64,000 nt of DNA from positions 1-64,000 of the forward strand of contig CANFOS010000009.1 of NCBI GenBank assembly GCA_947448735.1, in the 5' to 3' direction. Position numbers and translations under genes: made by a program. Of this stretch, positions 1 through 64,000 are shown one piece after another (within the stretch, counting starts at the first letter, position 1; each line of letters opens with the position of its first letter). The DNA comes from Comamonadaceae bacterium. GTDB taxonomy: Bacteria > Pseudomonadota > Gammaproteobacteria > Burkholderiales > Burkholderiaceae_C. The notes beneath the pieces were generated by a model. The model made no database searches and was not told where the DNA came from. It saw only the letters and a list, made by a program, of their open reading frames with translations.

Positions 1-1156
1 CCTGGAAGACGTGCATCTGAACATTGAGGCGCGCCTGACGGCATTGGTAGGCGACGCTGGCAAACGGCTGCACACGGGCCGCTCGAGAAACGACCAGGTC
101 GCGACCGATGTGCGTCTGTGGCTGCGCGGTGAGATTGACGCCATCACCGGTCTGCTGACGGATCTGCAACGAGCCTTGGTAGACATTGCTGACAAAAATA
201 TAGATGTGATTTTGCCCGGCTTTACTCACCTGCAAGTGGCCCAGCCAGTGAGCTTTGGCCACCACATGCTGGCCTATGTCGAGATGTTTTCCCGCGACGC
301 GGCTCGTATGGCCGACGTTCGAAAACGCGTCAACTGTTTGCCGCTGGGCGCGGCCGCGCTGGCGGGCACCAGCTACCCGCTGGACCGTGAGCGCGTCGCC
401 AGATCGCTTGGCATGGTCGATGAACATGGCCAGCCCTGTGTCTGCCAAAACTCTCTTGATGCCGTGAGTGACCGCGACTTTGCGATTGAATTTACCGCCG
501 CTGCCTCGATTGCGATGGTGCACATCAGCCGCATGAGCGAGGAGCTGATCTTGTGGATGAGCCAGAACTTTGGCTTCATCCACATTCCTGACCGCTTCAC
601 CACCGGCTCCTCGATCATGCCGCAGAAGAAAAACCCCGATGTACCCGAGCTGGCACGCGGCAAAACCGGCCGCGTGGTGGGCCATTTGATGGGCTTGATC
701 ACGCTGATGAAAGGCCAACCCCTGGCCTACAACAAGGACAACCAGGAGGACAAGGAACCGCTGTTTGACACAGTAGACACCTTGAAGGACACGCTGCGCA
801 TCTTTGCAGACATGGTGGCAGGCATCACTGTCAAACCAGACGCGATGGAAAAAGCCGCCCTGCGCGGCTACGCCACCGCAACGGATTTGGCAGACTACAT
901 GGTGAAAAAAGGCCTGCCCTTCAGGGACGCGCACGAGGCCGTAGCACACGCCGTCAAAGCCGCTATGGCGCAAGGGGTCGACCTGTCAGAGCTGCCTCTG
1001 GCCGTACTGCAAGAGTTCAACCCGAAAATTGAAAAAGACGTGTACGACGTGCTGAGCCTGCGCGGCTCGCTGAACGCGCGGAGCACGCTGGGTGGCACGG
1101 CGCCGGTGCAGGTGCGGGCGCAGATTGCGCGGCACCGGGCCAGGCTGTCAAAATAA
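1..1156 (+). CDS. argH: argininosuccinate lyase, 5' end outside window
   Basis: Cytosolic lyase that splits argininosuccinate into arginine and fumarate, the last step of arginine synthesis. The reading frame is open from base 2 (L-E-D-V-H-x-N-I-E, a conserved internal ArgH segment), so the true start lies upstream and the GTG at 11 is not the start. The fumarase/aspartase-superfamily signature [12 protein letters not shown] is intact (about bases 607-642) and supplies the flexible catalytic-serine loop. The C-terminal region ends normally at a TAA. A gap of about 95 bp with no evident terminator separates it from the next gene on the same strand. Confidence 0.97.
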
Positions 1157-1250
1157 TTTCAATGCGCTCAGGTCAGTTTTCAAGACAAGAATGTGCAGTG
1201 CCTCTACCATCGCGTCACGAGACAAGTAAACACAAAGACAAAGGCATGGC

Positions 1251-2414
1251 ATGACCATCATCACCAATATTGAAGACCTGCGCGTATTGCACCAAAAGCG
1301 CGTGCCGCGCATGTTTTACGACTACGCCGATTCCGGCTCGTGGACCGAAGGCACCTACCGTGCCAATGAAGCAGACTTTCAGTCCATCAAATTCCGCCAG
1401 CGAGTGGCGGTCAACATGGAAGGGCGCAGCACGGCGACGCAAATGATTGGGCAAAACGTGGCCATGCCCGTGGCTATTGCGCCTACCGGGATGAGCGGCA
1501 TGCAGCATGCTGATGGCGAGATTTGCGGCGCGCGCGCTGCCAAAAAGTTTGGTATACCGTTTACCTTGTCGACGATGAGCATTTGCTCGATTGAAGATGT
1601 TGCTGAGGCGACCGACCGGCACCCGTTCTGGTTTCAGCTCTACGTTTTAAAAGACCGCGACTTTATCGAGCGCCTGATTGACCGGGCCAAAGCCGCCAAC
1701 TGCTCGGCGCTGGTCATCACGCTTGACTTGCAAATCCTGGGTCAGCGCCACAAAGACTTGAAAAACGGTCTGTCAGCGCCACCCAAGTTAACCATTCCCA
1801 ACATCATCAACATGGCCAGCAAGCCGCGCTGGGGCCTGGGCATGCTGGGCACCAAACGCCACGGCTTTGGCAACATTGTGGGTCACGTCAAGGGCGTTGA
1901 CGACATGAGCTCGCTCAGTGACTGGACAGCCAAGCAGTTCGACCCGGCCCTGAACTGGAATGATGTGGAGTGGATAAAAAAACGCTGGGGCGGCAAGATT
2001 ATTTTGAAGGGCATTCAGGACGAAGAAGATGCGCGGCTGGCGGTGAGCAGTGGCGCAGACGCGCTCATCGTGTCCAACCATGGCGGCAGGCAACTCGACG
2101 GTGCGGAATCCTCTATCCGCGCCCTGCCCCGCATTGTGGCCGCCGTTGGCGACAAGATAGAAGTCCATATGGATGGCGGCATTCGCAGCGGCCAGGACGT
2201 CATCAAAGCGGTCGCCTTGGGAGCCAAAGGTGTGTACATCGGCCGCGCCTGGCTGTATGCGCTTGGCGCACTCGGCGAGCAAGGCGTGACCAAGGCGCTG
2301 CACATCATTCACAAAGAGCTGGACCTGACGATGGCCTTTTGCGGCAAGACCAACATCAACACCGTCGACAAAGGTATTTTGCTGGCGGGCAGCTACCCGG
2401 TGGCGCCGACCTGA
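1251..2414 (+). CDS. FMN-dependent alpha-hydroxy-acid dehydrogenase (LldD family)
   Basis: 387-residue TIM-barrel flavoprotein that should oxidise a 2-hydroxy acid such as L-lactate to the 2-keto acid. The family signature SNHGGRQLDGA carries the catalytic His and the substrate-binding Arg. The phosphate-binding C-terminal segment (D-G-G-I-R-S-G, then G-R-A-W-L-Y) is present, and the N terminus (Y-D-Y-x-D-S-G) is typical. Length matches bacterial LldD-type enzymes and there is no transmembrane extension. It ends 9 bp before the convergent end of the efflux channel gene, with no clear terminator between. Substrate (lactate, mandelate, glycolate or other) cannot be decided here. Confidence 0.9.
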   Translation: MTIITNIEDLRVLHQKRVPRMFYDYADSGSWTEGTYRANEADFQSIKFRQRVAVNMEGRSTATQMIGQNVAMPVAIAPTGMSGMQHADGEICGARAAKKFGIPFTLSTMSICSIEDVAEATDRHPFWFQLYVLKDRDFIERLIDRAKAANCSALVITLDLQILGQRHKDLKNGLSAPPKLTIPNIINMASKPRWGLGMLGTKRHGFGNIVGHVKGVDDMSSLSDWTAKQFDPALNWNDVEWIKKRWGGKIILKGIQDEEDARLAVSSGADALIVSNHGGRQLDGAESSIRALPRIVAAVGDKIEVHMDGGIRSGQDVIKAVALGAKGVYIGRAWLYALGALGEQGVTKALHIIHKELDLTMAFCGKTNINTVDKGILLAGSYPVAPT

Positions 2415-2423
2415 AGGCCGGTG

Positions 2424-3854
2424 TCAAGGGGTCCAGCCACCGCCCAGTGATTGAATCAGCGCCACCGCAGTTGTCTGGCGGTCAGCCGTGGCCTGCACCA
2501 GCGCACGGCGGGCACTGAGGGCGGTGGTTTGGGCGGTGATGACCTCGGAGTAGCTCACTTGCCCGCTGCGGTAGCGGTTCAGCACTTGCTGCTCCACCTG
2601 ATCAGCAGCGCTTGACGCCTGGGCACGCAGTGCTTGCTGGATTTGCAGCACACGGGCAGAAGACAGCTGGTCTTCCACATTTTGAAACGCGCTCAGCACC
2701 ACCTGGCGGTAGCGTGCCACGGTCTGGTCGTAGGCGGCTGTGGCGCCGTCCAGACGCGCGTCAAGTGCGCCGCCCTTGAACAGCACTTGCGCTGCGGACA
2801 AACCCAGTGACCACAAGGCAGCAGGCGCGCTGAACAGATCAGCCACGCGGCTGGCCGCGCTACCAACAGATGCATTCAGGCTCAGGCTCGGGTAGTAAGC
2901 CGCTTTGGCCACGCCAATCTGCTGGTTGGCGCTTGCCATCCGGCGCTCTGCGGCGGCGATGTCAGGCCGGCGCTGAAGCAAGGTAGACGGCACGCCAACC
3001 GGAACGTTGGGCACAGTGGCTTTCCAGTCGGGCGCAGCTGCCAGCGTGAAGTTGCCGGGTGCCTGACCCACCAGCACGGCGATGGCGTGCTCGAGTTGCG
3101 CGCGCGTGCGCTGCACGCTGGCCTCGTCGGCTTGGGCGTTGGCCAGCTGGGTTTGCGCTTGCAGCACATCGGTCTTGGCGGCAATGCCGGCGCTGTAGCG
3201 GTTTTGCGTGATTTCGAGTGCACGCGCGTAGCCTGCCAGCGTGCTGGCCAGCAAGGCTTTTTGCGCGTCCTGCTGACGCAGTGACAAATAATTGACCGCC
3301 AGTTCACCTTGCGCCGACAGTTTGGCGGTGGCAAGGTCGGCGGCGCTGGCGGCGGCTGTGGCCGCTGCGCCGTTGGCCACACTTTGCAGGCGACCCCACA
3401 CATCGGGCTCCCAGGCAGCGCCCAGGCTGGCTTGGTAGTTGCCGCTGCTGCGGTTGCTGTTGCTGGCCGTGGTGTTGACAGTGCCCGTACCGCCGCCATT
3501 GCCCGAACGGGATGCGCCACCATTTAAGGTGACGGACGGGAACAGCGCGGCGCGTTGCTCAGCGACCAGAGCCCGCGCCTGCGCATACGCGGCCACCGCG
3601 GCAGCCACGTTCTGGTTGGACACCTCCACCCGCGCTGCCAGTTCATTGAGTACCGGATCGTTGAACAACTGCCACCAGGGCCCGCGCTCCAGTGCGTCTG
3701 CGGGCTGTGCCGTGACCCAGTCGCCCGCTTCTTTGTAGGCGATGACTTCAGGCGTGCTGGGGCGCTGATAGCTGGGGCCGACCGCGCAGCCTGTGATCAG
3801 CAAGGCCAGCGCAACAGGAAAAAGAGGTTTTAAAGCGTGAGTTTGCATGGTCAT
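2424..3854 (-). CDS. RND efflux outer membrane channel lipoprotein (NodT/OprM family)
   Basis: 476-residue outer membrane factor forming the exit duct of the tripartite efflux pump encoded just upstream. An N-terminal signal segment ends in a lipobox (L-I-T-G-C), so the protein should be lipid-anchored. Two repeated alpha-helical coiled-coil OEP domains follow, with the usual Ala/Gln-rich helices. The open frame extends to 3890, but I chose the ATG at 3854: it lies 4 bp after the stop of the upstream pump gene and leaves a normal signal peptide. A second ATG at 3848 is also possible. Last gene of the leftward operon. Confidence 0.93.
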   Translation of the reverse strand: MTMQTHALKPLFPVALALLITGCAVGPSYQRPSTPEVIAYKEAGDWVTAQPADALERGPWWQLFNDPVLNELAARVEVSNQNVAAAVAAYAQARALVAEQRAALFPSVTLNGGASRSGNGGGTGTVNTTASNSNRSSGNYQASLGAAWEPDVWGRLQSVANGAAATAAASAADLATAKLSAQGELAVNYLSLRQQDAQKALLASTLAGYARALEITQNRYSAGIAAKTDVLQAQTQLANAQADEASVQRTRAQLEHAIAVLVGQAPGNFTLAAAPDWKATVPNVPVGVPSTLLQRRPDIAAAERRMASANQQIGVAKAAYYPSLSLNASVGSAASRVADLFSAPAALWSLGLSAAQVLFKGGALDARLDGATAAYDQTVARYRQVVLSAFQNVEDQLSSARVLQIQQALRAQASSAADQVEQQVLNRYRSGQVSYSEVITAQTTALSARRALVQATADRQTTAVALIQSLGGGWTP

Positions 3855-3858
3855 CGTT

Positions 3859-6800
3859 TCAAGAAGTTGCGCGCGCCAGATGGACTTCATTGGCGCCGCG
3901 CCTGCGCAGCTTGTCCATCAGCACATAAACCACAGGCGTTGTCAGCAGCGTCAGCAGCTGGCTGGCAATCAGCCCGCCAATGATCGCAATGCCCAGTGGG
4001 CGGCGCAGCTCAGCACCTTCGCCAAAGCCAATGGCCAGTGGCAAAGCGCCCAGAACGGCGGCCAGCGTGGTCATCAAAATAGGGCGAAAGCGCAGCAGGC
4101 AGGCCTGGCGCACAGCATCTACAGCACTGAGGCCGCGCGCGCGCTCTGCATCAATGGCAAAGTCAATGATCAAAATCGCATTTTTCTTGACGATGCCAAT
4201 CAGCAAGAACACGCCAATCAGCGCGATGATGGAAAAGTCGAGCTTGAAGAGCATCAAGGCCAGCACCGCACCAACCCCCGCAGAAGGCAGGGTCGACAGC
4301 ACAGTGATGGGATGCACCAGGCTTTCGTACAAGACGCCCAACACGATGTAAATCACAACCAGCGCCGCCAGTATCAAAAGGGGCTGCTGACCTTGCGATT
4401 CTTGTGCGGCGCGGGCGGTGCCTTCAAAGCTGCCGCGCACGTTGTTGGGCAGGCCGATTTCAGCCTCGGCTTGCTTGACGGCGGCCTGGCCCTGCTGGAG
4501 GGTACTGCCTTCGGCCAGGTTGTACGACACGGTGGTGGCGAGTTCGCCGTCTTGATGATTCACACTGGATGCCTTGGCACTTTCAGACAACCGGGCAATC
4601 GCCGACAGCGGCACCATGGTGCTGCCTGTGTTGCTCAGGGCCTGGCCTGTTGACTGATCGCGCAGCGCGGGGTTGACAAGGGTTGCCGCAGTGGTTCCCA
4701 CGCCTGTTGCGCGCGCGGGCACGTAAATGTCTTTCAGCGCTTCGGGGCTTTGCCTGAAGCGCGGGGCCACTTCCATGATGACTTTGTACTGGTTGATGTC
4801 GCTGTAAATCGTGGCCACCTGGCGCTGCCCAAAGCCGTTGTAAAGCGCGTTGTCCACATCACGCGATGTGACGCCCAGGCGCGAGGCGCTGTCTTTGTCG
4901 ACCGTCACCATCGTCTCGACACCGTTTTCCTGCTGGTCGGTGTCAATGTCGATCAGCGCATCTTGCCGCTTCATCTGGTCGGCCAGGCGCTGCGCCCATT
5001 TGCGCAGGTCGGCAATGTTGTCGCTTTTCAGGGTGTACTGGTAGGTGGCGTTGCTGCTGCGACCGCCGCCGCGCAGGTCTTGAACGGTGCCTAAAAACAA
5101 ACTGATGCCGGTGACACGCGCCAACTGCGGGCGCAGCCGCGCAATCACCGCCTGGCCACCTACTGCGTCAGGTCGCTGTGCCAATGGTTTGAGATTGATA
5201 AACATGAAGCCGCCACCGGCCCGGCCGCCACCCGTAAAGGCCACCACCGTGTCCACGGCAGGGTCGGCACGCACAATGTCGGCCAGTTCCCGGAGCTTGC
5301 CTTGCAAGGCCTGAAATGAAATGCTCTGATCGGCCCGCAAGCCGCCGTTGATCTGACCGGTGTCTTGCTGCGGGAAAAATCCTTTGGGAATTTTGATGAA
5401 CAGATAGACGTTCAAGCTGATGACCCCCACCAGCACCAGCATGACCAGCCAGCGCATGTGCAGCGCCCAGTCCAGGCTGAGTTCATAGCCACGCAACAGT
5501 CCTTTAAAGCCACTTTCCAACCAGCGCGAGGCCCAGCCCGGTTTCTTTGTCGCATGCGGCGCGTTTGACTTCAAGAGCCAGGCGCACATCATGGGCGTGG
5601 TGGTCAGTGAGATCACGAGAGAAATCATCACCGCCACAGACAGCGTCACGGCAAACTCACGAAACAAGCGCCCCACCTGGCCGCCCATGAAGAGCAGTGG
5701 GATAAACACCGCCACCAGTGACAGGCTGATTGACAGGACAGTAAACCCCACCTCGCGAGCACCCAGCAGCGCTGCCTTGAAGCGGTCCATGCCGGCTTCA
5801 ATATGACGGCTGGTGTTTTCCAGCACCACGATCGCGTCGTCCACGACAAATCCGGTCGCAACAGTCAGCGCCATCAGGCTCAGGTTGTTCAGGCTAAAGC
5901 CGAGCAGGTACATGACGCCGAAGGTCCCCAGAAGCGACACCACAGTCGCAACGGCGGGGATAACAGTCGCGCGGGCGCTGCGTAAAAACGCGCTGACCAC
6001 CAGCACCACCAGCACAATGGAAATGAGCAGCGTGATTTCAATCTCGCGCAGGGAAGATCGAATCGAATTGGTACTGTCAGAGGCGACCGACAGCTTCACA
6101 TCGGGTGGCAACTGGGCCTGGAGTTCGGGCAACAAAGCGCGAATGCCATCGACCGTAGAAATCACATTGGCATCTGGCTGGCGACGTATCAGGACGATGA
6201 CTGCTGCGTCGCCATTGAAAAGTCCCAAGGTGTTGGTGTTTTCGGTGCCGTCGCGCACGTCCGCCACATCGGCTAGCCGCACGGCTGCGCCATTACGCCA
6301 GGCCACCACCAGCCCTTGGTAGTCAGCCGCCTTCAGCCCGCCCGTGGCGGTGTTGCCAACCGCGTAAATTTGCAGGCGCTGGTATTTACCTTCACTGTTG
6401 TCTTCAATCGCACCCTTGGGCCGATTGGCGTTGGACGCCTGCAAGGCCGCACGCACGTCCTCCATGCTGATGCCGTAACGGTTCAGTGCAAAAGGAATCA
6501 ACTCAACCCGAACGGCGGGCAGCGAGCCGCCGCCAAGTTCCACATCGCCCACACCAGGAACCTGCGCAATTTTTTGTTGCAACAGGCTGGACACATCGTC
6601 GTAAATTTGCCCGGGCGTTCGCGTCTTGGACGTGAGCGCCAAAATCATCACAGGTGCCGCCGCTGGATTGGCTTTGCGGTAGGTCGGGTTGCTGCGCAGG
6701 GCAGCCGGCAGGTCGACCCGGCTGGCGTTGATGGCGCCCTGCACTTCACGCGCTGCCGCATCAATTTTGCGGTTCAGGTCAAACTGCAAATTGATCCGGG

Positions 6801-7065
6801 TCTGGCCGTTGCTGCTCGACGAGGTCATCTCGTTGACGCCCGAGATCACGCCCAGGCGCCTTTCCAGCGGCGTGGCCACACTGCTGGCCATGGTGTCGGG
6901 GCTGGCCCCCGGAATGGCCGCGCTGACAGTGATGACTGGAAAATCGACTTGCGGCAGCGGCGAAACCGGCAGGACGAAGAACGCACCAATACCTGAGAGG
7001 GCCAAGCCCACAGTGAGCAGGACTGTGGCTACTGGGCGGCGGACGAAGGGTTCTGAGAGGTTCAT
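3859..7065 (-). CDS. mdtC: RND efflux inner membrane transporter, MdtC-like
   Basis: 1068-residue proton-driven RND permease of the HAE1 group. The start (N-L-S-E-P-F-V-R-R-P-V-A-T) and the TM4 proton-relay pair in V-V-D-D-A-I-V-V-L-E-N are typical. Two large periplasmic loops and a duplicated 6+6 transmembrane plan are evident. MdtB and MdtC in other bacteria form a heteromultimer, and two consecutive RND permease genes here fit that. It is translationally close to the channel gene downstream. Unlike usual mdtABC operons it is separated from mdtB by about 615 bp of repeat sequence, which may weaken its co-transcription. The substrate is likely hydrophobic drugs or bile-salt-like compounds, by family inference only. 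Confidence 0.93.
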   Translation of the reverse strand: MNLSEPFVRRPVATVLLTVGLALSGIGAFFVLPVSPLPQVDFPVITVSAAIPGASPDTMASSVATPLERRLGVISGVNEMTSSSSNGQTRINLQFDLNRKIDAAAREVQGAINASRVDLPAALRSNPTYRKANPAAAPVMILALTSKTRTPGQIYDDVSSLLQQKIAQVPGVGDVELGGGSLPAVRVELIPFALNRYGISMEDVRAALQASNANRPKGAIEDNSEGKYQRLQIYAVGNTATGGLKAADYQGLVVAWRNGAAVRLADVADVRDGTENTNTLGLFNGDAAVIVLIRRQPDANVISTVDGIRALLPELQAQLPPDVKLSVASDSTNSIRSSLREIEITLLISIVLVVLVVSAFLRSARATVIPAVATVVSLLGTFGVMYLLGFSLNNLSLMALTVATGFVVDDAIVVLENTSRHIEAGMDRFKAALLGAREVGFTVLSISLSLVAVFIPLLFMGGQVGRLFREFAVTLSVAVMISLVISLTTTPMMCAWLLKSNAPHATKKPGWASRWLESGFKGLLRGYELSLDWALHMRWLVMLVLVGVISLNVYLFIKIPKGFFPQQDTGQINGGLRADQSISFQALQGKLRELADIVRADPAVDTVVAFTGGGRAGGGFMFINLKPLAQRPDAVGGQAVIARLRPQLARVTGISLFLGTVQDLRGGGRSSNATYQYTLKSDNIADLRKWAQRLADQMKRQDALIDIDTDQQENGVETMVTVDKDSASRLGVTSRDVDNALYNGFGQRQVATIYSDINQYKVIMEVAPRFRQSPEALKDIYVPARATGVGTTAATLVNPALRDQSTGQALSNTGSTMVPLSAIARLSESAKASSVNHQDGELATTVSYNLAEGSTLQQGQAAVKQAEAEIGLPNNVRGSFEGTARAAQESQGQQPLLILAALVVIYIVLGVLYESLVHPITVLSTLPSAGVGAVLALMLFKLDFSIIALIGVFLLIGIVKKNAILIIDFAIDAERARGLSAVDAVRQACLLRFRPILMTTLAAVLGALPLAIGFGEGAELRRPLGIAIIGGLIASQLLTLLTTPVVYVLMDKLRRRGANEVHLARATS

Positions 7066-7123
7066 TTATTGGCCTCTTGTTGCGAACGCTATGTCATGGT
7101 GAGGCTTGTATTCCTTGCGAGCA

Positions 7124-7596
7124 TGCCGGGGGTTGCCCGGCAGCAACTCACTTTTCTTTTGCTTCGCCAAAAGCAAAGTAAGCAAAAGAAAAGGCGACCC
7201 GCAGCCTGAGTCCCTCCGCTTCGCTGCGGGCAACCTGCGCTGCTCGATTCCGGCGGCGGTCCAAACAACTCGGCTTCGCCTCAAACAAGTTTGGCCCGAC
7301 GTTCCGCCTCCATCTGCGCTGCTCGGCTCAGCCAGGACGGGGGGCAGACATGAATTCGGATTCGGACTTCCTTCTTCTGCGTAACCCGTCCTGGCTGGGC
7401 TTGAAAAAGGTGAAGGAGACGGATTAAAAAATCTAGATGTCCGACGACGGCGAAGCCGGCTAGTTTCTAGATTTTCCGGCTCCTTCAGCTTTTTCAAGGA
7501 ACCGCGAAGCGGCCCAGACTGCGGGTCGCCTTTCTTTTGGTTACTTTTCTTTGGCGAAGCAAAGAAAAGTGACTCGCAGCCGGGCGACCCCGGCAA
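7124..7596. repeat. large composite inverted-repeat element between mdtB and mdtC
   Basis: The 615 bp gap between the two pump genes contains no convincing gene. The left arm (about 7124-7205) and right arm (about 7519-7596) are imperfect reverse complements over roughly 75 bases; both contain runs such as CTTTTCTTT next to GCTTCGCCAAA and end in GGCGACCCGCAG. An inner perfect 12 bp inverted repeat (AGCCAGGACGGG at 7330-7341, its complement at 7385-7396) lies between them. Open frames crossing it (up to 201 codons) are Ser/Arg/Pro-rich and resemble the spurious short proteins often predicted from a dispersed repeat in Betaproteobacteria. No transposase is encoded. Confidence 0.8.
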
Positions 7597-7680
7597 ACCA
7601 CGCGAAAGTACATCGCTATCATTTAAGGAGCAACTTACACATGAATCAATTGGCCTAAAGGCTAAAAACATAGATAAAAA

Positions 7681-10600
7681 CTAGTTTTTTCGGCCAAATT
7701 TCCGGCCCAGTCGGTCAAAACCCAAGTAAATGACCGGGGTGGTGAACAGCGTCAACACCTGACTCACCACCAGGCCGCCAAAAATCGCCAGACCCAGCGG
7801 TCTGCGCAGCTCGGCACCGTCGCCCCAACCGAGCATCAGGGGAACTGCGGCAAACAGAGCCGCCAGTGTGGTCATCAAAATCGGCCTGAAACGCAGCAAG
7901 GCAGCCTGATGAATCGCCTCGCGTGCCGACTTGCCCTGCGTGCGCTCTGCATCGATCGCAAAGTCAATCATCATGATGGCGTTTTTCTTGACGATACCGA
8001 TCAACAAAATGATGCCGATGATGCCAATCACGCCGAGGTCCGAGCCACTGATCATCAGCGCCAGCAGTGCACCCACGCCCGCTGACGGCAAGGTTGACAG
8101 GATCGTCAGCGGATGGATATAGCTCTCGTACAGCACACCCAGCACGATGTACACGCACACCAGAGCCGCCAGAATCAGCCACAACTGGCTCGACAACGAG
8201 GCCTGGTACGCACCCGACGCGCCCAGGAAAGTCAGGCTCACGCTGGCCGGCAAGGAGATGTCTTTGGCGGCCTGCTTGACGTCATCCACCGCCTGGCCCA
8301 GTGCCACACCCGGCGCGGTGTCAAAGCCCAGCGTGGTGGCGGGGAACTGGTCAACGTTGGTGACCTGTAACGGCGAGGCCCGCTCGGTGATGGTGGCAAT
8401 GCTGGCCAGCGGTGTGGTGCCGCCCGCCCCTGTTTTGAGCTGCAGGTTGCCCAGCGTGGCGGCTGTCGTCAGCTGGTTGGGCAGTGCCTCCAGAATCACG
8501 CGGTACTGGTTGGTCTCGGTAAAAATCGTGGACACAATGCGCTGGCCAAAGGCGCTGTACAGCGCGTCGTCGATCGATGCGGTGGAAATACCCAGACGCG
8601 AGGCTGTGTCGCGGTCTACCGTGACAAAAACCGAGGCACCTGTGGCCCCGGCATCGGTTGCCACGTTGCGCACGCTGGTCAAACTGGCCATGCGTTCTGC
8701 CAGTTTTTTGGCCCACAAGACCACCAGTTTGTTGTCAGCACCTTCGAGCGACAGGCGATATTGGGTCGGCCCGGTTTCGGCGTCAATCGTCAAGTCCTGT
8801 GTGGGTTGCAGGTAAAGGGTGACGCCGGCGATCTTGCTGGCGCGCTCACGCAGTCTGTCCATGGTGGCCTGCTGGCCGGTGGTGCGCGTTTTTTTCAGAT
8901 TGATCAGCATGCGGCCGGTGTGCAGCATGGTGTTGTTGGCCGCATCAACCCCGACGAACGAACTCAGGTTGTCAACATCCGGGTCTTCAAGCATGGCTTT
9001 GGCTGTGGCTTGCTGCAGCTGCGCCATGCGGGCATATGAAATGGATTCAACAGCCTGCACCCGTGCTTGCAACTGTCCGGTGTCCTGCGTCGGGAACAGT
9101 CCCTTGGGAATCACCACGTAGAGCAGTACCGTGAACGCCAGCGTGGCAAACGCCACCAGCAGGGTGAGCCCTTGCCGCTTGAGCACCCAGGTCAGGGCGT
9201 GGTCGTAGCGGGTGATGACGCCGGCAAAAAACGTTTGCAGCTTTCCTTCTTCATTTTTAGCAGGGACGTCGGCCGCCAGCGCCGGGCCGCCCCGAGCAAG
9301 GTCAGCCCCATCTACCCGTGAAAGGGGAAACGTACCGCCGAAGGCTCGCGAAGCGACAAGTGTGGGGGCACGTTTTTTCAGCCAGCGGGCAGACATCATG
9401 GGCACCAGCGTCAGAGACACCAGCGCTGATATCAAAATCGTGATGGCCAGCGTGACGGCAAACTCCCTGAACAGACGACCCACCACATCACCCATGAACA
9501 ACAGCGGAATGAGTACCGCAATCAGCGACACGGTCAGCGAAATAATCGTGAAACCAATTTGCGCTGCACCGGTGATGGCGGCCTGCATCGGCTCCATGCC
9601 TTCTTCAATGTAGCGCGAGATGTTCTCGATCATCACAATCGCATCGTCCACCACGAAGCCGGTGGCAATCGTCAGCGCCATCAGGCTCAGATTGTTCAGG
9701 CTGTAGCCGAGCATGTACATGGCGCCGCAGGTGCCAATCAATGAAATCGGCACGGCCAGACTGGCAATCACCGTTGCCCGCACACTGTGCAAAAAAGCAA
9801 AAATCACCAGCACCACCAGCAGCACGGCCAGCAGCAGTTCAATCTCCACATGCAGCACCGATGCCCGTATGCCGGTGGTGCGGTCACTGAGCACATCCAC
9901 CGATAGCGCGCCGGGCAAGCCTGCCTGCAGCTCTGGCAAGCGCGCCTTGATGGCATCGACGGTGGCAATGACGTTTGCGCCAGGCTGGCGCTGGACATTC
10001 AAAATAATGGCGGGTACTAACTGGCTCCCACGTTCGCTCGCTTCGCGTAACTCTCTGCCCCCCAAGGGGGCTAATTTTTCTTCGGGCGGCCCGGCGGAAA
10101 ATTGCTGACTTGACAAGTCGCCAAGCGATTGATTGACGCCTTTCCACGCACCGAGCTTGATGTTTTCGGCACTGTCAACGACTTGCGCCACATCTGAGAC
10201 CCGAACCGCCGCCCCATTGCGGTAAGCGATGATCAGGTTTTTGTAGTCACTGGCGGCCACCAGCTGGTCATTTGAATTGATGGTGTAGGCCCTGCTGGGA
10301 CCGTCAATGCTGCCCTTGGCGGCGTTGGCGTTGGCCGCTGTGATGGCCGTACGAAAAGCATCCAGCCCCAGGCCGTAAGAGGCCAGCGCCCGAATGTCAG
10401 CCTGAATGCGCACGGCAGGCCGCTGCCCACCGCTGAGCGTGACCAGGCCCACCCCATTGACCTGACTGATTTTCAAAGCCAGGCGGGTGTTGACCAGGTT
10501 TTGGACTTCGGTTAACGGCAGCGTGTCAGAGGTGATGGCCAGCGTGAGCACCGGGGCATCTGCCGGGTTGACCTTGGCATACACCGGCGGGGCGGGCAGG

Positions 10601-10965
10601 TCGGCAGGCAACAGCGAGCCACCAGCATTGATCGCGGCCTGCACTTGCTGCTCGGCAATGCTGAGGTCCAGACCCAGACCAAATTGCAGCGTGACGATAG
10701 ACACACCCGCTGCGCTGGTCGAGCTCATGCGCTGCAGCCCCGCCATCTGGCCAAACTGGCGCTCCAGCGGTGCTGATACGGTTTGCGCCATCACCTCGGG
10801 GCTGGCGCCAGGGTACAGGGTTTGCACCTGGATGGTGGGGTAATCGACCTGCGGCAGTGCCGATAAGGGCAAAAACTTGAAACCCATCAAACCCGCCAGC
10901 ACGATCGCCAGCATCAGCAGCGAGGTAGCAACCGGCCGAAGAATAAACGGGCGTGAGGGACTCAT
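7681..10965 (-). CDS. mdtB: RND efflux inner membrane transporter, MdtB-like, with two in-frame repeat insertions
   Basis: 1094-residue HAE1-type RND permease, partner of the mdtC product. The start ([11 protein letters not shown]) and the TM4 relay [11 protein letters not shown] are conserved. It is longer than usual because of two segments that look foreign: about residues 276-316, between G-A-W-K-G and P-A-I-I-L-N-V-Q-R, and about 531-572, in the loop after M-M-S-A-R-W-L-K. Both coincide with copies of a dispersed DNA repeat and neither breaks the frame. The first lies where relatives read almost directly into the [10 protein letters not shown] segment; the second lies before the transmembrane segment that opens the second half. 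The start codon overlaps the stop of mdtA (ATGA). Function should be retained if the insertions are surface loops. Confidence 0.92.
9279..9371 (+). repeat. dispersed GC-rich repeat, copy C, inside mdtB
   Basis: Shares with the other copies the opening CGCCGGGCCGCCC, a central region, and the closing GCGAAGCGAC...GTGGGGGC. This copy is the most divergent: its middle carries an extra segment in place of the usual C-run/GGGGGG stem. It lies antisense to mdtB, in frame, at about residues 531-572. Confidence 0.75.
10024..10098 (-). repeat. dispersed GC-rich repeat, copy D, inside mdtB
   Basis: Read on the minus strand it runs CGCCGGGCCGCCCGAAG, then a stem GCCCCCTTGGGGGGC, then ACGCGAAGCGAGCGAACGTGGG. 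It is inserted sense to mdtB. The extra protein segment (about 40 residues) also includes about 40 bp upstream of the recognisable core, so the mobile unit may be larger than the conserved part. Confidence 0.85.
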
Positions 10966-12629
10966 TGCGGGGGACGCTCACGCCATGCGCCGCCACCACC
11001 TCCACCAGGGCCCTGGCCGCCGCCCTGCTGCATGCGCTGCTGCATGCTTTGCCAGCGCTCCAGCGCCTCGGCATCGCCACTGTCGAGTTTTTCGAGAAAC
11101 CTCTTGCGCCGCTCCAGCGCCTCGGGGTTGTCTTTAACTTGCTCGAGCATGCGCTGGCGTTGCTCGGCAGATGGACCTGCTGTTTTGACGCCTGGGGTGG
11201 CAGCCACCGGTGGCGTGCTTGGCGGCGCACCCGGCGCTGCATTGGCAGGGGCGGCACGCTGCGGCATGGCAGACGGTGCAGTTGCGGCAGGCGCAGCGGC
11301 ACTGGATGCACCCTGCGGCGCACTGGCACCCTGGCGACGACCGCCGCCACGTGGCGCATCGCCGGCCAGCAACACGCGTGACCCCTCCTTGAGCCGGTCG
11401 GCACCTTCGGTGATCACCTGCTCGCCTGCTTTCAGGCCCGATGCAATGACTATTTTTTCACCTGTGGCCTGACCACGCGTCACAGGGCGAACCGACACCG
11501 TGCGCTCCGCCGGATTGAGCACAAACACAAAGTCGCCACTGCCGCCCAGGCGCACGGCCGTGACAGGCACAACCACAGCGTTGTCAATCGACCTGATCAG
11601 GAGCTGGATGTTGACAAACTGGTTGGGAAACAGGGCTGCGTCAGCGTTGGCAAAGCGTGCTTTGGCCTTGACAGTGCCGGTGGTGGTGTCGATCTGGTTG
11701 TCCAGCGATGCAAACGTGCCGCTGCCGAGTACGCCGGTGAGGGTGCGGTTCATCGCCATCACCTGCATGTCTGTTTTGGCGGCATGGAGCACATCACCGA
11801 CCCGGTCTTGCGGCACGGCAAATACAACATCCATGGGCATGACTTGCGTGATGATGGCCACCCCATTGACATCGCTGCTGCTGACGGTGTTGCCGACATC
11901 TACCGCGCGCAAACCGACCCGGCCGCTGATGGGCGCAGTGATGCGGGTGTAGCTGAGGTTCAGCTGCGCCGTGCCCACAGCAGCGTTATCGAGCATCACC
12001 GTGCCTTCGAGCTGCTTGACCAGTGCGGTTTGGGAATCAACCTCCTGGCGGGCAATCGAGTCTTGTTCGAGCAGTGTTTTAAACCGCGCCAGCGTGACCC
12101 TGGCGCTGTCGAGTTGGGCTGCATCGCGCTGGCGCTGGCCAGTAGCTTGCGCCAGTGCCAGCTCAAACTGACGCGGGTCAATCGTGGCCAGCAAATCGCC
12201 GGCTCGCACCATCTGCCCTTCCTTGAACAACACCTTTTCGAGCACACCGGATACCTGTGGTCGCACGCGTGCCGTGGCAAGCGGCGTGACCGTCCCCAGC
12301 GCATCCAGCGTGACCGGCATGCTGGCCCGCTCTGCCGTTGCCACACCGACCGTGCTGGCACCTCCACGGCCCCCACCACCAGGACCGCCTCCACCCCCAC
12401 TAGCCCCGCCACCGCCACCGCCAGGACCACCTGGACCACCAAAGCCACCGGCGGCAGCCACGGGCGCAGCGGGCCGGGTCAGATACCAGGTCAGCCCTGC
12501 CAGGCCGGCAAGCACCAGCATGGCGACAACGGCACCCATCCATTTGCCTTTGCGACTGAAGGCTTGGGTGGATGCTTTTGAAGTGGGCCGATCAGGGCTT
12601 GAAGCTTGCGCTTCGTCAGGCGGGATCAT
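10962..12629 (-). CDS. mdtA: RND efflux periplasmic adaptor (membrane fusion protein), MdtA-like
   Basis: 555-residue adaptor bridging the inner membrane pump and the outer membrane channel. One N-terminal transmembrane anchor (about residues 29-48) is followed by a Gly-rich linker, the barrel-sandwich/lipoyl region ([12 protein letters not shown]), a helical hairpin, and the beta-barrel domain. The C-terminal 140 residues are an unusual low-complexity tail rich in Ala, Pro and Gly, with an Arg/Glu-rich stretch ending in G-G-G-G-G-G-A-W. The ATG at 12629 follows a GAGGA ribosome site; the open frame begins with a TTG one codon earlier. First gene of the leftward pump operon, overlapping mdtB by 4 bp. 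Confidence 0.93.
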
Positions 12630-12745
12630 CAAAGAGTCCTCAGAAAAATGTTGATTCAGCTGGATTATTACGTGATGCTTTTGCTGTCGATGGCGGCTTG
12701 CAGGCCATCAGGTAAATGTCTGGTAAAGCCACATGATGACCGGCC

Positions 12746-13237
12746 TTACTTCAGTGGGATTTTGTTGGCCCGATCCACCGGAACAGCCGTGACGCTGTTT
12801 TGCGGTGAGCCGTCGATCAGGCGGTCTGAATAGGTCAGGTACACCAGCGTGTTGCGGGGCGCATCGACCATGCGCACCACCCTGAGTTTTTTGAAAACCA
12901 GAGAAATACGCTCTGACAACACGTCTTCCTGCTGATCCAATGGTTTTGCAAAAGTGATGGGGCCGGTCTGACGACAGGCAATTGACGCTTCCGACTTGTC
13001 TTCAGCCAGGCCCAGCGCGCCCTTGTAGCCGCCGGTTTTGGCCCGCGACACATAACAGGTCACGCCGGCCACTTTGGGGTCGTCATAGGCATCGACCACA
13101 ATTTTGTCGTTTGGACTGAGCAGCTTGAAGACTGTGCTGACTTCTCCGACCTGCTGGGCGCCGGCGCGAGTCATGAAAAACAACAAGGCCAACATCGCAA
13201 GCAGTGACATTGCAAGGGCACCAAAAAGTTTTTTCAT
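12746..13237 (-). CDS. creA: CreA family protein
   Basis: 163-residue exported protein of the CreA family (conserved, function not established). A hydrophobic signal segment ends near A-G-A-Q, followed by the conserved core (V-D-A-Y-D-D-P-K-V-x-G-V-T-C-Y-V-S and A-S-I-A-C-R-Q-T-G-P-I). Two cysteines in the mature part could form a disulfide. In-frame ATGs exist at 13252 and 13237; I prefer 13237 because it gives the usual M-K-K-L start and a GAAAG lies upstream. The gene is separated from infA by a terminator, so it is probably its own unit. Confidence 0.88.
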   Translation of the reverse strand: MKKLFGALAMSLLAMLALLFFMTRAGAQQVGEVSTVFKLLSPNDKIVVDAYDDPKVAGVTCYVSRAKTGGYKGALGLAEDKSEASIACRQTGPITFAKPLDQQEDVLSERISLVFKKLRVVRMVDAPRNTLVYLTYSDRLIDGSPQNSVTAVPVDRANKIPLK

Positions 13238-13276
13238 CTGATTTACTTTCATCAAAAACAGCAGGGTACACAAAGC

Positions 13277-13301
13277 AAAAAGGCCCTTGACAGGGCCTTT
13301 G
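13277..13301 (-). terminator. rho-independent terminator after infA
   Basis: On the minus strand AAAGGCCCTG and CAGGGCCTTT-like arms (AAAGGCCC / GGGCCTTT) form a tight hairpin followed by T residues, 15 bp past the infA stop codon. Confidence 0.85.
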
Positions 13302-13315
13302 TTTAAGAAACGGTG

Positions 13316-13597
13316 TTAGCGTGCGCCGCGCTGCGGTGCACCGCCACCGGGGCCTGCGCCGGGGCCCGGGCCACGGCCCGCAATGTGCCGGAAGGTGATG
13401 CGGCCTTTGCTCAGGTCGTACGGAGACAATTCGAGCGACACTTGGTCACCGGCCAGTATCCGAATGTGGTTTTTGCGCATCTTGCCGGACGTGTAAGCCA
13501 CCAGTTTGTGACCGTTGTCCAGTGTGACGCGAAAACGTGAGTCGGGCAAAACCTCGTCCACCAGCCCGTGCATTTCAATCAGTTCTTCTTTAGCCAT
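13316..13597 (-). CDS. infA: translation initiation factor IF-1 (stand-alone copy with C-terminal tail)
   Basis: 93-residue OB-fold protein that binds the ribosomal A site during initiation. Residues 1-72 follow IF-1 closely ([15 protein letters not shown], then [11 protein letters not shown]). Residues 73-93 add a Gly/Pro/Ala tail ending in Arg, absent from the standard 72-residue form. It is not in a ribosomal protein operon, which suggests a second, separately regulated infA; Betaproteobacteria often carry two. A terminator follows immediately. Confidence 0.93.
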
Positions 13598-13643
13598 GTA
13601 TGTATTGTCCTCGAAAATTAAAAACTGACTTTAAAAGCCTAAT

Positions 13644-13901
13644 TCAGACAGTTCGGGCACAGGCTGGCACGCTGCGCTCCTTGATCCATCTGAGCGCGTG
13701 CTCGGTGGCGTACTGCAATGCCTGGGCAGCGCTGTCAAACAGGCCAGAAAAGCGCATCACGCGGTCATGGGTCGCGCTGCCCTTGCCTGAGCGGATGGAC
13801 ACCGATGCGGCATAACGGCCTTCGCCTTGCGGCTTGGCCAACGGGGAAACAAGGTACTTGCCTACCGCCATTTGGGTAGGGGTGTTGTGAGAAATCGTCA
13901 T
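13644..13901 (-). CDS. conserved hypothetical protein
   Basis: 85 residues from the ATG at 13901 (an upstream ATG at 13910 is possible). Soluble, with no signal peptide or membrane segment. It has a conserved-looking core (A-V-G-K-Y-L-V-S-P-L-A, then G-R-Y-A-A-S-V-S-I-R-S-G) and a C-terminal amphipathic helix. I do not recognise a characterised family; similar small proteins occur near infA or cold-shock genes in Burkholderiales by recollection only. It is separated from infA by 46 bp, and the two may be co-transcribed. Confidence 0.6.
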   Translation of the reverse strand: MTISHNTPTQMAVGKYLVSPLAKPQGEGRYAASVSIRSGKGSATHDRVMRFSGLFDSAAQALQYATEHALRWIKERSVPACARTV

Positions 13902-14234
13902 AAAAATCAATACTAAAAACGTCTTTGCCAGATTTTAAAATTCTGGTGGATAAACGGGTGCATTCGCCATCCGCAAATAAATGCCAAGAATGAATGCGTG
14001 GAAATAAGCAACTCGCGTAGCCCGAGTCGCGCGGTTTCGTCAACGGTGATGGGGTTTCAATTCAACGGCGATGCACAAATGCATGCCGTGTGAGCCACGA
14101 TTGTGCGCAAGGCTGTCAGCCGTGCGTGCAAGACAAAGTGGCCAGTGTTTGTAGGCTTTAGGCTGTGTGGGCCAAAAAAGCAGTCAACTTAAATTTAAAA
14201 CGCTGTAGCGTGTCAGAAGGCTTGATTGTAACAA
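13902..14234. other. intergenic region without a recognised gene
   Basis: 333 bp between the small conserved gene and the response regulator, both on the minus strand. It must hold the promoter of the small gene and the end of the regulator transcript. I see no convincing hairpin terminator, RNA gene or long open frame in it. Confidence 0.5.
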
Positions 14235-15254
14235 CTATCCCTCGAACTGGGGATGGAGTTGCCGGATGCGATTCATGGCCATGCCTGCAGCGGCCGTGCG
14301 GGTCTCGACACCCAGCTTGGCATAAACGCGCTCAAGATGCTTTTTGACGGTGGCCGGGCTGGCACCCAGAATGTCGGCAATGTCGCGGTTGATCTTGCCT
14401 TTGATGACCCAGTAGAGCACCTCAGCCTCGCGCGCCGTGAGCTTGAAGCTCAGGCTCATGGCCTCGACAATCGCGTCTTCAGAGGTTTCACGCATCACGA
14501 TCAGCCAGTCACCCGTGTCACCCCCTGCGCCCTCTTGACCATCGTCTGTGCGCTGATGCAGGCGACAACTCAAACGGCGTTTGCCCATCTCGATCAACAA
14601 GCGCGGCGGCTCTACCTGAGGCACGGTACCCAGCACATGCTTGCGTAACCAGAAAAGTACGGGCTCTGGCACGTGGGGGGCTGATGTCCCGTAATAGGTC
14701 AGCAGCAGGTCACGTGCCAGCGGTGTTTGCCAGGTCAGCTTGCCCTGCCCCTGAGGGTCCAAACGGACGGTAATGCTGGCGTAGCCGAACGCATCCAGCG
14801 CGCTGCGCGCCTGGCCCGCCTGCTGGGCCGCTTGCCGGGCGCTGCGGGCGCCCTGCAAATGTACGCCCATGCGGGCCATCACCTCTTTGGGCTTGATGGG
14901 TTTGGTGACGTAGTCCACACCGCCGGCATCCAATGCGGCCACCAGGTATTCGGTCTCGGTCAGTCCGGTCATGAAAACGATGGGAATATGCGCTGTTTCA
15001 GGCATGGCTTTGAGCCGCTTGGCGACTTCAAAACCGTCCATGCCTGGCATCATGGCATCGAGCAGCACGATGTCGGGCAGGGCCTGCCGGGCGCGCTGCA
15101 AAGCGGCTTCGCCATGGGTGGCCACCAGCACGGTGTAACCTGATTCTTCAAGTGCATCGTGCAGCACCGACAGGTTGTCGGGCACATCGTCGACGATCAA
15201 CACCACGTCGCTATTGGCACGGTCAAGCGCGCGGTGAAGGGAGTCGTCACGCAT
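14235..15254 (-). CDS. response regulator, receiver domain plus LuxR-type HTH
   Basis: 339-residue transcription regulator. The N-terminal receiver domain (about 17-135) has the acidic pair D-D and the phospho-acceptor Asp66 in V-L-L-D-A-M-M-P-G, with the Lys in T-K-P-I-K. A middle segment of about 110 residues has no domain I recognise. The C-terminal LuxR helix-turn-helix (about 270-330) contains L-T-A-R-E-A-E-V-L-Y-W and the recognition helix S-P-A-T-V-K-K-H-L. Its ATG overlaps the stop codon of the upstream transporter-kinase by 8 bp (ATGCGTGA), strong evidence that the two form a cognate pair. Confidence 0.92.
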   Translation of the reverse strand: MRDDSLHRALDRANSDVVLIVDDVPDNLSVLHDALEESGYTVLVATHGEAALQRARQALPDIVLLDAMMPGMDGFEVAKRLKAMPETAHIPIVFMTGLTETEYLVAALDAGGVDYVTKPIKPKEVMARMGVHLQGARSARQAAQQAGQARSALDAFGYASITVRLDPQGQGKLTWQTPLARDLLLTYYGTSAPHVPEPVLFWLRKHVLGTVPQVEPPRLLIEMGKRRLSCRLHQRTDDGQEGAGGDTGDWLIVMRETSEDAIVEAMSLSFKLTAREAEVLYWVIKGKINRDIADILGASPATVKKHLERVYAKLGVETRTAAAGMAMNRIRQLHPQFEG

Positions 15255-18200
15255 TGGCTTGGTTGTCCATCAATTTTTGGGCCATGGCCTCAAACTGAAA
15301 CTGCCTGGCCAGGGCCCGCATCCCTTCAACAAACGTCAAGGCTTGCGGGCTTTGCTTTTCAATATCGTCAAGCGTGTTCATGATGCCCCTGTAAAACCCG
15401 AGATTCACGACATCGAGCAGGGCCGCACGCTGCTGTGCGTCTGGCAAGGCATGCGTCACGGGCAAGTCAGCAGTCAAGTCAGCAGCCAAGGGCGCAGGCT
15501 GTTCATACAGCCATGTGAGCTGCAAGCGTCGCTTCAGCCAGTCGAACAGCTCGCTATGGCGGTAGGGCTTGACGATGAAGTCTTCCGTGCGCACACCCAG
15601 ATCATTTTGCAAGCCCTTGTCAAAGGCGTTGGCAGACACAATGGCCAGCGCAATATCGGTGTGACCGTCCACGCGCAACCGGCGTATCGTCTCCCATCCG
15701 TCTATGCCGGGCATGGCCAGGTCCATGAAAATGGCATCGGGCCGGTAGCCCGCCGCCAGCAAGTCCAAGCAGTCGTGGCCGCTGGCAGCCAGCCTCAGTT
15801 CAAAGCCCATCGGCTGCAGCAGTTGCACCATCAGCTCGCGGTCGGGTTCTTCGTTGTCAACCACCAGCAGTTTGCGACGCGGGCCCGCATAGCCAAGCGG
15901 CTTGCGCTTGGGCGTGGCCGCAAGGGGTTGAATGCTGCCGCGCACCTCTGGCAAGAACAGCCTCACCCTGAAGACCGAGCCTTGCCCCGGCGTGCTGACC
16001 ACGGTCATCTCGCCACCCATCAGGTCGGTCAGCATTTTGGCAATCGTCAGGCCCAAACCTGCGCCTGGGTTGACGCTGGCGTTTTGAGGCGTTGAATATC
16101 CATGATCGCCGCGAGAAAAAGGCTCAAAAATATGCGCCAGCTCGGCCTGGTTCATGCCCGGCCCGGTGTCTTCAATGTCAATGTGCGCCATTTCGCGTGC
16201 GTAACGCAACTTGAAAGTCACCTGCCCTTGCGCTGTGAACTTGATGGCATTGCCCAGCAGGTTGATCACAATCTGCCGCACCCGCTTTTCATCAGCGCGC
16301 ACCATTTCGGGCAAATTGCCACTGACCTCGAATTCGAAGCGCAGGCCTTTGGCGGCGGCTTGCAGCTCAAACATGCCCGCCAGCTCGTGCACGCCATCAG
16401 AAAACGCCATGGGCTTCGGATTCAGCGTGAGCTTGCCGGCCTCGATGCGGGCAATGTCGAGCGTGCCTTCAATCAACTGCAGCAAATGCTCACCGCCACG
16501 CTTGATCACGCTCACCGCCTGTTTGCGGTGCGGCGGGATGCCTGCGTCCTCACCCATCAGCTGGGCGTAGCCCAAGATGCTGTTGAGCGGCGTGCGCAGC
16601 TCATGGCTGATGGCGCTGATGTAGCGGCTTTTGGCCTGGTTCGCATGGTCGGCAAGGCGTTTGGCTTCTTGCAGGGCTTCATCGGTTTGCCGGTGCGACT
16701 CAATCTCTTGCATCAAGAGATGGGTTTGCCGGTTCGACTCTTCTTGTGCCACCTGCCTGCTTTTGTGGGCCAGCACCAGCCACCAGGCCACCATCCCTGC
16801 CATCACCAGCAGTGCCATGAAGGCCTTTAAAAAACCTGAGCGCAAGGCTGCCTCGGACGCGGCAGGATCTGTCAGCACACCGATGGGGTTGATCTCCTGG
16901 TGGTACAGCAAACCGAACACGCTGGCCAGCAGCGGCACGATGATGAGCATGAGCAGCAAAAAGTTGCCCAGGCCTGTGTCAAGGTAGGGCCAGATGCGGC
17001 GCGGCAGCAGCCAGCGCAGCGCGCCCGACCACTGCGCCGACAGACTGGCCTGAGGCTTGCACAAATCGCCGCAGCGCGCATCCAGCGTGCAGCACAGCGA
17101 GCAAATCGGCCCGCGATAGGCGGGACAATGCGCCATGTCCGGGCCTTCGTAGTCGCGTTCGCAAATGACGCACTTCTGGGTGCTGTAGCGCTTGTAAGAA
17201 GTCTCTTCTGGCTTGCGGGCGATGTAGTACTTGCCTTTGGTGGCCCAAGCGATCAAGGGCGCAGCCACAAAAGCGGTTGTCATTGCAATCACCGCCGAAA
17301 ACGCCTGCGCCATCTGGCCATACAGCCCCAAGTGCGCTGTGACGGACAAGGCCGACGCCAAGGCCATCGCGCCCACACCCACTGGGTTGATGTCATACAA
17401 ATACGCGCGTTTGAACTCAATGCCCGGCGGCGACAGGCCCAGCGGCTTGTTGATGACCAGGTCGGCCACCACCGCCATCATCCAGGCAATGGCGATGTTG
17501 GAAAACAGCCCCAGCACGTCGCCCAGGGCCTGAAACACATTCATCTCCATCAGCATGAAGGCAATCAGCGTGTTGAACACCACCCACACCACGCGGCCAG
17601 GGTGGCTGTGCGTGATGCGTGAGAAAAAATTAGACCAGGCCAATGACCCCGCATACGCATTGGTGACGTTGATTTTGAGCTGCGAAATCACCACAAACAG
17701 CGCTGTGGCCGCCACCGCCCAGCCGTAGTTGGGAAAGACATATTCATAGGCCGCCAGATACATTTGGTTGGGGTCCACCGCCCGGTCCATCGGCACCATG
17801 TGCGAGATGGCCAGGTAGGCCAGCAGCGCGCCGCCCAGCATTTTGACCACCCCCAACAGCACCCAGCCCGGCCCACCGACCAGCACCGCGCCCCACCAGC
17901 GCCAGCGGTTGGCGGCCGTCTGCACCGGCATAAAGCGCAGGTAATCCACCTGCTCACCGATCTGCGTGATGAGCGCGATGCCAACAGTCAGGGCTGCACC
18001 GAAGAGCGTGACATCAAATCCGGCACCCCCTTTTTGGCCCACGTAGTTCGACACCCCGGCAAACGCCGCCGGGTCTTTGGCCAGCACGTAGGCAAACGGC
18101 ACCACCAGCATCACCAGCCACAGCGGCTGCGTCCAAACCTGCAGGCGGCTGATCGCCGATACGCCGTGGGTGACCAGCGGAATCACCACCAGCGCGCAGA

Positions 18201-18711
18201 TCAGGTAACCCCACACCGGCGGAATGTTCAAAGCCAGCTCGAGCGCGTAGGCCATCACGGCCGCTTCAAGTGCAAAAAAAATGAAGGTGAACGACGCGTA
18301 AATCAGCGATGTGAGCGTCGAGCCAATGTACCCAAAGCCCGCGCCCCGCGTCAGCAAGTCCATGTCCACGCCATAGCGCGCCGCATAAATGCTGATGGGT
18401 AAGCCAGCCATGAAAATAATCAGCCCGGTGGCCAATATGGCCCAGAATGCATTGGTAAAACCGTATTTCACCAGCAGCGTGGCGCCCACAGCCTCCAGAA
18501 TCAAAAACGACGCCGCACCAAACGCCGTGTTGGCCACCCGCCACTCAGACCACTTGCGAAAGCGCTGCGGGGTAAAGCGCAGCGCGTAATCTTCCATCGT
18601 CTCGCTGGCCACCCAGCTGTTGTAGTCACGCCGCACCTTGATGACACGCTGGACCGGAGCGGCCGGCTCATTGCCCTGCCTGGGTGTTTTAGGTGCGTCT
18701 GCGGTGCTCAT
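15247..18711 (-). CDS. NCS1 transporter-cysteine cluster-hybrid histidine kinase fusion
   Basis: 1154-residue membrane sensor kinase. Residues about 35-490 form a 12-helix NCS1 (purine/cytosine/allantoin permease) domain. Residues 514-551 hold nine cysteines (pairs C-x-x-C, C-x-x-C-C and C-x-x-x-C), probably a metal site. Two further transmembrane segments follow. The kinase core has the H-box S-H-E-L-R-T-P-L-N (phospho-His703), the N-box N-L-L-G-N-A-I-K-F and the G1 box D-T-G-P-G-M. A C-terminal receiver domain has phospho-acceptor Asp997 in F-M-D-L-A-M-P-G. It probably senses, and may import, a nucleobase-like compound and signals to the overlapping LuxR-type regulator. The ATG at 18711 is preferred over 18747, which adds 12 residues lacking family character. 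Confidence 0.88.
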   Translation of the reverse strand: MSTADAPKTPRQGNEPAAPVQRVIKVRRDYNSWVASETMEDYALRFTPQRFRKWSEWRVANTAFGAASFLILEAVGATLLVKYGFTNAFWAILATGLIIFMAGLPISIYAARYGVDMDLLTRGAGFGYIGSTLTSLIYASFTFIFFALEAAVMAYALELALNIPPVWGYLICALVVIPLVTHGVSAISRLQVWTQPLWLVMLVVPFAYVLAKDPAAFAGVSNYVGQKGGAGFDVTLFGAALTVGIALITQIGEQVDYLRFMPVQTAANRWRWWGAVLVGGPGWVLLGVVKMLGGALLAYLAISHMVPMDRAVDPNQMYLAAYEYVFPNYGWAVAATALFVVISQLKINVTNAYAGSLAWSNFFSRITHSHPGRVVWVVFNTLIAFMLMEMNVFQALGDVLGLFSNIAIAWMMAVVADLVINKPLGLSPPGIEFKRAYLYDINPVGVGAMALASALSVTAHLGLYGQMAQAFSAVIAMTTAFVAAPLIAWATKGKYYIARKPEETSYKRYSTQKCVICERDYEGPDMAHCPAYRGPICSLCCTLDARCGDLCKPQASLSAQWSGALRWLLPRRIWPYLDTGLGNFLLLMLIIVPLLASVFGLLYHQEINPIGVLTDPAASEAALRSGFLKAFMALLVMAGMVAWWLVLAHKSRQVAQEESNRQTHLLMQEIESHRQTDEALQEAKRLADHANQAKSRYISAISHELRTPLNSILGYAQLMGEDAGIPPHRKQAVSVIKRGGEHLLQLIEGTLDIARIEAGKLTLNPKPMAFSDGVHELAGMFELQAAAKGLRFEFEVSGNLPEMVRADEKRVRQIVINLLGNAIKFTAQGQVTFKLRYAREMAHIDIEDTGPGMNQAELAHIFEPFSRGDHGYSTPQNASVNPGAGLGLTIAKMLTDLMGGEMTVVSTPGQGSVFRVRLFLPEVRGSIQPLAATPKRKPLGYAGPRRKLLVVDNEEPDRELMVQLLQPMGFELRLAASGHDCLDLLAAGYRPDAIFMDLAMPGIDGWETIRRLRVDGHTDIALAIVSANAFDKGLQNDLGVRTEDFIVKPYRHSELFDWLKRRLQLTWLYEQPAPLAADLTADLPVTHALPDAQQRAALLDVVNLGFYRGIMNTLDDIEKQSPQALTFVEGMRALARQFQFEAMAQKLMDNQANA

Positions 18712-18758
18712 GTCGCAATGATAGGGTGCCAGCTGTTCTATTCCCAAGGCAGTCTTGA

Positions 18759-18819
18759 TTGCTATTAAAAAATGAGCTGGTTACCCATGTATTTATTAGC
18801 GTGCATGCACTTTTTACAT
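18759..18819 (+). repeat. about 60 bp AT-rich dispersed repeat, copy 1
   Basis: Lies between the transporter-kinase gene and tRNA-Ser. It aligns along its length with a second copy at 23921-23982 on the other strand, sharing GCTATT, AGCT, ATGTATT and ATT-GC blocks in the same order. The pattern resembles a short repeat common in intergenic DNA of Comamonadaceae. Confidence 0.65.
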
Positions 18820-18935
18820 CTAAATGCACCCTTTTCCGGTTGTTTTCCAGGATTTGAAACCCCAGAAACACGCCATCACCCGTCTGTCAGCAGCCCATGC
18901 CTGCGTCTGCTTCAAGCTGTTAAACTAGGTGGCTT

Positions 18936-19025
18936 GGAAGCTTGGCAGAGCGGTTGAATGCAGCAGTCTTGAAAACTGCCGAGGATGCGAGTCCTCCGTG
19001 AGTTCGAATCTCACAGCTTCCGCCA
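18936..19025 (+). tRNA. tRNA-Ser (anticodon UGA), CCA encoded
   Basis: The acceptor arms GGAAGCT and AGCTTCC pair perfectly. The D-loop carries GGC-AGAGCGGT, the anticodon stem GCAGT/ACTGC holds loop CTTGAAA giving anticodon TGA, and a long variable arm of class II type follows. The T arm is GTGAG-TTCGAAT-CTCAC. The discriminator is G and CCA is encoded at 19023-19025. It reads serine UCA and related codons. Confidence 0.97.
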
Positions 19026-19032
19026 GCACATC

Positions 19033-19070
19033 AAAACCCTTTTAAGTCGTTGATTTAAAAGGGTTTTTTA
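19033..19070 (+). terminator. terminator after tRNA-Ser
   Basis: Arms AAACCCTTTTAA and its near complement TTTAAAAGGGTTT enclose an 8 base loop and end in a T run, starting 8 bp past the CCA end. The symmetric arms could also stop leftward transcription from the caspase pair. Confidence 0.85.
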
Positions 19071-19227
19071 CTTTCTGAGTTGTGCTGATTTCCCCCGGAC
19101 TCATCCACCGCTCCCGGATCAAATGGCCTGCGCTGAACCGATTGACCATTTAATTCGGGGGAAGGATGCCAACGAATGAACACTCGACCGGTTGACACAA
19201 AATTCGGGACACCCTCGGCTCTCAAGT

Positions 19228-19656
19228 TCACTTTTTTCCGGGGTCAACGCACGTTTTTTCACCTTCTTTTTTCCAGCAACTGCAATTCAAGGCGTAATCT
19301 TTCAACAGGCCTTTTTTGACGCCGTTCACACCAGTTTGCTTGGTCGCAGCAGGGGGAATGTAAAGGTAGGGGGTAAAGGTCTTTCGGACAGGGCCCCCAC
19401 TTTGAAGGTTGACCAGCACGGCGTAACACGCCAGCGGTCCGGGCAGACCATTGCTGATCTCAATCAGCAGGTTGTTGCCGGAGTCAGCCGCCCAGCCGGC
19501 CACCAATTGAACCTTCTGCCATTCGGTCGCTGAAAGCTCGACCTCTTTAAAGGACTTTGTTTTGGCAAACGGATTCCAGGCCCATGCCGGTGTGATCAAA
19601 ATAACGCCCGCAAAGCTTAGAACTAAACTTGAAAGGTGGCTTTTGTAGGGTGTCAT
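19228..19656 (-). CDS. small secreted protein of unknown function
   Basis: 142 residues with a typical signal peptide (hydrophobic stretch about 8-20, cleavage near A-W-A-W). The mature part has a W-x-K-V-Q-L-V-A-G-W segment, a repeated Asn/Gly-containing strand region and four cysteines, two in the C-terminal N-C-S-C-W. I do not recognise a family. It lies 49 bp downstream of the secreted MORN/caspase gene on the same strand, so the two are probably one unit and may act together in the periplasm. Local GC content seems lower than in neighbouring housekeeping genes, hinting at acquisition. Confidence 0.65.
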   Translation of the reverse strand: MTPYKSHLSSLVLSFAGVILITPAWAWNPFAKTKSFKEVELSATEWQKVQLVAGWAADSGNNLLIEISNGLPGPLACYAVLVNLQSGGPVRKTFTPYLYIPPAATKQTGVNGVKKGLLKDYALNCSCWKKEGEKTCVDPGKK

Positions 19657-19704
19657 AAACTGAATTTATCGATCGCGCTACTGGGTGGAATTCAACAGCA
19701 AGCT

Positions 19705-21552
19705 TTATTTCTTGAAGTAAAACTCGCCAATCACTTGGTCGTAAAGCGCTGGCACTTGCTCATGCCCCACCTCCTTGGCTTGGGCGACAACTTTTTCACG
19801 AACATTTTTTAAAACGCGATCAACCGGAACACCCGGTCTTTGCAACTCTTTGATGAAAGTTCGTGTGAATAAACCATTGGGATCTTTGTCTTTCGGCCCC
19901 AGGTTATCTAACGCCCGTTGTCCAGACCCTGCAGAAAAAAGAATCATTTGACCTGTTGCCGGGGTTGTTGCAGCCAGTCCCCGACCGCCCAAGGCACGCC
20001 CATTGGATTTAAAAGGGTTATCTCTACAGGCGTCAATCACAGCCAAAGCCAGCTTTGTTTTACGGTCAGCCATGTCATCTAATAATCGCTGAAGCTGAAT
20101 CGCCTCATCTTTGACCTGATCTTCGCTGTCACCCTTGATGTCGATGGGAAGCAGATAATTTGCGCCAGCAATTTGCACGCCGTGACCAGCAAAAAAGAAC
20201 AGCACTTCATCTCCGCCTTCAACATCATTTTTGAACTGTCGCAGGGCTTGCTTGAGTGATTTTTCGTCCTGGTCTAACAACAAGGTGACTTTGTATCCCA
20301 CCCGCTCCAGGGACTCTGCGACTGCCTTTGCATCGTTCTTTGCGTTCGCTAATGGATTAACAAACTTGTACCCATCGTTACCAATGACCAAGGCCAGTCT
20401 GTGGGCATAAGCCGAACTCGTTGTTTTGATGTCCTTTGGCTTTTCAGTTTTCGCGACCACCTCGGGCACCACAACAGCTGGCGGACGCTCATTTTTAACA
20501 ACGGGCAGTTTGGATTTGGCAGCTACTGGTGCAGGTGCAGGTGCAGGTGCTGGCGCTGGCGCACTTGCAGTTTTCAAAGAACGAAGCTGGGTGATGGCGG
20601 CCGTGATGAATGGGCTGTCAGGGTACTTGGCAATGAAAGCCTCCCAGTCAGACGCTTTGTTATCAAGCAATGCCTTGTTGTAGGCAGTTTGTACTTCCTT
20701 GGCTTGGGCTTGAACCTCAATACTGTTCAACATGGCCTTCACCATTGGTGCCCACATATTTTTGGGATATTTATCTAAAAACTCCTGCATCAACTTTGGA
20801 TCGTTTGACATTTGAATCGTCTGAAAAAGATCATTTGTTATTTTCGCTTCCAAGGCTGCAATCAGACTGTTTTTTATTGCTATAGCTTGCGGTACTTTTA
20901 AACTGTATGGGTATTTATCTATAAAAGTTTCGTAATCTTCTGCGGTTTTAGCCCCTTTAAATTCATCCGTTTCCTCTTGCGGTGGCTCGATTCTGTAAAC
21001 ACGCTCTTTGCGAATTAATTTATCGTCAGCCCAAATGCCCTCCAGAAGTACTGAGCCATCCGCATTAAAAAATTGACCCATCCCGTCAAAATTGCCATCT
21101 TTAAATAAGCCGGTGTATTTTTTTCCGTCAGCAAAGGTGAGGGTACCTAGTCCGTACCACTTGCCGTTTTTGTATCCGCCGACGTATGTATTTTTACCGC
21201 CAAAATTTTCAGTTCCTTGCCCGTGGTATCTGCCGTCTTTGAAATCGCCGTAGTATTTATCACCATTGCTGGATGTAAGAGTTGCTTTCCCGTTCAAAGT
21301 GCCGCTGGCAAAAACCCCTTGCGCCGTGTAAATAAGTTTCCCATTTGAAAACAATTTACCGATGCCTTTGCCGCTTATCAACCCGTCTTTGCAGTCACCG
21401 TCAAACTCGTACGTCAAGTTCTCATCCGTTCTACCTGTGTAGACGGTGCAACCACTGCTTGTTTTTATCGCTTTTAGTCCAGCTGCAGGCGTTTGCCCAA
21501 AAGCATTGAAAGTGGTCAGGGCAAAAGTAGCGCAAAGTAGAAAGTACTTCAT
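19705..21552 (-). CDS. secreted MORN-repeat protein with C-terminal caspase (peptidase C14) domain
   Basis: 615 residues. A signal peptide ends near N-A-F-G-Q. Residues about 60-180 contain five to six MORN-type repeats (G-x-G-x-x-x-x-x-x-G-x-x-Y-x-G-x-F/Y). A helical middle follows with repeated Y-P-D-S-P-F-I / K-Y-P-K-N-M-W units like tetratricopeptide or Sel1-type spacing. A Pro/Ala linker sits near 328-345. The caspase fold starts near 383 (L-A-L-V-I-G-N), with catalytic His457 in F-F-A-G-H-G and Cys509 in V-I-D-A-C-R-D-N-P-F; both residues are intact. Orthocaspase-type peptidases cleave after basic residues in known cases; the target here is unknown. Start ATG has no close rival. Confidence 0.88.
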   Translation of the reverse strand: MKYFLLCATFALTTFNAFGQTPAAGLKAIKTSSGCTVYTGRTDENLTYEFDGDCKDGLISGKGIGKLFSNGKLIYTAQGVFASGTLNGKATLTSSNGDKYYGDFKDGRYHGQGTENFGGKNTYVGGYKNGKWYGLGTLTFADGKKYTGLFKDGNFDGMGQFFNADGSVLLEGIWADDKLIRKERVYRIEPPQEETDEFKGAKTAEDYETFIDKYPYSLKVPQAIAIKNSLIAALEAKITNDLFQTIQMSNDPKLMQEFLDKYPKNMWAPMVKAMLNSIEVQAQAKEVQTAYNKALLDNKASDWEAFIAKYPDSPFITAAITQLRSLKTASAPAPAPAPAPAPVAAKSKLPVVKNERPPAVVVPEVVAKTEKPKDIKTTSSAYAHRLALVIGNDGYKFVNPLANAKNDAKAVAESLERVGYKVTLLLDQDEKSLKQALRQFKNDVEGGDEVLFFFAGHGVQIAGANYLLPIDIKGDSEDQVKDEAIQLQRLLDDMADRKTKLALAVIDACRDNPFKSNGRALGGRGLAATTPATGQMILFSAGSGQRALDNLGPKDKDPNGLFTRTFIKELQRPGVPVDRVLKNVREKVVAQAKEVGHEQVPALYDQVIGEFYFKK

Positions 21553-21727
21553 GGTCTTGTGAGAGATGTGAATTTTTTAATTTGATCAGAATTGTTAATT
21601 ACTTGCGACTTTTTAGCAATTGCGAGTCATCACTTTTTAAAGTGGCAGTCACCAAAGACTCGGTCGAAGTAACGCATTGGCATCGACAGCTTCGGCCGCA
21701 CATCGGCACAAGCTGTGTTGGCGAACA

Positions 21728-21952
21728 TCACAAAATGCGGTCTTTGCCAGATCTGTCTGTTTGCAGCATTTGCCGCTTGCGTTTGCTCTTGTTTTTTGAG
21801 ACCGCTTCAGGCGGTGCATTGCGCAGGGCCATGGCGGCCCTTTTTTGCGCCTCAGCATTCTTCTTCTTGTGACGAAAATGCATGATGGTCCGGCCCAGCG
21901 CAAAGCTGATGGATGCGCTGACGGCCAGCAAGATGATGCTTGAGGTTTCCAT
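21728..21952 (-). CDS. small membrane protein, conserved hypothetical
   Basis: 74 residues with one N-terminal transmembrane helix (about 5-24, S-I-I-L-L-A-V-S-A-S-I) and a strongly basic cytoplasmic tail rich in Lys, Arg and Ala. It lies 16 bp downstream of hemW on the same strand and is probably co-transcribed with it. No function is known to me. The basic tail could contact membrane lipid or nucleic acid. A real gene is likely because the spacing is tight and the helix is well formed, but a chance frame is not excluded. Confidence 0.55.
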   Translation of the reverse strand: METSSIILLAVSASISFALGRTIMHFRHKKKNAEAQKRAAMALRNAPPEAVSKNKSKRKRQMLQTDRSGKDRIL

Positions 21953-21968
21953 AAATTTTGAGGTGACG

Positions 21969-23237
21969 CTAGGCCAAAAAGAGCTGCTGCAAATCGTTTA
22001 AAAAATCAAAGCCGCGCACTGTGGGCTTGACATGAACAAAGTCCCGTTCGATCAAGCCCTTGCGCTCGGCCTCATCAAGCCCCTTGGCAATCGCGGTAAA
22101 CGGCAGGCCGGTTTTATCAGCAAAGTCTTGCAGCTTGAAACCGTCTTTCAGGCGCAGCGCATTGAGCATGAACTCAAATGGCAGGTCGACCCGGCTGACT
22201 TCGGCGTCTGTCGTCACCGCGTCGCCGATCAACGCTTTGTCCATGTACAGCTTGGGCTCGCGCACGCGCACCTGCCGCACCACCCGGTGCGCAAAACTCA
22301 GCTTGCTGTGCGCCCCCGCGCCAATCCCAAGGTAGTCGCCAAACTGCCAGTAGTTGGTGTTGTGAAAGCAGCGGTGGCCGGGTTTGGCGTAGGCCGATAT
22401 TTCGTAACGGCCCAAGCCAGCGGCCTCGGTCATCTCTGTGATTTTGTCGAGCATGTCGTAGGCCATGTCTTCTTCAGGAATGACCGGCGGGAACTTGGCA
22501 AAGTAGGTGTTGGGCTCAATGGTCAGGTGGTAAATGGAGATATGGGGTGGCTGCAGCCCGAGCGCAGTCTTTATATCCTGCTCCAAATCTTGTAGCGTCT
22601 GACCTGGCAGCGCATACATGATGTCCAGATTGAAGGTGTCAAAAGCGTGCGCGGCTTCTTCAACCGCAGCCACGGCCTGCGCACGGTCATGCACGCGGCC
22701 CAGGGCTTTGAGGTGCTGGTCATTGAAGCTTTGCACGCCAATCGACAGCCGATTGACACCTGCGCTTCTGAAGGCTTTGAAGCGGTCTTTTTCAAAGGTG
22801 CCGGGGTTGGCCTCCAGCGTGATCTCACAATCGGCGTTCAGTTTGAGCCGGGCGCGGATGTCTGCCAGCAGTCTGTCGATGGCTTGTGGCGAAAACAGAC
22901 TGGGCGTACCGCCCCCGATGAAAATGCTGTGAACGGTGCGGCCCCAAATCAGCGGCAGGGACGCTTCCAGGTCAGCGACCAGCGCGTCGATATAGCGCTG
23001 TTCGGGCAACTCGCCTATTGCTCCGGCGCCGGGCCGCCCCAAGCCGGAGGCGCCACCTCGGGGGGCAGGAAGCGACACATGGTGCGCGACCGTGGGGGCT
23101 AGTTCGTGGGAATTAAAGTCGCAGTACGGGCACTTCTTGATGCACCACGGCAAATGCACGTAGAGCGATAACGGCGGCAAGCTTTTGAGCTGCAGCGTGC
23201 CGGGCCGCATGTAGTGCTGAATGTCTTGCCTTGTCAT
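21969..23237 (-). CDS. hemW: radical SAM heme chaperone HemW, with one in-frame repeat insertion
   Basis: 422 residues from the ATG at 23237. HemW-type (formerly HemN-like) proteins hold a [4Fe-4S] cluster, bind SAM and deliver heme. The cluster motif is C-I-K-K-C-P-Y-C; G-G-G-T-P-S and the N-P-G-T motif follow, and the C-terminal HemN domain is present. About 25 residues after N-S-H-E do not belong to the family and coincide with repeat copy B; the family sequence resumes at Y-I-D-A-L-V. The start is uncertain: 23264 would place it inside repeat copy A, and 23210 is another in-frame ATG. Downstream of rdgB on the same strand. Confidence 0.9.
   Translation of the reverse strand: MTRQDIQHYMRPGTLQLKSLPPLSLYVHLPWCIKKCPYCDFNSHELAPTVAHHVSLPAPRGGASGLGRPGAGAIGELPEQRYIDALVADLEASLPLIWGRTVHSIFIGGGTPSLFSPQAIDRLLADIRARLKLNADCEITLEANPGTFEKDRFKAFRSAGVNRLSIGVQSFNDQHLKALGRVHDRAQAVAAVEEAAHAFDTFNLDIMYALPGQTLQDLEQDIKTALGLQPPHISIYHLTIEPNTYFAKFPPVIPEEDMAYDMLDKITEMTEAAGLGRYEISAYAKPGHRCFHNTNYWQFGDYLGIGAGAHSKLSFAHRVVRQVRVREPKLYMDKALIGDAVTTDAEVSRVDLPFEFMLNALRLKDGFKLQDFADKTGLPFTAIAKGLDEAERKGLIERDFVHVKPTVRGFDFLNDLQQLFLA
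23023..23100 (+). repeat. dispersed GC-rich repeat, copy B, inside hemW
   Basis: Begins CGGCGCCGGGCCGCCCCAAG and ends near CGTGGGGGCT, with the central CTCGGGGGGCAG block. It lies antisense to hemW and adds about 25 codons without a stop. Confidence 0.85.
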
Positions 23238-23243
23238 TGGGCC

Positions 23244-23320
23244 GCCAGCGCCGGGCCGCCCCAAGCCAGGCCAGCTCCCTCGGGGGGCAGAGATGTACGC
23301 GAAGCGACGAACGTGGGGGT
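23244..23320 (+). repeat. dispersed GC-rich repeat, copy A, at the rdgB-hemW junction
   Basis: Runs CGCCAGCGCCGGGCCGCCCC...CTCCCTCGGGGGGCAG...ACGCGAAGCGACGAACGTGGGGG. It fills the space between the rdgB stop codon (23320-23322) and the hemW start, so it may have displaced the original hemW ribosome site. Fewer than 150 bp separate it from copy B in the same orientation. Confidence 0.87.
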
Positions 23321-23922
23321 CATATCCACCACTGCTGGCGCATCAGGTCCAGCATCTGCCGTGCCGCCTTGCCCCGATGGCTGTTGGCATTTTTAACGTC
23401 GACGGGCAGTTGCGCGAAGGTTTTGCCAAACTCCGGAATCAGCATCACCGGGTCGAAGCCAAAACCGTTGCTGCCCAACGGCGCGCGCGTGATCTCACCG
23501 ACCACGCGGCCTGCGGCTATCAACGGCTCCGGGTCGTCCGCCGATCGCACTGCCACCAGTGTGCTGACCAAGGCGGCGCGTCGGTTGTCAACCGCCGCCA
23601 TTTGCTCGAGCAGTGCCTTGACGTTGTTGCTATCTCCCTTGGCATAACCGAACTGCGTCGCATAAAAAGCGGTGTCCACACCCGGCAAGCCGCCAAAAGC
23701 ATCGACGCACAAGCCTGCGTCGTCAGCCACAGCAGGCAAGCCGCTGGCGCGGGCGGCGTGTCGGGCTTTGGCCAGGGCGTTTTCCACAAAGGTGCGAAAC
23801 GGCTCTTCTGCCTCGCTGATGCCCAAATCAGACTGGCGCAGCAGCTGCACGCCCAGGGGGCTGAACATGGCCTGCAGCTCGGCCAATTTGCCTGAATTGT
23901 TCGATGCGAGCACTATTTTCAT
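23320..23922 (-). CDS. rdgB: XTP/dITP (non-canonical purine NTP) pyrophosphatase
   Basis: 200-residue Ham1/RdgB family enzyme that hydrolyses dITP, XTP and ITP to the monophosphate, keeping hypoxanthine and xanthine out of DNA. Signatures: the S-N-N-S-G-K start, F-x-E-N-A-L-x-K-A-R, A-D-D-A-G-L-C-V-D-A-x-x-G-x-P-G, G-F-G-F-D-P and the C-terminal S-H-R-G-K-A. The stop codon lies at the very edge of repeat copy A. It sits between rph and hemW as in many Burkholderiales. Confidence 0.97.
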   Translation of the reverse strand: MKIVLASNNSGKLAELQAMFSPLGVQLLRQSDLGISEAEEPFRTFVENALAKARHAARASGLPAVADDAGLCVDAFGGLPGVDTAFYATQFGYAKGDSNNVKALLEQMAAVDNRRAALVSTLVAVRSADDPEPLIAAGRVVGEITRAPLGSNGFGFDPVMLIPEFGKTFAQLPVDVKNANSHRGKAARQMLDLMRQQWWI

Positions 23923-23982
23923 AGTAATAAGAGCCTCCAGGCCAATGAATACATAGGCAATGAGCTATTTATTGAATAGCGA
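23921..23982 (-). repeat. about 60 bp AT-rich dispersed repeat, copy 2, overlapping the rph stop
   Basis: Homologous to the copy at 18759-18819. It fills the rdgB-rph gap and extends into rph, so the last six or so codons (S-L-F-N-K and neighbours) and the TAG stop of rph come from the repeat. Confidence 0.65.
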
Positions 23983-24696
23983 CCGCTGTTGCATGCCGAC
24001 CAGTTCACGGATGCCTTTTTCGGCCAATACCAGCATCGCGTCCATCTCGGCGCGGGTAAAGGCAGCGCCTTCGGCAGTGCCCTGCACTTCCACAAAATGG
24101 CCAGCGCCCGTCATCACGACGTTCATATCGGTGTCGCAGGCCGAGTCTTCGATGTATTCGAGGTCCAGCAGCGGTGTGCCCTGAACAATGCCAACTGAAA
24201 TGGCGGCCACATGGTCAAGGATCGGTGTCTCTTTGAGCTTGCCATCTGCCATGAGTTTGCTGACCGCATCTTGCGCGGCGACAAATGCGCCGGTGATGGC
24301 GGCCGTGCGTGTGCCGCCGTCAGCCTGAATCACATCGCAGTCGAGGTAGATGGTTCGTTCACCCAGTTTTTTCAAATCAAACACCGTGCGCAGCGAGCGC
24401 CCGATCAGGCGCTGGATTTCCTGGGTGCGGCCGCTTTGTTTGCCGCGCGCCGCTTCGCGGTCGCTGCGCGTATGGGTGGCGCGCGGCAGCATGCCGTATT
24501 CGGCCGTCACCCAGCCCTCGCCACTGCCTTTTTTGTGGCCGGGTACTTTTTCTTCAACCGATGCGTTACACAGCACTTTGGTACCACCAAACTCAATCAA
24601 CACCGACCCTTCGGCATAGGCGGTGTAGTTGCGCGTGATGCGCACAGGGCGCAAAGCATGGGCAGCGCGCGCGCTGCTTCTTTCAAATGAACTCAT
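23965..24696 (-). CDS. rph: ribonuclease PH
   Basis: 243-residue phosphorolytic 3'-5' exoribonuclease that trims tRNA 3' ends. It has the family start (R-P-V-R-I-T-R-N-Y), the [27 protein letters not shown] segment split here only for length, [12 protein letters not shown], and S-V-G-I. The final residues appear to be donated by a dispersed repeat, so the native C terminus may have been altered slightly. Upstream lies the PP2C gene on the same strand, 73 bp away. Confidence 0.96.
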
Positions 24697-24769
24697 GGCT
24701 AAAACTCTTTAATGAAAAGAAGGAAAAAAGGAAAATAAGGGCGCTCAATGCACGCCTGAGTGATGCCGC

Positions 24770-25672
24770 TCAGGCTTTTCTGGCGGCGGACCGGCGAATA
24801 GCTTCGTTGATTTCGGCAATCGATCGTTCAATCGTCGCCTCGTCCAGGTCATCCACCCATGTGTCCAAACCGCCTGCCTGAATGGTAGACGCAAACACAC
24901 CGTCGGAAATGCTGTCCGTCGATATGCCCAGTGTCGATTCAAACGCATCGGGGGTTTCCCATTCCATCGCCAGCGCAGTCACGTTGTCGCTTTTGTCTCC
25001 TGCCACGCGCAGCGCATTTTCAACCAGGTCAGGCACCGCAGCTGACACGCTTTTTGCAGCCAGGTGTTCAACAATTTCGTCGTCGGACAGACTGCCCCAC
25101 AGGCCGTCAGAGCAGAGCAGCAATTTGTCGCCCTGTTGCAGGATGATGGGACCGGTGACATCAAAAACCGGTTTGGTGGGCGACCCGAGGCAGGTCAGCA
25201 GAATATGACGCGTCATGTGCGCAAAACGCGCGCCGCCTGCGCTTTGCTTTTCAAGGTACGAATGGTCGCGCGTGCGGATCAGCAGTTTGCCATGACGCAC
25301 CACGTACAGGCGTGAATCGCCACAATGCACCCAAGTGGCGCACGCATCTTGCAAAATGCACGCGACCAGCGTGGTACGCGGGCTGTCGAGCAGGCCTTTT
25401 TCGCTGGCATAGCGAACAATCTGGCGGTGTGCCGCCATCAATGCGCTGGACAAAAATTCGGTCGTGTCCTTGATGGCTGGGCGCGCGTCTTTTTGATAGA
25501 TGGCTGAAACTGTTTGCAGCGCCAGTTGCGCCGCAACTTCACCTTCCGGGTGGCCTCCCATGCCATCGGCCAGCACAAACAGGCCGGACTCACGGGTGTA
25601 GCAATAGCCCATCCGGTCTTCGTTTTTTTCGCGCCCGCCACGCCGGCTGACTTGAAAGACAGAAAACTTCAT
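24770..25672 (-). CDS. PP2C-type serine/threonine protein phosphatase
   Basis: 300-residue PPM phosphatase. Metal-binding motifs are present: N-E-D-R-M, D-G-M-G-G-H, C-S-D-G-L-W-G-S-L, and D-N-V-T-A-L-A near the C terminus, which is followed by a 60-residue acidic extension. Its start overlaps the stop of the upstream kinase gene by 4 bp, so kinase and phosphatase are a coupled pair that should act on shared substrates. A GCCTGAG/CTCAGGC hairpin at 24754-24775 spans its stop codon but lacks a clean T run. Confidence 0.93.
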   Translation of the reverse strand: MKFSVFQVSRRGGREKNEDRMGYCYTRESGLFVLADGMGGHPEGEVAAQLALQTVSAIYQKDARPAIKDTTEFLSSALMAAHRQIVRYASEKGLLDSPRTTLVACILQDACATWVHCGDSRLYVVRHGKLLIRTRDHSYLEKQSAGGARFAHMTRHILLTCLGSPTKPVFDVTGPIILQQGDKLLLCSDGLWGSLSDDEIVEHLAAKSVSAAVPDLVENALRVAGDKSDNVTALAMEWETPDAFESTLGISTDSISDGVFASTIQAGGLDTWVDDLDEATIERSIAEINEAIRRSAARKA

Positions 25673-26676
25673 TGAAAGCGGGTGACAGCGTTAGCCGCTT
25701 TCTCGGCGGCTTTTTTGGTGTCAGACACCATGTTGTCAAACTGTAGCCTGACTTTTTCACTGACACTGAGCTTGGTGTAGCGGCGCTCACCCTCACGACT
25801 GAGTTCTTTTTGTAGCGCAAACACCGACTGCGGCCTGGACATCGGGTCCAGCGCCATGCACCACTCGACGACTTCAATCAAGCTGTCAGAGTACACGCCT
25901 CTTTGGCGCGACAGGGCCAGCGACAAGCGGTCTTTTTCAAGCCTCTGGGGCGCGTCGTTTGGCGGGTAGCCCTGCATGGTGGCGTAAATGCAGGCGCCAA
26001 TCGCATAAATATCTGTCCACGGGCCCATCGACGTATCGCGCCGGTACATTTCTGGCGCGGCAAAGCCGGGGGTATACATGGGTCGGATGAAGTTGCCTTC
26101 TTTGTTCAGCACCTCGCGCGCGGCGCCAAAGTCAATCAAGACCGCCCGGTTGTCGTCGGTGACAAAAATATTGGCGGGCTTGATATCGAGGTGCAACATC
26201 TTGTGCTGGTGCACGATGCGCAAGCCGCGCAGGATTTCGTCAAACAGCGAACGGATCGTTGATTCGCGAAAAACCTTCTGTTTTTTCAGTTCACGCGCGG
26301 TGATGATGAAGTCCTGCAAGGTGCCGCCTTCCAGATAGTTCATCACCATGTAGACGGTTTCGTTTTCGCGAAAAAAGTTCAACACACTGACCACTGAGCC
26401 GTGTGAAATCTGGGCCAGTGATCGGCCTTCTTCAAAAAAGCTCTTCAGCCCCAGCCGGTAAAGCGACAACTTCTCGGGCTGGACCTGCGGCAACAATTCG
26501 CCCGGTTGGCGGCCTGCCAAAGATGCGGGCAGGTATTCCTTGATGGCGACCTGCTGGCCTTCGTTATCAACGGCCAAGTAAACTACCCCAAAGCCGCCAG
26601 CAGACAACTTGCGCACAACCCGATAGCCACCGATCACAGTGTCGGGTGGCAAGGGTGCTGGTTTGACCTTTGACAT
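25669..26676 (-). CDS. eukaryotic-like serine/threonine protein kinase
   Basis: 335-residue Hanks-type kinase. The glycine loop (L-S-A-G-G-F-G-V-V), the lysine in V-A-I-K-E-Y-L, the catalytic loop H-L-D-I-K-P-A-N-I (HLD in place of the usual HRD) and the D-F-G-A-A-R motif are all present. The C-terminal 50 residues are basic and helical, with no transmembrane segment, so the kinase is cytosolic. I chose the ATG at 26676 because the 10 preceding codons (to 26706) lack family character. It is divergent from yicC with about 78 bp between. Confidence 0.93.
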   Translation of the reverse strand: MSKVKPAPLPPDTVIGGYRVVRKLSAGGFGVVYLAVDNEGQQVAIKEYLPASLAGRQPGELLPQVQPEKLSLYRLGLKSFFEEGRSLAQISHGSVVSVLNFFRENETVYMVMNYLEGGTLQDFIITARELKKQKVFRESTIRSLFDEILRGLRIVHQHKMLHLDIKPANIFVTDDNRAVLIDFGAAREVLNKEGNFIRPMYTPGFAAPEMYRRDTSMGPWTDIYAIGACIYATMQGYPPNDAPQRLEKDRLSLALSRQRGVYSDSLIEVVEWCMALDPMSRPQSVFALQKELSREGERRYTKLSVSEKVRLQFDNMVSDTKKAAEKAANAVTRFQ

Positions 26677-26754
26677 AATTTGAAGGTATGCAGAGGTAAA
26701 AGGCACCCGCGCCTGCTCTTGAAATCCTGTTTTTACTGAAAGCTTAAATACTCA

Positions 26755-27672
26755 ATGTCAGTTTACAGCATGACAGGCTATGCAGCCGTCCAGTCAAGCG
26801 GCCATGCTGCAGGGTCGCAGGACGAGCCAAACCATCAGGCAAATGTGCTCATGGGCGTAGAAATTCGCTCGGTTAACAGCCGTTTTCTGGACCTGGCCTT
26901 TCGTCTGCCAGACGAGCTGCGCCAGCTTGAGCCTGCGCTGCGTGAGCTGCTCACGGCCAAGCTCAAGCGCGGCAAAATTGAGCTGCGTGTGGCACTCAGC
27001 GCCAGCTCTGCCAGCAGCTTGCAGGCCCCCTCATCGGCCACCCTACAGCGCCTGGGTTCTCTGGAGGACACCATCAAGTCGTGGCTGCCGCAAGCGGCCC
27101 CGCTCAGTGTGGCAGATGTGTTGCGCATCGCCACCAACGAAGACAAAAAGCCGCATGACAACACGGACGAATTGCTCAAACTGGCTAAAAAGGCCCTGAA
27201 AGAGCTGATGGCTGCCCGCCAGCGCGAAGGCAGCCGACTCAAGGACATGCTGACAGACCGCACGGCCCAGCTTCGTGCCCTGTCGAATCAGGTCGTGCCG
27301 CTGGTGCCCAGACTGGTGGAACAACAGAGGGCCAAATTTCTGGAACGCTTCAAAGAAGCCATGGCCCTGACAGATGGCGCTGTGATGCCAGAGTCAGCCC
27401 ATGACCGGGCCTTGAACGAGGCGACCAGCTTTGCAATTCGCATTGATGTGGCCGAAGAAGTCACGCGGCTGGCGTCGCATCTTGACGAAATTGACCGTCT
27501 GCTGGAAGCCGGAGGCGAACTGGGCAAACGGCTTGATTTTCTGATCCAGGAGTTGCACCGTGAGGCCAATACCCTCGGGTCAAAATCAGCATCGCTCGAA
27601 CTGACGCGAATGTCGGTTGACATGAAGGTGCTGATAGAGCAGATTCGTGAACAAGTACAAAATATTGAATGA
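26755..27672 (+). CDS. yicC: YicC family endoribonuclease
   Basis: 305 residues beginning M-S-x-Y-S-M-T-G-Y-A as is usual for the family. The central segment (S-V-N-S-R-F-L-D) and the C-terminal hallmark (E-L-H-R-E-A-N-T-L-G-S-K, then R-M-S-V-D-M-K-V-L-I-E-Q-I-R-E-Q-V-Q-N) are intact. YicC proteins are now described as RNases that act on small RNAs and mRNAs. First gene of the rightward run yicC-gmk-rpoZ-spoT; gmk starts 22 bp downstream. Confidence 0.95.
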   Translation: MSVYSMTGYAAVQSSGHAAGSQDEPNHQANVLMGVEIRSVNSRFLDLAFRLPDELRQLEPALRELLTAKLKRGKIELRVALSASSASSLQAPSSATLQRLGSLEDTIKSWLPQAAPLSVADVLRIATNEDKKPHDNTDELLKLAKKALKELMAARQREGSRLKDMLTDRTAQLRALSNQVVPLVPRLVEQQRAKFLERFKEAMALTDGAVMPESAHDRALNEATSFAIRIDVAEEVTRLASHLDEIDRLLEAGGELGKRLDFLIQELHREANTLGSKSASLELTRMSVDMKVLIEQIREQVQNIE

Positions 27673-27694
27673 CGCCGCCAAGAAGCGATAAAAC

Positions 27695-28315
27695 ATGGAC
27701 TATCCCGGTAACCTATTTGTTGTAGCAGCGCCCAGCGGGGCGGGCAAGTCTAGCCTGGTCAAGGCACTGATGGAGATAGATGCGCGCATCCAGCCGGCGG
27801 TATCGCACACCACCAGAGCCCCGCGCGGCCAGGAAAAGCACGGCCGGGAATATTTTTTCATTTCCCCGGACGAATTCGACGCCATGGTTCTGCGCAACTC
27901 GTTTCTGGAATGGGCACATGTGCACGGCCAGCGCTACGGCACGTCACGTCAGGCGATCGAGGAGCGAATGAACCATGGCGCAGATGTGATTCTGGAAATT
28001 GACTTTCAGGGCGCGATCAATATCAAGCGGATCTTTGCCAATGCGGTGCTGATTTTTATCCTGCCGCCCAGCTGGGAAGAACTGCGCTCGCGCCTGCAGC
28101 GACGTGGCGAAGACGCGGCCGACATCATCGAGTTGCGCCTGAAAAACGCCGCCAACGAGATGGCGCAGGCCCGGGAATTCGACTTCGTTATAATCAATGA
28201 GTTGTTTGAACGTGCCGTTTTCGACCTGAAAACCATCGTGCACGCCCAGCGGCTGAAATTTTCAGCCCAGCGCATCGCAAGAGCCGAGACTTTCAAAGCC
28301 CTGCATATTGTTTGA
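27695..28315 (+). CDS. gmk: guanylate kinase
   Basis: 206-residue enzyme that phosphorylates GMP to GDP. The P-loop [10 protein letters not shown] is followed by the GMP-binding T-T-R-A-P-R and the S-x-x-E-F core (D-E-F-D-A-M), plus the lid segment R-L-Q-R-R-G-E-D. Standard length. The neighbouring rpoZ and spoT link GTP supply with the stringent response. Confidence 0.97.
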
Positions 28316-28350
28316 ACACCCTTGAATTTTGACCCCACACGGAGAACTCC

Positions 28351-28554
28351 ATGGCCCGCATCACTGTTGAAGACTGCCTCGCAAAAATCCCGAACCGCTT
28401 CCAGCTGGTCTTGGCCGCGACCTACCGCGCACGCATGCTGAGCCAAGGCCACACCGCCAAGATTGACAGCAAAAACAAGCCTGGCGTCACCGCCCTTCGC
28501 GAAATTGCCGAAGGCAAGATTGGCCTGGAAATGCTGAAAAAAGTCCCTGGCTGA
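28351..28554 (+). CDS. rpoZ: RNA polymerase omega subunit
   Basis: 67-residue omega subunit, which helps assemble RNA polymerase and forms part of a ppGpp-binding site in Proteobacteria. [12 protein letters not shown]-x-L-V-L-x-A-x-x-R-A and the [11 protein letters not shown] segment are all present. A terminator follows 20 bp downstream. Confidence 0.97.
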
Positions 28555-28573
28555 TTCACATCGCAGCCTCCTG

Positions 28574-28601
28574 AAAAAGCACCGCTTGCCGGTGCTTTTT
28601 T
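28574..28601 (+). terminator. terminator after rpoZ
   Basis: Perfect 11 bp arms AAAAAGCACCG / CGGTGCTTTTT with a 5 base loop and a trailing T run. It separates rpoZ from spoT, which must rely on read-through or its own promoter in the 78 bp that follow. Confidence 0.9.
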
Positions 28602-28678
28602 GCTTTCAGGCCCCGCCGTTGGCACAGCCTAATGTCCATTGGCTTTGTGTTGTAAGCGCCCCGCGATACATTTGAGGC

Positions 28679-30961
28679 ATGAGCGCACTGCTTCCACCCA
28701 AGCCCTTGGCCATATCAGCCAAGCATGCCCGGCCGGCCAAGCCCGCTGTCAACAAGACCACGCCGGCAGCCGCCAACGCGGCTGCGGCCAGCTTTGCAGC
28801 GTTGACGGCCAAGCTGGACTATATGAGTTCTCTGGATGTTGACAACATCCGCCGGGCCTACCGTTTTGCTGACGAAGCGCATCTGGGCCAGTTGCGCAAC
28901 AGCGGCGAGCCGTACATCACCCACCCGATCGCAGTCGCGCAGCAATGCGCCGAATGGAAGCTCGATGCACAAGCCCTGATGGCCGCATTGCTGCATGATG
29001 CGATGGAAGACTGCGGCGTGACCAAGCCTGAACTGATCGAGCGGTTTGGCGTTTCGGTTGCCGAGTTGGTAGATGGGCTGACCAAGCTGGAAAAGCTGGA
29101 GTTCAACACCCGAGAAGAAAACCAGGCCGAGTCTTTCAGAAAAATGCTGCTGGCCATGGCGCGCGATGTGCGGGTTATTTTGATCAAGCTGGCCGACCGC
29201 ACTCACAACATGCGGACACTTGGCGATGCGCCGCGCGAAAAATGGGCGCGCATTTCACGCGAAACGCTGGACATTTACGTACCCATCGCCCACCGCCTGG
29301 GCCTGAACACCACCTATCGCGAACTGCAGGAGTTGTCGTTTCAGCACCTGCATCCCTGGCGTTATGCGACTTTGAGCAAAGCGCTGCTCAAGGCCCGTGG
29401 CCGCAGGCGGGACGTTATCAAGCGGGTGCGGGCTGAAGTCGAATCAGCTTTTGCAAGCGAAAACATCGCAGTACAAATCTCTGGCCGTGAAAAGACGCTG
29501 TACTCGATCTACCGCAAGATGGACGAAAAACACTTGTCGTTTGCGCAGGTGACCGACATTTATGGATTTCGCGTGATTGTTGATCCGCTAAACGCCTGCT
29601 ACACCGCGATGGGCGTGCTGCACCAGCACTACAAGCCGTTGCCGGGCAAGTTCAAGGACTACATTGCCATCCCGAAAATCAATGGTTATCAGTCGCTGCA
29701 CACGACGCTTGTCGGGCCGTTTGGCACCAATATTGAATTTCAAATGCGCACCGAGGCGATGCACGTTGTGGCTGAATCTGGCGTTGCGGCTCACTGGCTC
29801 TACAAAGCCAAAGATCCAACCAGTGACGCGTCGCAGCGGCTTGGGTCGCAGTGGTTGCAGTCGCTGCTGGATATTCAGCATGAGACGCGCGATGCGGCCG
29901 AGTTTTGGGATCACGTCAAAATTGATCTCTTCCCGGATGCGGTGTATGTGTTCACGCCCAAGAGCCAGATCATGGCGATGCCGCGCGGCGCGACGATTGT
30001 GGACTTTGCCTACGCCATTCACAGCGACATTGGCCATCGCGCAGTAGCCGCCAAAGTCAATGGCGAACAGGTGCCACTGCGCTCTGAGCTGCACAACGGG
30101 GACGTGATTGAAATCATCACCGCCGATGTGGCCAGCCCCAACCCCGGCTGGTTAAGCTTTATCAGAACAGGCAAAGCCCGGTCCAAGATTCGTCACCACA
30201 TGAAAACCATGGCGCTGGTCGAGTCGCAAGACCTGGGCGAGAAAATGCTGAGCCAGTCACTGCGCGCAGAAGGCATTGAACGGCTGCCTGACGACAGCGC
30301 CCCCAACCGCCTGCTGTGGGAAAAAATCTTGCGCTTCAGCGGGAACCGGTCGCGTGCAGATTTACTGACAGACATTGGCCTGGGCAAACGAATTGCCAGC
30401 ATGATGGCCAAGCGCATCGTGGTACTGCTGGCTGAAAAAGGCGAAAAGCCAGACGCCCTGCTGCTTAGCCGCGAACGCTACACCTCGCATGAATCGGTGT
30501 CGCAGGGCTCGCTGGTGCTGGACGGCAGCGAAGGTGCGTCAGTCCAGTTTGCCAATTGCTGCAAGCCGATCCCGGGCGATGGTATTTTGGGTTATCTGGG
30601 GCGTGGCGAAGCCCTGGTCGTGCATGCCGACGATTGCGCCGTGGCCAAGCGTCTACAGCACCGAGACAGCGAACGCTTTATCGCCGTCGACTGGTCAGAC
30701 GAGCCTGTGCGGCTGTTTGAAACCGAGCTGCTCATCACCGTCGCCAATGGCAAAGGCGTGTTGGCCCGGGTGGCGGCAGCGCTGGCCACAGCAGAGGCTG
30801 ACATCACCCACGTCAACATGGGCCAGGAACGGGCCCAGGACGCCACAGAACTGCGCTTTGGCATCGCCGTGCGCGACAGGGCGCATCTGGCCACCGTACT
30901 GAGAAACGTCAAGCGAACCTCGTCTGTACTGCGGGTGCAGCGAATGCGGCCCGGCAGTTAG
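28679..30961 (+). CDS. spoT: bifunctional (p)ppGpp synthetase/hydrolase
   Basis: 760-residue RelA/SpoT homologue. The N-terminal HD hydrolase is intact (L-L-H-D-A-M-E-D at about 107-112), and the synthetase domain has Y-G-F-R-V-I-V and G-Y-Q-S-L-H-T-T. TGS (F-T-P-K-x-x-I-M-A-M-P-R-G-A-T), conserved-cysteine (N-C-C-K-P-I-P-G-D) and ACT domains follow. The intact hydrolase site identifies it as SpoT/Rel type rather than monofunctional RelA. It ends in a 4 bp convergent overlap with greB. Confidence 0.96.
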   Translation: MSALLPPKPLAISAKHARPAKPAVNKTTPAAANAAAASFAALTAKLDYMSSLDVDNIRRAYRFADEAHLGQLRNSGEPYITHPIAVAQQCAEWKLDAQALMAALLHDAMEDCGVTKPELIERFGVSVAELVDGLTKLEKLEFNTREENQAESFRKMLLAMARDVRVILIKLADRTHNMRTLGDAPREKWARISRETLDIYVPIAHRLGLNTTYRELQELSFQHLHPWRYATLSKALLKARGRRRDVIKRVRAEVESAFASENIAVQISGREKTLYSIYRKMDEKHLSFAQVTDIYGFRVIVDPLNACYTAMGVLHQHYKPLPGKFKDYIAIPKINGYQSLHTTLVGPFGTNIEFQMRTEAMHVVAESGVAAHWLYKAKDPTSDASQRLGSQWLQSLLDIQHETRDAAEFWDHVKIDLFPDAVYVFTPKSQIMAMPRGATIVDFAYAIHSDIGHRAVAAKVNGEQVPLRSELHNGDVIEIITADVASPNPGWLSFIRTGKARSKIRHHMKTMALVESQDLGEKMLSQSLRAEGIERLPDDSAPNRLLWEKILRFSGNRSRADLLTDIGLGKRIASMMAKRIVVLLAEKGEKPDALLLSRERYTSHESVSQGSLVLDGSEGASVQFANCCKPIPGDGILGYLGRGEALVVHADDCAVAKRLQHRDSERFIAVDWSDEPVRLFETELLITVANGKGVLARVAAALATAEADITHVNMGQERAQDATELRFGIAVRDRAHLATVLRNVKRTSSVLRVQRMRPGS

Positions 30962-31527
30962 CTTGCAACTGCTTTTGAGTCGGGTTTTGGGTAGTCAACA
31001 CGCAGCACACTCAAGACCCGCACGCCATCCGGTGTTGGCAAGCTGACTTCATCACCCACCCGCGCCTTGAGCAATGCCCTGGCCACGGGAGACACCCAAC
31101 TCACCTGACCCGCCAGGGTGTCGGCCTCGTCAATGCCCAAAATGGTGATGCTGCGCTCGATGCCCTCATCGTCCGCATAGGCCACCGTGCAGCCAAAAAA
31201 AACTTGGTCTTTGCCATAGTGAACGGACGGCTCGGTGATGTCAGCGATCTCCAGCCGCTGGGTTAAAAAACGGATGCGCCGGTCAATCTCTCGCAAGCGC
31301 TTTTTGCCATACAGGTAGTCACCGTTTTCAGACCGGTCGCCATTGCTGGCCGCCCAGTGCACCACATCGACGATCTTGGGCCGCTCCACATCCATCAGGT
31401 CAAGCAGCTCATCGCGCAGGCGCGCATAACCGGCCGGCGTGATGTAGTTTTTGCCGCCCGCAGGCAGCGGCGGCAAAACCGGTTCGTCTTCGTCAGAATC
31501 AGACTCTTTGGTGAAGGCTTTGCTCAT
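30958..31527 (-). CDS. greB: transcription elongation factor GreB
   Basis: 189 residues from the ATG at 31527 (the frame is open to 31584). GreB rescues backtracked RNA polymerase by stimulating transcript cleavage. The N-terminal coiled coil with the acidic tip (N-G-D-R-S-E-N-G-D-Y) and the C-terminal FKBP-like domain are intact. A 25-residue acidic, Pro-rich N-terminal extension precedes the core (Y-I-T-P-A-G-Y), as seen in several betaproteobacterial GreB proteins. Its 3' end overlaps the 3' end of spoT. Confidence 0.93.
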   Translation of the reverse strand: MSKAFTKESDSDEDEPVLPPLPAGGKNYITPAGYARLRDELLDLMDVERPKIVDVVHWAASNGDRSENGDYLYGKKRLREIDRRIRFLTQRLEIADITEPSVHYGKDQVFFGCTVAYADDEGIERSITILGIDEADTLAGQVSWVSPVARALLKARVGDEVSLPTPDGVRVLSVLRVDYPKPDSKAVAS

Positions 31528-31712
31528 GATGCATTGTCTCGCGTAAGCCAGACCGGGTTTGGCAGGGGCAACGCTTTTGTCCATGTCAGGGGGTTTGCCG
31601 ACAGTGCGTCTGACTTTTAAACCCTGGGTAAGTAAGGGTATTCAGGGTGGTTCGAGAACAAAACAAGGGCGATCATCAAAAGCCCTAAAAAAGCAATTGA
31701 TGGAGATTCAAA

Positions 31713-32807
31713 ATGAAAAAAACAAACGCACTGATGCTGATGCTTCTGACGGTATTTTCCGTCCCGGTTTTCGCGCAACCGGCTGGTTATGCAGAACTGG
31801 CCACGTCACAGGCTCAGGCCAATGCGACACCCGGAATCAGAAAATCTCCGGCTCACGCCACGTCAACACCGACAAATGAGGTCAGCCCACAGATGCAGGC
31901 CTTAATTGGTGGCGCTTACCCACCACATTTCAATGCTGATCCCAAAAATGCCGCCGAATGGAAAGCGTTGGTGAATCAACGTGCAGCGCTTGTCATCAAG
32001 GGCATTCCTGCCATGAAAGAAAAATTAGGCGTCAGTGTGACTGCTGCCAAGATGGCAGGTGTAGACGTTTTTGTGGTGACACCCAATAAGCCAAATCCAA
32101 AGAATAAAAATCGTTTGTTAATGCATATTCATGGCGGTGGCTATGTATTTGGGCCTGGTGAGTCAGCACTTCCTGAGGCCATGTTGTTGGCAAGCTTCGG
32201 CGGCTACAAGGTGGTTTCCGTGGATTACCGCATGCCACCTGACCATCCCTACCCAGCAGCCATGGATGATTCCATGGCGGTCTGGAAAGAACTTCTGAAA
32301 ACAAACAAAGCCAAAAAGATGGCTGTGTTTGGCACCTCAACGGGTGGCGCCATGACGCTGGCTTTGATACATCGGGCTAAAACTGAAAAAGTGGACCTTC
32401 CTGCTGCAATTGCACCCGGAACACCATGGTCTGATATTGCGAAAATTGGTGACACCTACGAAACAAATGAATGGGTTGACAACGTGTTGGTCACCTGGGA
32501 CGGCTGGCTTGGACGTGCTGCGCTGTTGTATGCGGCAGGCAGGGATCTGAAAGACCCCCAACTGTCTCCAATTTATGGTGATTTTGCACACTTTCCTCCC
32601 ACCATCTTGACATCCGGTACGCGAGACTTGTTTTTATCCAACACGGTAAGAACGCATCGAAAGTTGCGTCGCGCGGGTGTGACTGCAGATTTAAATGTCT
32701 ACGAAGGCCAATCGCATGCGCAGTATGGATTTAACCCGGATGCGCCTGAGACCAAAGAAGCATTCACCGACATCGCCAAATTCTTTGACAAGCACCTCGG
32801 CAAATAA
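31713..32807 (+). CDS. secreted alpha/beta hydrolase (HSL-type esterase)
   Basis: 364-residue exported esterase. A signal peptide ends near V-F-A-Q. The oxyanion-hole motif H-G-G-G-Y, the nucleophile elbow F-G-T-S-T-G-G (Ser), the acid residue in G-T-R-D and the His in E-G-Q-S-H-A-Q-Y complete the catalytic set of the hormone-sensitive-lipase family (alpha/beta hydrolase-3). The ATG follows TGGAG. It shows lower GC than the upstream core genes and starts the accessory half of the window. The SGNH hydrolase gene 62 bp downstream is probably co-transcribed, suggesting a joint role in breaking down an extracellular ester. Confidence 0.87.
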   Translation: MKKTNALMLMLLTVFSVPVFAQPAGYAELATSQAQANATPGIRKSPAHATSTPTNEVSPQMQALIGGAYPPHFNADPKNAAEWKALVNQRAALVIKGIPAMKEKLGVSVTAAKMAGVDVFVVTPNKPNPKNKNRLLMHIHGGGYVFGPGESALPEAMLLASFGGYKVVSVDYRMPPDHPYPAAMDDSMAVWKELLKTNKAKKMAVFGTSTGGAMTLALIHRAKTEKVDLPAAIAPGTPWSDIAKIGDTYETNEWVDNVLVTWDGWLGRAALLYAAGRDLKDPQLSPIYGDFAHFPPTILTSGTRDLFLSNTVRTHRKLRRAGVTADLNVYEGQSHAQYGFNPDAPETKEAFTDIAKFFDKHLGK

Positions 32808-32869
32808 AAAAGATCCCGTTCAACCCTGGCTTGACACTGTTCACTTTCTCTAGAAGGAGACAACGCAAA

Positions 32870-34207
32870 ATGAGAGTTTTAAAAGCACTAACGGTAACAG
32901 CCCTGATGGTTTGGGGGGTGACCAGTCAGGCTGCGGCAGAAACCTGGATTTCTACATGGGCGGCGCCCGCCTTTGCCAGAGTTGACCAGCCAGCCCAGAC
33001 GCTTTCTGCATCGGCCCAAGCCTTTCCTTGGGCACAAGATGTACCGACCGCAGCTTCTGGGCAGGCTTTGGCTGTCGCTGGGGCATCGCCAATACATTTT
33101 AAAAATCAGACGATCCGCCAGATTGCCCATATTTCGGTAGGGGGCGGGAAAGTGCGGGTGGTGCTCGCCAATAGCCTTGGGACATTGCCGCTGCGCATAG
33201 GAGCGGCTTCAGTGGCGCTTCGCGACAAAGGCGCAGCGATTGTGTCTGGTTCGATCCATCCTCTCACATTCGGCGGGCTTGCTTCGCCAGTCATCCCTGC
33301 AGGCGCCATCCTGACCAGCGATCCAGTGGCATTGAAAGTCAACAATTTCAGTGATCTTGTGATTGATCTGTACCTTCCTGACGACACGTCAGCCTGGAAA
33401 TCGCCCCTGACCATGCATCCGGCATCTTGGCAGGTGAATTTCGTTTCGACAGAGGGTAACCACGTTGGCTCCACATCTTTTCCAGTGGCAACGACAACGG
33501 CATATCGCCGTGGTGATGGTCTCGCATCAGCATCGTCATTCTTTCTGGGCAGGGTAGAGGTTGCACCCACAAAACCCACCAAGGTGTTGGTGGCGTTTGG
33601 TGACTCCATCACAGACGGTACCCAATCAGGAACTGACGCCAACCGCCGTTGGCCAAATCTGCTCGAGGCCAGGCTGGCCGCAGCTGACATACGCCTGAGC
33701 ATTGTGAATGGCGCGATTGGTGGCGGTCGTGTCCTGAGTGACGGCGTTGGTCCCAATGCGCTTGCACGCTTTGACCGGGACGTCATCGCGCAGCCTGGTG
33801 TGACGCATGTGACGGTGATGGAAGGGATCAATGACATTGGCGCAGCAGGCGCAAACCCGTCGCCGAGCGTGGCGGACCTCATTGCAGGCCATCGCCAAAT
33901 GATTGCAAGAGCACATGCTCGGGGAATCAAAGTGATTGGAGCGACGCTCACACCCTTTGAAGGTGCTGCTTACTGGACACCAGAAGGAGAAGCCAAGCGT
34001 CAGGCCTTAAATGCTTGGATCCGAGACAGCAAAGAGTATGACGACGTGTTGGATTTTGACGCTGTCGTCCGGGATTCAGTCAAGCCAACCAAATCGAAGC
34101 CTGAATTTGATTCAGGCGATCACCTGCATCCAAGCCCTGCTGGATATGAAGCGATGGCCAACAGCATCAAATTAACGATCTTTCAGAATAAAAAATCAAA
34201 GAAATAA
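32870..34207 (+). CDS. secreted SGNH/GDSL hydrolase
   Basis: 445 residues from the ATG at 32870, which follows a strong AAGGAGA site; the longer frame from 32831 lacks one. A signal peptide ends near Q-A-A-A-E. An N-terminal beta-rich domain of about 200 residues precedes the SGNH domain: block I F-G-D-S-I-T-D-G (Ser), block II G-x-I-G-G-G-R, block III G-I-N-D-I-G, and block V D-H-L-H-P-S (Asp/His). Such proteins hydrolyse acetyl or acyl esters of polysaccharides or lipids; the substrate here is unknown. The convergent alpha/beta hydrolase gene begins its 3' end about 105 bp further on. Confidence 0.88.
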   Translation: MRVLKALTVTALMVWGVTSQAAAETWISTWAAPAFARVDQPAQTLSASAQAFPWAQDVPTAASGQALAVAGASPIHFKNQTIRQIAHISVGGGKVRVVLANSLGTLPLRIGAASVALRDKGAAIVSGSIHPLTFGGLASPVIPAGAILTSDPVALKVNNFSDLVIDLYLPDDTSAWKSPLTMHPASWQVNFVSTEGNHVGSTSFPVATTTAYRRGDGLASASSFFLGRVEVAPTKPTKVLVAFGDSITDGTQSGTDANRRWPNLLEARLAAADIRLSIVNGAIGGGRVLSDGVGPNALARFDRDVIAQPGVTHVTVMEGINDIGAAGANPSPSVADLIAGHRQMIARAHARGIKVIGATLTPFEGAAYWTPEGEAKRQALNAWIRDSKEYDDVLDFDAVVRDSVKPTKSKPEFDSGDHLHPSPAGYEAMANSIKLTIFQNKKSKK

Positions 34208-34312
34208 AACCTGTTGCCGACGACCTCAGATGGGCCGTCAATGTTCGATCGACCCACCGCCCCCCCGCATGGAACATTGACAAGGCCTCCCAACGGTAAA
34301 CGAAAAGCTCCA

Positions 34313-35194
34313 TTAACGATGAGCGAGGAAGTCAAGGACCAGTCGATTAAACCTTTCTGCGTGTTCCCACTGTGCCCAGTGCCCGCACTGGCTAAACACA
34401 TGCAGCTGTGCATCCTTAAGACCGGCAAGTAATCGCAGACCGGTGTCGAGGGGAACAAATCTGTCGTCTCGCCCCCAAACAATCAATGCGGACGAATTGA
34501 TTTCTCCCAGACGATGGGCGATGTCTGGAAACTGTTTTGGATTGGCCGTGGAGCTTTCGACAAAATTTTTAAGATGGTCCTGACGTTGGAGCATGCCGTC
34601 GAGCCGGGCTTGGAAGAGCTCATCCGTCAGATGACTCGGGTCATAAACAAACACACTCATCATGCGCTTGAGGTTTTCTATGGTCGGCGCGCGATAGAGC
34701 GCACCAATAAGCTTGATGCCCTCAGTTGGCATGGGTGCAAACAAGCTTGGACCACCTCCTGTCCCGCCACCCATCAAAACCAGCTTGCCCACCCTGTTTC
34801 CATGAGCCAAGGCGAAAGCAACCGATGAATGGGCACCCATTGAGTTACCGACGAGGTGAGCCTTTTCTATGCCTAGCGCGTCCATTAAACCCAGCAGCGC
34901 GGCCGCGTTCAGATCTGACCTTGACCCCGTGCAGACGATCGGATCACTCTTGCTCCAGCCGGGGACGTCCAGCAGGATGACCCGATAACCGGCTGCAACA
35001 AAGGGCTCAACGTTTCGATTGAAGTTTGCCCAGCCGCTCGCGCCAGGACCAGAACCGTGAAGCATCACCACAACTTCTGCAAAGGCGTCACCACCTGTGT
35101 CGTTGTAGTGCAGCTGCGTGTGGACACCGTTTAGGTCGACACGTACAAACTTGCTGGTGTTTGCTTCAGAAATGATGGTTTCTTCGGTTGGCAT
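34313..35194 (-). CDS. meta-cleavage-product (C-C bond) hydrolase, BphD/MhpC/HsaD type
   Basis: 293-residue alpha/beta hydrolase. The oxyanion segment [10 protein letters not shown] and nucleophile elbow V-G-N-S-M-G (Ser), with acid Asp in G-R-D-D-R-F-V-P and His in C-G-H-W-A-Q-W-E-H, match enzymes that hydrolyse 2-hydroxy-6-oxo-dienoates formed by extradiol ring cleavage. The start follows AAGGAAATAA. It is the last gene of a leftward run that also encodes the ring hydroxylase and extradiol dioxygenase, consistent with the third step of that route. Confidence 0.88.
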
Positions 35195-35237
35195 TTATTT
35201 CCTTTTGTTGTCTTGAGTGGTGCGTTTGGGTTGTACG

Positions 35238-36209
35238 CTATGAGGGCAAACGGATGTCGAAGTATTCCTTCACCAGCCGCAACGAGGTCTCAGGACTGCG
35301 TGCCCTGAGTGCCACAACTATTTCCCGCCTTGCCTTGACGAGCTCGGGTTTGTAGCGGTTGGCTTCAGAAAGCAGCAGATGACCCATGATGGTCGTCAAC
35401 GATTCAGCAACCGTGCTCAGCACTTCGTTGTGCGCGGTGGCACCCAGGTGCCGAAAAAACTCCTGCGCTGCCTGATAGCGGTCCTGAACCCGGCCTTCAA
35501 GATGGAGGTGCTCCATCGATCGTACGCAGGCTTCCATCGCATCAAAATCCTCATCGTAGCCGTTCGTGGCTGCGAGCCGTGCGAGCTCGCCGTAGATGAG
35601 AACAGCGGCGTCACGAAGCATGGCCTCGGTCAGGCGGCCGGATAAAGCTAAATCCCTGAGCGAGCGCGACAAGGCAACGTAGGCGCCACGATGAAACACC
35701 AGTGCTTCACTGGTGCCGACTTGGTCGAACCGCTCCACCTGTCCTATGAACACGACATGGTCACCAATGACATGTTCGGCAAACAGGCGACACTCAAACC
35801 GGGCACTTGAGGACTCGATAAGCGGCACGCCCAGTGTGCCGTTGCCGTAAGAAACGCCTTCGAACTTGTTGCTTATTGAAGAACTCGCAAACCTGGTTGA
35901 CAAATCCTTCTGTGCATCAGAAAGAACATTGATGGCAAAACGCCTGGACGCCCTGAAGACTTCAACGAGGCGGCTTTGTATCCGAATACTCCACAGCACA
36001 AGGGGCGGGTCAAGGGAAACCGAGCTGAACGAATTGCACGTCAATCCAATCGGCTGGCCATGCCCGTCAACAGTGGTCATGATCGCCACCCCGGTTGGAA
36101 AAAATCCAAGCGCGACCCTGAATGCCTTCGCATCAAATGCCACGGGGGTCAAGGCAGGGTTCGGGTCGGTGATTTCGCTTTGAGTGAAAGTGTTTACTGT
36201 GGCGGTCAA
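35238..36209 (-). CDS. flavin reductase with C-terminal FCD-like helical domain
   Basis: 323 residues. The N-terminal about 170 residues are an HpaC-like flavin reductase (F-P-T-G-V-A-I-M-T-T, L-T-C-N-S-F-S-S-V-S-L-D-P-P-L-V, then F-x-G-Q-V-E-R). The remaining about 140 residues are all-helical and resemble the FCD ligand-binding domain of GntR regulators (F-F-R-H-L-G-A-T-A-H-N-E-V-L, with a C-terminal K-A-R-R-E-I-V-V-A-L). The start is a TTG at 36209 preceded by AGGAA; no closer ATG keeps the domain whole. It should supply reduced FAD/FMN to the HpaB-type oxygenase of this cluster, and the extra domain may sense substrate. Confidence 0.8.
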   Translation of the reverse strand: MTATVNTFTQSEITDPNPALTPVAFDAKAFRVALGFFPTGVAIMTTVDGHGQPIGLTCNSFSSVSLDPPLVLWSIRIQSRLVEVFRASRRFAINVLSDAQKDLSTRFASSSISNKFEGVSYGNGTLGVPLIESSSARFECRLFAEHVIGDHVVFIGQVERFDQVGTSEALVFHRGAYVALSRSLRDLALSGRLTEAMLRDAAVLIYGELARLAATNGYDEDFDAMEACVRSMEHLHLEGRVQDRYQAAQEFFRHLGATAHNEVLSTVAESLTTIMGHLLLSEANRYKPELVKARREIVVALRARSPETSLRLVKEYFDIRLPS

Positions 36210-36270
36210 GTGTTTATTCCTTTGTGGCAGCAGATTCGTGCACGGGATGAATGTCCAAAGCCGAGTGTCT

Positions 36271-37263
36271 CTATGCCAGAACTTGCGGATTCAACAAATG
36301 CTGGGGGGTACCGCGAAGATAGGCAGCCAGCGCATCGACAGTACCCTCATAAAAACGGCGAAAAGTATCCTGTGTGACATAACCTGCGTGCGGGGTGAGC
36401 ACAACGTTATCCATTCCGAGGAAAGTATGTCCTAACGGTAGGGGTTCTGTCTCAAAAACGTCCAGCCCGGCGCCGGCGAGCCGGCCTTCGGCAAGCATGC
36501 GGATCAGAGCCTGCTCATCGACGATCGGCCCTCTGGACGTGTTGATGAAGATGGCTGTGTGCTTCATCCTCCGCAGATCTGTCTCGGCCACCAGATGGCG
36601 TGAACGCTCCCCAAGAACCATATGCAGACTCAGCACGTCACTGCTGGAAAAAAGCGTGTCTCTTGGCACCCATTGCACCCCATGCTGCAAGGCCAGCGCT
36701 TCAGTCAAATTAGGGCTCCACGCGATGACTTTCATGCCAAAAGCTAGGCCGTAGAAGGCCACCCGCTGACCCAATTTTCCCAGGCCCAGGATACCGAGCG
36801 TTTTTCCATGCAACTCAAAGCCGGGACGCTTCTCCCATTTGCCCTGCCTGACCTGCCTGTCGTAGCAAGGGATACGGCGCGCCACGGCGAGGATCAATCC
36901 CCAGGCAAGTTCGGGTGTTCCATAGCTTGGTGGCTCTCCGTGCGAGGCGTGGGACACCGCGATCCCCCGCGCTGTCGCCGCGTCCAGGTCAAGCGTCCGG
37001 TGGGTTTTTCCCGTCACGGTCATAAATTTGAGCCGTGGAAGCCTGTCGATAAGTGATGCAGGCATGGCCATACGTTCACGCAGGTGGCAAAGCACGTCAT
37101 AGCCTTTAAGAACCCGTGCAGCTTCATCTGGTACCTCCAGCTTGCGATCCAGAAAGTCGATGGTGCATTGACCGGTGAGGACTTGCCAGTCCGCGTATTG
37201 CCGGGCCACGCCTTCATAGTCGTCCAGCACCGCAACTCGCGGAAGGGTTCGATCAGAAGGCAA
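36271..37263 (-). CDS. D-isomer-specific 2-hydroxyacid dehydrogenase
   Basis: 330-residue NAD(P)-dependent dehydrogenase. The Rossmann motif G-I-L-G-L-G-K-L-G, the catalytic Arg in I-N-T-S-R-G-P-I-V-D, Glu in F-E-T-E-P-L-P and His in L-T-P-H-A-G are conserved. It starts at a TTG (37263) with GGAGG six bases upstream. It should interconvert a 2-keto acid and a D-2-hydroxy acid, perhaps handling a side product of the aromatic route. Its substrate cannot be deduced. Confidence 0.88.
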   Translation of the reverse strand: MPSDRTLPRVAVLDDYEGVARQYADWQVLTGQCTIDFLDRKLEVPDEAARVLKGYDVLCHLRERMAMPASLIDRLPRLKFMTVTGKTHRTLDLDAATARGIAVSHASHGEPPSYGTPELAWGLILAVARRIPCYDRQVRQGKWEKRPGFELHGKTLGILGLGKLGQRVAFYGLAFGMKVIAWSPNLTEALALQHGVQWVPRDTLFSSSDVLSLHMVLGERSRHLVAETDLRRMKHTAIFINTSRGPIVDEQALIRMLAEGRLAGAGLDVFETEPLPLGHTFLGMDNVVLTPHAGYVTQDTFRRFYEGTVDALAAYLRGTPQHLLNPQVLA

Positions 37264-37322
37264 TGAGGCCTCCGCTCCAAAACCGTTGCCTTGATCGTTG
37301 CTTGTTCATGTAGCGGCTCTTT

Positions 37323-38306
37323 TCAGTCGATCACGGAATGACTGAAGTTCCAGTGAACAGGCTCAACACCCTGCACCTTCGCAGCCCACATCGTTAACGA
37401 GTCTCTTCCCATACTGCCGATATAAGCCTGCAATCGCCCAGGACCACCGAAGGCAATGCTGGCAATGTTGCCGAGTTGCGCCGACTGGCCGACGGCAATA
37501 TCGCTCCAGCCCATGCAGCCAGATTGGTAATTTTCTTCGGCTTTCGCAAGCAGGCCGATGTCGCAGTCTTCGAACTGGATTTCCGTGCTCCCATCGGGCC
37601 GCACCATGACAAGACGGTTGCTAACAACACTGGTTACCCATGCGTTTCCCTGAACATCAAATTCAAAGCCATCGGGCCAGATGCCAGTGCCGAAAGTGCA
37701 GACCGTTTCACGGTTCGAAAGCTTTGCGTCACGGCCAATTTCAAAGCGGGTCATGCGGCGGGCAAAGGTCTCAGTCACATACAGCCATTTGCCGCCCGGA
37801 TGCACCCGCACTTCGTTCGGAAATGAAAGACCTTCTGCGCAAATACGTATGGCGCCACTGGGCTCTATGATCCCGATGGCGCCGTCAGCAACGTTCTTGT
37901 TAAATGCCTTATCCCTGGGCTTGGAAGTCGTCGTCAAGGCAAACCAAGTTCGCCCGATATGGTCGCAATTTACAAAACCCAAAGGTGTCTCGGGGAACGC
38001 ATGGCCGGCCTTGACGAAAGGCACCAGTTCGCCAGGCGCTACCAATCGCCACAGGCCTCCGCGCGGGCCGACGTTGGCGATCAGAAAGGTGCCGTCTTTT
38101 AGCAGGGAGATACCGTTGGGTACGAACTCAGGTGGCGGTGACTCGATGTCTTGATTGCGGCTGGGTTCAGGCAGGACACGCACCACACCTTTGGCCTTGT
38201 CTGATGCATAGACCCTGCCGTCTTTCAGAGCGAGAACAGACTCGGGGCGGTTCAAGCCACTGCCGACGCTTGAGGTACTTAAAGCGGTAAGCATGCGTGC
38301 GCCCAT
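37323..38306 (-). CDS. SMP-30/gluconolactonase-like beta-propeller hydrolase
   Basis: About 327 residues from the ATG at 38306 (38294 is a second choice; the open frame to 38360 would overlap the upstream gene). The metal-binding Glu lies in R-P-E-S-V-L-A, and E-V-R-V-H-P-G-G-K-W-L-Y-V-T-E-T and I-W-P-D-G-F-E-F-D mark propeller blades. Family members hydrolyse sugar or aromatic lactones; in an aromatic cluster, lactone opening is plausible. It lies about 10 bp after the CMD-family gene and is part of the same leftward run. Confidence 0.82.
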   Translation of the reverse strand: MGARMLTALSTSSVGSGLNRPESVLALKDGRVYASDKAKGVVRVLPEPSRNQDIESPPPEFVPNGISLLKDGTFLIANVGPRGGLWRLVAPGELVPFVKAGHAFPETPLGFVNCDHIGRTWFALTTTSKPRDKAFNKNVADGAIGIIEPSGAIRICAEGLSFPNEVRVHPGGKWLYVTETFARRMTRFEIGRDAKLSNRETVCTFGTGIWPDGFEFDVQGNAWVTSVVSNRLVMVRPDGSTEIQFEDCDIGLLAKAEENYQSGCMGWSDIAVGQSAQLGNIASIAFGGPGRLQAYIGSMGRDSLTMWAAKVQGVEPVHWNFSHSVID

Positions 38307-38316
38307 GGGTGCATGA

Positions 38317-38889
38317 CTAGAGCGGAATATTTGACTCAGTACCAGCAGGCGCAGGTACATCGTAAAAGTTAAGTGTCATGGCGATCATGGTGTAAAGACC
38401 AATAAGACCAATCAGGTCTGACACGCCCTTGTGGCCGATGGAGGCCAGGGCACGCTGGTGCAGATCTTCAGGCAGCTTTCCCTGACCGTGCAGAGCGACG
38501 GCAAGTTCATAGGTGAGGTTTTCAAGCGGTTCCTCAAAAAAGCCAGGGGCCTGTCTTGCAGCGATGGCAGCGATCTGTTCTACCGTGATACCGGCTTTTT
38601 GAGCGTGGCCCTGATGCATGTGCCATTCGAATTCAGCTTTCCAATGAAGCGCTCCAGTCAGCACGACAATTTCTTTTTGTCGCTTGGTGATTGGTGCGAG
38701 CGAGGACACATACAACCCAAACGGCTCAGCCACATCGACAAAGTCTGGATTGTGAAGCCAGACGCGAAGGTTGATCGGCAGGCGGCCACGGGGACCTTCT
38801 TCGATGCGCTTGACGATGGCTTGTTGCCTTGGTGTGCGCTCTTCAGGAGCGATCTCGACAAACCTTGATTTTTTAGGGGCAGTTGACAT
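38317..38889 (-). CDS. carboxymuconolactone decarboxylase (CMD) family protein
   Basis: 190-residue all-helical protein of the CMD/AhpD superfamily. The segment E-W-H-M-H-Q-G-H carries the family histidine but no C-x-x-C redox pair, so an AhpD-like peroxidase role is unlikely. Similar proteins often sit in aromatic clusters beside true decarboxylases, without proven activity. The ATG follows AAGGAT. Pairing with the adjacent SMP-30 protein suggests that the two act on consecutive lactone-type intermediates, which is inference. Confidence 0.82.
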   Translation of the reverse strand: MSTAPKKSRFVEIAPEERTPRQQAIVKRIEEGPRGRLPINLRVWLHNPDFVDVAEPFGLYVSSLAPITKRQKEIVVLTGALHWKAEFEWHMHQGHAQKAGITVEQIAAIAARQAPGFFEEPLENLTYELAVALHGQGKLPEDLHQRALASIGHKGVSDLIGLIGLYTMIAMTLNFYDVPAPAGTESNIPL

Positions 38890-38927
38890 GGATATCCTTT
38901 TATTCTTGAATCAGTGCAGATGCCGCG

Positions 38928-39896
38928 TCAGGAACCCAAACTGCCGGCATCGGGATATAACGGCGCGGTAATACCGTGGTTGAGGGCAAACTCGCGCTGT
39001 ACGTCGGCAGCCTTGCGCGCTTCGGGGCTGGCACCTATGCGGTCATGGCCCCACAGGCTGGGCCCGAAGACGTTCGACACCGTCCAGGTTGCATCATCAA
39101 CGATGCGGCCACCCCAGCCGTATTCGATCGGGAACCCGCCCGGCGTCTGGATGTAGAACGACGTCATGTGATCATTTGAATGGCGCCCCAGGGTTGAGAA
39201 AATGGCACCGGGGTATTCAGCCAGCGCAATGTCATAGGCTCGGCCTAGGTCATCGAACTCTTTGACCTCAAACATCAGGTGCGCAATGCCGAAGCCCTGC
39301 CTTTCCGACAAGGCAATCGAATGGTGGCGGCCGTTGGTGTGCATGAAGACACGGCGGTTCGGTTCCAACAGGTAGTCAGAGACCCTGAAGCCCAACACAT
39401 CGCAGTAGAAGTCGCGCGATTTATCAAGGTCGGGCACCACCAGCACCGCATGGCCGAAGCCCAAGTCACCGGTTCGGAACCCTTTCATGGGTCTGGCCGG
39501 CACGAAGGGCTCTGGATCGTTTTGCAAGCTGTGAAACAGCTCCAGCCGGTAGCCTGCCGGCTCCCTGAAATGCAGCATGCCACCGACCTGCCTGAGGGCC
39601 AACTCTGCGGGCGTTGCGTCCTCCACCGCCATGCCATGGGCTTCAAGCTCGCGCTTGGCTTCAGCAAGCGCGGAGGCATCTTCAAGCTCAAACCCGAAAA
39701 AGGCATTGCCTTCGATGCCAGCTTCTAACAACAACAGCCGGTGGCATTTTTCGTCAAGCCGCAGCGCCAGCACTTTCTGGTCATCTGGCGTGGTGCGATG
39801 CGTTACATGGCAGGCCAGCAGGCGCTTGGCAAACCTTTCCCACTCGGCGAGCGGGCTGACCTCGACACCAACATAGCCAATTGACTTGATGTCCAT
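38928..39896 (-). CDS. type I extradiol ring-cleavage dioxygenase (BphC/HsaC-like)
   Basis: 322-residue two-domain VOC-fold dioxygenase that opens a catechol next to its hydroxyls using Fe(II). The iron ligands can be placed in the C-terminal domain: His at about 153 (G-F-G-H-A-V-L-V-V), His at about 216 (G-I-A-H-L-M-F-E-V) and Glu at about 266 (P-I-E-Y-G-W-G-G-R). Length and ligand spacing fit 2,3-dihydroxybiphenyl-type enzymes. It starts 6 bp after the monooxygenase stop, so the two are translated together. Expected product is a 2-hydroxy-6-oxo-dienoate, the substrate type for the hydrolase at the end of the run. Confidence 0.9.
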   Translation of the reverse strand: MDIKSIGYVGVEVSPLAEWERFAKRLLACHVTHRTTPDDQKVLALRLDEKCHRLLLLEAGIEGNAFFGFELEDASALAEAKRELEAHGMAVEDATPAELALRQVGGMLHFREPAGYRLELFHSLQNDPEPFVPARPMKGFRTGDLGFGHAVLVVPDLDKSRDFYCDVLGFRVSDYLLEPNRRVFMHTNGRHHSIALSERQGFGIAHLMFEVKEFDDLGRAYDIALAEYPGAIFSTLGRHSNDHMTSFYIQTPGGFPIEYGWGGRIVDDATWTVSNVFGPSLWGHDRIGASPEARKAADVQREFALNHGITAPLYPDAGSLGS

Positions 39897-39902
39897 GGCG
39901 CC

Positions 39903-41399
39903 TTAGGCTGCCAGGGCCATCTTTGGAGCCTGCAACTTCAAGAGGATATCTTGGCTGGTCGACTCGATGGCGCGCGCCACCAGGCCCTCACAAACCGACT
40001 TGTCGTAATTCATGAAAAGCCCCGCCATGTTACGTACAGGGTCGCCCTGGTGGTATCGCTCGTACTGCACCTGGCGCGAACCAAAGGCGTCACCACAAAT
40101 GTCCCACGCCATCTTGAAAAGGCGTATGCGTTTTTCGGCGTCGACACCGGTTGCACCTTGGTAATACTTTTCGATATCTGTGGAGATAGGGCTGTGGAAG
40201 TCTTCCATCGACGGCATCATCTGCATGCCACCGGCTCCCACGGTCTGCAATATTTCGATGATGCGCGAATAAAAACGTGACGTTAGCATGCGGCCAGTGT
40301 TGACTGCCAGCAGCGGCGGCTTGATCGTTCCGCCGAAGCCGGGTTCGCATTCGGCAATAGCACGGACCAGGCAACTCTTCATGAGTTCGACATAGTGCAC
40401 GCATTCGCCGACCATCTGCTGCACATGCAGAAACTTCTCGGAACCGTTGGCCTTGACGACCTCCATCAACAAGCCGACCACAAACTCGAGCTTGACGAGG
40501 CCACGAACGGCGGCCTGGTGACTGGAATGATTTTTGCCGGTGTTACGCGCGTGAAAATCATTGATGACGGGAACATTGTTATGCGCAAAGACGCGTTTCC
40601 ATGGGACCAAAACATCGTCAAAAATAATCAGCGTGTCGCTGTCTTCAAAGTTTGCGGCCATAGGGTGGTTAGCGGCCAGACGAGTGCCGTCGTCGTAGGG
40701 CTCCCGGCATATTTGCCGGATGCCGGGCGTAGCAATTGGCATCGCAAAAACAAAAAGGTAATTGGAGTCTTCTGGCTTCTGGTTCGCCATGCTGTAAATC
40801 AGTACTTCGTCGGCAATCGGACCCATTGTTGCAAGCATGCGCGCGCCGCGCACGATCAAACCTTCTGACGTCTCACGCACCACACCCAGATGAAGAAATT
40901 CGTCGGCTTGACCTGCGGAGTTTTTGGATCGGTCGTTTTGCGGCGTGATGATGGCATGGGTCAAAAACACATCGTTGTCTCGCACATAGTTGGCGTATTC
41001 GCGCAGGTTGTTCGCGAAGTCTCCTCCAAGCGGCTCAAGCAGCTCGGAAGACTCTGCAAAACCGTGAAGCACACTGCCTAGAAAGTCAGGCGACCGGCCC
41101 ATCATTCCCAAAGTCGGCTCTGCCATGACGCGGTATGCAGCCGCGCGTTTGGCGATGTCCTCTTTTGTCTTGCAAGGCAGGTAGGAGGTACCAACAAGAT
41201 CGCCGCCTGGGGTTCTCCAGGTCAGCACATCCCGATGCACCGGGTCATGTTGTAAGTCAAACAGACCGGCCGTGTGCGCAAGCGGCCTTGCAAATGCAGG
41301 GTGTGTTGTGACGTCCGCCACACGCTCGCCACGCAGCCAGACTTCACGTGTGCCCTTGCGAAGGCCCTGAATATATTCCTTACCAGTCCTGATTCCCAT
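39903..41399 (-). CDS. HpaB-type FADH2-dependent aromatic monooxygenase
   Basis: 498-residue oxygenase of the 4-hydroxyphenylacetate 3-hydroxylase (HpaB/PvcC) family, acyl-CoA-dehydrogenase fold. Characteristic pieces are the start R-T-G-K-E-Y-I-Q-G-L, the flavin-binding region L-T-H-A-I-I-T-P-Q-N-D-R, and V-P-W-K-R-V-F-A-H-N. It needs reduced flavin, probably supplied by the reductase gene in the same run, and should add a hydroxyl ortho to a phenol to give a catechol. The ATG follows CAGGAG. Directly upstream is a promoter overlapped by a 36 bp inverted repeat shared with two neighbouring units. Confidence 0.92.
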   Translation of the reverse strand: MGIRTGKEYIQGLRKGTREVWLRGERVADVTTHPAFARPLAHTAGLFDLQHDPVHRDVLTWRTPGGDLVGTSYLPCKTKEDIAKRAAAYRVMAEPTLGMMGRSPDFLGSVLHGFAESSELLEPLGGDFANNLREYANYVRDNDVFLTHAIITPQNDRSKNSAGQADEFLHLGVVRETSEGLIVRGARMLATMGPIADEVLIYSMANQKPEDSNYLFVFAMPIATPGIRQICREPYDDGTRLAANHPMAANFEDSDTLIIFDDVLVPWKRVFAHNNVPVINDFHARNTGKNHSSHQAAVRGLVKLEFVVGLLMEVVKANGSEKFLHVQQMVGECVHYVELMKSCLVRAIAECEPGFGGTIKPPLLAVNTGRMLTSRFYSRIIEILQTVGAGGMQMMPSMEDFHSPISTDIEKYYQGATGVDAEKRIRLFKMAWDICGDAFGSRQVQYERYHQGDPVRNMAGLFMNYDKSVCEGLVARAIESTSQDILLKLQAPKMALAA

Positions 41400-41433
41400 A
41401 TCGCACTCCTGATCGGCAAATACAAAATTTAAG

Positions 41434-41469
41434 ATTGCATTATACGAACGTTGTTATCGTATGTGCAAT
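41434..41469 (-). promoter_or_regulatory. 36 bp inverted-repeat operator, site 1, over the monooxygenase promoter
   Basis: ATTGCA at 41434-41439 and TGCAAT at 41464-41469, 24 bp apart. Beyond these, TCGTAT is repeated in inverted form further inside. On the minus strand it contains TTGCAC, an 18 bp spacer and TATAAT, a good sigma-70 promoter pointing at the gene starting at 41399. Proposed target of the IclR regulator nearby. Confidence 0.7.
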
Positions 41470-41533
41470 ACAAAAAGTCAAAAAAATGATCGCCTGAACC
41501 GGGGCCGTAGGCGGTAATACAAATGGCGGCGCA

Positions 41534-42511
41534 TTACTCGAGCACCATGTTGAGGCTTTTAACGAAGCTTCCCCATTTCTGGTTTTCCTGCCTCACAAAC
41601 GCGGCAAAATGATCGGGCGTGTCGACAATCACACTGAGCCCTTGGGCCTCCATCTGCGATTTGATCGCGGGGCTGTTAAAACCTTTTGCACACTCTGCCT
41701 GCAACGCGTTCACGATGGCTGGCGGGAGATTGGCGGGACCAAACAGGCCCTGCCAATTGGTGACGTCAAACCCTTTGACGGTTTCTGAAATGGACGGTAC
41801 GTCTGGCAGCAAAGCTGTACGCGTTTTTTCCGTCATACCCAAAATGCGGATCTTTCCTGCTTTGTGAAACGGCAATGCGGTTGACAAAGTGACATACCCA
41901 ACCGGAACCTGTCCGCCAACCAGGTCGACCGCAGCTGGAGCGCCGCCCTTGTACGGCACATGCACCATGTTGATTCCGGCGAGCTGGCATAACAATGCGC
42001 CAGCGATGTGATGCGGCGAGCCAATGCCCGAACTTGCGTAGCCCAATTTGCCTGAATTGGCCTTGGCATAAGCGATTAGCTCAGGTATTGAATTGGCCGG
42101 AACTGACGGATGCACGGCAATGGTCATCAGCGGTGCAATCAGCGCGCAGATGGGCGTGAAGTCCTTGATGGCGTCATAGGGCATGCGTGTGTAGAGAAAT
42201 GAATTGATGGCGTGAGTTGCGATGTTCCCCACCACCAGCGAATAACCGTCCGGCGCGGATTTAGCCACTGCGTCGGCCCCAATGTTGCCTGTTGCTCCAG
42301 CGCGGTTGTCCAAAACCACGGGCTGCCCCAGCCCGGCAGAGATGGACTGGGCCGCCGCGCGGCCGATAGCGTCTGTCGGACCGCCTGCAGGAAAAGGTAT
42401 GACCAGCCGTATTGGTCGCGATGGGTATGACTGCGCATGCACATGGGTCGCACCAAAACCAATCGCGAGGCCGGCGGTGCCACACAGGACTTGTCGGCGT
42501 GAGAGTTCCAT
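41534..42511 (-). CDS. Bug-family periplasmic substrate-binding protein (TTT/TctC type)
   Basis: 325 residues from the ATG at 42511, which follows AGGAGATCAG. A twin-arginine-like start (L-S-R-R-Q-V-L) and hydrophobic stretch end near H-V-H-A-Q. The mature domain has the family features: P-x-R-P-I-R-L-V-I-P-F-x-A-G-G, V-V-x-D-N-R-x-G-A-x-G-N-I-G, and H-V-P-Y-K-G-G. Bug proteins bind carboxylates for tripartite transport, but no TctA/TctB membrane genes lie in the window, so it must use distant permeases or serve in sensing. It belongs to cluster 1 and has its own upstream 36 bp operator. Confidence 0.9.
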   Translation of the reverse strand: MELSRRQVLCGTAGLAIGFGATHVHAQSYPSRPIRLVIPFPAGGPTDAIGRAAAQSISAGLGQPVVLDNRAGATGNIGADAVAKSAPDGYSLVVGNIATHAINSFLYTRMPYDAIKDFTPICALIAPLMTIAVHPSVPANSIPELIAYAKANSGKLGYASSGIGSPHHIAGALLCQLAGINMVHVPYKGGAPAAVDLVGGQVPVGYVTLSTALPFHKAGKIRILGMTEKTRTALLPDVPSISETVKGFDVTNWQGLFGPANLPPAIVNALQAECAKGFNSPAIKSQMEAQGLSVIVDTPDHFAAFVRQENQKWGSFVKSLNMVLE

Positions 42512-42527
42512 CTGATCTCCTAAACTT

Positions 42528-42563
42528 ATTGCACTACGGGATATCCAATCCTTATTATGCAAT
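42528..42563 (-). promoter_or_regulatory. 36 bp inverted-repeat operator, site 2, upstream of the Bug gene
   Basis: ATTGCA at 42528-42533 and TGCAAT at 42558-42563, same length and arms as sites 1 and 3. It lies 17 bp before the Bug gene start. The leftward promoter inside it is weaker (TTGCAT, 18 bp, CGTAGT), while the plus strand shows TTGCAC, 18 bp, TATTAT. Confidence 0.6.
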
Positions 42564-42663
42564 TCGCAGATAGCATTCGCGTATTAGTAATTACGCCAGT
42601 CCCGACTTTCGATGAGAGCGATGAGAAGTAAATACAGCCCCCCCGTCAGGGAAACGGACTTTC

Positions 42664-43485
42664 TTACTGAACACGGGGGCGCTTCGGGGAAGATGCCTCT
42701 TTTTCATGAGGTGCCCGGTACCCAAGCAGCACGGAGGCCCTGGCTGCGGCGGCTTTTACGGCTCTGGCGACATTGCCGTCATAGGACGTATCAAAAGCGT
42801 TGGCAAGGCCAACTGAAGACAGCGTCAGCGCCAGTTTGCCCGTCGCGTCAAAAATCGGCGCCCCCAAGGCGTTGATACCGCTGACGCGAATACCGAGCGA
42901 ACGGCCAAGGCCGTGACGCCTTACTTCTTCTTTTAACGAGTTAACCTCATTAAGCGAGATCAACTCCGTCTCTTTTCGCGCACGGCGTAAGCGAAGTTCT
43001 GTCGCCAGCAAGGCCCGTGTGCGCTCTTCTGCTTCATAAGCCAGAAAGATGCGACCGCTTGCGCTAACCAGCAGAGGTGAGCGACTGCCGGTCTTGATGT
43101 TTACCGTCACTGGCTGACTCGCATCCATCCATCGAATCATCACCGGCCCATCGGGCGTCCAAACGGCCAGCGTCACTGGAAGATCAATTTCTTCAAGCAA
43201 CTCCGCCATGACTTTCGTAGCGACGGCGATGGCGTCCATCCGGACCATGGCAGCCAGACCCAACTGAAGCGCAAAAGGCCCGAGATCGTAATGCCCGGTT
43301 TCGGCTTGTTGCGTCACGAGGTTTGCCCTTGCAAAACTCACCATATAGCGATGGGTGTTGCTGGCTGTCATGTCGGCGGATTGCGCAATCTGCTTTAAGC
43401 TCATCGCGTGATTTGATTTTGCGAGCGCCACCAAAACGCGCATAGCCGCGTCTACTGACTGGATGCCTTGTTGCTTGTCGTTCAT
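42664..43485 (-). CDS. IclR family transcriptional regulator
   Basis: 273 residues. The N-terminal winged helix-turn-helix (about 8-65, with S-L-K-Q-I-A-Q-S-A-D-M-T-A-S-N-T-H-R-Y) is followed by the IclR effector domain (about 80-260), including T-L-A-V-W-T-P-D-G-P and I-R-V-S-G-I-N-A-L-G-A-P-I-F-D. IclR proteins of catabolic clusters usually bind an aromatic acid or ring-cleavage intermediate. The gene lies between two leftward units and one rightward unit that share a 36 bp operator, making it their likely regulator. No copy of that operator is evident at its own start. Confidence 0.92.
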   Translation of the reverse strand: MNDKQQGIQSVDAAMRVLVALAKSNHAMSLKQIAQSADMTASNTHRYMVSFARANLVTQQAETGHYDLGPFALQLGLAAMVRMDAIAVATKVMAELLEEIDLPVTLAVWTPDGPVMIRWMDASQPVTVNIKTGSRSPLLVSASGRIFLAYEAEERTRALLATELRLRRARKETELISLNEVNSLKEEVRRHGLGRSLGIRVSGINALGAPIFDATGKLALTLSSVGLANAFDTSYDGNVARAVKAAAARASVLLGYRAPHEKEASSPKRPRVQ

Positions 43486-43682
43486 GCTTGTTGACGTGGA
43501 AGTTGAAGAAGTTCAAACGCTTTGCACCTGCGTTTGTAAAGCCGTATTAGACGACAACTTGTTTTCGGTTGGCGCTTCAGGACATGGCTGACTTCCACGC
43601 CCAACCTAAACACAAAATCCCGGCCATCCCGTACGAGATCAATCTTCAATCGTTAGTAGTAACCCCAAAAAGCGCCACCATA

Positions 43683-43718
43683 ATTGCACATATCATTATT
43701 CACTGCACATTATGCAAT
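43683..43718 (+). promoter_or_regulatory. 36 bp inverted-repeat operator, site 3, over the rightward promoter
   Basis: ATTGCA at 43683-43688 and TGCAAT at 43713-43718. On the plus strand TTGCAC (43684-43689), an 18 bp spacer and CATTAT (43708-43713) form a promoter for the gene starting at 43757. The promoter sits at the same position inside the repeat as in site 1. The rest of the 43486-43756 gap shows no gene. Confidence 0.7.
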
Positions 43719-43756
43719 TACAAGTGTGGTGCTGACGGTATCGCTCGGGAGGCAAT

Positions 43757-44926
43757 TTGTCGAGTTCTGAAGTTTCAATCTGGCCAAAAAATGTTCAGCT
43801 TGGCGTGGGCAGCGTTGCCCGCTTACCAGTGCTGATGCGTTCATACGGCTGCAATCGTGCGATGGTTATTTGCGGCCAAAGCGTTGCCAGCGGCCCGATG
43901 CTTGAGTCCGTCCGAAACGCACTTGGCCCCCTTTATGCGGGCGTTTTTGCAGAGGTCCGCTCGCACACGCCGTTACCAGACGTTCAGCGTGCCGCTGAGC
44001 TATGCATGGACCTTCATGCCGATACGGTCATTTCAGTGGGAGGCGGTAGCGCGATTGATGCAGCAAAGGGTGTCATCATTTGCTGCGCGGCGGGAGGAGA
44101 CCCACGGCCCTACGCCATGGGACCGAGGAGCGAAGGCGGCAAGACCAAGCCCATGCCCATTTCAAAAATCAGGCATATCGCCGTCCCAACAACTGCTGGC
44201 TCAGGTAGCGATGTCATGCCTTCAGCGGGCATCCGTGACCCATCCATCGGCAAAAAGATACTCTTCTGGGATCAGGGGCTGATACCCGATGCAACCGTGC
44301 TTGACCCGCAGATGGCTGTTTATGCAGGAGGGTTTCTGACAGCAGCCAGCGGCATGACCGCTGTCGCACGTGCGATGGAATCCATTTATTCGAAGCACCG
44401 CAACCAGATTTCCACCGGCTTAGCGCTGCATGCCTTGCGGCTTTTGAACCGGGCCCTTCCTCTGTCTGTGAATGAACCCAACAACCTGCAGGCCCGGCAG
44501 GATTGCCAAGTTGCTTGCATTTTGGCCAGTACCGCTGCTGTCAATGCGATGGCCTCTGTCGTGCATGCCATAGGCCATGTGGTTGGCGGCAGGTTCCAGC
44601 TGCAGCATGGCGTGTCACATGCCATCCTGTTAGCGCCCATAGCCCGGCGTTATGTGCCCCTGCTGGGCGACGACGTGACAACCGTGCTTCAGGCTTTCGG
44701 TTATGACGGGACAGAGTCAGTTGCCAGTCCGGGCGAGCTGATCGCAACTGCGCTGGAGAGACTACACGCCTGCCTTCCACTACCCAAACGCTTGCGCGAA
44801 CTTGGACTGACCGAGGCAGACATACCCGTGATTGCCGAAAGCACCCTCGAGCAACACATGCTAGACAACGTCCCTCGCCCCACACCGCTTGTGGAGATTC
44901 AGCAAATCCTTGAGGAAGCCTGGTGA
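43757..44926 (+). CDS. iron-containing alcohol dehydrogenase/maleylacetate reductase homologue lacking two metal ligands
   Basis: 389 residues. The nucleotide-binding motif S-V-G-G-G-S-A-I-D and A-V-P-T-T-A-G-S-G-S-D are intact. At the usual metal site the Asp and His of G-M-D-A-x-x-H-A are Thr201 and Arg205 here (S-G-M-T-A-V-A-R-A), while the downstream histidines (H-A-I-G-H, then L-Q-H-G-V-S-H) remain. Maleylacetate reductases also diverge at this site, usually keeping the His. The start is a TTG at 43757 with GGGAGG ideally spaced. The stop overlaps the next gene by GTGA. It probably reduces a keto or unsaturated acid; metal dependence is doubtful. Confidence 0.83.
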   Translation: MSSSEVSIWPKNVQLGVGSVARLPVLMRSYGCNRAMVICGQSVASGPMLESVRNALGPLYAGVFAEVRSHTPLPDVQRAAELCMDLHADTVISVGGGSAIDAAKGVIICCAAGGDPRPYAMGPRSEGGKTKPMPISKIRHIAVPTTAGSGSDVMPSAGIRDPSIGKKILFWDQGLIPDATVLDPQMAVYAGGFLTAASGMTAVARAMESIYSKHRNQISTGLALHALRLLNRALPLSVNEPNNLQARQDCQVACILASTAAVNAMASVVHAIGHVVGGRFQLQHGVSHAILLAPIARRYVPLLGDDVTTVLQAFGYDGTESVASPGELIATALERLHACLPLPKRLRELGLTEADIPVIAESTLEQHMLDNVPRPTPLVEIQQILEEAW

Positions 44927-46305
44927 TACAGTCGACAGCTGCCAAGGACACATCTGCGCTCTGCGGCTGGGCGGCGGGGCTCCACTGGAGCGATATACCT
45001 GCCGCAGTACAAGGCCGGTTTCCGGCACGTCTGCTGGACACTGCTGGGCTGGCTTTGGTAGGCGCAACAACAGCGGCTGGTAAAGCTGTGACAGCCACTG
45101 CATCACCGCAATCAGAGCCACAGGAAAGCACCGTTGCCGGCAGCAACGCCCGCTCTCCGGCAAGCATCGCTGCTTTGATCAATGGCACGCTAGCCCACTG
45201 CCGCGACTTCGACGATACCCACCCGCAATCGCTGGTGCACCCGGGAAGCGTGGTCATTCCTACCGCGCTGGCCATTGCGGAAAGTAGTGGGGCTGACAAT
45301 GAGGATTTCGCGGCGGCCATCGTGGCGGGTTACGAAGTGGCTGCGCGAATGGGCCTTGTGGCGGGCAAGGGCCTGATGGCGAGGGGCTTTCATGCAACCA
45401 GCGTGATCGGGCCGGTGGCTGCCGCAGTCACTGCAAGCCGGCTGATGCGGCTGGACAGCGGCCAGATGGCCAGCGCTATTGGCCTGGCTTGCAGCATGTC
45501 TGGTGGATTGATGGCCTTCATGAATGATGGCAGCTGGTCCAAATGGCTGCACGCCGGCTGGGCGGCTCAAGGCGGCATTCAGGCGGCTGTTCTGGCAAGG
45601 TCAGGGTTTCGAGGACCAGTCGATGCCTTGCTGGGAAAAAACGGGCTTTACGACGCCTTCGTGGGCCACGATAGCAGCCGTCAAGCCTCGGCCCTGCGCG
45701 AAGGCTTTGGTGATGAGTGGCACGAAGCCAGTGTGCTGTTCAAGTATTACCCCTGCGCGCACGTCATACAGCCTTACATAGACACCGCAGCGTCCATCGT
45801 CAACGATAACGGCATTGACCTCAACGATATCGCTGCCGTCACCTGCGATATGGCGCCCTTTGCCGCTCATGTGATAGCCCTGCCTCGGGAAGCCAAGCTC
45901 AAGGTGGCGACAGAAATGGACGCCATTTCCAGTCTGCCGTTTCTGTTGGCTGCACACCTGCTCGATGGCGAAGTGACCCTGAAAACACTTTCTGCTGATT
46001 CACGTTCAAGACAGGACATCCACACACTGGCGCAAAAAATAATTCACCGGACAAATGACAGTCTGACCACCGGCTTTGACGGCCTGGTAGAAGTCAGGAT
46101 CCATTCCGGTCGAATTTATAGCCTAGCCGCATTAGACCAAGCCAATGATGACGCGCGTGTCCTTAAAAAGTTTGAAGCGAATCTGGCCTTTGCCAATCCT
46201 CGCAATGAAATAGCGTCATACAGGCTCGGGCAGCGAGTGTTGGGCGATGCCCTCCCTGACTGGCACGTCGTTAGGGACATCCTGGCAACTTCCCTAGAAA
46301 CCTGA
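44923..46305 (+). CDS. MmgE/PrpD family protein
   Basis: 460 residues, starting at a GTG that overlaps the previous stop by 4 bp, so translation is coupled. The MmgE/PrpD fold is recognised from S-P-A-S-I-A-A-L-I-N-G-T-L-A-H-C-R-D-F-D-D in its N-terminal third and F-K-Y-Y-P-C-A-H-V-I-Q-P near the middle. Relatives include 2-methylcitrate and cis-aconitate-type dehydratases, so dehydration or isomerisation of a tricarboxylic or hydroxy-dicarboxylic acid is the best guess. Its pairing with a maleylacetate-reductase homologue suggests a small acid-processing branch. Confidence 0.88.
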   Translation: MIQSTAAKDTSALCGWAAGLHWSDIPAAVQGRFPARLLDTAGLALVGATTAAGKAVTATASPQSEPQESTVAGSNARSPASIAALINGTLAHCRDFDDTHPQSLVHPGSVVIPTALAIAESSGADNEDFAAAIVAGYEVAARMGLVAGKGLMARGFHATSVIGPVAAAVTASRLMRLDSGQMASAIGLACSMSGGLMAFMNDGSWSKWLHAGWAAQGGIQAAVLARSGFRGPVDALLGKNGLYDAFVGHDSSRQASALREGFGDEWHEASVLFKYYPCAHVIQPYIDTAASIVNDNGIDLNDIAAVTCDMAPFAAHVIALPREAKLKVATEMDAISSLPFLLAAHLLDGEVTLKTLSADSRSRQDIHTLAQKIIHRTNDSLTTGFDGLVEVRIHSGRIYSLAALDQANDDARVLKKFEANLAFANPRNEIASYRLGQRVLGDALPDWHVVRDILATSLET

Positions 46306-46348
46306 ACTGCCTTCGCGTCATTTTTTGCAATCAACACCTGAGGCAACC

Positions 46349-47359
46349 ATGAACACTAAAAGCAATCCCCCCCCTATCACCACCGGCTTATCCAGAAGGT
46401 CGATTCTCGCCCTTACTGCTGCGGCAAGCTTGCCCTCCACGAGGCTCATGGCAGCCGATTCACCAGCGCGTACACAGCCTTTGAAAATCATCGTCGCAAC
46501 TGCACCGGGCGGCGTTCCCGACATATTGGCGCGAACCATAGGACAGCAGATCACGCAGACGACTGGGAGACCAGTCGTTGTGGAGAATCGGCTAGGGGCT
46601 GCTGGCGCCATTGCTGCCAACACTGTGCTTGGCTCTCCAGCAGACGGCAGTGTTGTTGCTATGGTCGAAAGCAGTGCCTATTCAATGATCCCGCATCTCG
46701 GGAAGATCAGTCCATTCAGCGAACTCGCGCCTGTTGGATTGGCGGCGGTGGCTCCCATTTACTTGTGTGTGAGCCCGCAATTGGGAGTAAGCACCCTGCC
46801 TGAGTTCGTCGCGTATGCAAAGGCCAACCCAGGTTTGCCCTACGGCTCGTCGGGAAACGGCTCGTGGCATCACGTTGGAATGGAGCTGTTCAAATCCCGT
46901 GCAGGTGTCGACATGACCCACGTACCCTACAAAGGCGCCGGTCAAACTGTCGTCGCTTTAATAGGCGGTGAGATCAAGGTAGCGTTTTTGGGATACAGCA
47001 CGGCTATGCCGCAGTCGGCTGCAGGCAAACTGAAGATCCTCGCCATAGGGTCTTCCTCCAGAAGCATCCTGACCCCAGACATACCGACCGTTTTGGAGGC
47101 AGGCGGCCCAAAGTCTGACATGCGCATGTCTGCGTTGTTCCTCTTTGCCAACCCTAAAACGCCATCCAGCGAAATAGATTTCCTGAACCGCCAATTTGCG
47201 CTTGCAACGGGTGCGCCAGCCGTACAGACAAAGCTTGCTCAGATGGGTATCGAAAGCGCAGACGGAAAGCTGTCAGCCAGGCAGTTCTCAACAATGGCCA
47301 AGGAAGAGCATGCTTTTTATGGCTCGATTTTGAAAACACTCAACATCAGGCTTGAATAG
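46349..47359 (+). CDS. Bug-family periplasmic substrate-binding protein
   Basis: 336 residues from the ATG at 46349, chosen because GAGGCAACC precedes it; the open frame begins at a TTG at 46325. A twin-arginine-like signal (S-R-R-S-I-L-A-L) ends near L-M-A-A. Mature features include L-K-I-I-V-A-T-A-P-G-G, V-V-V-E-N-R-L-G-A-A-G and H-V-P-Y-K-G-A-G-Q. It is last in the rightward unit of cluster 1. It is distinct in sequence from the Bug protein at 41.5-42.5 kb, so the two probably bind different acids. Confidence 0.88.
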   Translation: MNTKSNPPPITTGLSRRSILALTAAASLPSTRLMAADSPARTQPLKIIVATAPGGVPDILARTIGQQITQTTGRPVVVENRLGAAGAIAANTVLGSPADGSVVAMVESSAYSMIPHLGKISPFSELAPVGLAAVAPIYLCVSPQLGVSTLPEFVAYAKANPGLPYGSSGNGSWHHVGMELFKSRAGVDMTHVPYKGAGQTVVALIGGEIKVAFLGYSTAMPQSAAGKLKILAIGSSSRSILTPDIPTVLEAGGPKSDMRMSALFLFANPKTPSSEIDFLNRQFALATGAPAVQTKLAQMGIESADGKLSARQFSTMAKEEHAFYGSILKTLNIRLE

Positions 47360-47443
47360 AAGGTCGATAAACCAGTGGACGACCCCAATATGGTCTTTAG
47401 AAATTACATGAGCACACGTGTGAGGCCAATCGTTTCCAGATGC

Positions 47444-47559
47444 ATGAGCTCGTCAAAAAACTGAAGGCTGCAATCATCGGCAGCGCCAGCATCTAGGTCG
47501 GCCTGATGATCAAGATGTTGCAGCACGTCCAGTGCCTAGAGATGGCGACGACACACGGT
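47444..47559 (+). pseudogene. relic of an acylating acetaldehyde dehydrogenase (MhpF/DmpF type), N-terminal fragment
   Basis: The frame from 47455 reads K-K-L-K-A-A-I-I-G-S-x-x-I, a TAG stop at 47494-47496, then V-G-L-M-I-K-M-L-Q and C-L-E-M. This is the conserved N terminus of acetaldehyde dehydrogenase (acylating), normally K-x-K-A-A-I-I-G-x-G-N-I-G-T-D-L-M-x-K. An ATG at 47444 is out of frame with it, so both a frameshift and a stop are present, and similarity fades after about 47547. Only about 35 codons survive. The family normally follows the hydratase in meta-cleavage operons, and a hydratase gene lies 600 bp away. Confidence 0.72.
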
Positions 47560-47600
47560 CAGCGTTCGTTATTTACCTCTGGTTATCCGAAGAGGGGTAG

Positions 47601-48059
47601 TCATGCATCCCGCGCCGAAGTGAAGCGGCGCAGCACCACTGGCTTGCCGCCCAAGCGCTTGCTGCTCATCCAGTGCGCTAGAGCCGAATCCAAGTAAACC
47701 GCATGGCCGGGAAACCAGTCAGCAAGCGCACGCCCTAAGTGGCGGCCAGCTTCGAAATCGCCATCGGCCACTCGGCGGGTAACGAGCTCCATGCTTTGCA
47801 GCACGGCGGCGTGCTCGTCGGCGTGGCAATCGCGAGCGGGAAAGTCTGTCTCCTGCATCCACTGGTCCTCGCTGTCGAAATGTTCACGCGAATGAACATG
47901 CACAGCAGCTAACGCTTCAGCCACACTTTCGTCGTTCGCTGCAAGCAACGCATCAACCAAGACCACAAACTCTTCGTGAATATGGTCCATCGGGGCGTAA
48001 CCGAGCTGCAAGTCGTCGTGCCAAGAGGCCGCAGGAGGTATGGGGGCGGCACTTTGCAT
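47601..48059 (-). CDS. bacteriohemerythrin
   Basis: 152-residue four-helix oxygen-binding protein with a di-iron site. The ligands can be placed: His in the first helix (M-D-H-I-H-E-E-F), H-S-R-E-H-F-D-S-E-D-Q-W-M, H-A-D-E-H, and the C-terminal W-F-P-G-H-A-V-Y-L-D. The family C-terminal H-x-x-x-x-D pair is therefore intact. It stands alone between the two oxygenase-rich clusters. Delivering or buffering O2 for those oxygenases is an appealing but unproven idea. Confidence 0.88.
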   Translation of the reverse strand: MQSAAPIPPAASWHDDLQLGYAPMDHIHEEFVVLVDALLAANDESVAEALAAVHVHSREHFDSEDQWMQETDFPARDCHADEHAAVLQSMELVTRRVADGDFEAGRHLGRALADWFPGHAVYLDSALAHWMSSKRLGGKPVVLRRFTSARDA

Positions 48060-48117
48060 ATTTATCTGAATAGGATGGGTAAAGGCATAGTTGCAATCGA
48101 CAGGATAAGCGCGCGTT

Positions 48118-48906
48118 TCAGATGAAGCGGCAAGAAACGCTGCCCAGAGCGCCGACCGAGGCCTGGACCAGATCGCCAGCGGCCACGGGAACCATCGGGC
48201 CGAGCGCGCCCGACAGGATCACCTGGCCCTGGCGCAAGCCCTGACCACGGGCGGCCATGGTGCAGGCGAGCCAGAAGGCGGCCCGCAGCGGATGGCCGAG
48301 GCAGGCCGCGCCGCTGCCGGTCGAGACAGTCTGACCGTTCTTGTCCATCTGCATGCCGATGGCGCCGAGCGACAGCCCGCCGATCGGCACCGGCTGGTCG
48401 CCCAGCACATAAAGCCCCGAAGAGGCGTTGTCAGCCACGGTATCGACCAAGGTGATTTTCCAATCAGTAATGGCGCTGTCGACGATCTCGATTGCTGGCA
48501 GGGCATAGCTCAGGCAAGCCAGGAATTCGGAGTAGCTCGGCGCGCTGCCAGGGACATCCCGACCTACAACGAAGGCGATCTCGGCTTCCACCTTGGGCTG
48601 CAGCAGTCGGGCGGTAGGTACGTCTTGCCCGTTGAGAAATTCCATGTCGTCGAAAAGCACGCCAAAGTCTGGCTGGTCCACGCCCAGTTGCTGCTGGACA
48701 GCCTTTGAGGTCAGGCCCACCTTCAAGCCGACGACTCGGCGGCCGGATTCCAGCCGGGCGCGCGTGTTTACCTCGGCGACTGCGTAAGCCGCATCGAGAC
48801 TGGCGATGCCGTGGCTGGTAGACACCGGCGGGATGCTGCGTCGGTTTGCCCTTGCAAGCGCAAGCGCCTGGGCTGCCTGCTGGATAGCTTCTGATTGATG
48901 GGACAT
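48118..48906 (-). CDS. 2-keto-4-pentenoate hydratase (MhpD/DmpE family)
   Basis: 262 residues from the ATG at 48906, preceded by AAGGAGAAT. The enzyme adds water to 2-hydroxypenta-2,4-dienoate to give 4-hydroxy-2-oxovalerate. Family features include G-L-K-V-G-L-T-S-K-A-V-Q, E-A-E-I-A-F-V-V-G-R-D (metal ligands), and A-I-E-I-V-D-S. Its natural followers, the aldolase and acetaldehyde dehydrogenase, are absent apart from a relic of the latter at 47.5 kb. Last gene of the leftward arm of cluster 2. Confidence 0.92.
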   Translation of the reverse strand: MSHQSEAIQQAAQALALARANRRSIPPVSTSHGIASLDAAYAVAEVNTRARLESGRRVVGLKVGLTSKAVQQQLGVDQPDFGVLFDDMEFLNGQDVPTARLLQPKVEAEIAFVVGRDVPGSAPSYSEFLACLSYALPAIEIVDSAITDWKITLVDTVADNASSGLYVLGDQPVPIGGLSLGAIGMQMDKNGQTVSTGSGAACLGHPLRAAFWLACTMAARGQGLRQGQVILSGALGPMVPVAAGDLVQASVGALGSVSCRFI

Positions 48907-48935
48907 GGGGATTCTCCTTGGGTCGTGAAAGGGGA

Positions 48936-49970
48936 TCAAGCGCTGTCTCGGCCAAGCCAGCGCAGCGCATTGTCCTGGCGCAGCAGACGGCGAGTCGCAT
49001 CGTCCAAGGTCAGTTGGTCGATACGGCGGGCCGGCTCGCGGTCCATGATTGCGAATGGGTAGTCGGTACCGGCCAGCACCTGCGTCGTGCCGAAGACCTG
49101 CAGCAAGATGCGGATGGTGTCGGCGTCGTACACCAAGTCGTCGACGAACAGTTGCCGAACCAGCTCGCGCGGTGACTGGTCCATGAGCTTGCGAATCGGC
49201 GGCAATTGTTGCCAGCCGTGCTGTAGGCGCGGCAGCAGCATCGCCAACGAGCCGCCCCCATGGCTAAAGGCAATGCGCAGCTTCGGTAGCCGCGCCAGTG
49301 TCCCGGACGTGAGCAGCGAGGCGGCGGCCAGGCCGACTTCGCCGGGAAAGGCCAGCACCTGTTCAAGCAGTGGCGGGCCGACCAGCCGGTCCATGCCCGC
49401 AGGTCGCAAGGCATGGACGAAAATGGCAGCGCCAAGCGATTGGGCGGCAGCAAAGAAAGGCTCATGGTCGGCGTGACCAAGCGGTTTGCCATTGATATTG
49501 CTGCCGAGCTCTACACCCGCCAGCCCCAGTTTCATGCAGCGTTCCAGCTCGCCAATGGCCAGTTCCACATCCTGCAGCGGCACTGCGCCCAAACCGGTGA
49601 AGTGCGCTGGGTCGGCACTGACCATTGCCGCCAATTCCTCATTCATAAAAGAATTAAGCGACAGCGCGTCGTCGGCTGCCAGCCAGTAAGACAGCAGCTC
49701 CGGCATCGGCGATACCACTTGGTGCGTGACGCCCGTAGGCGTCATTTCCTGCAGCCTACGGCCGGCGTCCCAGCTTGAGTCGGGCACGGTGCGGTAGATA
49801 CGTCCCTCGAGCATCACGTTGCGGTCGCAGGCTGCGTCACCCGGTACCATCGATGGCCAAGCGACGCTTTTGCGTTGGCCCACGTAGGCCGGAAACTGGT
49901 GGGGAACCCAGTGGGTGTGGGCGTCGACCAGGCCGCAATCGCAGCCAGTGCTTTGAAATGCGGCGGTCAT
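48936..49970 (-). CDS. amidohydrolase family decarboxylase (ACMSD-like)
   Basis: 344 residues from the ATG at 49970, which overlaps the ferredoxin stop (ATGA). The N-terminal metal motif D-A-H-T-H, a middle His (F-V-H-A-L-R-P), F-S-H-G-G-G and the Asp in G-T-D-Y-P-F are arranged as in 2-amino-3-carboxymuconate-6-semialdehyde decarboxylase and gamma-resorcylate decarboxylase. In this setting it should remove a ring-derived carboxylate after extradiol cleavage, preparing the intermediate for the alpha/beta hydrolase. The exact substrate is unknown. Confidence 0.87.
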   Translation of the reverse strand: MTAAFQSTGCDCGLVDAHTHWVPHQFPAYVGQRKSVAWPSMVPGDAACDRNVMLEGRIYRTVPDSSWDAGRRLQEMTPTGVTHQVVSPMPELLSYWLAADDALSLNSFMNEELAAMVSADPAHFTGLGAVPLQDVELAIGELERCMKLGLAGVELGSNINGKPLGHADHEPFFAAAQSLGAAIFVHALRPAGMDRLVGPPLLEQVLAFPGEVGLAAASLLTSGTLARLPKLRIAFSHGGGSLAMLLPRLQHGWQQLPPIRKLMDQSPRELVRQLFVDDLVYDADTIRILLQVFGTTQVLAGTDYPFAIMDREPARRIDQLTLDDATRRLLRQDNALRWLGRDSA

Positions 49971-50317
49971 GCTTTTAACTCGGCGACCAGCGATGCTTCC
50001 GACAGCATCACTTGGCCGTCGCGGATCTCCACTGGGTAGGTGCGCAGGGCTTGAGTGCACGGTGGGCCGACGGCCTTGCCAGTGCGCACATCAAAGGTGC
50101 CTAAGTGCATCCCGCATTCGACGATGTGGCCCTCCAGGCAACCATCCTCGGTCAGTGAGGAGTTGCCGTGGGTACAGCGGTCATCGGTGGCATACACGTT
50201 GCCCTCCACCAGATAGACGGCCACGCGGCGGCCGTCCGGCAGGCAGCCCATACCGATGTCGCCGTTCGCCACAGAATCCAGGCTGCAAAGGGGAATGAAA
50301 TGGCTGTTAATTGTCAT
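49967..50317 (-). CDS. Rieske [2Fe-2S] ferredoxin component
   Basis: 116-residue soluble ferredoxin. Cluster ligands Cys48 and His50 (C-T-H-G) and Cys68 and His71 (C-G-M-H) are intact. It should carry electrons from the adjacent FAD reductase to the Rieske dioxygenase encoded on the rightward arm. The ATG follows GAGAGGACA. It overlaps the amidohydrolase gene by 4 bp. Confidence 0.93.
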   Translation of the reverse strand: MTINSHFIPLCSLDSVANGDIGMGCLPDGRRVAVYLVEGNVYATDDRCTHGNSSLTEDGCLEGHIVECGMHLGTFDVRTGKAVGPPCTQALRTYPVEIRDGQVMLSEASLVAELKA

Positions 50318-50330
50318 GATGAATGTCCTC

Positions 50331-51563
50331 TCAGACTGCCAAAGCTTGCTGCACCAAGGCGCGCATGTTCGCCTCCGGCGCGCTAAATTGTTCGGGGGTG
50401 ATGGTGGCGCGCGGCACGATCAGCTTCTTGAGCAGCCCGAAGTCGCGAGTCGCGTTCAGTGTGGCCACGCCGGTGACGAGCCCAGCGCTCCAGTGCACCA
50501 GCACGCGGCCTCCTGCGGCGTCTACCCGCCATACCTGCTGCTCGCCGGTTAGCGCACCAGCGCACTGCAGTCGGGCGCTGCCCTGGTCTGACCAAAACCA
50601 CGGTACCGCGTCGTACGCCCTGGCTTCATCGGGATTGCACCAGATCGCGGCCAGCGCCTGCGCTTGGCCCTGAGCGTTGGCCCAGGTTTCGATGCGCTCG
50701 AAGCGACCGGTGACAGGATTGCGCTGACGCGTCACGTCGCCCACCGCGAACACGTCGGGTGCAGTGGTGCGGCACCAGCCATCAACGAACACCCCATCGT
50801 CGCAGGCAATGCCGGCATCCGCCGCCAGCTCGTCGTTGGCACGCACGCCGACACCGACCACCACCAGGCCGGCCGGCACCCGCTGACCGTCGTCCAGCAC
50901 CGCCTCTTGGCTGCCTTCGTCGAGCGCGACCACCGTACGACTAAGATGGATCGCTATGCCGCGGCTGCGGTGGTATTCAAGGAGGATATCGGCCATGGCG
51001 GCCGGCGCGCTGCGGCTCATCAGCCGCGGGGACTTCTCGACCACAGTCGATTGCCGGCCCAGCGCCGCGGCGCTGGCCGCAAGCTCCAGCCCGATCGGGC
51101 CGCCGCCGATCACCAGCAGGCTGGCAACAGATGTCATGGCCTCGCGGATGGCACGGGCATCGCCCAGCGTGCGCAGCGTCAGCACGCGGGGCAGAGCATC
51201 GAGTGGGGCCAGCCGAAGCGGCCGGGTGCCGGTGGCCAGTACCAGCCGGTCCCAAGGCAGTGTGCTTCCGTCGTCCAAGCGCAGCTCCTTGCGCTGCGGA
51301 TCGATGGCCATGGCTTTGCGCTGGCGTAGCTGCTTCACCTTAGGCGGCAATTCCGGCGAAAGCCAAATCTGCGACTCGTCGCCGTCCAGCTGGAGCTGCT
51401 TGGACAGTGGCGGCCGATCATACGGCTGCCAGGGTTCATCACCCACCAACGTGACCTCGCCCTCATAACCCCGCTGCACGAGCGCGCTCGCCACATTGAA
51501 GCCCGCCAATCCGGCTCCGACGATGACGACACTTTGGCGTTCTGCGCTCGGGAGCTTGCTCAT
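50331..51563 (-). CDS. FAD-dependent ferredoxin reductase of a ring-hydroxylating dioxygenase
   Basis: 410-residue NAD(P)H oxidoreductase. Two dinucleotide motifs are present: G-A-G-L-A-G-F-N-V for FAD and I-G-G-G-P-I-G-L-E for NADH. D-R-P-P-L-S-K, A-T-G-T-R-P-L and F-A-V-G-D-V mark the BphA4/putidaredoxin-reductase group. It is coupled by ATGA to the upstream extradiol dioxygenase gene and lies 13 bp before the ferredoxin gene, giving a complete electron chain for a three-component dioxygenase. Confidence 0.93.
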   Translation of the reverse strand: MSKLPSAERQSVVIVGAGLAGFNVASALVQRGYEGEVTLVGDEPWQPYDRPPLSKQLQLDGDESQIWLSPELPPKVKQLRQRKAMAIDPQRKELRLDDGSTLPWDRLVLATGTRPLRLAPLDALPRVLTLRTLGDARAIREAMTSVASLLVIGGGPIGLELAASAAALGRQSTVVEKSPRLMSRSAPAAMADILLEYHRSRGIAIHLSRTVVALDEGSQEAVLDDGQRVPAGLVVVGVGVRANDELAADAGIACDDGVFVDGWCRTTAPDVFAVGDVTRQRNPVTGRFERIETWANAQGQAQALAAIWCNPDEARAYDAVPWFWSDQGSARLQCAGALTGEQQVWRVDAAGGRVLVHWSAGLVTGVATLNATRDFGLLKKLIVPRATITPEQFSAPEANMRALVQQALAV

Positions 51564-52630
51564 GTGGTCTGATGAAAAACAGCAAACACCTTGTTGGAGT
51601 TGAAGACGTTGGTCTCAATAAAACTGCTCCAGTCGAGCTTGGCTCCCAGCTCCTCCATCGCGCCCAGCATCGGGCACCAGTTCAGCAGTTCCTGCTGGCC
51701 TGCGGCCTCGAAGTCCTCGGTTCGTGACTGACGCCAGCTGGCGTAATCACCTTCTAGCAGCGCGCGATAAAGGTTGCGGTCAGCCGGGGTGTCCGGGCGC
51801 AGGCGCCATGTGTGGTCGCAAAGGAACGCGTGCGACCAACTGGAAGACGCCACCACGGCCACGCGCCATGGCGAATCGCGCAGGATACGCGCAGTGGCAG
51901 CGCCCATATCCATGCATCGCTTTGGAGATGGCCCGGGAGGGTCTGGCTCGATCTGCTTGCCAAAATCAGTCATGAAACCACGCGCCGAGATCACCTTGCG
52001 ACCATAGCAGTTGATAGGAACGGCAATGGTGGGATAGTCCCATCCCACCCGGTCATAGTCCAGGTACAAAATGGCGTTCGTGAAAGCATGGGCCAAGCTC
52101 TCATGGTGGAGCGGCTTGTAAGCATAGGCCGTATCAAAGTCAGCTTCAATCAGGCCGCTTACCAGGTGCTTGGCAATATCGCGCCGACCGCGCAGGCGGT
52201 AGTGCTTGTCTGCGCCCTCCCCCCACGCATTAGGTTTGCCGCTCATCATGGAGGAGCCCATAGCGTGCCGCCAAGGATAGAGGTCCATGTCTTCGTAAGC
52301 GCAGACAGTAAAAGGCGGGATCACGTCTTCCTTGAAATTTTCGTACTGGTCGTCGCCCCAGATCAGCACCACATCGGGGTTAAAGTCGTCAAGCGCCTTT
52401 CGCACCTTGCGGAACTGTTCCACCAAGGCAGCGCGGTGGACAGCAGCGGCTGCCACGCCCTGGTCGCTACCCCACTCGGCTTGTGCGGCGGCCGGCCAGT
52501 TTTCGGGTAACTTCATGTCGCTCGGAATGCCGGGGTCTGCCAGCGTCATTCGCAAGATGGTGGCCATCGCAGCGTCTGGGGAGGACAGCGGTGGATAGTG
52601 GGACAGGCCCAGTCCGAGAATTTCTGCCAT
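51560..52630 (-). CDS. class III (LigB-type) extradiol ring-cleavage dioxygenase
   Basis: 356 residues from the ATG at 52630, after GGAAG. The metal-binding N-terminal H-Y-P-P-L, the W-G-D-D-Q-Y-E-N-F segment and the catalytic region S-S-S-W-S-H-A-F mark a LigB-fold Fe(II) dioxygenase. This family is unrelated to the VOC-fold enzyme of cluster 1. It probably opens a dihydroxybenzoate or related catechol produced by the Rieske dioxygenase. First gene of the leftward arm, with a tandem heptamer repeat just upstream. Confidence 0.87.
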   Translation of the reverse strand: MAEILGLGLSHYPPLSSPDAAMATILRMTLADPGIPSDMKLPENWPAAAQAEWGSDQGVAAAAVHRAALVEQFRKVRKALDDFNPDVVLIWGDDQYENFKEDVIPPFTVCAYEDMDLYPWRHAMGSSMMSGKPNAWGEGADKHYRLRGRRDIAKHLVSGLIEADFDTAYAYKPLHHESLAHAFTNAILYLDYDRVGWDYPTIAVPINCYGRKVISARGFMTDFGKQIEPDPPGPSPKRCMDMGAATARILRDSPWRVAVVASSSWSHAFLCDHTWRLRPDTPADRNLYRALLEGDYASWRQSRTEDFEAAGQQELLNWCPMLGAMEELGAKLDWSSFIETNVFNSNKVFAVFHQTT

Positions 52631-52644
52631 AGATGCTTCCAAGC

Positions 52645-52679
52645 GTTACTGGTTACTGGTTACTGATGACTGGTTAGTG
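52645..52679. repeat. tandem heptamer repeat upstream of the LigB-type gene
   Basis: Three exact GTTACTG units (52645-52665) followed by ATGACTG and GTTAGTG. It occupies most of the 65 bp between the MarR stop and the extradiol dioxygenase start. It may be a regulator-binding array or a simple slippage product. Confidence 0.6.
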
Positions 52680-52695
52680 CCTTGGCGCGCCGAGG

Positions 52696-53301
52696 TCAGG
52701 CCGCGCGGGATTTCTTCTCGCTTTTGTCTGCGGCGCGCCCGCGTGCCTGCTCGTCTTGAATGGAGACGAGCAATTCCCTGAGCAGACTGACCAACTGGAT
52801 TCGTTTCTCTCGCGAAAGCCCGTACATCAGCCGCTCCAGCCGCCGCCAATGATCCGGTAGGTGCTCGGCAAGAAATTCCTTCCCCTCAGGCGTCAGCACG
52901 GCCAGCAGCCAGCGCTGGTCAGCCGCGTTGAGCTCGCGCTTGACCAGGCCGCGTTCGATCAGGGTATTGATATTGCCCGACAGGTTTGTCGGCTTCACCA
53001 CCAGCATGCCCGCAAGGGCGCCCATGGTGGTGGGTTGCCCCGTGCGCTGCAGTACGGTGAGGATGTTGAACTGCAGCGGCGACAGGCCGATACCGGCCAC
53101 CTCCTCGGCTTGGTCGCGGTCAAGTACCGCATAGGCACGGTACAGGCCTAGCAGCACCCAAAGGGCTGTTCCATCCAACGCCTTATCAAGGGCAGCAGCC
53201 ACCATCACCTGATCGCTCAGGTGGGGCAACGGCGCATCCTCAGGGGTAGACGTCGCGGCCTCTGCTCCGTCAAATGGTGTCGGTTGATTGGTTTTCTTCA
53301 C
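52696..53301 (-). CDS. MarR family transcriptional regulator
   Basis: 201 residues. The winged-helix core (L-S-P-L-Q-F-N-I-L-T-V-L, T-M-G-A-L-A-G-M-L, and L-I-E-R-G-L-V-K-R-E with the wing D-Q-R-W) sits between helical dimerisation ends, with a 35-residue N-terminal extension and a basic tail. The start is a GTG at 53301; the next in-frame Met is too far inside. It lies between the two divergent arms of cluster 2 and probably controls both, with an aromatic substrate as inducer. Confidence 0.88.
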   Translation of the reverse strand: MKKTNQPTPFDGAEAATSTPEDAPLPHLSDQVMVAAALDKALDGTALWVLLGLYRAYAVLDRDQAEEVAGIGLSPLQFNILTVLQRTGQPTTMGALAGMLVVKPTNLSGNINTLIERGLVKRELNAADQRWLLAVLTPEGKEFLAEHLPDHWRRLERLMYGLSREKRIQLVSLLRELLVSIQDEQARGRAADKSEKKSRAA

Positions 53302-53439
53302 AGTACTTCAATTTTTTAATAGTCTTGATTATGAAGCAAAAAAAGCAAGAGAGGCAAACCTTTTTTTCAAAGTTCCCGTTGTAATCAGGGGTAAACCCGC
53401 TGTCGCAAAAACAATTCAATCTTAATAATATTGCAACAA

Positions 53440-53453
53440 TTGAAGTAATTCAA
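53440..53453. promoter_or_regulatory. candidate MarR operator in the divergent promoter region
   Basis: TTGAA-GTAA-TTCAA, a perfect 5+5 inverted repeat 33 bp before the Bug gene start. A related half-site pair (ACTTCAAT ... ATTATGAAG) lies next to the MarR gene start. The 184 bp region is AT-rich as expected for promoters. Confidence 0.45.
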
Positions 53454-53485
53454 CATTAAGCCTTTAAACATCAGAGACAAAATTT

Positions 53486-54463
53486 ATGGAACGACGTCAG
53501 GTTTTAGGACGGTTAGCGGTGGCTGCGCTTGGTGTCACCGGCACATCGGTGCATGCACAAAATTTCCCGGCAAAGCCGCTACGTATCGTCGTTCCCTACG
53601 CCGCTGGCGGCTCACCGGATACGGTGGCCCGAATCCTGGCTCAGCAACTAGGTTCCGAATTGGGGCAGTCGGTCGTGGTGGAAAATATTCCCGGTTCCAG
53701 CGGGATAGCTGCGATCGAGATCGTGCGCAACGGCGCCGCAGACGGCCATACGCTTTTGATGGCCGATGCCGCGCACTGGGCGGTCAATCGTGTGACCAAG
53801 GCCAAGCTGCCGCACAACTTCCAGAAAGACATGGCGCCGGTATCGATTGCCTCCTACTCGGCGCTGTATCTGTCAGTGTTCGGGAAGTTTCCTGCATCAA
53901 ACTTAAACGAGTTGGTAGCAGCCATCAAGGCCAAGCCTGGCACATACACCTATGGCTCCTCCGGCGTTGGCAGCTTGCACCACCTCAGCATGGAAGCTTT
54001 CAAGAGCGGACTCGGACTCGACATCCTCCACGTGCCGTACAAAGGTACCGGTCAGTCGGTTCCAGCCTTGGTGAGCGGCCAGGTGGACATGGCTATTGCG
54101 GCCTACAACTCGATCGTGGGGTTCGCGAAGGAGGGCCGGATTAAAGTTATCGCAGGAAACACGCGGGAGCGCATGACCATACTCCCGCAGTTTCCGCCAA
54201 TGGGCGATGCAGGCCTGAAAGACTTCCATTTTCCCGGCGAGAACGCGCTGTTCGTGCCCTCAGGCACCCCTAAACCGGTGATTGACAGACTGGCTGCCGC
54301 AGTTGTGAAAGTACTGGCGATGCCGGACATCGTTGCCAGACTCAACGCTGCTGGCGTTGAGCCTCCCAAACTGGGGGGAGTTGCAGCTCTGGCCGAAACC
54401 GTTCAGCGCGATATCTCGCGCTACGAGTCGGTGGTCCGCATCGCCGGAATTCAGCCGGAATAA
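53486..54463 (+). CDS. Bug-family periplasmic substrate-binding protein
   Basis: 325 residues; the signal peptide contains R-R-Q-V-L-G-R-L and ends near V-H-A-Q. Mature features are P-L-R-I-V-V-P-Y-A-A-G-G, V-V-V-E-N-I-P-G-S-S-G and H-V-P-Y-K-G-T-G-Q. It heads the rightward arm of cluster 2, 44 bp before the dioxygenase alpha gene, so it probably binds the aromatic acid that the arm degrades. Confidence 0.9.
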   Translation: MERRQVLGRLAVAALGVTGTSVHAQNFPAKPLRIVVPYAAGGSPDTVARILAQQLGSELGQSVVVENIPGSSGIAAIEIVRNGAADGHTLLMADAAHWAVNRVTKAKLPHNFQKDMAPVSIASYSALYLSVFGKFPASNLNELVAAIKAKPGTYTYGSSGVGSLHHLSMEAFKSGLGLDILHVPYKGTGQSVPALVSGQVDMAIAAYNSIVGFAKEGRIKVIAGNTRERMTILPQFPPMGDAGLKDFHFPGENALFVPSGTPKPVIDRLAAAVVKVLAMPDIVARLNAAGVEPPKLGGVAALAETVQRDISRYESVVRIAGIQPE

Positions 54464-54507
54464 GGCCAGCTTTTCCGATTAACCGTTTTATTTCCTGAAA
54501 GCTCCAG

Positions 54508-55821
54508 ATGCAACAGGTCGCAGATCCGTTCAGCGCTAACGCCATAACCCATGAGAATCTGCAATCGCTCGTCCAAGATGGCCGCGTCCATTCTCGCGCC
54601 TACACAAATCAAGCCATCTTCGACTTGGAGATTGACCGGATTTTTCATCGGTCCTGGATCTATGTTGGACACGAGAGCGAGGTGCCAAAGCCGGGCGACT
54701 ACCAAGCCCGCCCAATAGGTCGCACGCCCGTTATCCTGGTGCGCGGCAAAGACAACAAGGTGCGGGTTCTCGTCAACCGCTGCCGCCACCGCGGCGCGCA
54801 GGTGGTAGAGACCGAGTCCGGTAACACTCGGATGTTCCGCTGCTGGTACCACGGCTGGACCTATGAATTGACCGGAGCCCTGGCGGAAGTCACCGAAAAA
54901 GGTGGCTACGGCCCCGACTTCAAGAGCGAAAACATGGGACTGGTCGAAGTGCCACGCGTAGCATCCCATCGCGGCTTCGTGTTTGCCAGCATCAAGGCGG
55001 ACGGCGAGTCGCTGGCCGAGTTCCTGGGCGGTGCCGCAGCACAATTTGACATGCTGGTGGATGCATCGCCGACCGGCGAGATTTTCCTCGACGCAGGCTC
55101 AAACAAGACCGAATACCTGGGTAACTGGAAGCTGGTCGGTATGGACGGGTACCACCCAAACTTCGTCCACGCCTCAGTGGTGGCGGGCTGGGCGCGAAAT
55201 AGCGAATCCGGTATTGGCGCAATGCACCGCGAAGATCCTTTTAGTGATGAAGCGTTAACGCTCACCCGCGACTACGGCAACGGCCACGCCATGCTGGACT
55301 TCCGGGCGCAGCGCCTGAAAAGTTACAAGAAACACGCCGAGTTTCTTTCCAAAGTGCCAGGCGGTGTGAAGTACGTTGAGGATATGCACAAGGCCTATGG
55401 GCAGGAGCGTGCAGAGTTGTTGATCAGTCTGTCGGGCGACCCGCACTTGGGCGTCTTCCCGAACCTGCAATTAATTGGCAACCAGGTGCGGATCATCACC
55501 CCGATTGCCCCGGGCATGACTCAAGTGACGATGTCGATGGTGCGCTTGGGCGGCGTGAGTGATGAGATCAACACAATGCGGGTGCGCCAGCACGAGTCGT
55601 TCTACGGTCCGGCAGGTTCCGGGTCGCCCGACGACGCCGAAATCTTTGAGCGCGTGCAGCGCGGCATGATGGCCGAGGTAAATCCATGGATTGAAATCTC
55701 GCGCGGCATGCATCGCGAATTTGTCGACACCGATGGCAGTGTGGTGGGCCGTATTACCGACGAAGTGCCTCAGCGTGGCCAGATGAAGTACTGGCTGCAT
55801 CTAATGACGCAAGCGGCATGA
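54508..55821 (+). CDS. Rieske aromatic-ring-hydroxylating dioxygenase, alpha subunit
   Basis: 437-residue catalytic subunit. Rieske ligands are Cys92, His94, Cys112 and His115 (C-R-H ... C-W-Y-H). Mononuclear iron ligands His216 and His221 and the bridging Asp213 lie in M-D-G-Y-H-P-N-F-V-H. The presence of a beta subunit and of separate ferredoxin and reductase genes indicates a three-component (class IIB/III-like) system acting on an aromatic acid or hydrocarbon to give a cis-dihydrodiol. Its stop overlaps the open frame of the beta gene. Confidence 0.95.
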   Translation: MQQVADPFSANAITHENLQSLVQDGRVHSRAYTNQAIFDLEIDRIFHRSWIYVGHESEVPKPGDYQARPIGRTPVILVRGKDNKVRVLVNRCRHRGAQVVETESGNTRMFRCWYHGWTYELTGALAEVTEKGGYGPDFKSENMGLVEVPRVASHRGFVFASIKADGESLAEFLGGAAAQFDMLVDASPTGEIFLDAGSNKTEYLGNWKLVGMDGYHPNFVHASVVAGWARNSESGIGAMHREDPFSDEALTLTRDYGNGHAMLDFRAQRLKSYKKHAEFLSKVPGGVKYVEDMHKAYGQERAELLISLSGDPHLGVFPNLQLIGNQVRIITPIAPGMTQVTMSMVRLGGVSDEINTMRVRQHESFYGPAGSGSPDDAEIFERVQRGMMAEVNPWIEISRGMHREFVDTDGSVVGRITDEVPQRGQMKYWLHLMTQAA

Positions 55822-55838
55822 TTTCTGGAGACCCCCCT

Positions 55839-56336
55839 ATGGACAATCAAAAACTGACCCAGTGGGCCGCCTTGCGTGAAGCGGAGCTGTTCTTGTTCCG
55901 AGAGGCCGAGCTCGCGGACCAACACCAGTACAAGGAGTGGTTTGCGCTGTGGACCGAGGAACTTCTTTACTGGGTGCCCTGCAATAGCGACGAAGAGGCC
56001 GTCGGTCGCAAGATCGCCTTGATCAACGACAACCGGCCTGAGCTCGACGAGCGCCTGTTCCGCCTCGGAACCAAATTCGCGCATGCGCAGAACCCGAAGT
56101 CGCGTCTGAGCCGGGTGATTGGCAACGTCGTTCTCCAGGAGTGGGATGCAGATCGCGGTGGCCGCGTGACTTCGCGCTTTAACCTGACCGAGGTCCGCGC
56201 TGGCCGCCAGCTCACATTCGCCGGACGTCAGACGCACTTGCTGGAGCGTCAGGATGGCGTGCTTCGCATGCGTGAAAAGCACGTCTACCTGGCCAACCAC
56301 GACATCCCGATGCCGAACTTGACTTTTATTATCTAA
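55839..56336 (+). CDS. aromatic-ring-hydroxylating dioxygenase, beta subunit
   Basis: 165-residue structural subunit with the cystatin-like SnoaL/NTF2 fold. E-A-E-L-F-L-F-R-E-A-x-L-x-D, W-F-A-L-W-T-E-E-L-L-Y-W-V-P and S-R-F-N-L-T-E are typical. I chose the ATG at 55839, after TGGAG and 17 bp past the alpha stop, over the upstream in-frame ATG at 55818. With alpha it should form the usual alpha3beta3 oxygenase. Confidence 0.93.
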   Translation: MDNQKLTQWAALREAELFLFREAELADQHQYKEWFALWTEELLYWVPCNSDEEAVGRKIALINDNRPELDERLFRLGTKFAHAQNPKSRLSRVIGNVVLQEWDADRGGRVTSRFNLTEVRAGRQLTFAGRQTHLLERQDGVLRMREKHVYLANHDIPMPNLTFII

Positions 56337-56356
56337 CCCACCTTAACGAGAACCAC

Positions 56357-57181
56357 ATGTCCAATACCAATCCTGAAATCGGCCACGCCATCGTTGCGGC
56401 CGGCCTTCAAACCAATTACTTAGAGTCCGGGTCAGGCGAGCCGGTGATCTTGATTCACGGCTCTGGTCCCGGGGTCACGGCCTATGCCAATTGGCGCCTG
56501 TCGATTCCGGTGCTGGCCCAGAAATACCGCGTCTTGGCACCCGATATTGCTGGCTTCGGGTATACCGAGCGCAAATCCGATACCGTCTACGATCTTGACT
56601 TCTGGGTCCGTCACCTGATCGAGTGGATGGATGCCGTAGGCGTGAAAAAGGCCCGCTTCGTGGGTAACTCGTTCGGCGGCGCGCTGACGTTAGCTCTGAC
56701 GGCGCGCCATCCGGAACGGGTGGACCGCTTCGTGTTGATGGGTGCCGCCGGCGTCGATTTTGAGGTGACCCCAGGACTGGACGCCGTTTGGGGCTATGAA
56801 CCGTCGGTTGAGAACATGCGCAAGATGGCCATGACCTTTGCCTATGACACCAGTATCATCACCGATGACTTGGTCAAGTCGCGTTACGAAGCCAGCATCC
56901 GCACCGGCTTTCACGAGACCTACTCACAAATGTTCGCGGCGCCGCGCCAGCGCCACGCAAAGGCATTGGCGACCCCCGAAGCGGATATCCGCAAGATCAC
57001 CCAGCGCGCTCTCGTGATCCATGGGCGCGACGACCAGATCGTACCTTTGTCTAACAGTCTGAAGCTGCATTCGCTGCTAAAGCACTCCGATCTGCACGTC
57101 TTTGGGGAGTGCGGCCACTGGACCCAAATTGAGCGCAAAAACCAGTTCTTGTCGCTGGTGATGGACTTCTTCGCGTCGTGA
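56357..57181 (+). CDS. alpha/beta hydrolase, meta-cleavage-product hydrolase type
   Basis: 274 residues. H-G-S-G-P-G-V-T-A-Y-A-N-W (oxyanion), V-G-N-S-F-G-G (nucleophile Ser), G-R-D-D-Q-I-V-P (Asp) and C-G-H-W-T-Q-I-E (His) match C-C bond hydrolases of aromatic routes. It is clearly related to, but distinct from, the hydrolase in cluster 1. It would follow the LigB-type dioxygenase and the amidohydrolase decarboxylase, releasing a small acid and 2-hydroxypentadienoate. Confidence 0.9.
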   Translation: MSNTNPEIGHAIVAAGLQTNYLESGSGEPVILIHGSGPGVTAYANWRLSIPVLAQKYRVLAPDIAGFGYTERKSDTVYDLDFWVRHLIEWMDAVGVKKARFVGNSFGGALTLALTARHPERVDRFVLMGAAGVDFEVTPGLDAVWGYEPSVENMRKMAMTFAYDTSIITDDLVKSRYEASIRTGFHETYSQMFAAPRQRHAKALATPEADIRKITQRALVIHGRDDQIVPLSNSLKLHSLLKHSDLHVFGECGHWTQIERKNQFLSLVMDFFAS

Positions 57182-57206
57182 ACGGTCTATCAAACAGGTG
57201 CCAGCC

Positions 57207-58178
57207 ATGAGCCAACTACCTGTGGTCGGAATGATGATCGGCGATCCCGCCGGCGTCGGCCCTGAGGTCTGCGTACGCACTGCGGCCGCACCCGAACTGG
57301 CTGGTGTATGCCGTACCGTGCTGATCGGCGACCTTGGCGTGTTGCGGCGCGCCGCCGTTGTCTGCGGCCTGAGTCTGCACTTTGAGCCTGTCACCGACCC
57401 TTCCCAGCAGCTTCCTGCTGGCGTGATCGGGGTGGTCGACCCGGGCGGCTTTGAAGTGGACCGCTGCGAAATCGGCAAGGCTTCGGCTACCTCCGGGAAC
57501 GCGGTACTGCAATGGATCGCACGCGGCGAGGAGTTGGGCAGATCCGGCCGACTGCAAGGTTTGGTGATGGGGCCGGTAGAAAGCGCTTCGCTCATGGCCA
57601 CCGGCAAGATCAAGGATATCGACGATCTGCAACCGGCTGGCACCTTCATGCTGAGAATGAGCGGCAAGCTACGGGTCGTGCCGCTGACGGAACATGTGTC
57701 TTTGAGCGATGCCATCACCATGGCAACACCAGAGCGCATCTTGCAGGTGATCGAGATGGCCAACGCGAACTTGCGCGCTTGGGGTTTCGAGAAGCCGCGA
57801 ATCGCCGTCGCCGGCATCAATCCGCACGCCATGTTCCCACAGGATCAGGAGCGTGTGAGCCCGGCTGTGGAGAAAGCACGCGCAAGCGGAATCGACGCAC
57901 ATGGGCCACTTGTGCCTGACGCGGTTTTTCGCCAGTGCATACAGGGCCAGTGGGATGTGGTGGTCACCATGTTCCACGACCAGGGTCAGATCGCAGTCAA
58001 GACGGTGGGGTTCGAAGGCGCCTGTACCGTGTATGTAGGCTTGCCTTTTGTCATGCTGAATGTGCCGCACGGCACGGCTTACGACATCGCTGGCCGCGGC
58101 GTGGCGCAGCACGCCAGCATGCTGTCGGCAGTCCGAACGGCGGCTTTGCTGGCCTCCGGCCAGCCGCTTGCGGCGTGA
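57207..58178 (+). CDS. PdxA-family dehydrogenase (possible cis-dihydrodiol carboxylate dehydrogenase)
   Basis: 323 residues; the ATG at 57207 is preferred over a GTG at 57198. G-D-P-A-G-V-G-P-E, T-E-H-V-S-L-S-D, I-N-P-H-A and F-H-D-Q-G-Q-I mark the PdxA fold with its metal-binding histidines. True PdxA works in vitamin B6 synthesis, but PdxA relatives such as TphB oxidise and decarboxylate cis-dihydrodiols of phthalate-type acids. The position beside a Rieske dioxygenase favours that role. A B6-type activity cannot be excluded. Confidence 0.87.
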   Translation: MSQLPVVGMMIGDPAGVGPEVCVRTAAAPELAGVCRTVLIGDLGVLRRAAVVCGLSLHFEPVTDPSQQLPAGVIGVVDPGGFEVDRCEIGKASATSGNAVLQWIARGEELGRSGRLQGLVMGPVESASLMATGKIKDIDDLQPAGTFMLRMSGKLRVVPLTEHVSLSDAITMATPERILQVIEMANANLRAWGFEKPRIAVAGINPHAMFPQDQERVSPAVEKARASGIDAHGPLVPDAVFRQCIQGQWDVVVTMFHDQGQIAVKTVGFEGACTVYVGLPFVMLNVPHGTAYDIAGRGVAQHASMLSAVRTAALLASGQPLAA

Positions 58179-58201
58179 GCGTCGCTCAATAAGGGACACA
58201 G

Positions 58202-58942
58202 ATGGGTCAAAAGAAAGTAGCCTTGGTGACCGGCGGCAGCGCTGGCCTCGGCGAGGAGATCGCATTGGGCCTGCAAAGCGACGGCTTTGAGGTCGTCGTA
58301 TGCGGTCGGCGCCAGAACAAACTCGACGCGATGCAAGCGCGTGGTATGGGTGCTGTCCGCTGCGATGTTGCCGACGCGACGGACGTGCAGCGCTTGAAGC
58401 AGGCGGTGGCCGAACGCCACGGCCGCTTGGACGTTCTGGTGCATTGCGCCGGCGTCGCGCTGCAGCGCAGCAGCTTCGTTGAGGCGGACATGGTCCAAGT
58501 CGAAGAGATGGTGCGTATTAACTTGCTGGGCACTCTCTACGTGGCGCAGGCCTTCATGCCCCTTCTTTACGCCAGCAGGGGCAGCTTGCTAACCTTCAGC
58601 AGCACATTGGCGCAGCGTCCGCGCGCTGGCTCGGCCGCCTATACGGCCACAAAGGGGGCAGTGGAAGCCTTCAGCCGCTCGCTCGCCATCGAGGCGGCTG
58701 CGCACGGTGCGCGGGTGAACTGCATTGCCCCCGGTCTGGTGCGCAGTGACATTTACCTGGCAGCCGGGATGTCAGGCGAGGACTACGCCAAGCTACTGCA
58801 GGCGCGTGCCGGCGAAATTCCATTAAAACGAGTGGGGGAGCCAGAGGACATTTGCGGACTGGTGTCCTATCTTGTCTCTGACAAATCCAGCTGGATCACA
58901 GGCCAGTGCTTCGGCGTCGATGGCGGGGCGATGCTGCGCTGA
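58202..58942 (+). CDS. short-chain dehydrogenase/reductase
   Basis: 246 residues. The cofactor motif T-G-G-S-A-G-L-G and catalytic Y-T-A-T-K (Tyr/Lys) with upstream Ser in F-S-S-T-L identify a classical SDR. It ends with D-G-G-A-M, as FabG-like members do. In this operon it could be the dihydrodiol dehydrogenase itself, competing with the PdxA-family protein for that assignment. Confidence 0.92.
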   Translation: MGQKKVALVTGGSAGLGEEIALGLQSDGFEVVVCGRRQNKLDAMQARGMGAVRCDVADATDVQRLKQAVAERHGRLDVLVHCAGVALQRSSFVEADMVQVEEMVRINLLGTLYVAQAFMPLLYASRGSLLTFSSTLAQRPRAGSAAYTATKGAVEAFSRSLAIEAAAHGARVNCIAPGLVRSDIYLAAGMSGEDYAKLLQARAGEIPLKRVGEPEDICGLVSYLVSDKSSWITGQCFGVDGGAMLR

Positions 58943-59928
58943 ACGCAGGTCTTAAGAACCCAAACCCTGCTTTGTCTTACGATGTCCTATTCGGAGTAAC
59001 ACTGGCCTTCTTAGCCATGGCGATCTATGGCGCCTGTATGGTGACGATTGCCGCCGCGGCTAAAGACATGAGTAGCGGGCCAGGGTCTTTTCTGGCAGCC
59101 GCCGCCGGGGTACCCGTCGGGATCGTCATCGTGCTGATGCAGTGGGCGGTCGGTCGGGAGGTCAGCGTGCCGACCCTCTGGTCCGTTGTTTCCTTCGCCC
59201 TGGCTGGCATCTGTTCGACTTATCTCGGCCGCTGGCTGGTGTTCAAGTCGATCGAGCGGCTAGGTCCGAGCGGTTCAGCCGGCCTGCAAACCATCAGTCC
59301 CTTGATCACCGCTGTATTAGGTTGGATTTTTTTGGGGGAAGTGATCGGCACCATCGGTTTCGTCGGCATCGCACTGGGAATCGCGGGGCTATTGGCCATG
59401 AGCATAGGCATTGCCCGTTCCCAGCGAAAGACGGCACCACCAGCCTTGATGATGCGGGAAGGTTCGCGGCGCAGCTTCATGTCCGTAACCCTGCTGATCG
59501 GCGTGGGCTCAGCGGCCGCCTATTCGTTAAGTCATGTGTTCCGCGCATCCGGCGTACGTCAGTGGAACGAGGCCTTGCTGGGCGCCCTGATTGGCGCTGT
59601 GGCGGGCCTGCTGGTACTGGCGCTGGCCAATCACGGGCAAATGCCTGAATACGTTCGACAGGCGCGGTCCAACCCCAAGGCGGCCCGAATCTTTTTCGGA
59701 GTCGGCTGCTGTCATTTCCTGGCTCAGGCGCTGGTCATTGCGTCCATGAAATACATCCCGGCCAGCATGGCAGCACTTATCTCGATGTGCACGCCACTGG
59801 TGGTATTGCCGGTCAGCTACTTTGCGTTAGGCAATCACGAGCGTTTGAGTTGGGTCACAGTGCTTGGCATTGCGATCACCCTGACTGGCATCACGCTGGT
59901 CATCCTGTATGGCGCACCCGCGCACTAG
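58906..59928 (+). CDS. EamA/DMT family transporter
   Basis: 340 codons from a GTG at 58906 that overlaps the SDR gene by 37 bp. The true start is uncertain: a TTG at 58972 or an ATG near 59017 would trim the polar leader. About ten transmembrane helices are arranged as two EamA repeats, each ending in a Gly-rich helix (L-G-E-V-I-G-T-I-G-F-V-G-I-A-L, then V-T-V-L-G-I-A-I-T-L-T-G-I). It probably imports or exports an intermediate or the substrate of cluster 2; direction is unknown. Confidence 0.82.
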   Translation: MLRRRWRGDAALNAGLKNPNPALSYDVLFGVTLAFLAMAIYGACMVTIAAAAKDMSSGPGSFLAAAAGVPVGIVIVLMQWAVGREVSVPTLWSVVSFALAGICSTYLGRWLVFKSIERLGPSGSAGLQTISPLITAVLGWIFLGEVIGTIGFVGIALGIAGLLAMSIGIARSQRKTAPPALMMREGSRRSFMSVTLLIGVGSAAAYSLSHVFRASGVRQWNEALLGALIGAVAGLLVLALANHGQMPEYVRQARSNPKAARIFFGVGCCHFLAQALVIASMKYIPASMAALISMCTPLVVLPVSYFALGNHERLSWVTVLGIAITLTGITLVILYGAPAH

Positions 59929-59956
59929 TTTTAACTGACTCTTAGAGGAGACACAC

Positions 59957-60937
59957 ATGAATCGTCGAAGCTTCAACACTGCTGCGATGGCGACTTGCGC
60001 CGTCGGCATTCTGCCTGACTTTGCGTGGGCGCAGACACCGTACCCGAACAAGCCGGTCAAGTTCATCGTGCCTTATGCGGCCGGTGGCCAGCCCGACGTG
60101 ATCGCCCGCGTGTTGACACCCCAGCTCAGCGAGCGACTCGGCCAGCCGGTAGTGGTGGAAAACCGGCCTGGTGCTTCCGGCGCAGCCGCCTACAACGGGC
60201 TGCTGCAAAGCACGCCCACAGATGGCCACGCATTCATCCTGTCCGACGGAGCCATGCTTTCTATCAGCCCGCATATCAACAAGGGAACCAACTACAAGCT
60301 GGGAAAGGATTTGCTGCCAGTCGCCTTGGTCGGCCGCTCGTCGCTGTACTTGGTGGCCCATCCAAAGACCGGGGTCAATACGCTCCAGGACTTTGTAGCG
60401 GCGGTGCGCAAGAAGCCTGGCGAATACACCTATGGATCCTCTGGCATCGGCAGCAATCATCAACTCACGATGGAGGCCTTGAAGGCGGCTCTTAACCTCG
60501 ACATCCGACACGTGCCCTACCGCGGATCGGGGCAGTCGACGCCGGCTCTTGTCAGTGGTCAGGTCGACTTCTCGATTGCCGCCATGCCGTCGATCGCTGG
60601 CTTTGTGCAGAACGGACAAGTGAAGGTGCTGGCTTCGAATGCGGCCAACCGTTCGCCGCTGGCACCAGACGTGCCGCTGATTGCTGAATTGGTGCCGGGT
60701 TTTGACTTTGCCACGATCCTCACCGTGCTTGCCGCCGCCGGCACGCCAACCATCGCCATTGACCGGGTCAGTCGCGAGCTCGCCGAAGTGGTGAAGCTAC
60801 CGGATGTGGTGAAGCGTCTGTACGGCGCTGCGGTGGAACCGATCGGCGGCGGACCCTCCGAGCTAGGCAAGGCACTGGAGCGCGAAATAGAGGTGATGGC
60901 GCGAGCCGTCCAAGCGGCGCAGCTGAAGGCGGAGTAG
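59957..60937 (+). CDS. Bug-family periplasmic substrate-binding protein
   Basis: 326 residues with a strong ribosome site (AGAGGAGAC). The signal peptide ends near A-W-A-Q. V-K-F-I-V-P-Y-A-A-G-G, V-V-V-E-N-R-P-G-A-S-G and H-V-P-Y-R-G-S-G-Q are typical. It resembles the Bug protein at 53.5 kb more than those of cluster 1. It ends the tightly packed rightward arm; nearly 600 bp without a clear gene follow. Confidence 0.9.
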   Translation: MNRRSFNTAAMATCAVGILPDFAWAQTPYPNKPVKFIVPYAAGGQPDVIARVLTPQLSERLGQPVVVENRPGASGAAAYNGLLQSTPTDGHAFILSDGAMLSISPHINKGTNYKLGKDLLPVALVGRSSLYLVAHPKTGVNTLQDFVAAVRKKPGEYTYGSSGIGSNHQLTMEALKAALNLDIRHVPYRGSGQSTPALVSGQVDFSIAAMPSIAGFVQNGQVKVLASNAANRSPLAPDVPLIAELVPGFDFATILTVLAAAGTPTIAIDRVSRELAEVVKLPDVVKRLYGAAVEPIGGGPSELGKALEREIEVMARAVQAAQLKAE

Positions 60938-61523
60938 CAACACCGCGCCGGTACAGGAACTCGCGGCTAGCCACTTTGCACCGGTGGAAAGAACAACACC
61001 GGCCACGCTGTGAGACCTGACTGGTTTACGTTTCGCTTGAGCTTAAAGTGCCGATACAAACCCTTGTCAAGGTCAAGGTAAATCTTGAGGTTGCGGCAAT
61101 CACTGAGTATCGGAAGATAAAGCGCACCCAGACCACCGACGATGGTGAAGGCGTTACTGATGATTTGGAACGGTGTTGATGTCAGCCTGAGCTTTGGCCA
61201 GATGACAGTGATTTTTCGGAGTTGCCTGGCGCAAGTGGGGCCAAGGACCCAATTCTGGAAAAGGTCTGCTGGGCTGTGGGAAGTCCACTACACCGTCTGC
61301 GGTAGTGTCTAGGCCAAGACGCTGCGCGCGCCAGGCCGACGCAGGCGGGGTTGAGCCGACCATCACCACCATCTCGACGTAGCGGCCATGTCGCAAGATA
61401 ATCGGGCTAAAATCGTGACCGTTCGTCGTGCTTCACGACGCGCCCTTCGGATGCGCTCACCTGTGCAGAATCGGGCGACGCGCGCCACTTCTGCTCTTGT
61501 TTCAGTCTCAGGAGAACGAATCT
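60938..61523. other. 586 bp region without a recognisable intact gene
   Basis: Between the last Bug gene and the VOC gene. On the minus strand an open stretch of about 85 codons (roughly 61230 down to 60969) without a good start reads like protein (I-V-G-G-L-G-A-L-Y-L-P-I-L-S-D, then K-I-Y-L-D-L-D-K-G-L-Y), suggesting a decayed gene I cannot name. The last 100 bp should contain the VOC promoter. No terminator hairpin with a T run is obvious. Confidence 0.4.
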
Positions 61524-62144
61524 ATGAAAAGCCATTCCCCTATGCGCGCTCGTCACAGCGAGGCCCCTGCCAGCCGCGGCATTCATCACTTGGCACTCAA
61601 CACCGACGACATGAAAGGCACGGTGGAGTTTTACACGAAGGTCCTCGGTATGCCCCTATTGCATGCGTTGCGCGTTCCACCAGGCGTCGGCGTAGGCGCA
61701 GGCAACCGCGGAAATCCGCCATTCGAAAACCTGCGCCACTACTTTTTCGACGCAGGCGGCGACACGATGGTGGCGTTCTTTGAGTTTCCTGTAGGGGCAG
61801 TCGGCCAAGGCGATCGCAATACGCTAGCGGCCATGCAACATTGTTCATTCACCACAACTAAAGCCCAGTTCGACATTCTTCACGAAAGTCTGAAAGCCAA
61901 TGGTGTGCCGCTGATCGGCCCGATTCCGGTAGGCGCGCAGACATGGTCAATTTATTTCTTTGATCCCAATGGCATTCGGTTGGAGTATTCCTGGCAGGAA
62001 CACGATGGCGAGAACGTGCGCGTGGTTGAACGTTGGACCCAAACTCAGGATGAAATCCGCGAGGAGCTCGAGACGCTTACTGACGATTCAAGTTGGATCC
62101 AATCGAAGACCGCCCACCTTCCTGCCACGCGAGAAAGTGCCTGA
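61524..62144 (+). CDS. VOC superfamily (glyoxalase/extradiol dioxygenase-like) protein
   Basis: 206 residues from the ATG at 61524, after CAGGAGAAC; the open frame runs back to 61428 but the upstream part is not family-like. A G-I-H-H-L-A-L-N-T start, F-Y-T-K-V-L-G-M and the final Glu in N-G-I-R-L-E-Y-S-W give a single VOC module with likely metal ligands. A role as isomerase, lyase or dioxygenase in cluster 2 is possible. It is convergent with the FAH-family gene. Confidence 0.85.
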   Translation: MKSHSPMRARHSEAPASRGIHHLALNTDDMKGTVEFYTKVLGMPLLHALRVPPGVGVGAGNRGNPPFENLRHYFFDAGGDTMVAFFEFPVGAVGQGDRNTLAAMQHCSFTTTKAQFDILHESLKANGVPLIGPIPVGAQTWSIYFFDPNGIRLEYSWQEHDGENVRVVERWTQTQDEIREELETLTDDSSWIQSKTAHLPATRESA

Positions 62145-62198
62145 AAGTGTTTCAGGTAGGCGCGGCGGTCACGCGTACCGTCGCCTTGTAGTTCTCGA

Positions 62199-63074
62199 TC
62201 AGTGCACCTGCACCGACATATTTCCGATGCCCTCTATGTTTGCTTCAATGGTGTCACCGGTCTTGACCGGTCCAACACCAGCCGGTGTGCCTGTGTAGAT
62301 CAGATCACCAGGTTCGAGGGTGTAGAAGGATGACGCGAACTCGATCAGTCTTGGAATGTCGTAGATCAGTTGTTGGGTGCTCGCGTTCTGACGAGATTCA
62401 CCGTTGACGGACAGCGCAAGTCGGACATCACCGGGATCACCAAACTCGTCGGCTGTGACCATCCACGGCCCAAGTACGGCATAGGTGTCGATGGACTTCC
62501 TGAATCCGGCGAATTGCGGCCCGCGCAGTGTCATGTCCAGTCCGATGCAATAGCCCGCCACGTATCCAAGCGCGTCATCCCGGGAAATGTGGGTGCCTTT
62601 TTTTCCAATGACTGCCACCAGTTCCACTTCGTGATCGTTGCGGTTTTCCATGTCCGTGAATGGTTGACGCAGTTTGACCCCTTGGCTCGGGCCGACCAGA
62701 GACGAGCGGGCCTTGAGGAAAAGCCCCCACTTGTAGATGGCGGCACCGCCCATGTCGCGTCCGTGCGCCAGCGATGCGTTGGCTGATACCTCGTTGATGT
62801 GGTCGTGGTAGTTGATCGGGGCACCGATGATTTTCCCTGGATTAGCCACCGGCGCAAGCAGCTTTACCTTGTGAAGGGCAAGCTTTCTGGCCGTGGGTAG
62901 TTCGGCGCGTATGGCACGCTTGATCTTAGGCAGTTCCTTGATCAGCAGGTCGTATCCGGGCAGCGGATAAGTTTGCATCCCCAGCACTTCCAGCGCGCGT
63001 GTCACATCGGACACAACCCCCTTTTCCAGATCGACCACGCCGAGCCGGTTGTTGTTGAATCTGCAGATCTTCAT
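62199..63074 (-). CDS. fumarylacetoacetate hydrolase (FAH) family protein
   Basis: 291 residues. The C-terminal FAH domain has metal-binding H-E-V-E-L-V, the D-M-T-L-R segment and the closing G-D-L-I-Y-T-G-T-P-A-G-V-G-P. Family members hydrolyse, decarboxylate or isomerise acylpyruvates and oxo-dienedioates. It is part of a leftward group with a SnoaL-like gene and a second FAH gene at the window edge. The N-terminal 70 residues form the usual small cap domain. Confidence 0.9.
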   Translation of the reverse strand: MKICRFNNNRLGVVDLEKGVVSDVTRALEVLGMQTYPLPGYDLLIKELPKIKRAIRAELPTARKLALHKVKLLAPVANPGKIIGAPINYHDHINEVSANASLAHGRDMGGAAIYKWGLFLKARSSLVGPSQGVKLRQPFTDMENRNDHEVELVAVIGKKGTHISRDDALGYVAGYCIGLDMTLRGPQFAGFRKSIDTYAVLGPWMVTADEFGDPGDVRLALSVNGESRQNASTQQLIYDIPRLIEFASSFYTLEPGDLIYTGTPAGVGPVKTGDTIEANIEGIGNMSVQVH

Positions 63075-63098
63075 GGTGTGACGTCCTTGGTTTGGTGG

Positions 63099-63515
63099 CT
63101 AGCGGTACAGAGGGGTATTGCGTAGTTCCCGGATAAGCCATGCGCCGTTTTCTTGACCGAAGTCCACGTCCCAAGAAATCAGCATATCGGCCGGCCGTAT
63201 AGGCTGTGGCGGGATGATCGGGATTGCAGACTCTTTGCGAAACACCGTCATGTACGCAAAACCTTTCAGATGGCCGGGAACGACCAATTCGCAGGAAACC
63301 TCGTGCAGGATATGCTGCACGAACAAATGGGATGGTCTTGCTTGCAAGGCCAGAACAATGGCCTCGCGTCCCTGCAGAACCGCACCTTGGCGGTGCCATA
63401 CGCCGTCGTGCGTAAACTGACGGGCGACGCCAAGATAGTCGAATTGATCCAGCCGGGAAAACAGCCGGGCGAACGCCTGTGAGCAGGCGAGTTCGTCAAT
63501 GGGTTCGGGATTCAT
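63099..63515 (-). CDS. SnoaL-like/NTF2-fold protein
   Basis: 138 residues with a cone-shaped alpha+beta fold: D-E-L-A-C-S-Q-A-F near the start, F-T-H-D-G-V-W-H-R-Q-G in the middle, and W-D-V-D-F near the end. Such proteins serve as isomerases, dehydratases or small oxygenase subunits, and no catalytic set can be assigned. It lies between two FAH genes with gaps of 24 bp each, so it is probably co-transcribed with both. Confidence 0.78.
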   Translation of the reverse strand: MNPEPIDELACSQAFARLFSRLDQFDYLGVARQFTHDGVWHRQGAVLQGREAIVLALQARPSHLFVQHILHEVSCELVVPGHLKGFAYMTVFRKESAIPIIPPQPIRPADMLISWDVDFGQENGAWLIRELRNTPLYR

Positions 63516-63539
63516 GGGCTATGCCTCATTGTTCGGGAC

Positions 63540-64000
63540 TCAAGCAAAATTCGGGGCGCGAAGACGCACGGGATTGCGCAGCGTGCCGATTTGGCCGATG
63601 CGACATTCGACCGTGTCACCCGGCTTGAGAAATTGCGGAGGGGTCATCGCATAACCAACGCCAGCAGGTGTGCCAGTAGCGATGATGTCCCCTGGCAGCA
63701 GGGTCATGCCTTGCGACAGATCAGAGATGATGCGATCAAGCTTGAAGTGCATGTTGCGCGTGTTGTCGGACTGACGCAACTCGCCGTTGACCCGCAACTC
63801 CAGTGACAGGTCGTACGGGTCTGCGACGTCATCGCTGGTGATCACCCACGGGCCTATCGGGCAGAAGGAATCTAGCCCCTTGCCCTTGAACCACTGGTCA
63901 TGCCGGCGCTGCAGATCGCGCGCTGTCACATCGTTCAGGATGGTGTATCCGAAGATCGCCTCATGCGCCTGGGCTGGTGCAATGTTACGCACGGCACGGC
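63540..64000 (-). CDS. FAH family protein, 5' end outside window
   Basis: The last about 153 codons of a second FAH-domain gene; the frame is open through base 64000. It contains N-D-V-T-A-R-D-L-Q, K-x-L-D-S-F-C-P-I-G-P-W and G-D-I-I-A-T-G-T-P-A-G-V-G, which are typical of 2-hydroxyhepta-diene-dioate isomerase/decarboxylase-like proteins. The apparent GTG at 63992 is internal because the preceding R-A-V-R-N-I-A-P-A-Q is family sequence. It differs from its neighbour at 62.2 kb, so it is not a recent duplication. Confidence 0.88.
   Translation of the reverse strand, partial: RAVRNIAPAQAHEAIFGYTILNDVTARDLQRRHDQWFKGKGLDSFCPIGPWVITSDDVADPYDLSLELRVNGELRQSDNTRNMHFKLDRIISDLSQGMTLLPGDIIATGTPAGVGYAMTPPQFLKPGDTVECRIGQIGTLRNPVRLRAPNFA

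Follow-up and report, generated by a model that had tools for sequence, protein, structure and literature searches.

The stretch of DNA analysed in this work, 64,000 nucleotides from a Comamonadaceae bacterium and hereafter called the window, carries a cluster of catabolic and uptake genes around one IclR-family regulator gene, with three copies of a 36-bp inverted repeat among them. The features are as follows, the functions resting on Pfam and NCBIfam scans:

34313-35194, minus strand, alpha/beta hydrolase (Pfam/NCBIfam)
35238-36209, minus strand, flavin reductase with an FCD domain (Pfam)
36271-37263, minus strand, hydroxyacid dehydrogenase (Pfam/NCBIfam)
37323-38360, minus strand, SMP-30-like protein (Pfam/NCBIfam)
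38317-38889, minus strand, CMD-like protein (below the Pfam cut-off)
38928-39896, minus strand, extradiol dioxygenase (Pfam/NCBIfam)
39903-41399, minus strand, HpaB-type flavin-dependent monooxygenase, first gene behind site 1 (Pfam HpaB_N, HpaB)
41434-41469, minus strand, site 1, exact ATTGCA-N24-TGCAAT, upstream of the HpaB-type gene
41534-42511, minus strand, TctC-type substrate-binding protein, behind site 2 (Pfam TctC, 5.9e-67)
42528-42563, plus strand, site 2, exact ATTGCA-N24-TGCAAT, 17 bp upstream of the TctC start
42637-42655, minus strand, terminator-like hairpin
42664-43485, minus strand, IclR-family regulator of 273 aa with recognition helix MTASNTHRYMVSF (Pfam HTH_IclR 4.6e-10, IclR_C 1e-20)
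43683-43718, plus strand, site 3, exact ATTGCA-N24-TGCAAT, between iclR and the divergent Fe-ADH gene
43757-44926, plus strand, Fe-ADH with a TTG start, first gene behind site 3 (Pfam)
44923-46305, plus strand, MmgE/PrpD (Pfam)
46349-47359, plus strand, second TctC (Pfam)

The regulator scores well above the Pfam cut-offs of both IclR domains (HTH_IclR 39.5 bits against 22, IclR_C 74.4 bits against 24), no NCBIfam equivalog recognises it at its own cut-off, and it is the only protein with a DNA-binding domain among those of the stretch scanned with Pfam. The HpaB-type protein reaches 453 bits against NCBIfam HpaB-1, under the cut-off of 480, and no named NCBIfam model was reached at cut-off by the proteins of the cluster. 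Judging by gene spacing, the HpaB-type gene and the genes downstream of it to 34313 probably form one operon, and Fe-ADH, MmgE/PrpD and the second TctC another. As a whole the cluster suggests a pathway for cleaving the ring of a phenol-type compound, uptake included, and the most frequent target of IclR regulators is aromatic catabolism (PMC8222616). In the product of 35238-36209 the flavin reductase domain is followed by FCD, the ligand-binding domain of GntR regulators, with no DNA-binding domain among the Pfam hits, and this protein may be a ligand-controlled reductase subunit. A second catabolic run lies on the minus strand at 48118-52642 (FAA hydrolase, amidohydrolase, FAD/NAD reductase and LigB-type dioxygenase) and has no exact copy of the repeat.

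The initial annotation had proposed that three copies of ATTGCA-N24-TGCAAT, each preceding a different transcription unit around the one IclR gene, are very unlikely to have arisen by chance. A scan of the sequence finds all three to be exact and no further copy in the 64-kb window, and the predicted gene starts bear out the arrangement: sites 1, 2 and 3 have their centres 52, 34 and 56 bp ahead of the HpaB-type, TctC and Fe-ADH genes, whose starts are at 41399, 42511 and 43757 (TTG), respectively. Not one exact copy occurred in 100 dinucleotide shuffles of the window, and base composition predicts about 6e-5 exact copies per 2.3 kb, or 0.10 per genome; chance is excluded for the exact arms. 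When gaps of 0 to 60 were tried across 41301-43800, exact arms paired at a gap of 24 alone, and six of the seven ATTGCA/TGCAAT boxes in this region are arms of the three sites, the seventh (42134) lying inside the TctC gene. With up to two mismatches, the pattern occurs five times in the window against 5.0 expected by chance, so that only exact copies count as evidence. The 24-base interiors differ among the three sites.

The pattern is nearly confined to the IclR cluster within its own genome as well. The genome-wide scan that the initial annotation had called for found four exact places in the 3.83-Mb assembly, namely the three window sites and one more (C29:28972), which was rejected as a member of the regulon, as it lies inside a 250-aa open frame resembling, by eye, an IS21 helper gene. 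Places with one mismatch number 12 in the assembly, against about 4 expected from the base composition of the window. Exact and one-mismatch places outside the window come to 13, of which 12 have a locus, and 9 of these 12 lie inside stop-to-stop frames of at least 90 codons. The stricter form ATTGCAY-N22-RTGCAAT was searched in 299 family genomes including this one; three copies are found here, six of the other 298 genomes have a single one, and no genome but this one has more. Two of these six single matches were read in context, and neither was retained: that at L056 (1501-1536), ATTGCATACATATTCAATTCGATGTATACATGCAAT, is a longer self-similar palindrome near what by eye is a GntR-type regulator gene, and that at L055 (1501-1536), ATTGCATTTTATGCGTTAAAAATGCAATAATGCAAT, lies between genes that by eye are TctC-like and aconitase-like, with no iclR seen in either stretch.

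The regulator itself is rare. Beyond the window, no close orthologue was found in the genus at E 1e-60 (61 genomes) or 1e-62 (87 genomes), nor at 1e-70 in 399 order or 369 class genomes, and a query with its database relative P0003 at 1e-75 retrieved, from 384 family genomes, the window's own protein alone, the larger of these searches having scored only some 6-8 candidates per genome. None of the genus, family, order or class samples yielded an orthologous cluster. Of 299 family genomes, 159 have a match at 1e-40 or better, the best besides the window being 43-44% identical. In the protein database there are near-identical copies (P0001, 99%; P0002, 97%) and a group at 53-68% identity (P0003-P0036), which includes homologues of 65-68%, P0003 and P0017 among them, that have the recognition helix in common with the window protein; the helix SNTHRY is found in 32 of the 36 closest proteins (SNNHRY in one of them), the script having recognised no helix in the other four. 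An IclR search of genome contigs gave five loci, the best 33% identical; plasmid records held nothing at 60% identity or above, and viral contigs gave no match.

The layout of the sites was therefore compared in more distant relatives. Sixty-nine relatives of 36-44% identity (29 loci and 40 further stretches) were searched upstream of iclR, the ATT prefix and the gap of 24 having been taken from the window. At gap 24, 22 of the 69 have inverted arms starting with ATT (one mismatch allowed), and the other gaps between 10 and 40 give 0 to 4 each, whereas a scan with any arm allowed was saturated (55-67 of 69 at every gap) and uninformative. The relatives' operator reads ATTACG-N24-CGWAAT, with arms ATTACG and CGTAAT or CGAAAT; it is found with at most one mismatch in 28 of the 69 and with at most two in 42 (38 distinct), being absent at that tolerance from the other 27. 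These relatives are largely orthologues of one another and therefore do not count as independent events. Even so, the operator carries 1.37 bits per column against 0.12-0.18 in its flanks, which indicates that it is kept and its surroundings are not; its rows were picked by the 12 arm columns, and the 24 inner columns, on which there was no selection, are conserved as well. In locus L042 the operator, ATTACGCATTGTTAAAT-GA-ATTTACCTAAACGTAAT, lies between iclR and a divergent FAA-hydrolase-type gene, and the same class of operator is present at L033, L037 and L041. Each of ten genomes, chosen because the site had been met in most of them, carries a copy beside iclR; the loose form RTTACG-N24-YRWAAT matches 25 times in the ten against 20 for a reversed control, so that matches away from iclR are at chance level. 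The genome of the window also encodes a paralogue with an element of this kind, GTTACGATAAGTGAAATTGATTTACCTAAATGTAAT, at C20:30223-30258.

The ATTGCA form itself was not found among the 69 relatives (two mismatches at best in one of them, three to five in the others), and a scan of 35 loci for the window's box came no closer than shuffles, the window excepted. A conserved 17-mer near the iclR genes of relatives, of the type GTCGCATAATGSGC, resembles the right half of site 3, and it was dropped as evidence because its flanks are equally conserved and because in L042 it coincides with the beginning of the FAA-hydrolase-type coding sequence.

In the relatives the operator can be read as two palindromes of 7-3-7 form, one spanning positions 1-17 and the other 20-36, which puts 19 bp between their centres, as in the tandem IclR sites described in PMC8222616, whose centres are 18-22 nt apart (mainly 19-21) and whose boxes are of the WTT-11-AAW type. 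By their length of 36 bp the window sites would fit the same 17+2+17 division and the same 19-bp distance, but their inner boxes are weak; the only good half-palindrome among them is the right half of site 3, which on the minus strand (ATTGCAT-AAT-GTGCAGT) is a near-perfect 17-bp 7-3-7 palindrome. Scored with the relatives' matrix against shuffles, the interiors of the window sites score better at p 0.004 (positions 8-29) and 0.03 (positions 11-26), and direct tests of the inner boxes give p 0.007-0.02 at the expected gap, with similar values at unexpected offsets too. The outer box ATTGCAY agrees with the half-site WTTYCRY at six of seven positions, with a G at position 4.

Compared with the group 1 tandem operators of Suvorova and Gelfand (2021), as PMC8222616 describes them, the window sites have a length that would fit paired 7-3-7 palindromes with centres 19 bp apart, a box close to WTTYCRY and a similar proximity to gene starts, their centres (52, 34 and 56 bp before the predicted starts) falling within the -20 to -80 range of that group; they differ in having G for Y at box position 4 and degenerate inner boxes, only the outer boxes being conserved. 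With the operators of the 36-44% relatives they share the 36 bp, the 6-N24-6 layout and the place beside iclR, but those operators have ATTACG, strong inner boxes and a regulator with MSAAKAHRY, as opposed to ATTGCA, weak inner boxes and MTASNTHRY in the window. TphR of Comamonas, whose box TTTTTGCGCATAGCGCAAAAA is listed in PMC8222616, has a WTTGCRY half-site, the 7-3-7 form and the same deviation to G at position 4, and PMC9888244 has it regulating aromatic acid catabolism with a TctC-type uptake protein; its operator, however, is a single palindrome with a strong inner half, and it is likened here by box and pathway. TtgV (PDB 2xro, 2xrn) is an IclR-family member for which tetrameric DNA binding is reported (PMC8222616), and it aligns to the window regulator at 1.3e-08; it is distant in sequence, and the likeness is drawn from the protein. 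The core motif of PheR, GCAACG in PMC13273656, is different from the window box. Literature searches turned up no published account of an ATTGCA-N24-TGCAAT operator, which is not proof of absence, and the ATTGCAC met in PMC9888244 stands in primers. The window sites look like a member of the known class of tandem IclR operators in which ATTGCA has taken the place of ATTACG as the outer box, the recognition helix differs and the inner boxes are weak.

The recognition helix changes along with the box, being MTASNTHRY in the window protein and its group and mostly MSAAKAHRY in the relatives with the operator. In an alignment with TtgV the changed residues include positions matching TtgV 48, 49 and 50, and Ser48 and Thr49 of TtgV contact DNA directly (PMC8222616). 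The change in the helix fits, without proving, the change from ATTACG to ATTGCA.

Within the sites, promoter-like hexamers overlap the arms:

site 1, minus strand, TTGCAC 41468-41463 and TATAAT 41444-41439, pointing at the HpaB-type gene
site 2, plus strand, TTGCAC 42529-42534 and TATTAT 42553-42558, pointing away from the TctC gene
site 3, plus strand, TTGCAC 43684-43689 and CATTAT 43708-43713, pointing at Fe-ADH

The earlier claim of a TTGCAC and a TATAAT-like box 18 bp apart, overlapping the arms and facing the gene, holds for sites 1 and 3 as far as the letters go, but reading them as promoters fares less well: promoter-like matches in 41300-43850 are at chance level (two found against 1.9 expected from shuffles), and site 2 is reversed. 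There TTGCAC-N18-TATTAT, which the initial annotation did not mention, stands on the opposite-facing strand, and since this pair faces away from tctC, the element should be at least partly an operator consensus rather than a promoter. TTGCAC is poor as a -35 box, and no good -35 for tctC was seen on its own strand. A weak promoter-like match on the iclR strand, TTGTAA-17-AATAAT (43723 to 43695), overlaps site 3 and bears on a possible control of iclR by its own product. The hairpin at 42637-42655, directly after the end of iclR and ahead of site 2, would separate the transcription of iclR from that of tctC.

The three elements are probably operators of the neighbouring IclR protein, of tandem form, which would be bound by a tetramer and would keep the genes repressed until an aromatic inducer is present. 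The small IclR regulon with 36-bp operators proposed at the outset is supported by the same 6-N24-6 layout beside the iclR of distant relatives, by the near-confinement of the ATTGCA form to this cluster in its own genome and by a box close to the published IclR half-site in the variant listed for TphR. Each site would consist of two 17-bp IclR sites of 7-3-7 form with centres 19 bp, or about two turns, apart, and the tetramer would therefore bind one face of the DNA, the ATTGCA/TGCAAT arms being the two outer boxes and the inner boxes being weak. Bound at sites 1 and 3, the protein would lie across the stretch from -35 to -10 and shut off both the HpaB-type genes for ring cleavage and the Fe-ADH genes; from site 2, immediately ahead of the TctC start codon, it would govern that uptake protein, and an aromatic inducer would release it. 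The three matched sites, and sites of the same shape beside the iclR of many distant relatives, make an ordinary, well-defined switch for aromatic breakdown the most likely interpretation. Counted against this reading are the 27 relatives without such a site, the kinship of the 69 among themselves, the absence of the ATTGCA form from them, their strong inner boxes as compared with the weak ones of the window, and the position of site 3 about 200 bp from the start of iclR, whereas the relatives' sites are near their iclR starts.

It is tempting to go further, if only tentatively. The IclR protein might rely chiefly on the pair of outer boxes, which are 30 bp apart, so that a single strong half-site would hold each dimer of the tetramer, and the changes from SAAKAHRY to TASNTHRY and from ATTACG to ATTGCA might together insulate it from the paralogue with the same layout; in addition, the promoter-like part of site 2 faces the end of iclR and could give rise to an antisense transcript under the same control. 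This extension seems to us a good deal less probable than the operator function itself.

That the protein, bound to the three sites, works as an activator or in a dual role and brings polymerase to weak promoters instead of blocking it appears unlikely, yet this has more in its favour than the other alternatives. Activators and dual regulators do exist among IclR proteins (PMC8222616), the closest NCBIfam model, though well under its cut-off, is BhcR, which PMC11323563 gives as an activator in Paracoccus, and the TTGCAC -35 boxes are poor, with no good one seen for tctC on its own strand; on the other hand, a protein sitting on site 1 or 3 would as a rule be in the way of polymerase, both hexamers falling within these sites. 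Operators of some regulator other than the neighbouring IclR are an improbable explanation. Further regulators are encoded elsewhere in the genome, the box form of the window is missing from the IclR relatives and binding by IclR is a prediction, but exactly the same 36-bp layout stands beside the relatives' own iclR genes, the box is near the IclR half-site, and this stretch offers, among its Pfam-scanned proteins, no other with a DNA-binding domain.

Least probable is that the repeats are not operators at all; they would then be due to chance, to a promoter that was duplicated or to promoter elements with a fortuitous symmetry. In favour of this, the three sites agree in register, each with TTGCAC 18 bp from a TATAAT-like box. 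Exact arms in three places exclude chance, however, a recent duplication should have preserved the interiors, which differ, a promoter needs no inverted repeat, and site 2 faces away from its gene. The set of operators is taken as real, and so, in all likelihood, is the IclR regulon, of a kind already known but with an altered box.

In that case the sites provide a probable operator, with its regulon, for a group of IclR proteins for which literature searches showed none, and, together with the paralogue, a natural specificity pair, that is, two IclR regulators in one genome with the same 36-bp layout and different outer boxes and helices. If confirmed, the operator would point to the genes of one phenol-type catabolic pathway with its uptake, and, if the insulation suggested above is true, a two-box operator with a specificity switch would separate two paralogous regulators in one cell.

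Some other elements met in the course of this work deserve mention. Five plasmid relatives were read, three of which showed nothing convincing; the remaining two are single cases and were not counted as evidence. At L099, on a Pseudosulfitobacter plasmid, ATTGCGTAATGCGCAAT is a near-perfect 7-3-7 palindrome 219 bp before the IclR gene, between it and a benzoate-CoA ligase gene, and at L101, in Cupriavidus with an HPY-type helix, TATCTA-N24-TAGATA has exact arms 117 bp before the IclR frame and may be due to chance. Among the relatives' genomes, a further similar element, ATTACGCATTRGTAAATGCGTTATGATTAGTGAAAT, occurs at G113:C2:89910 and G207:C67:40709, with a more distant form at G064:C27:27047, and these second elements are possible extra sites of their regulons.
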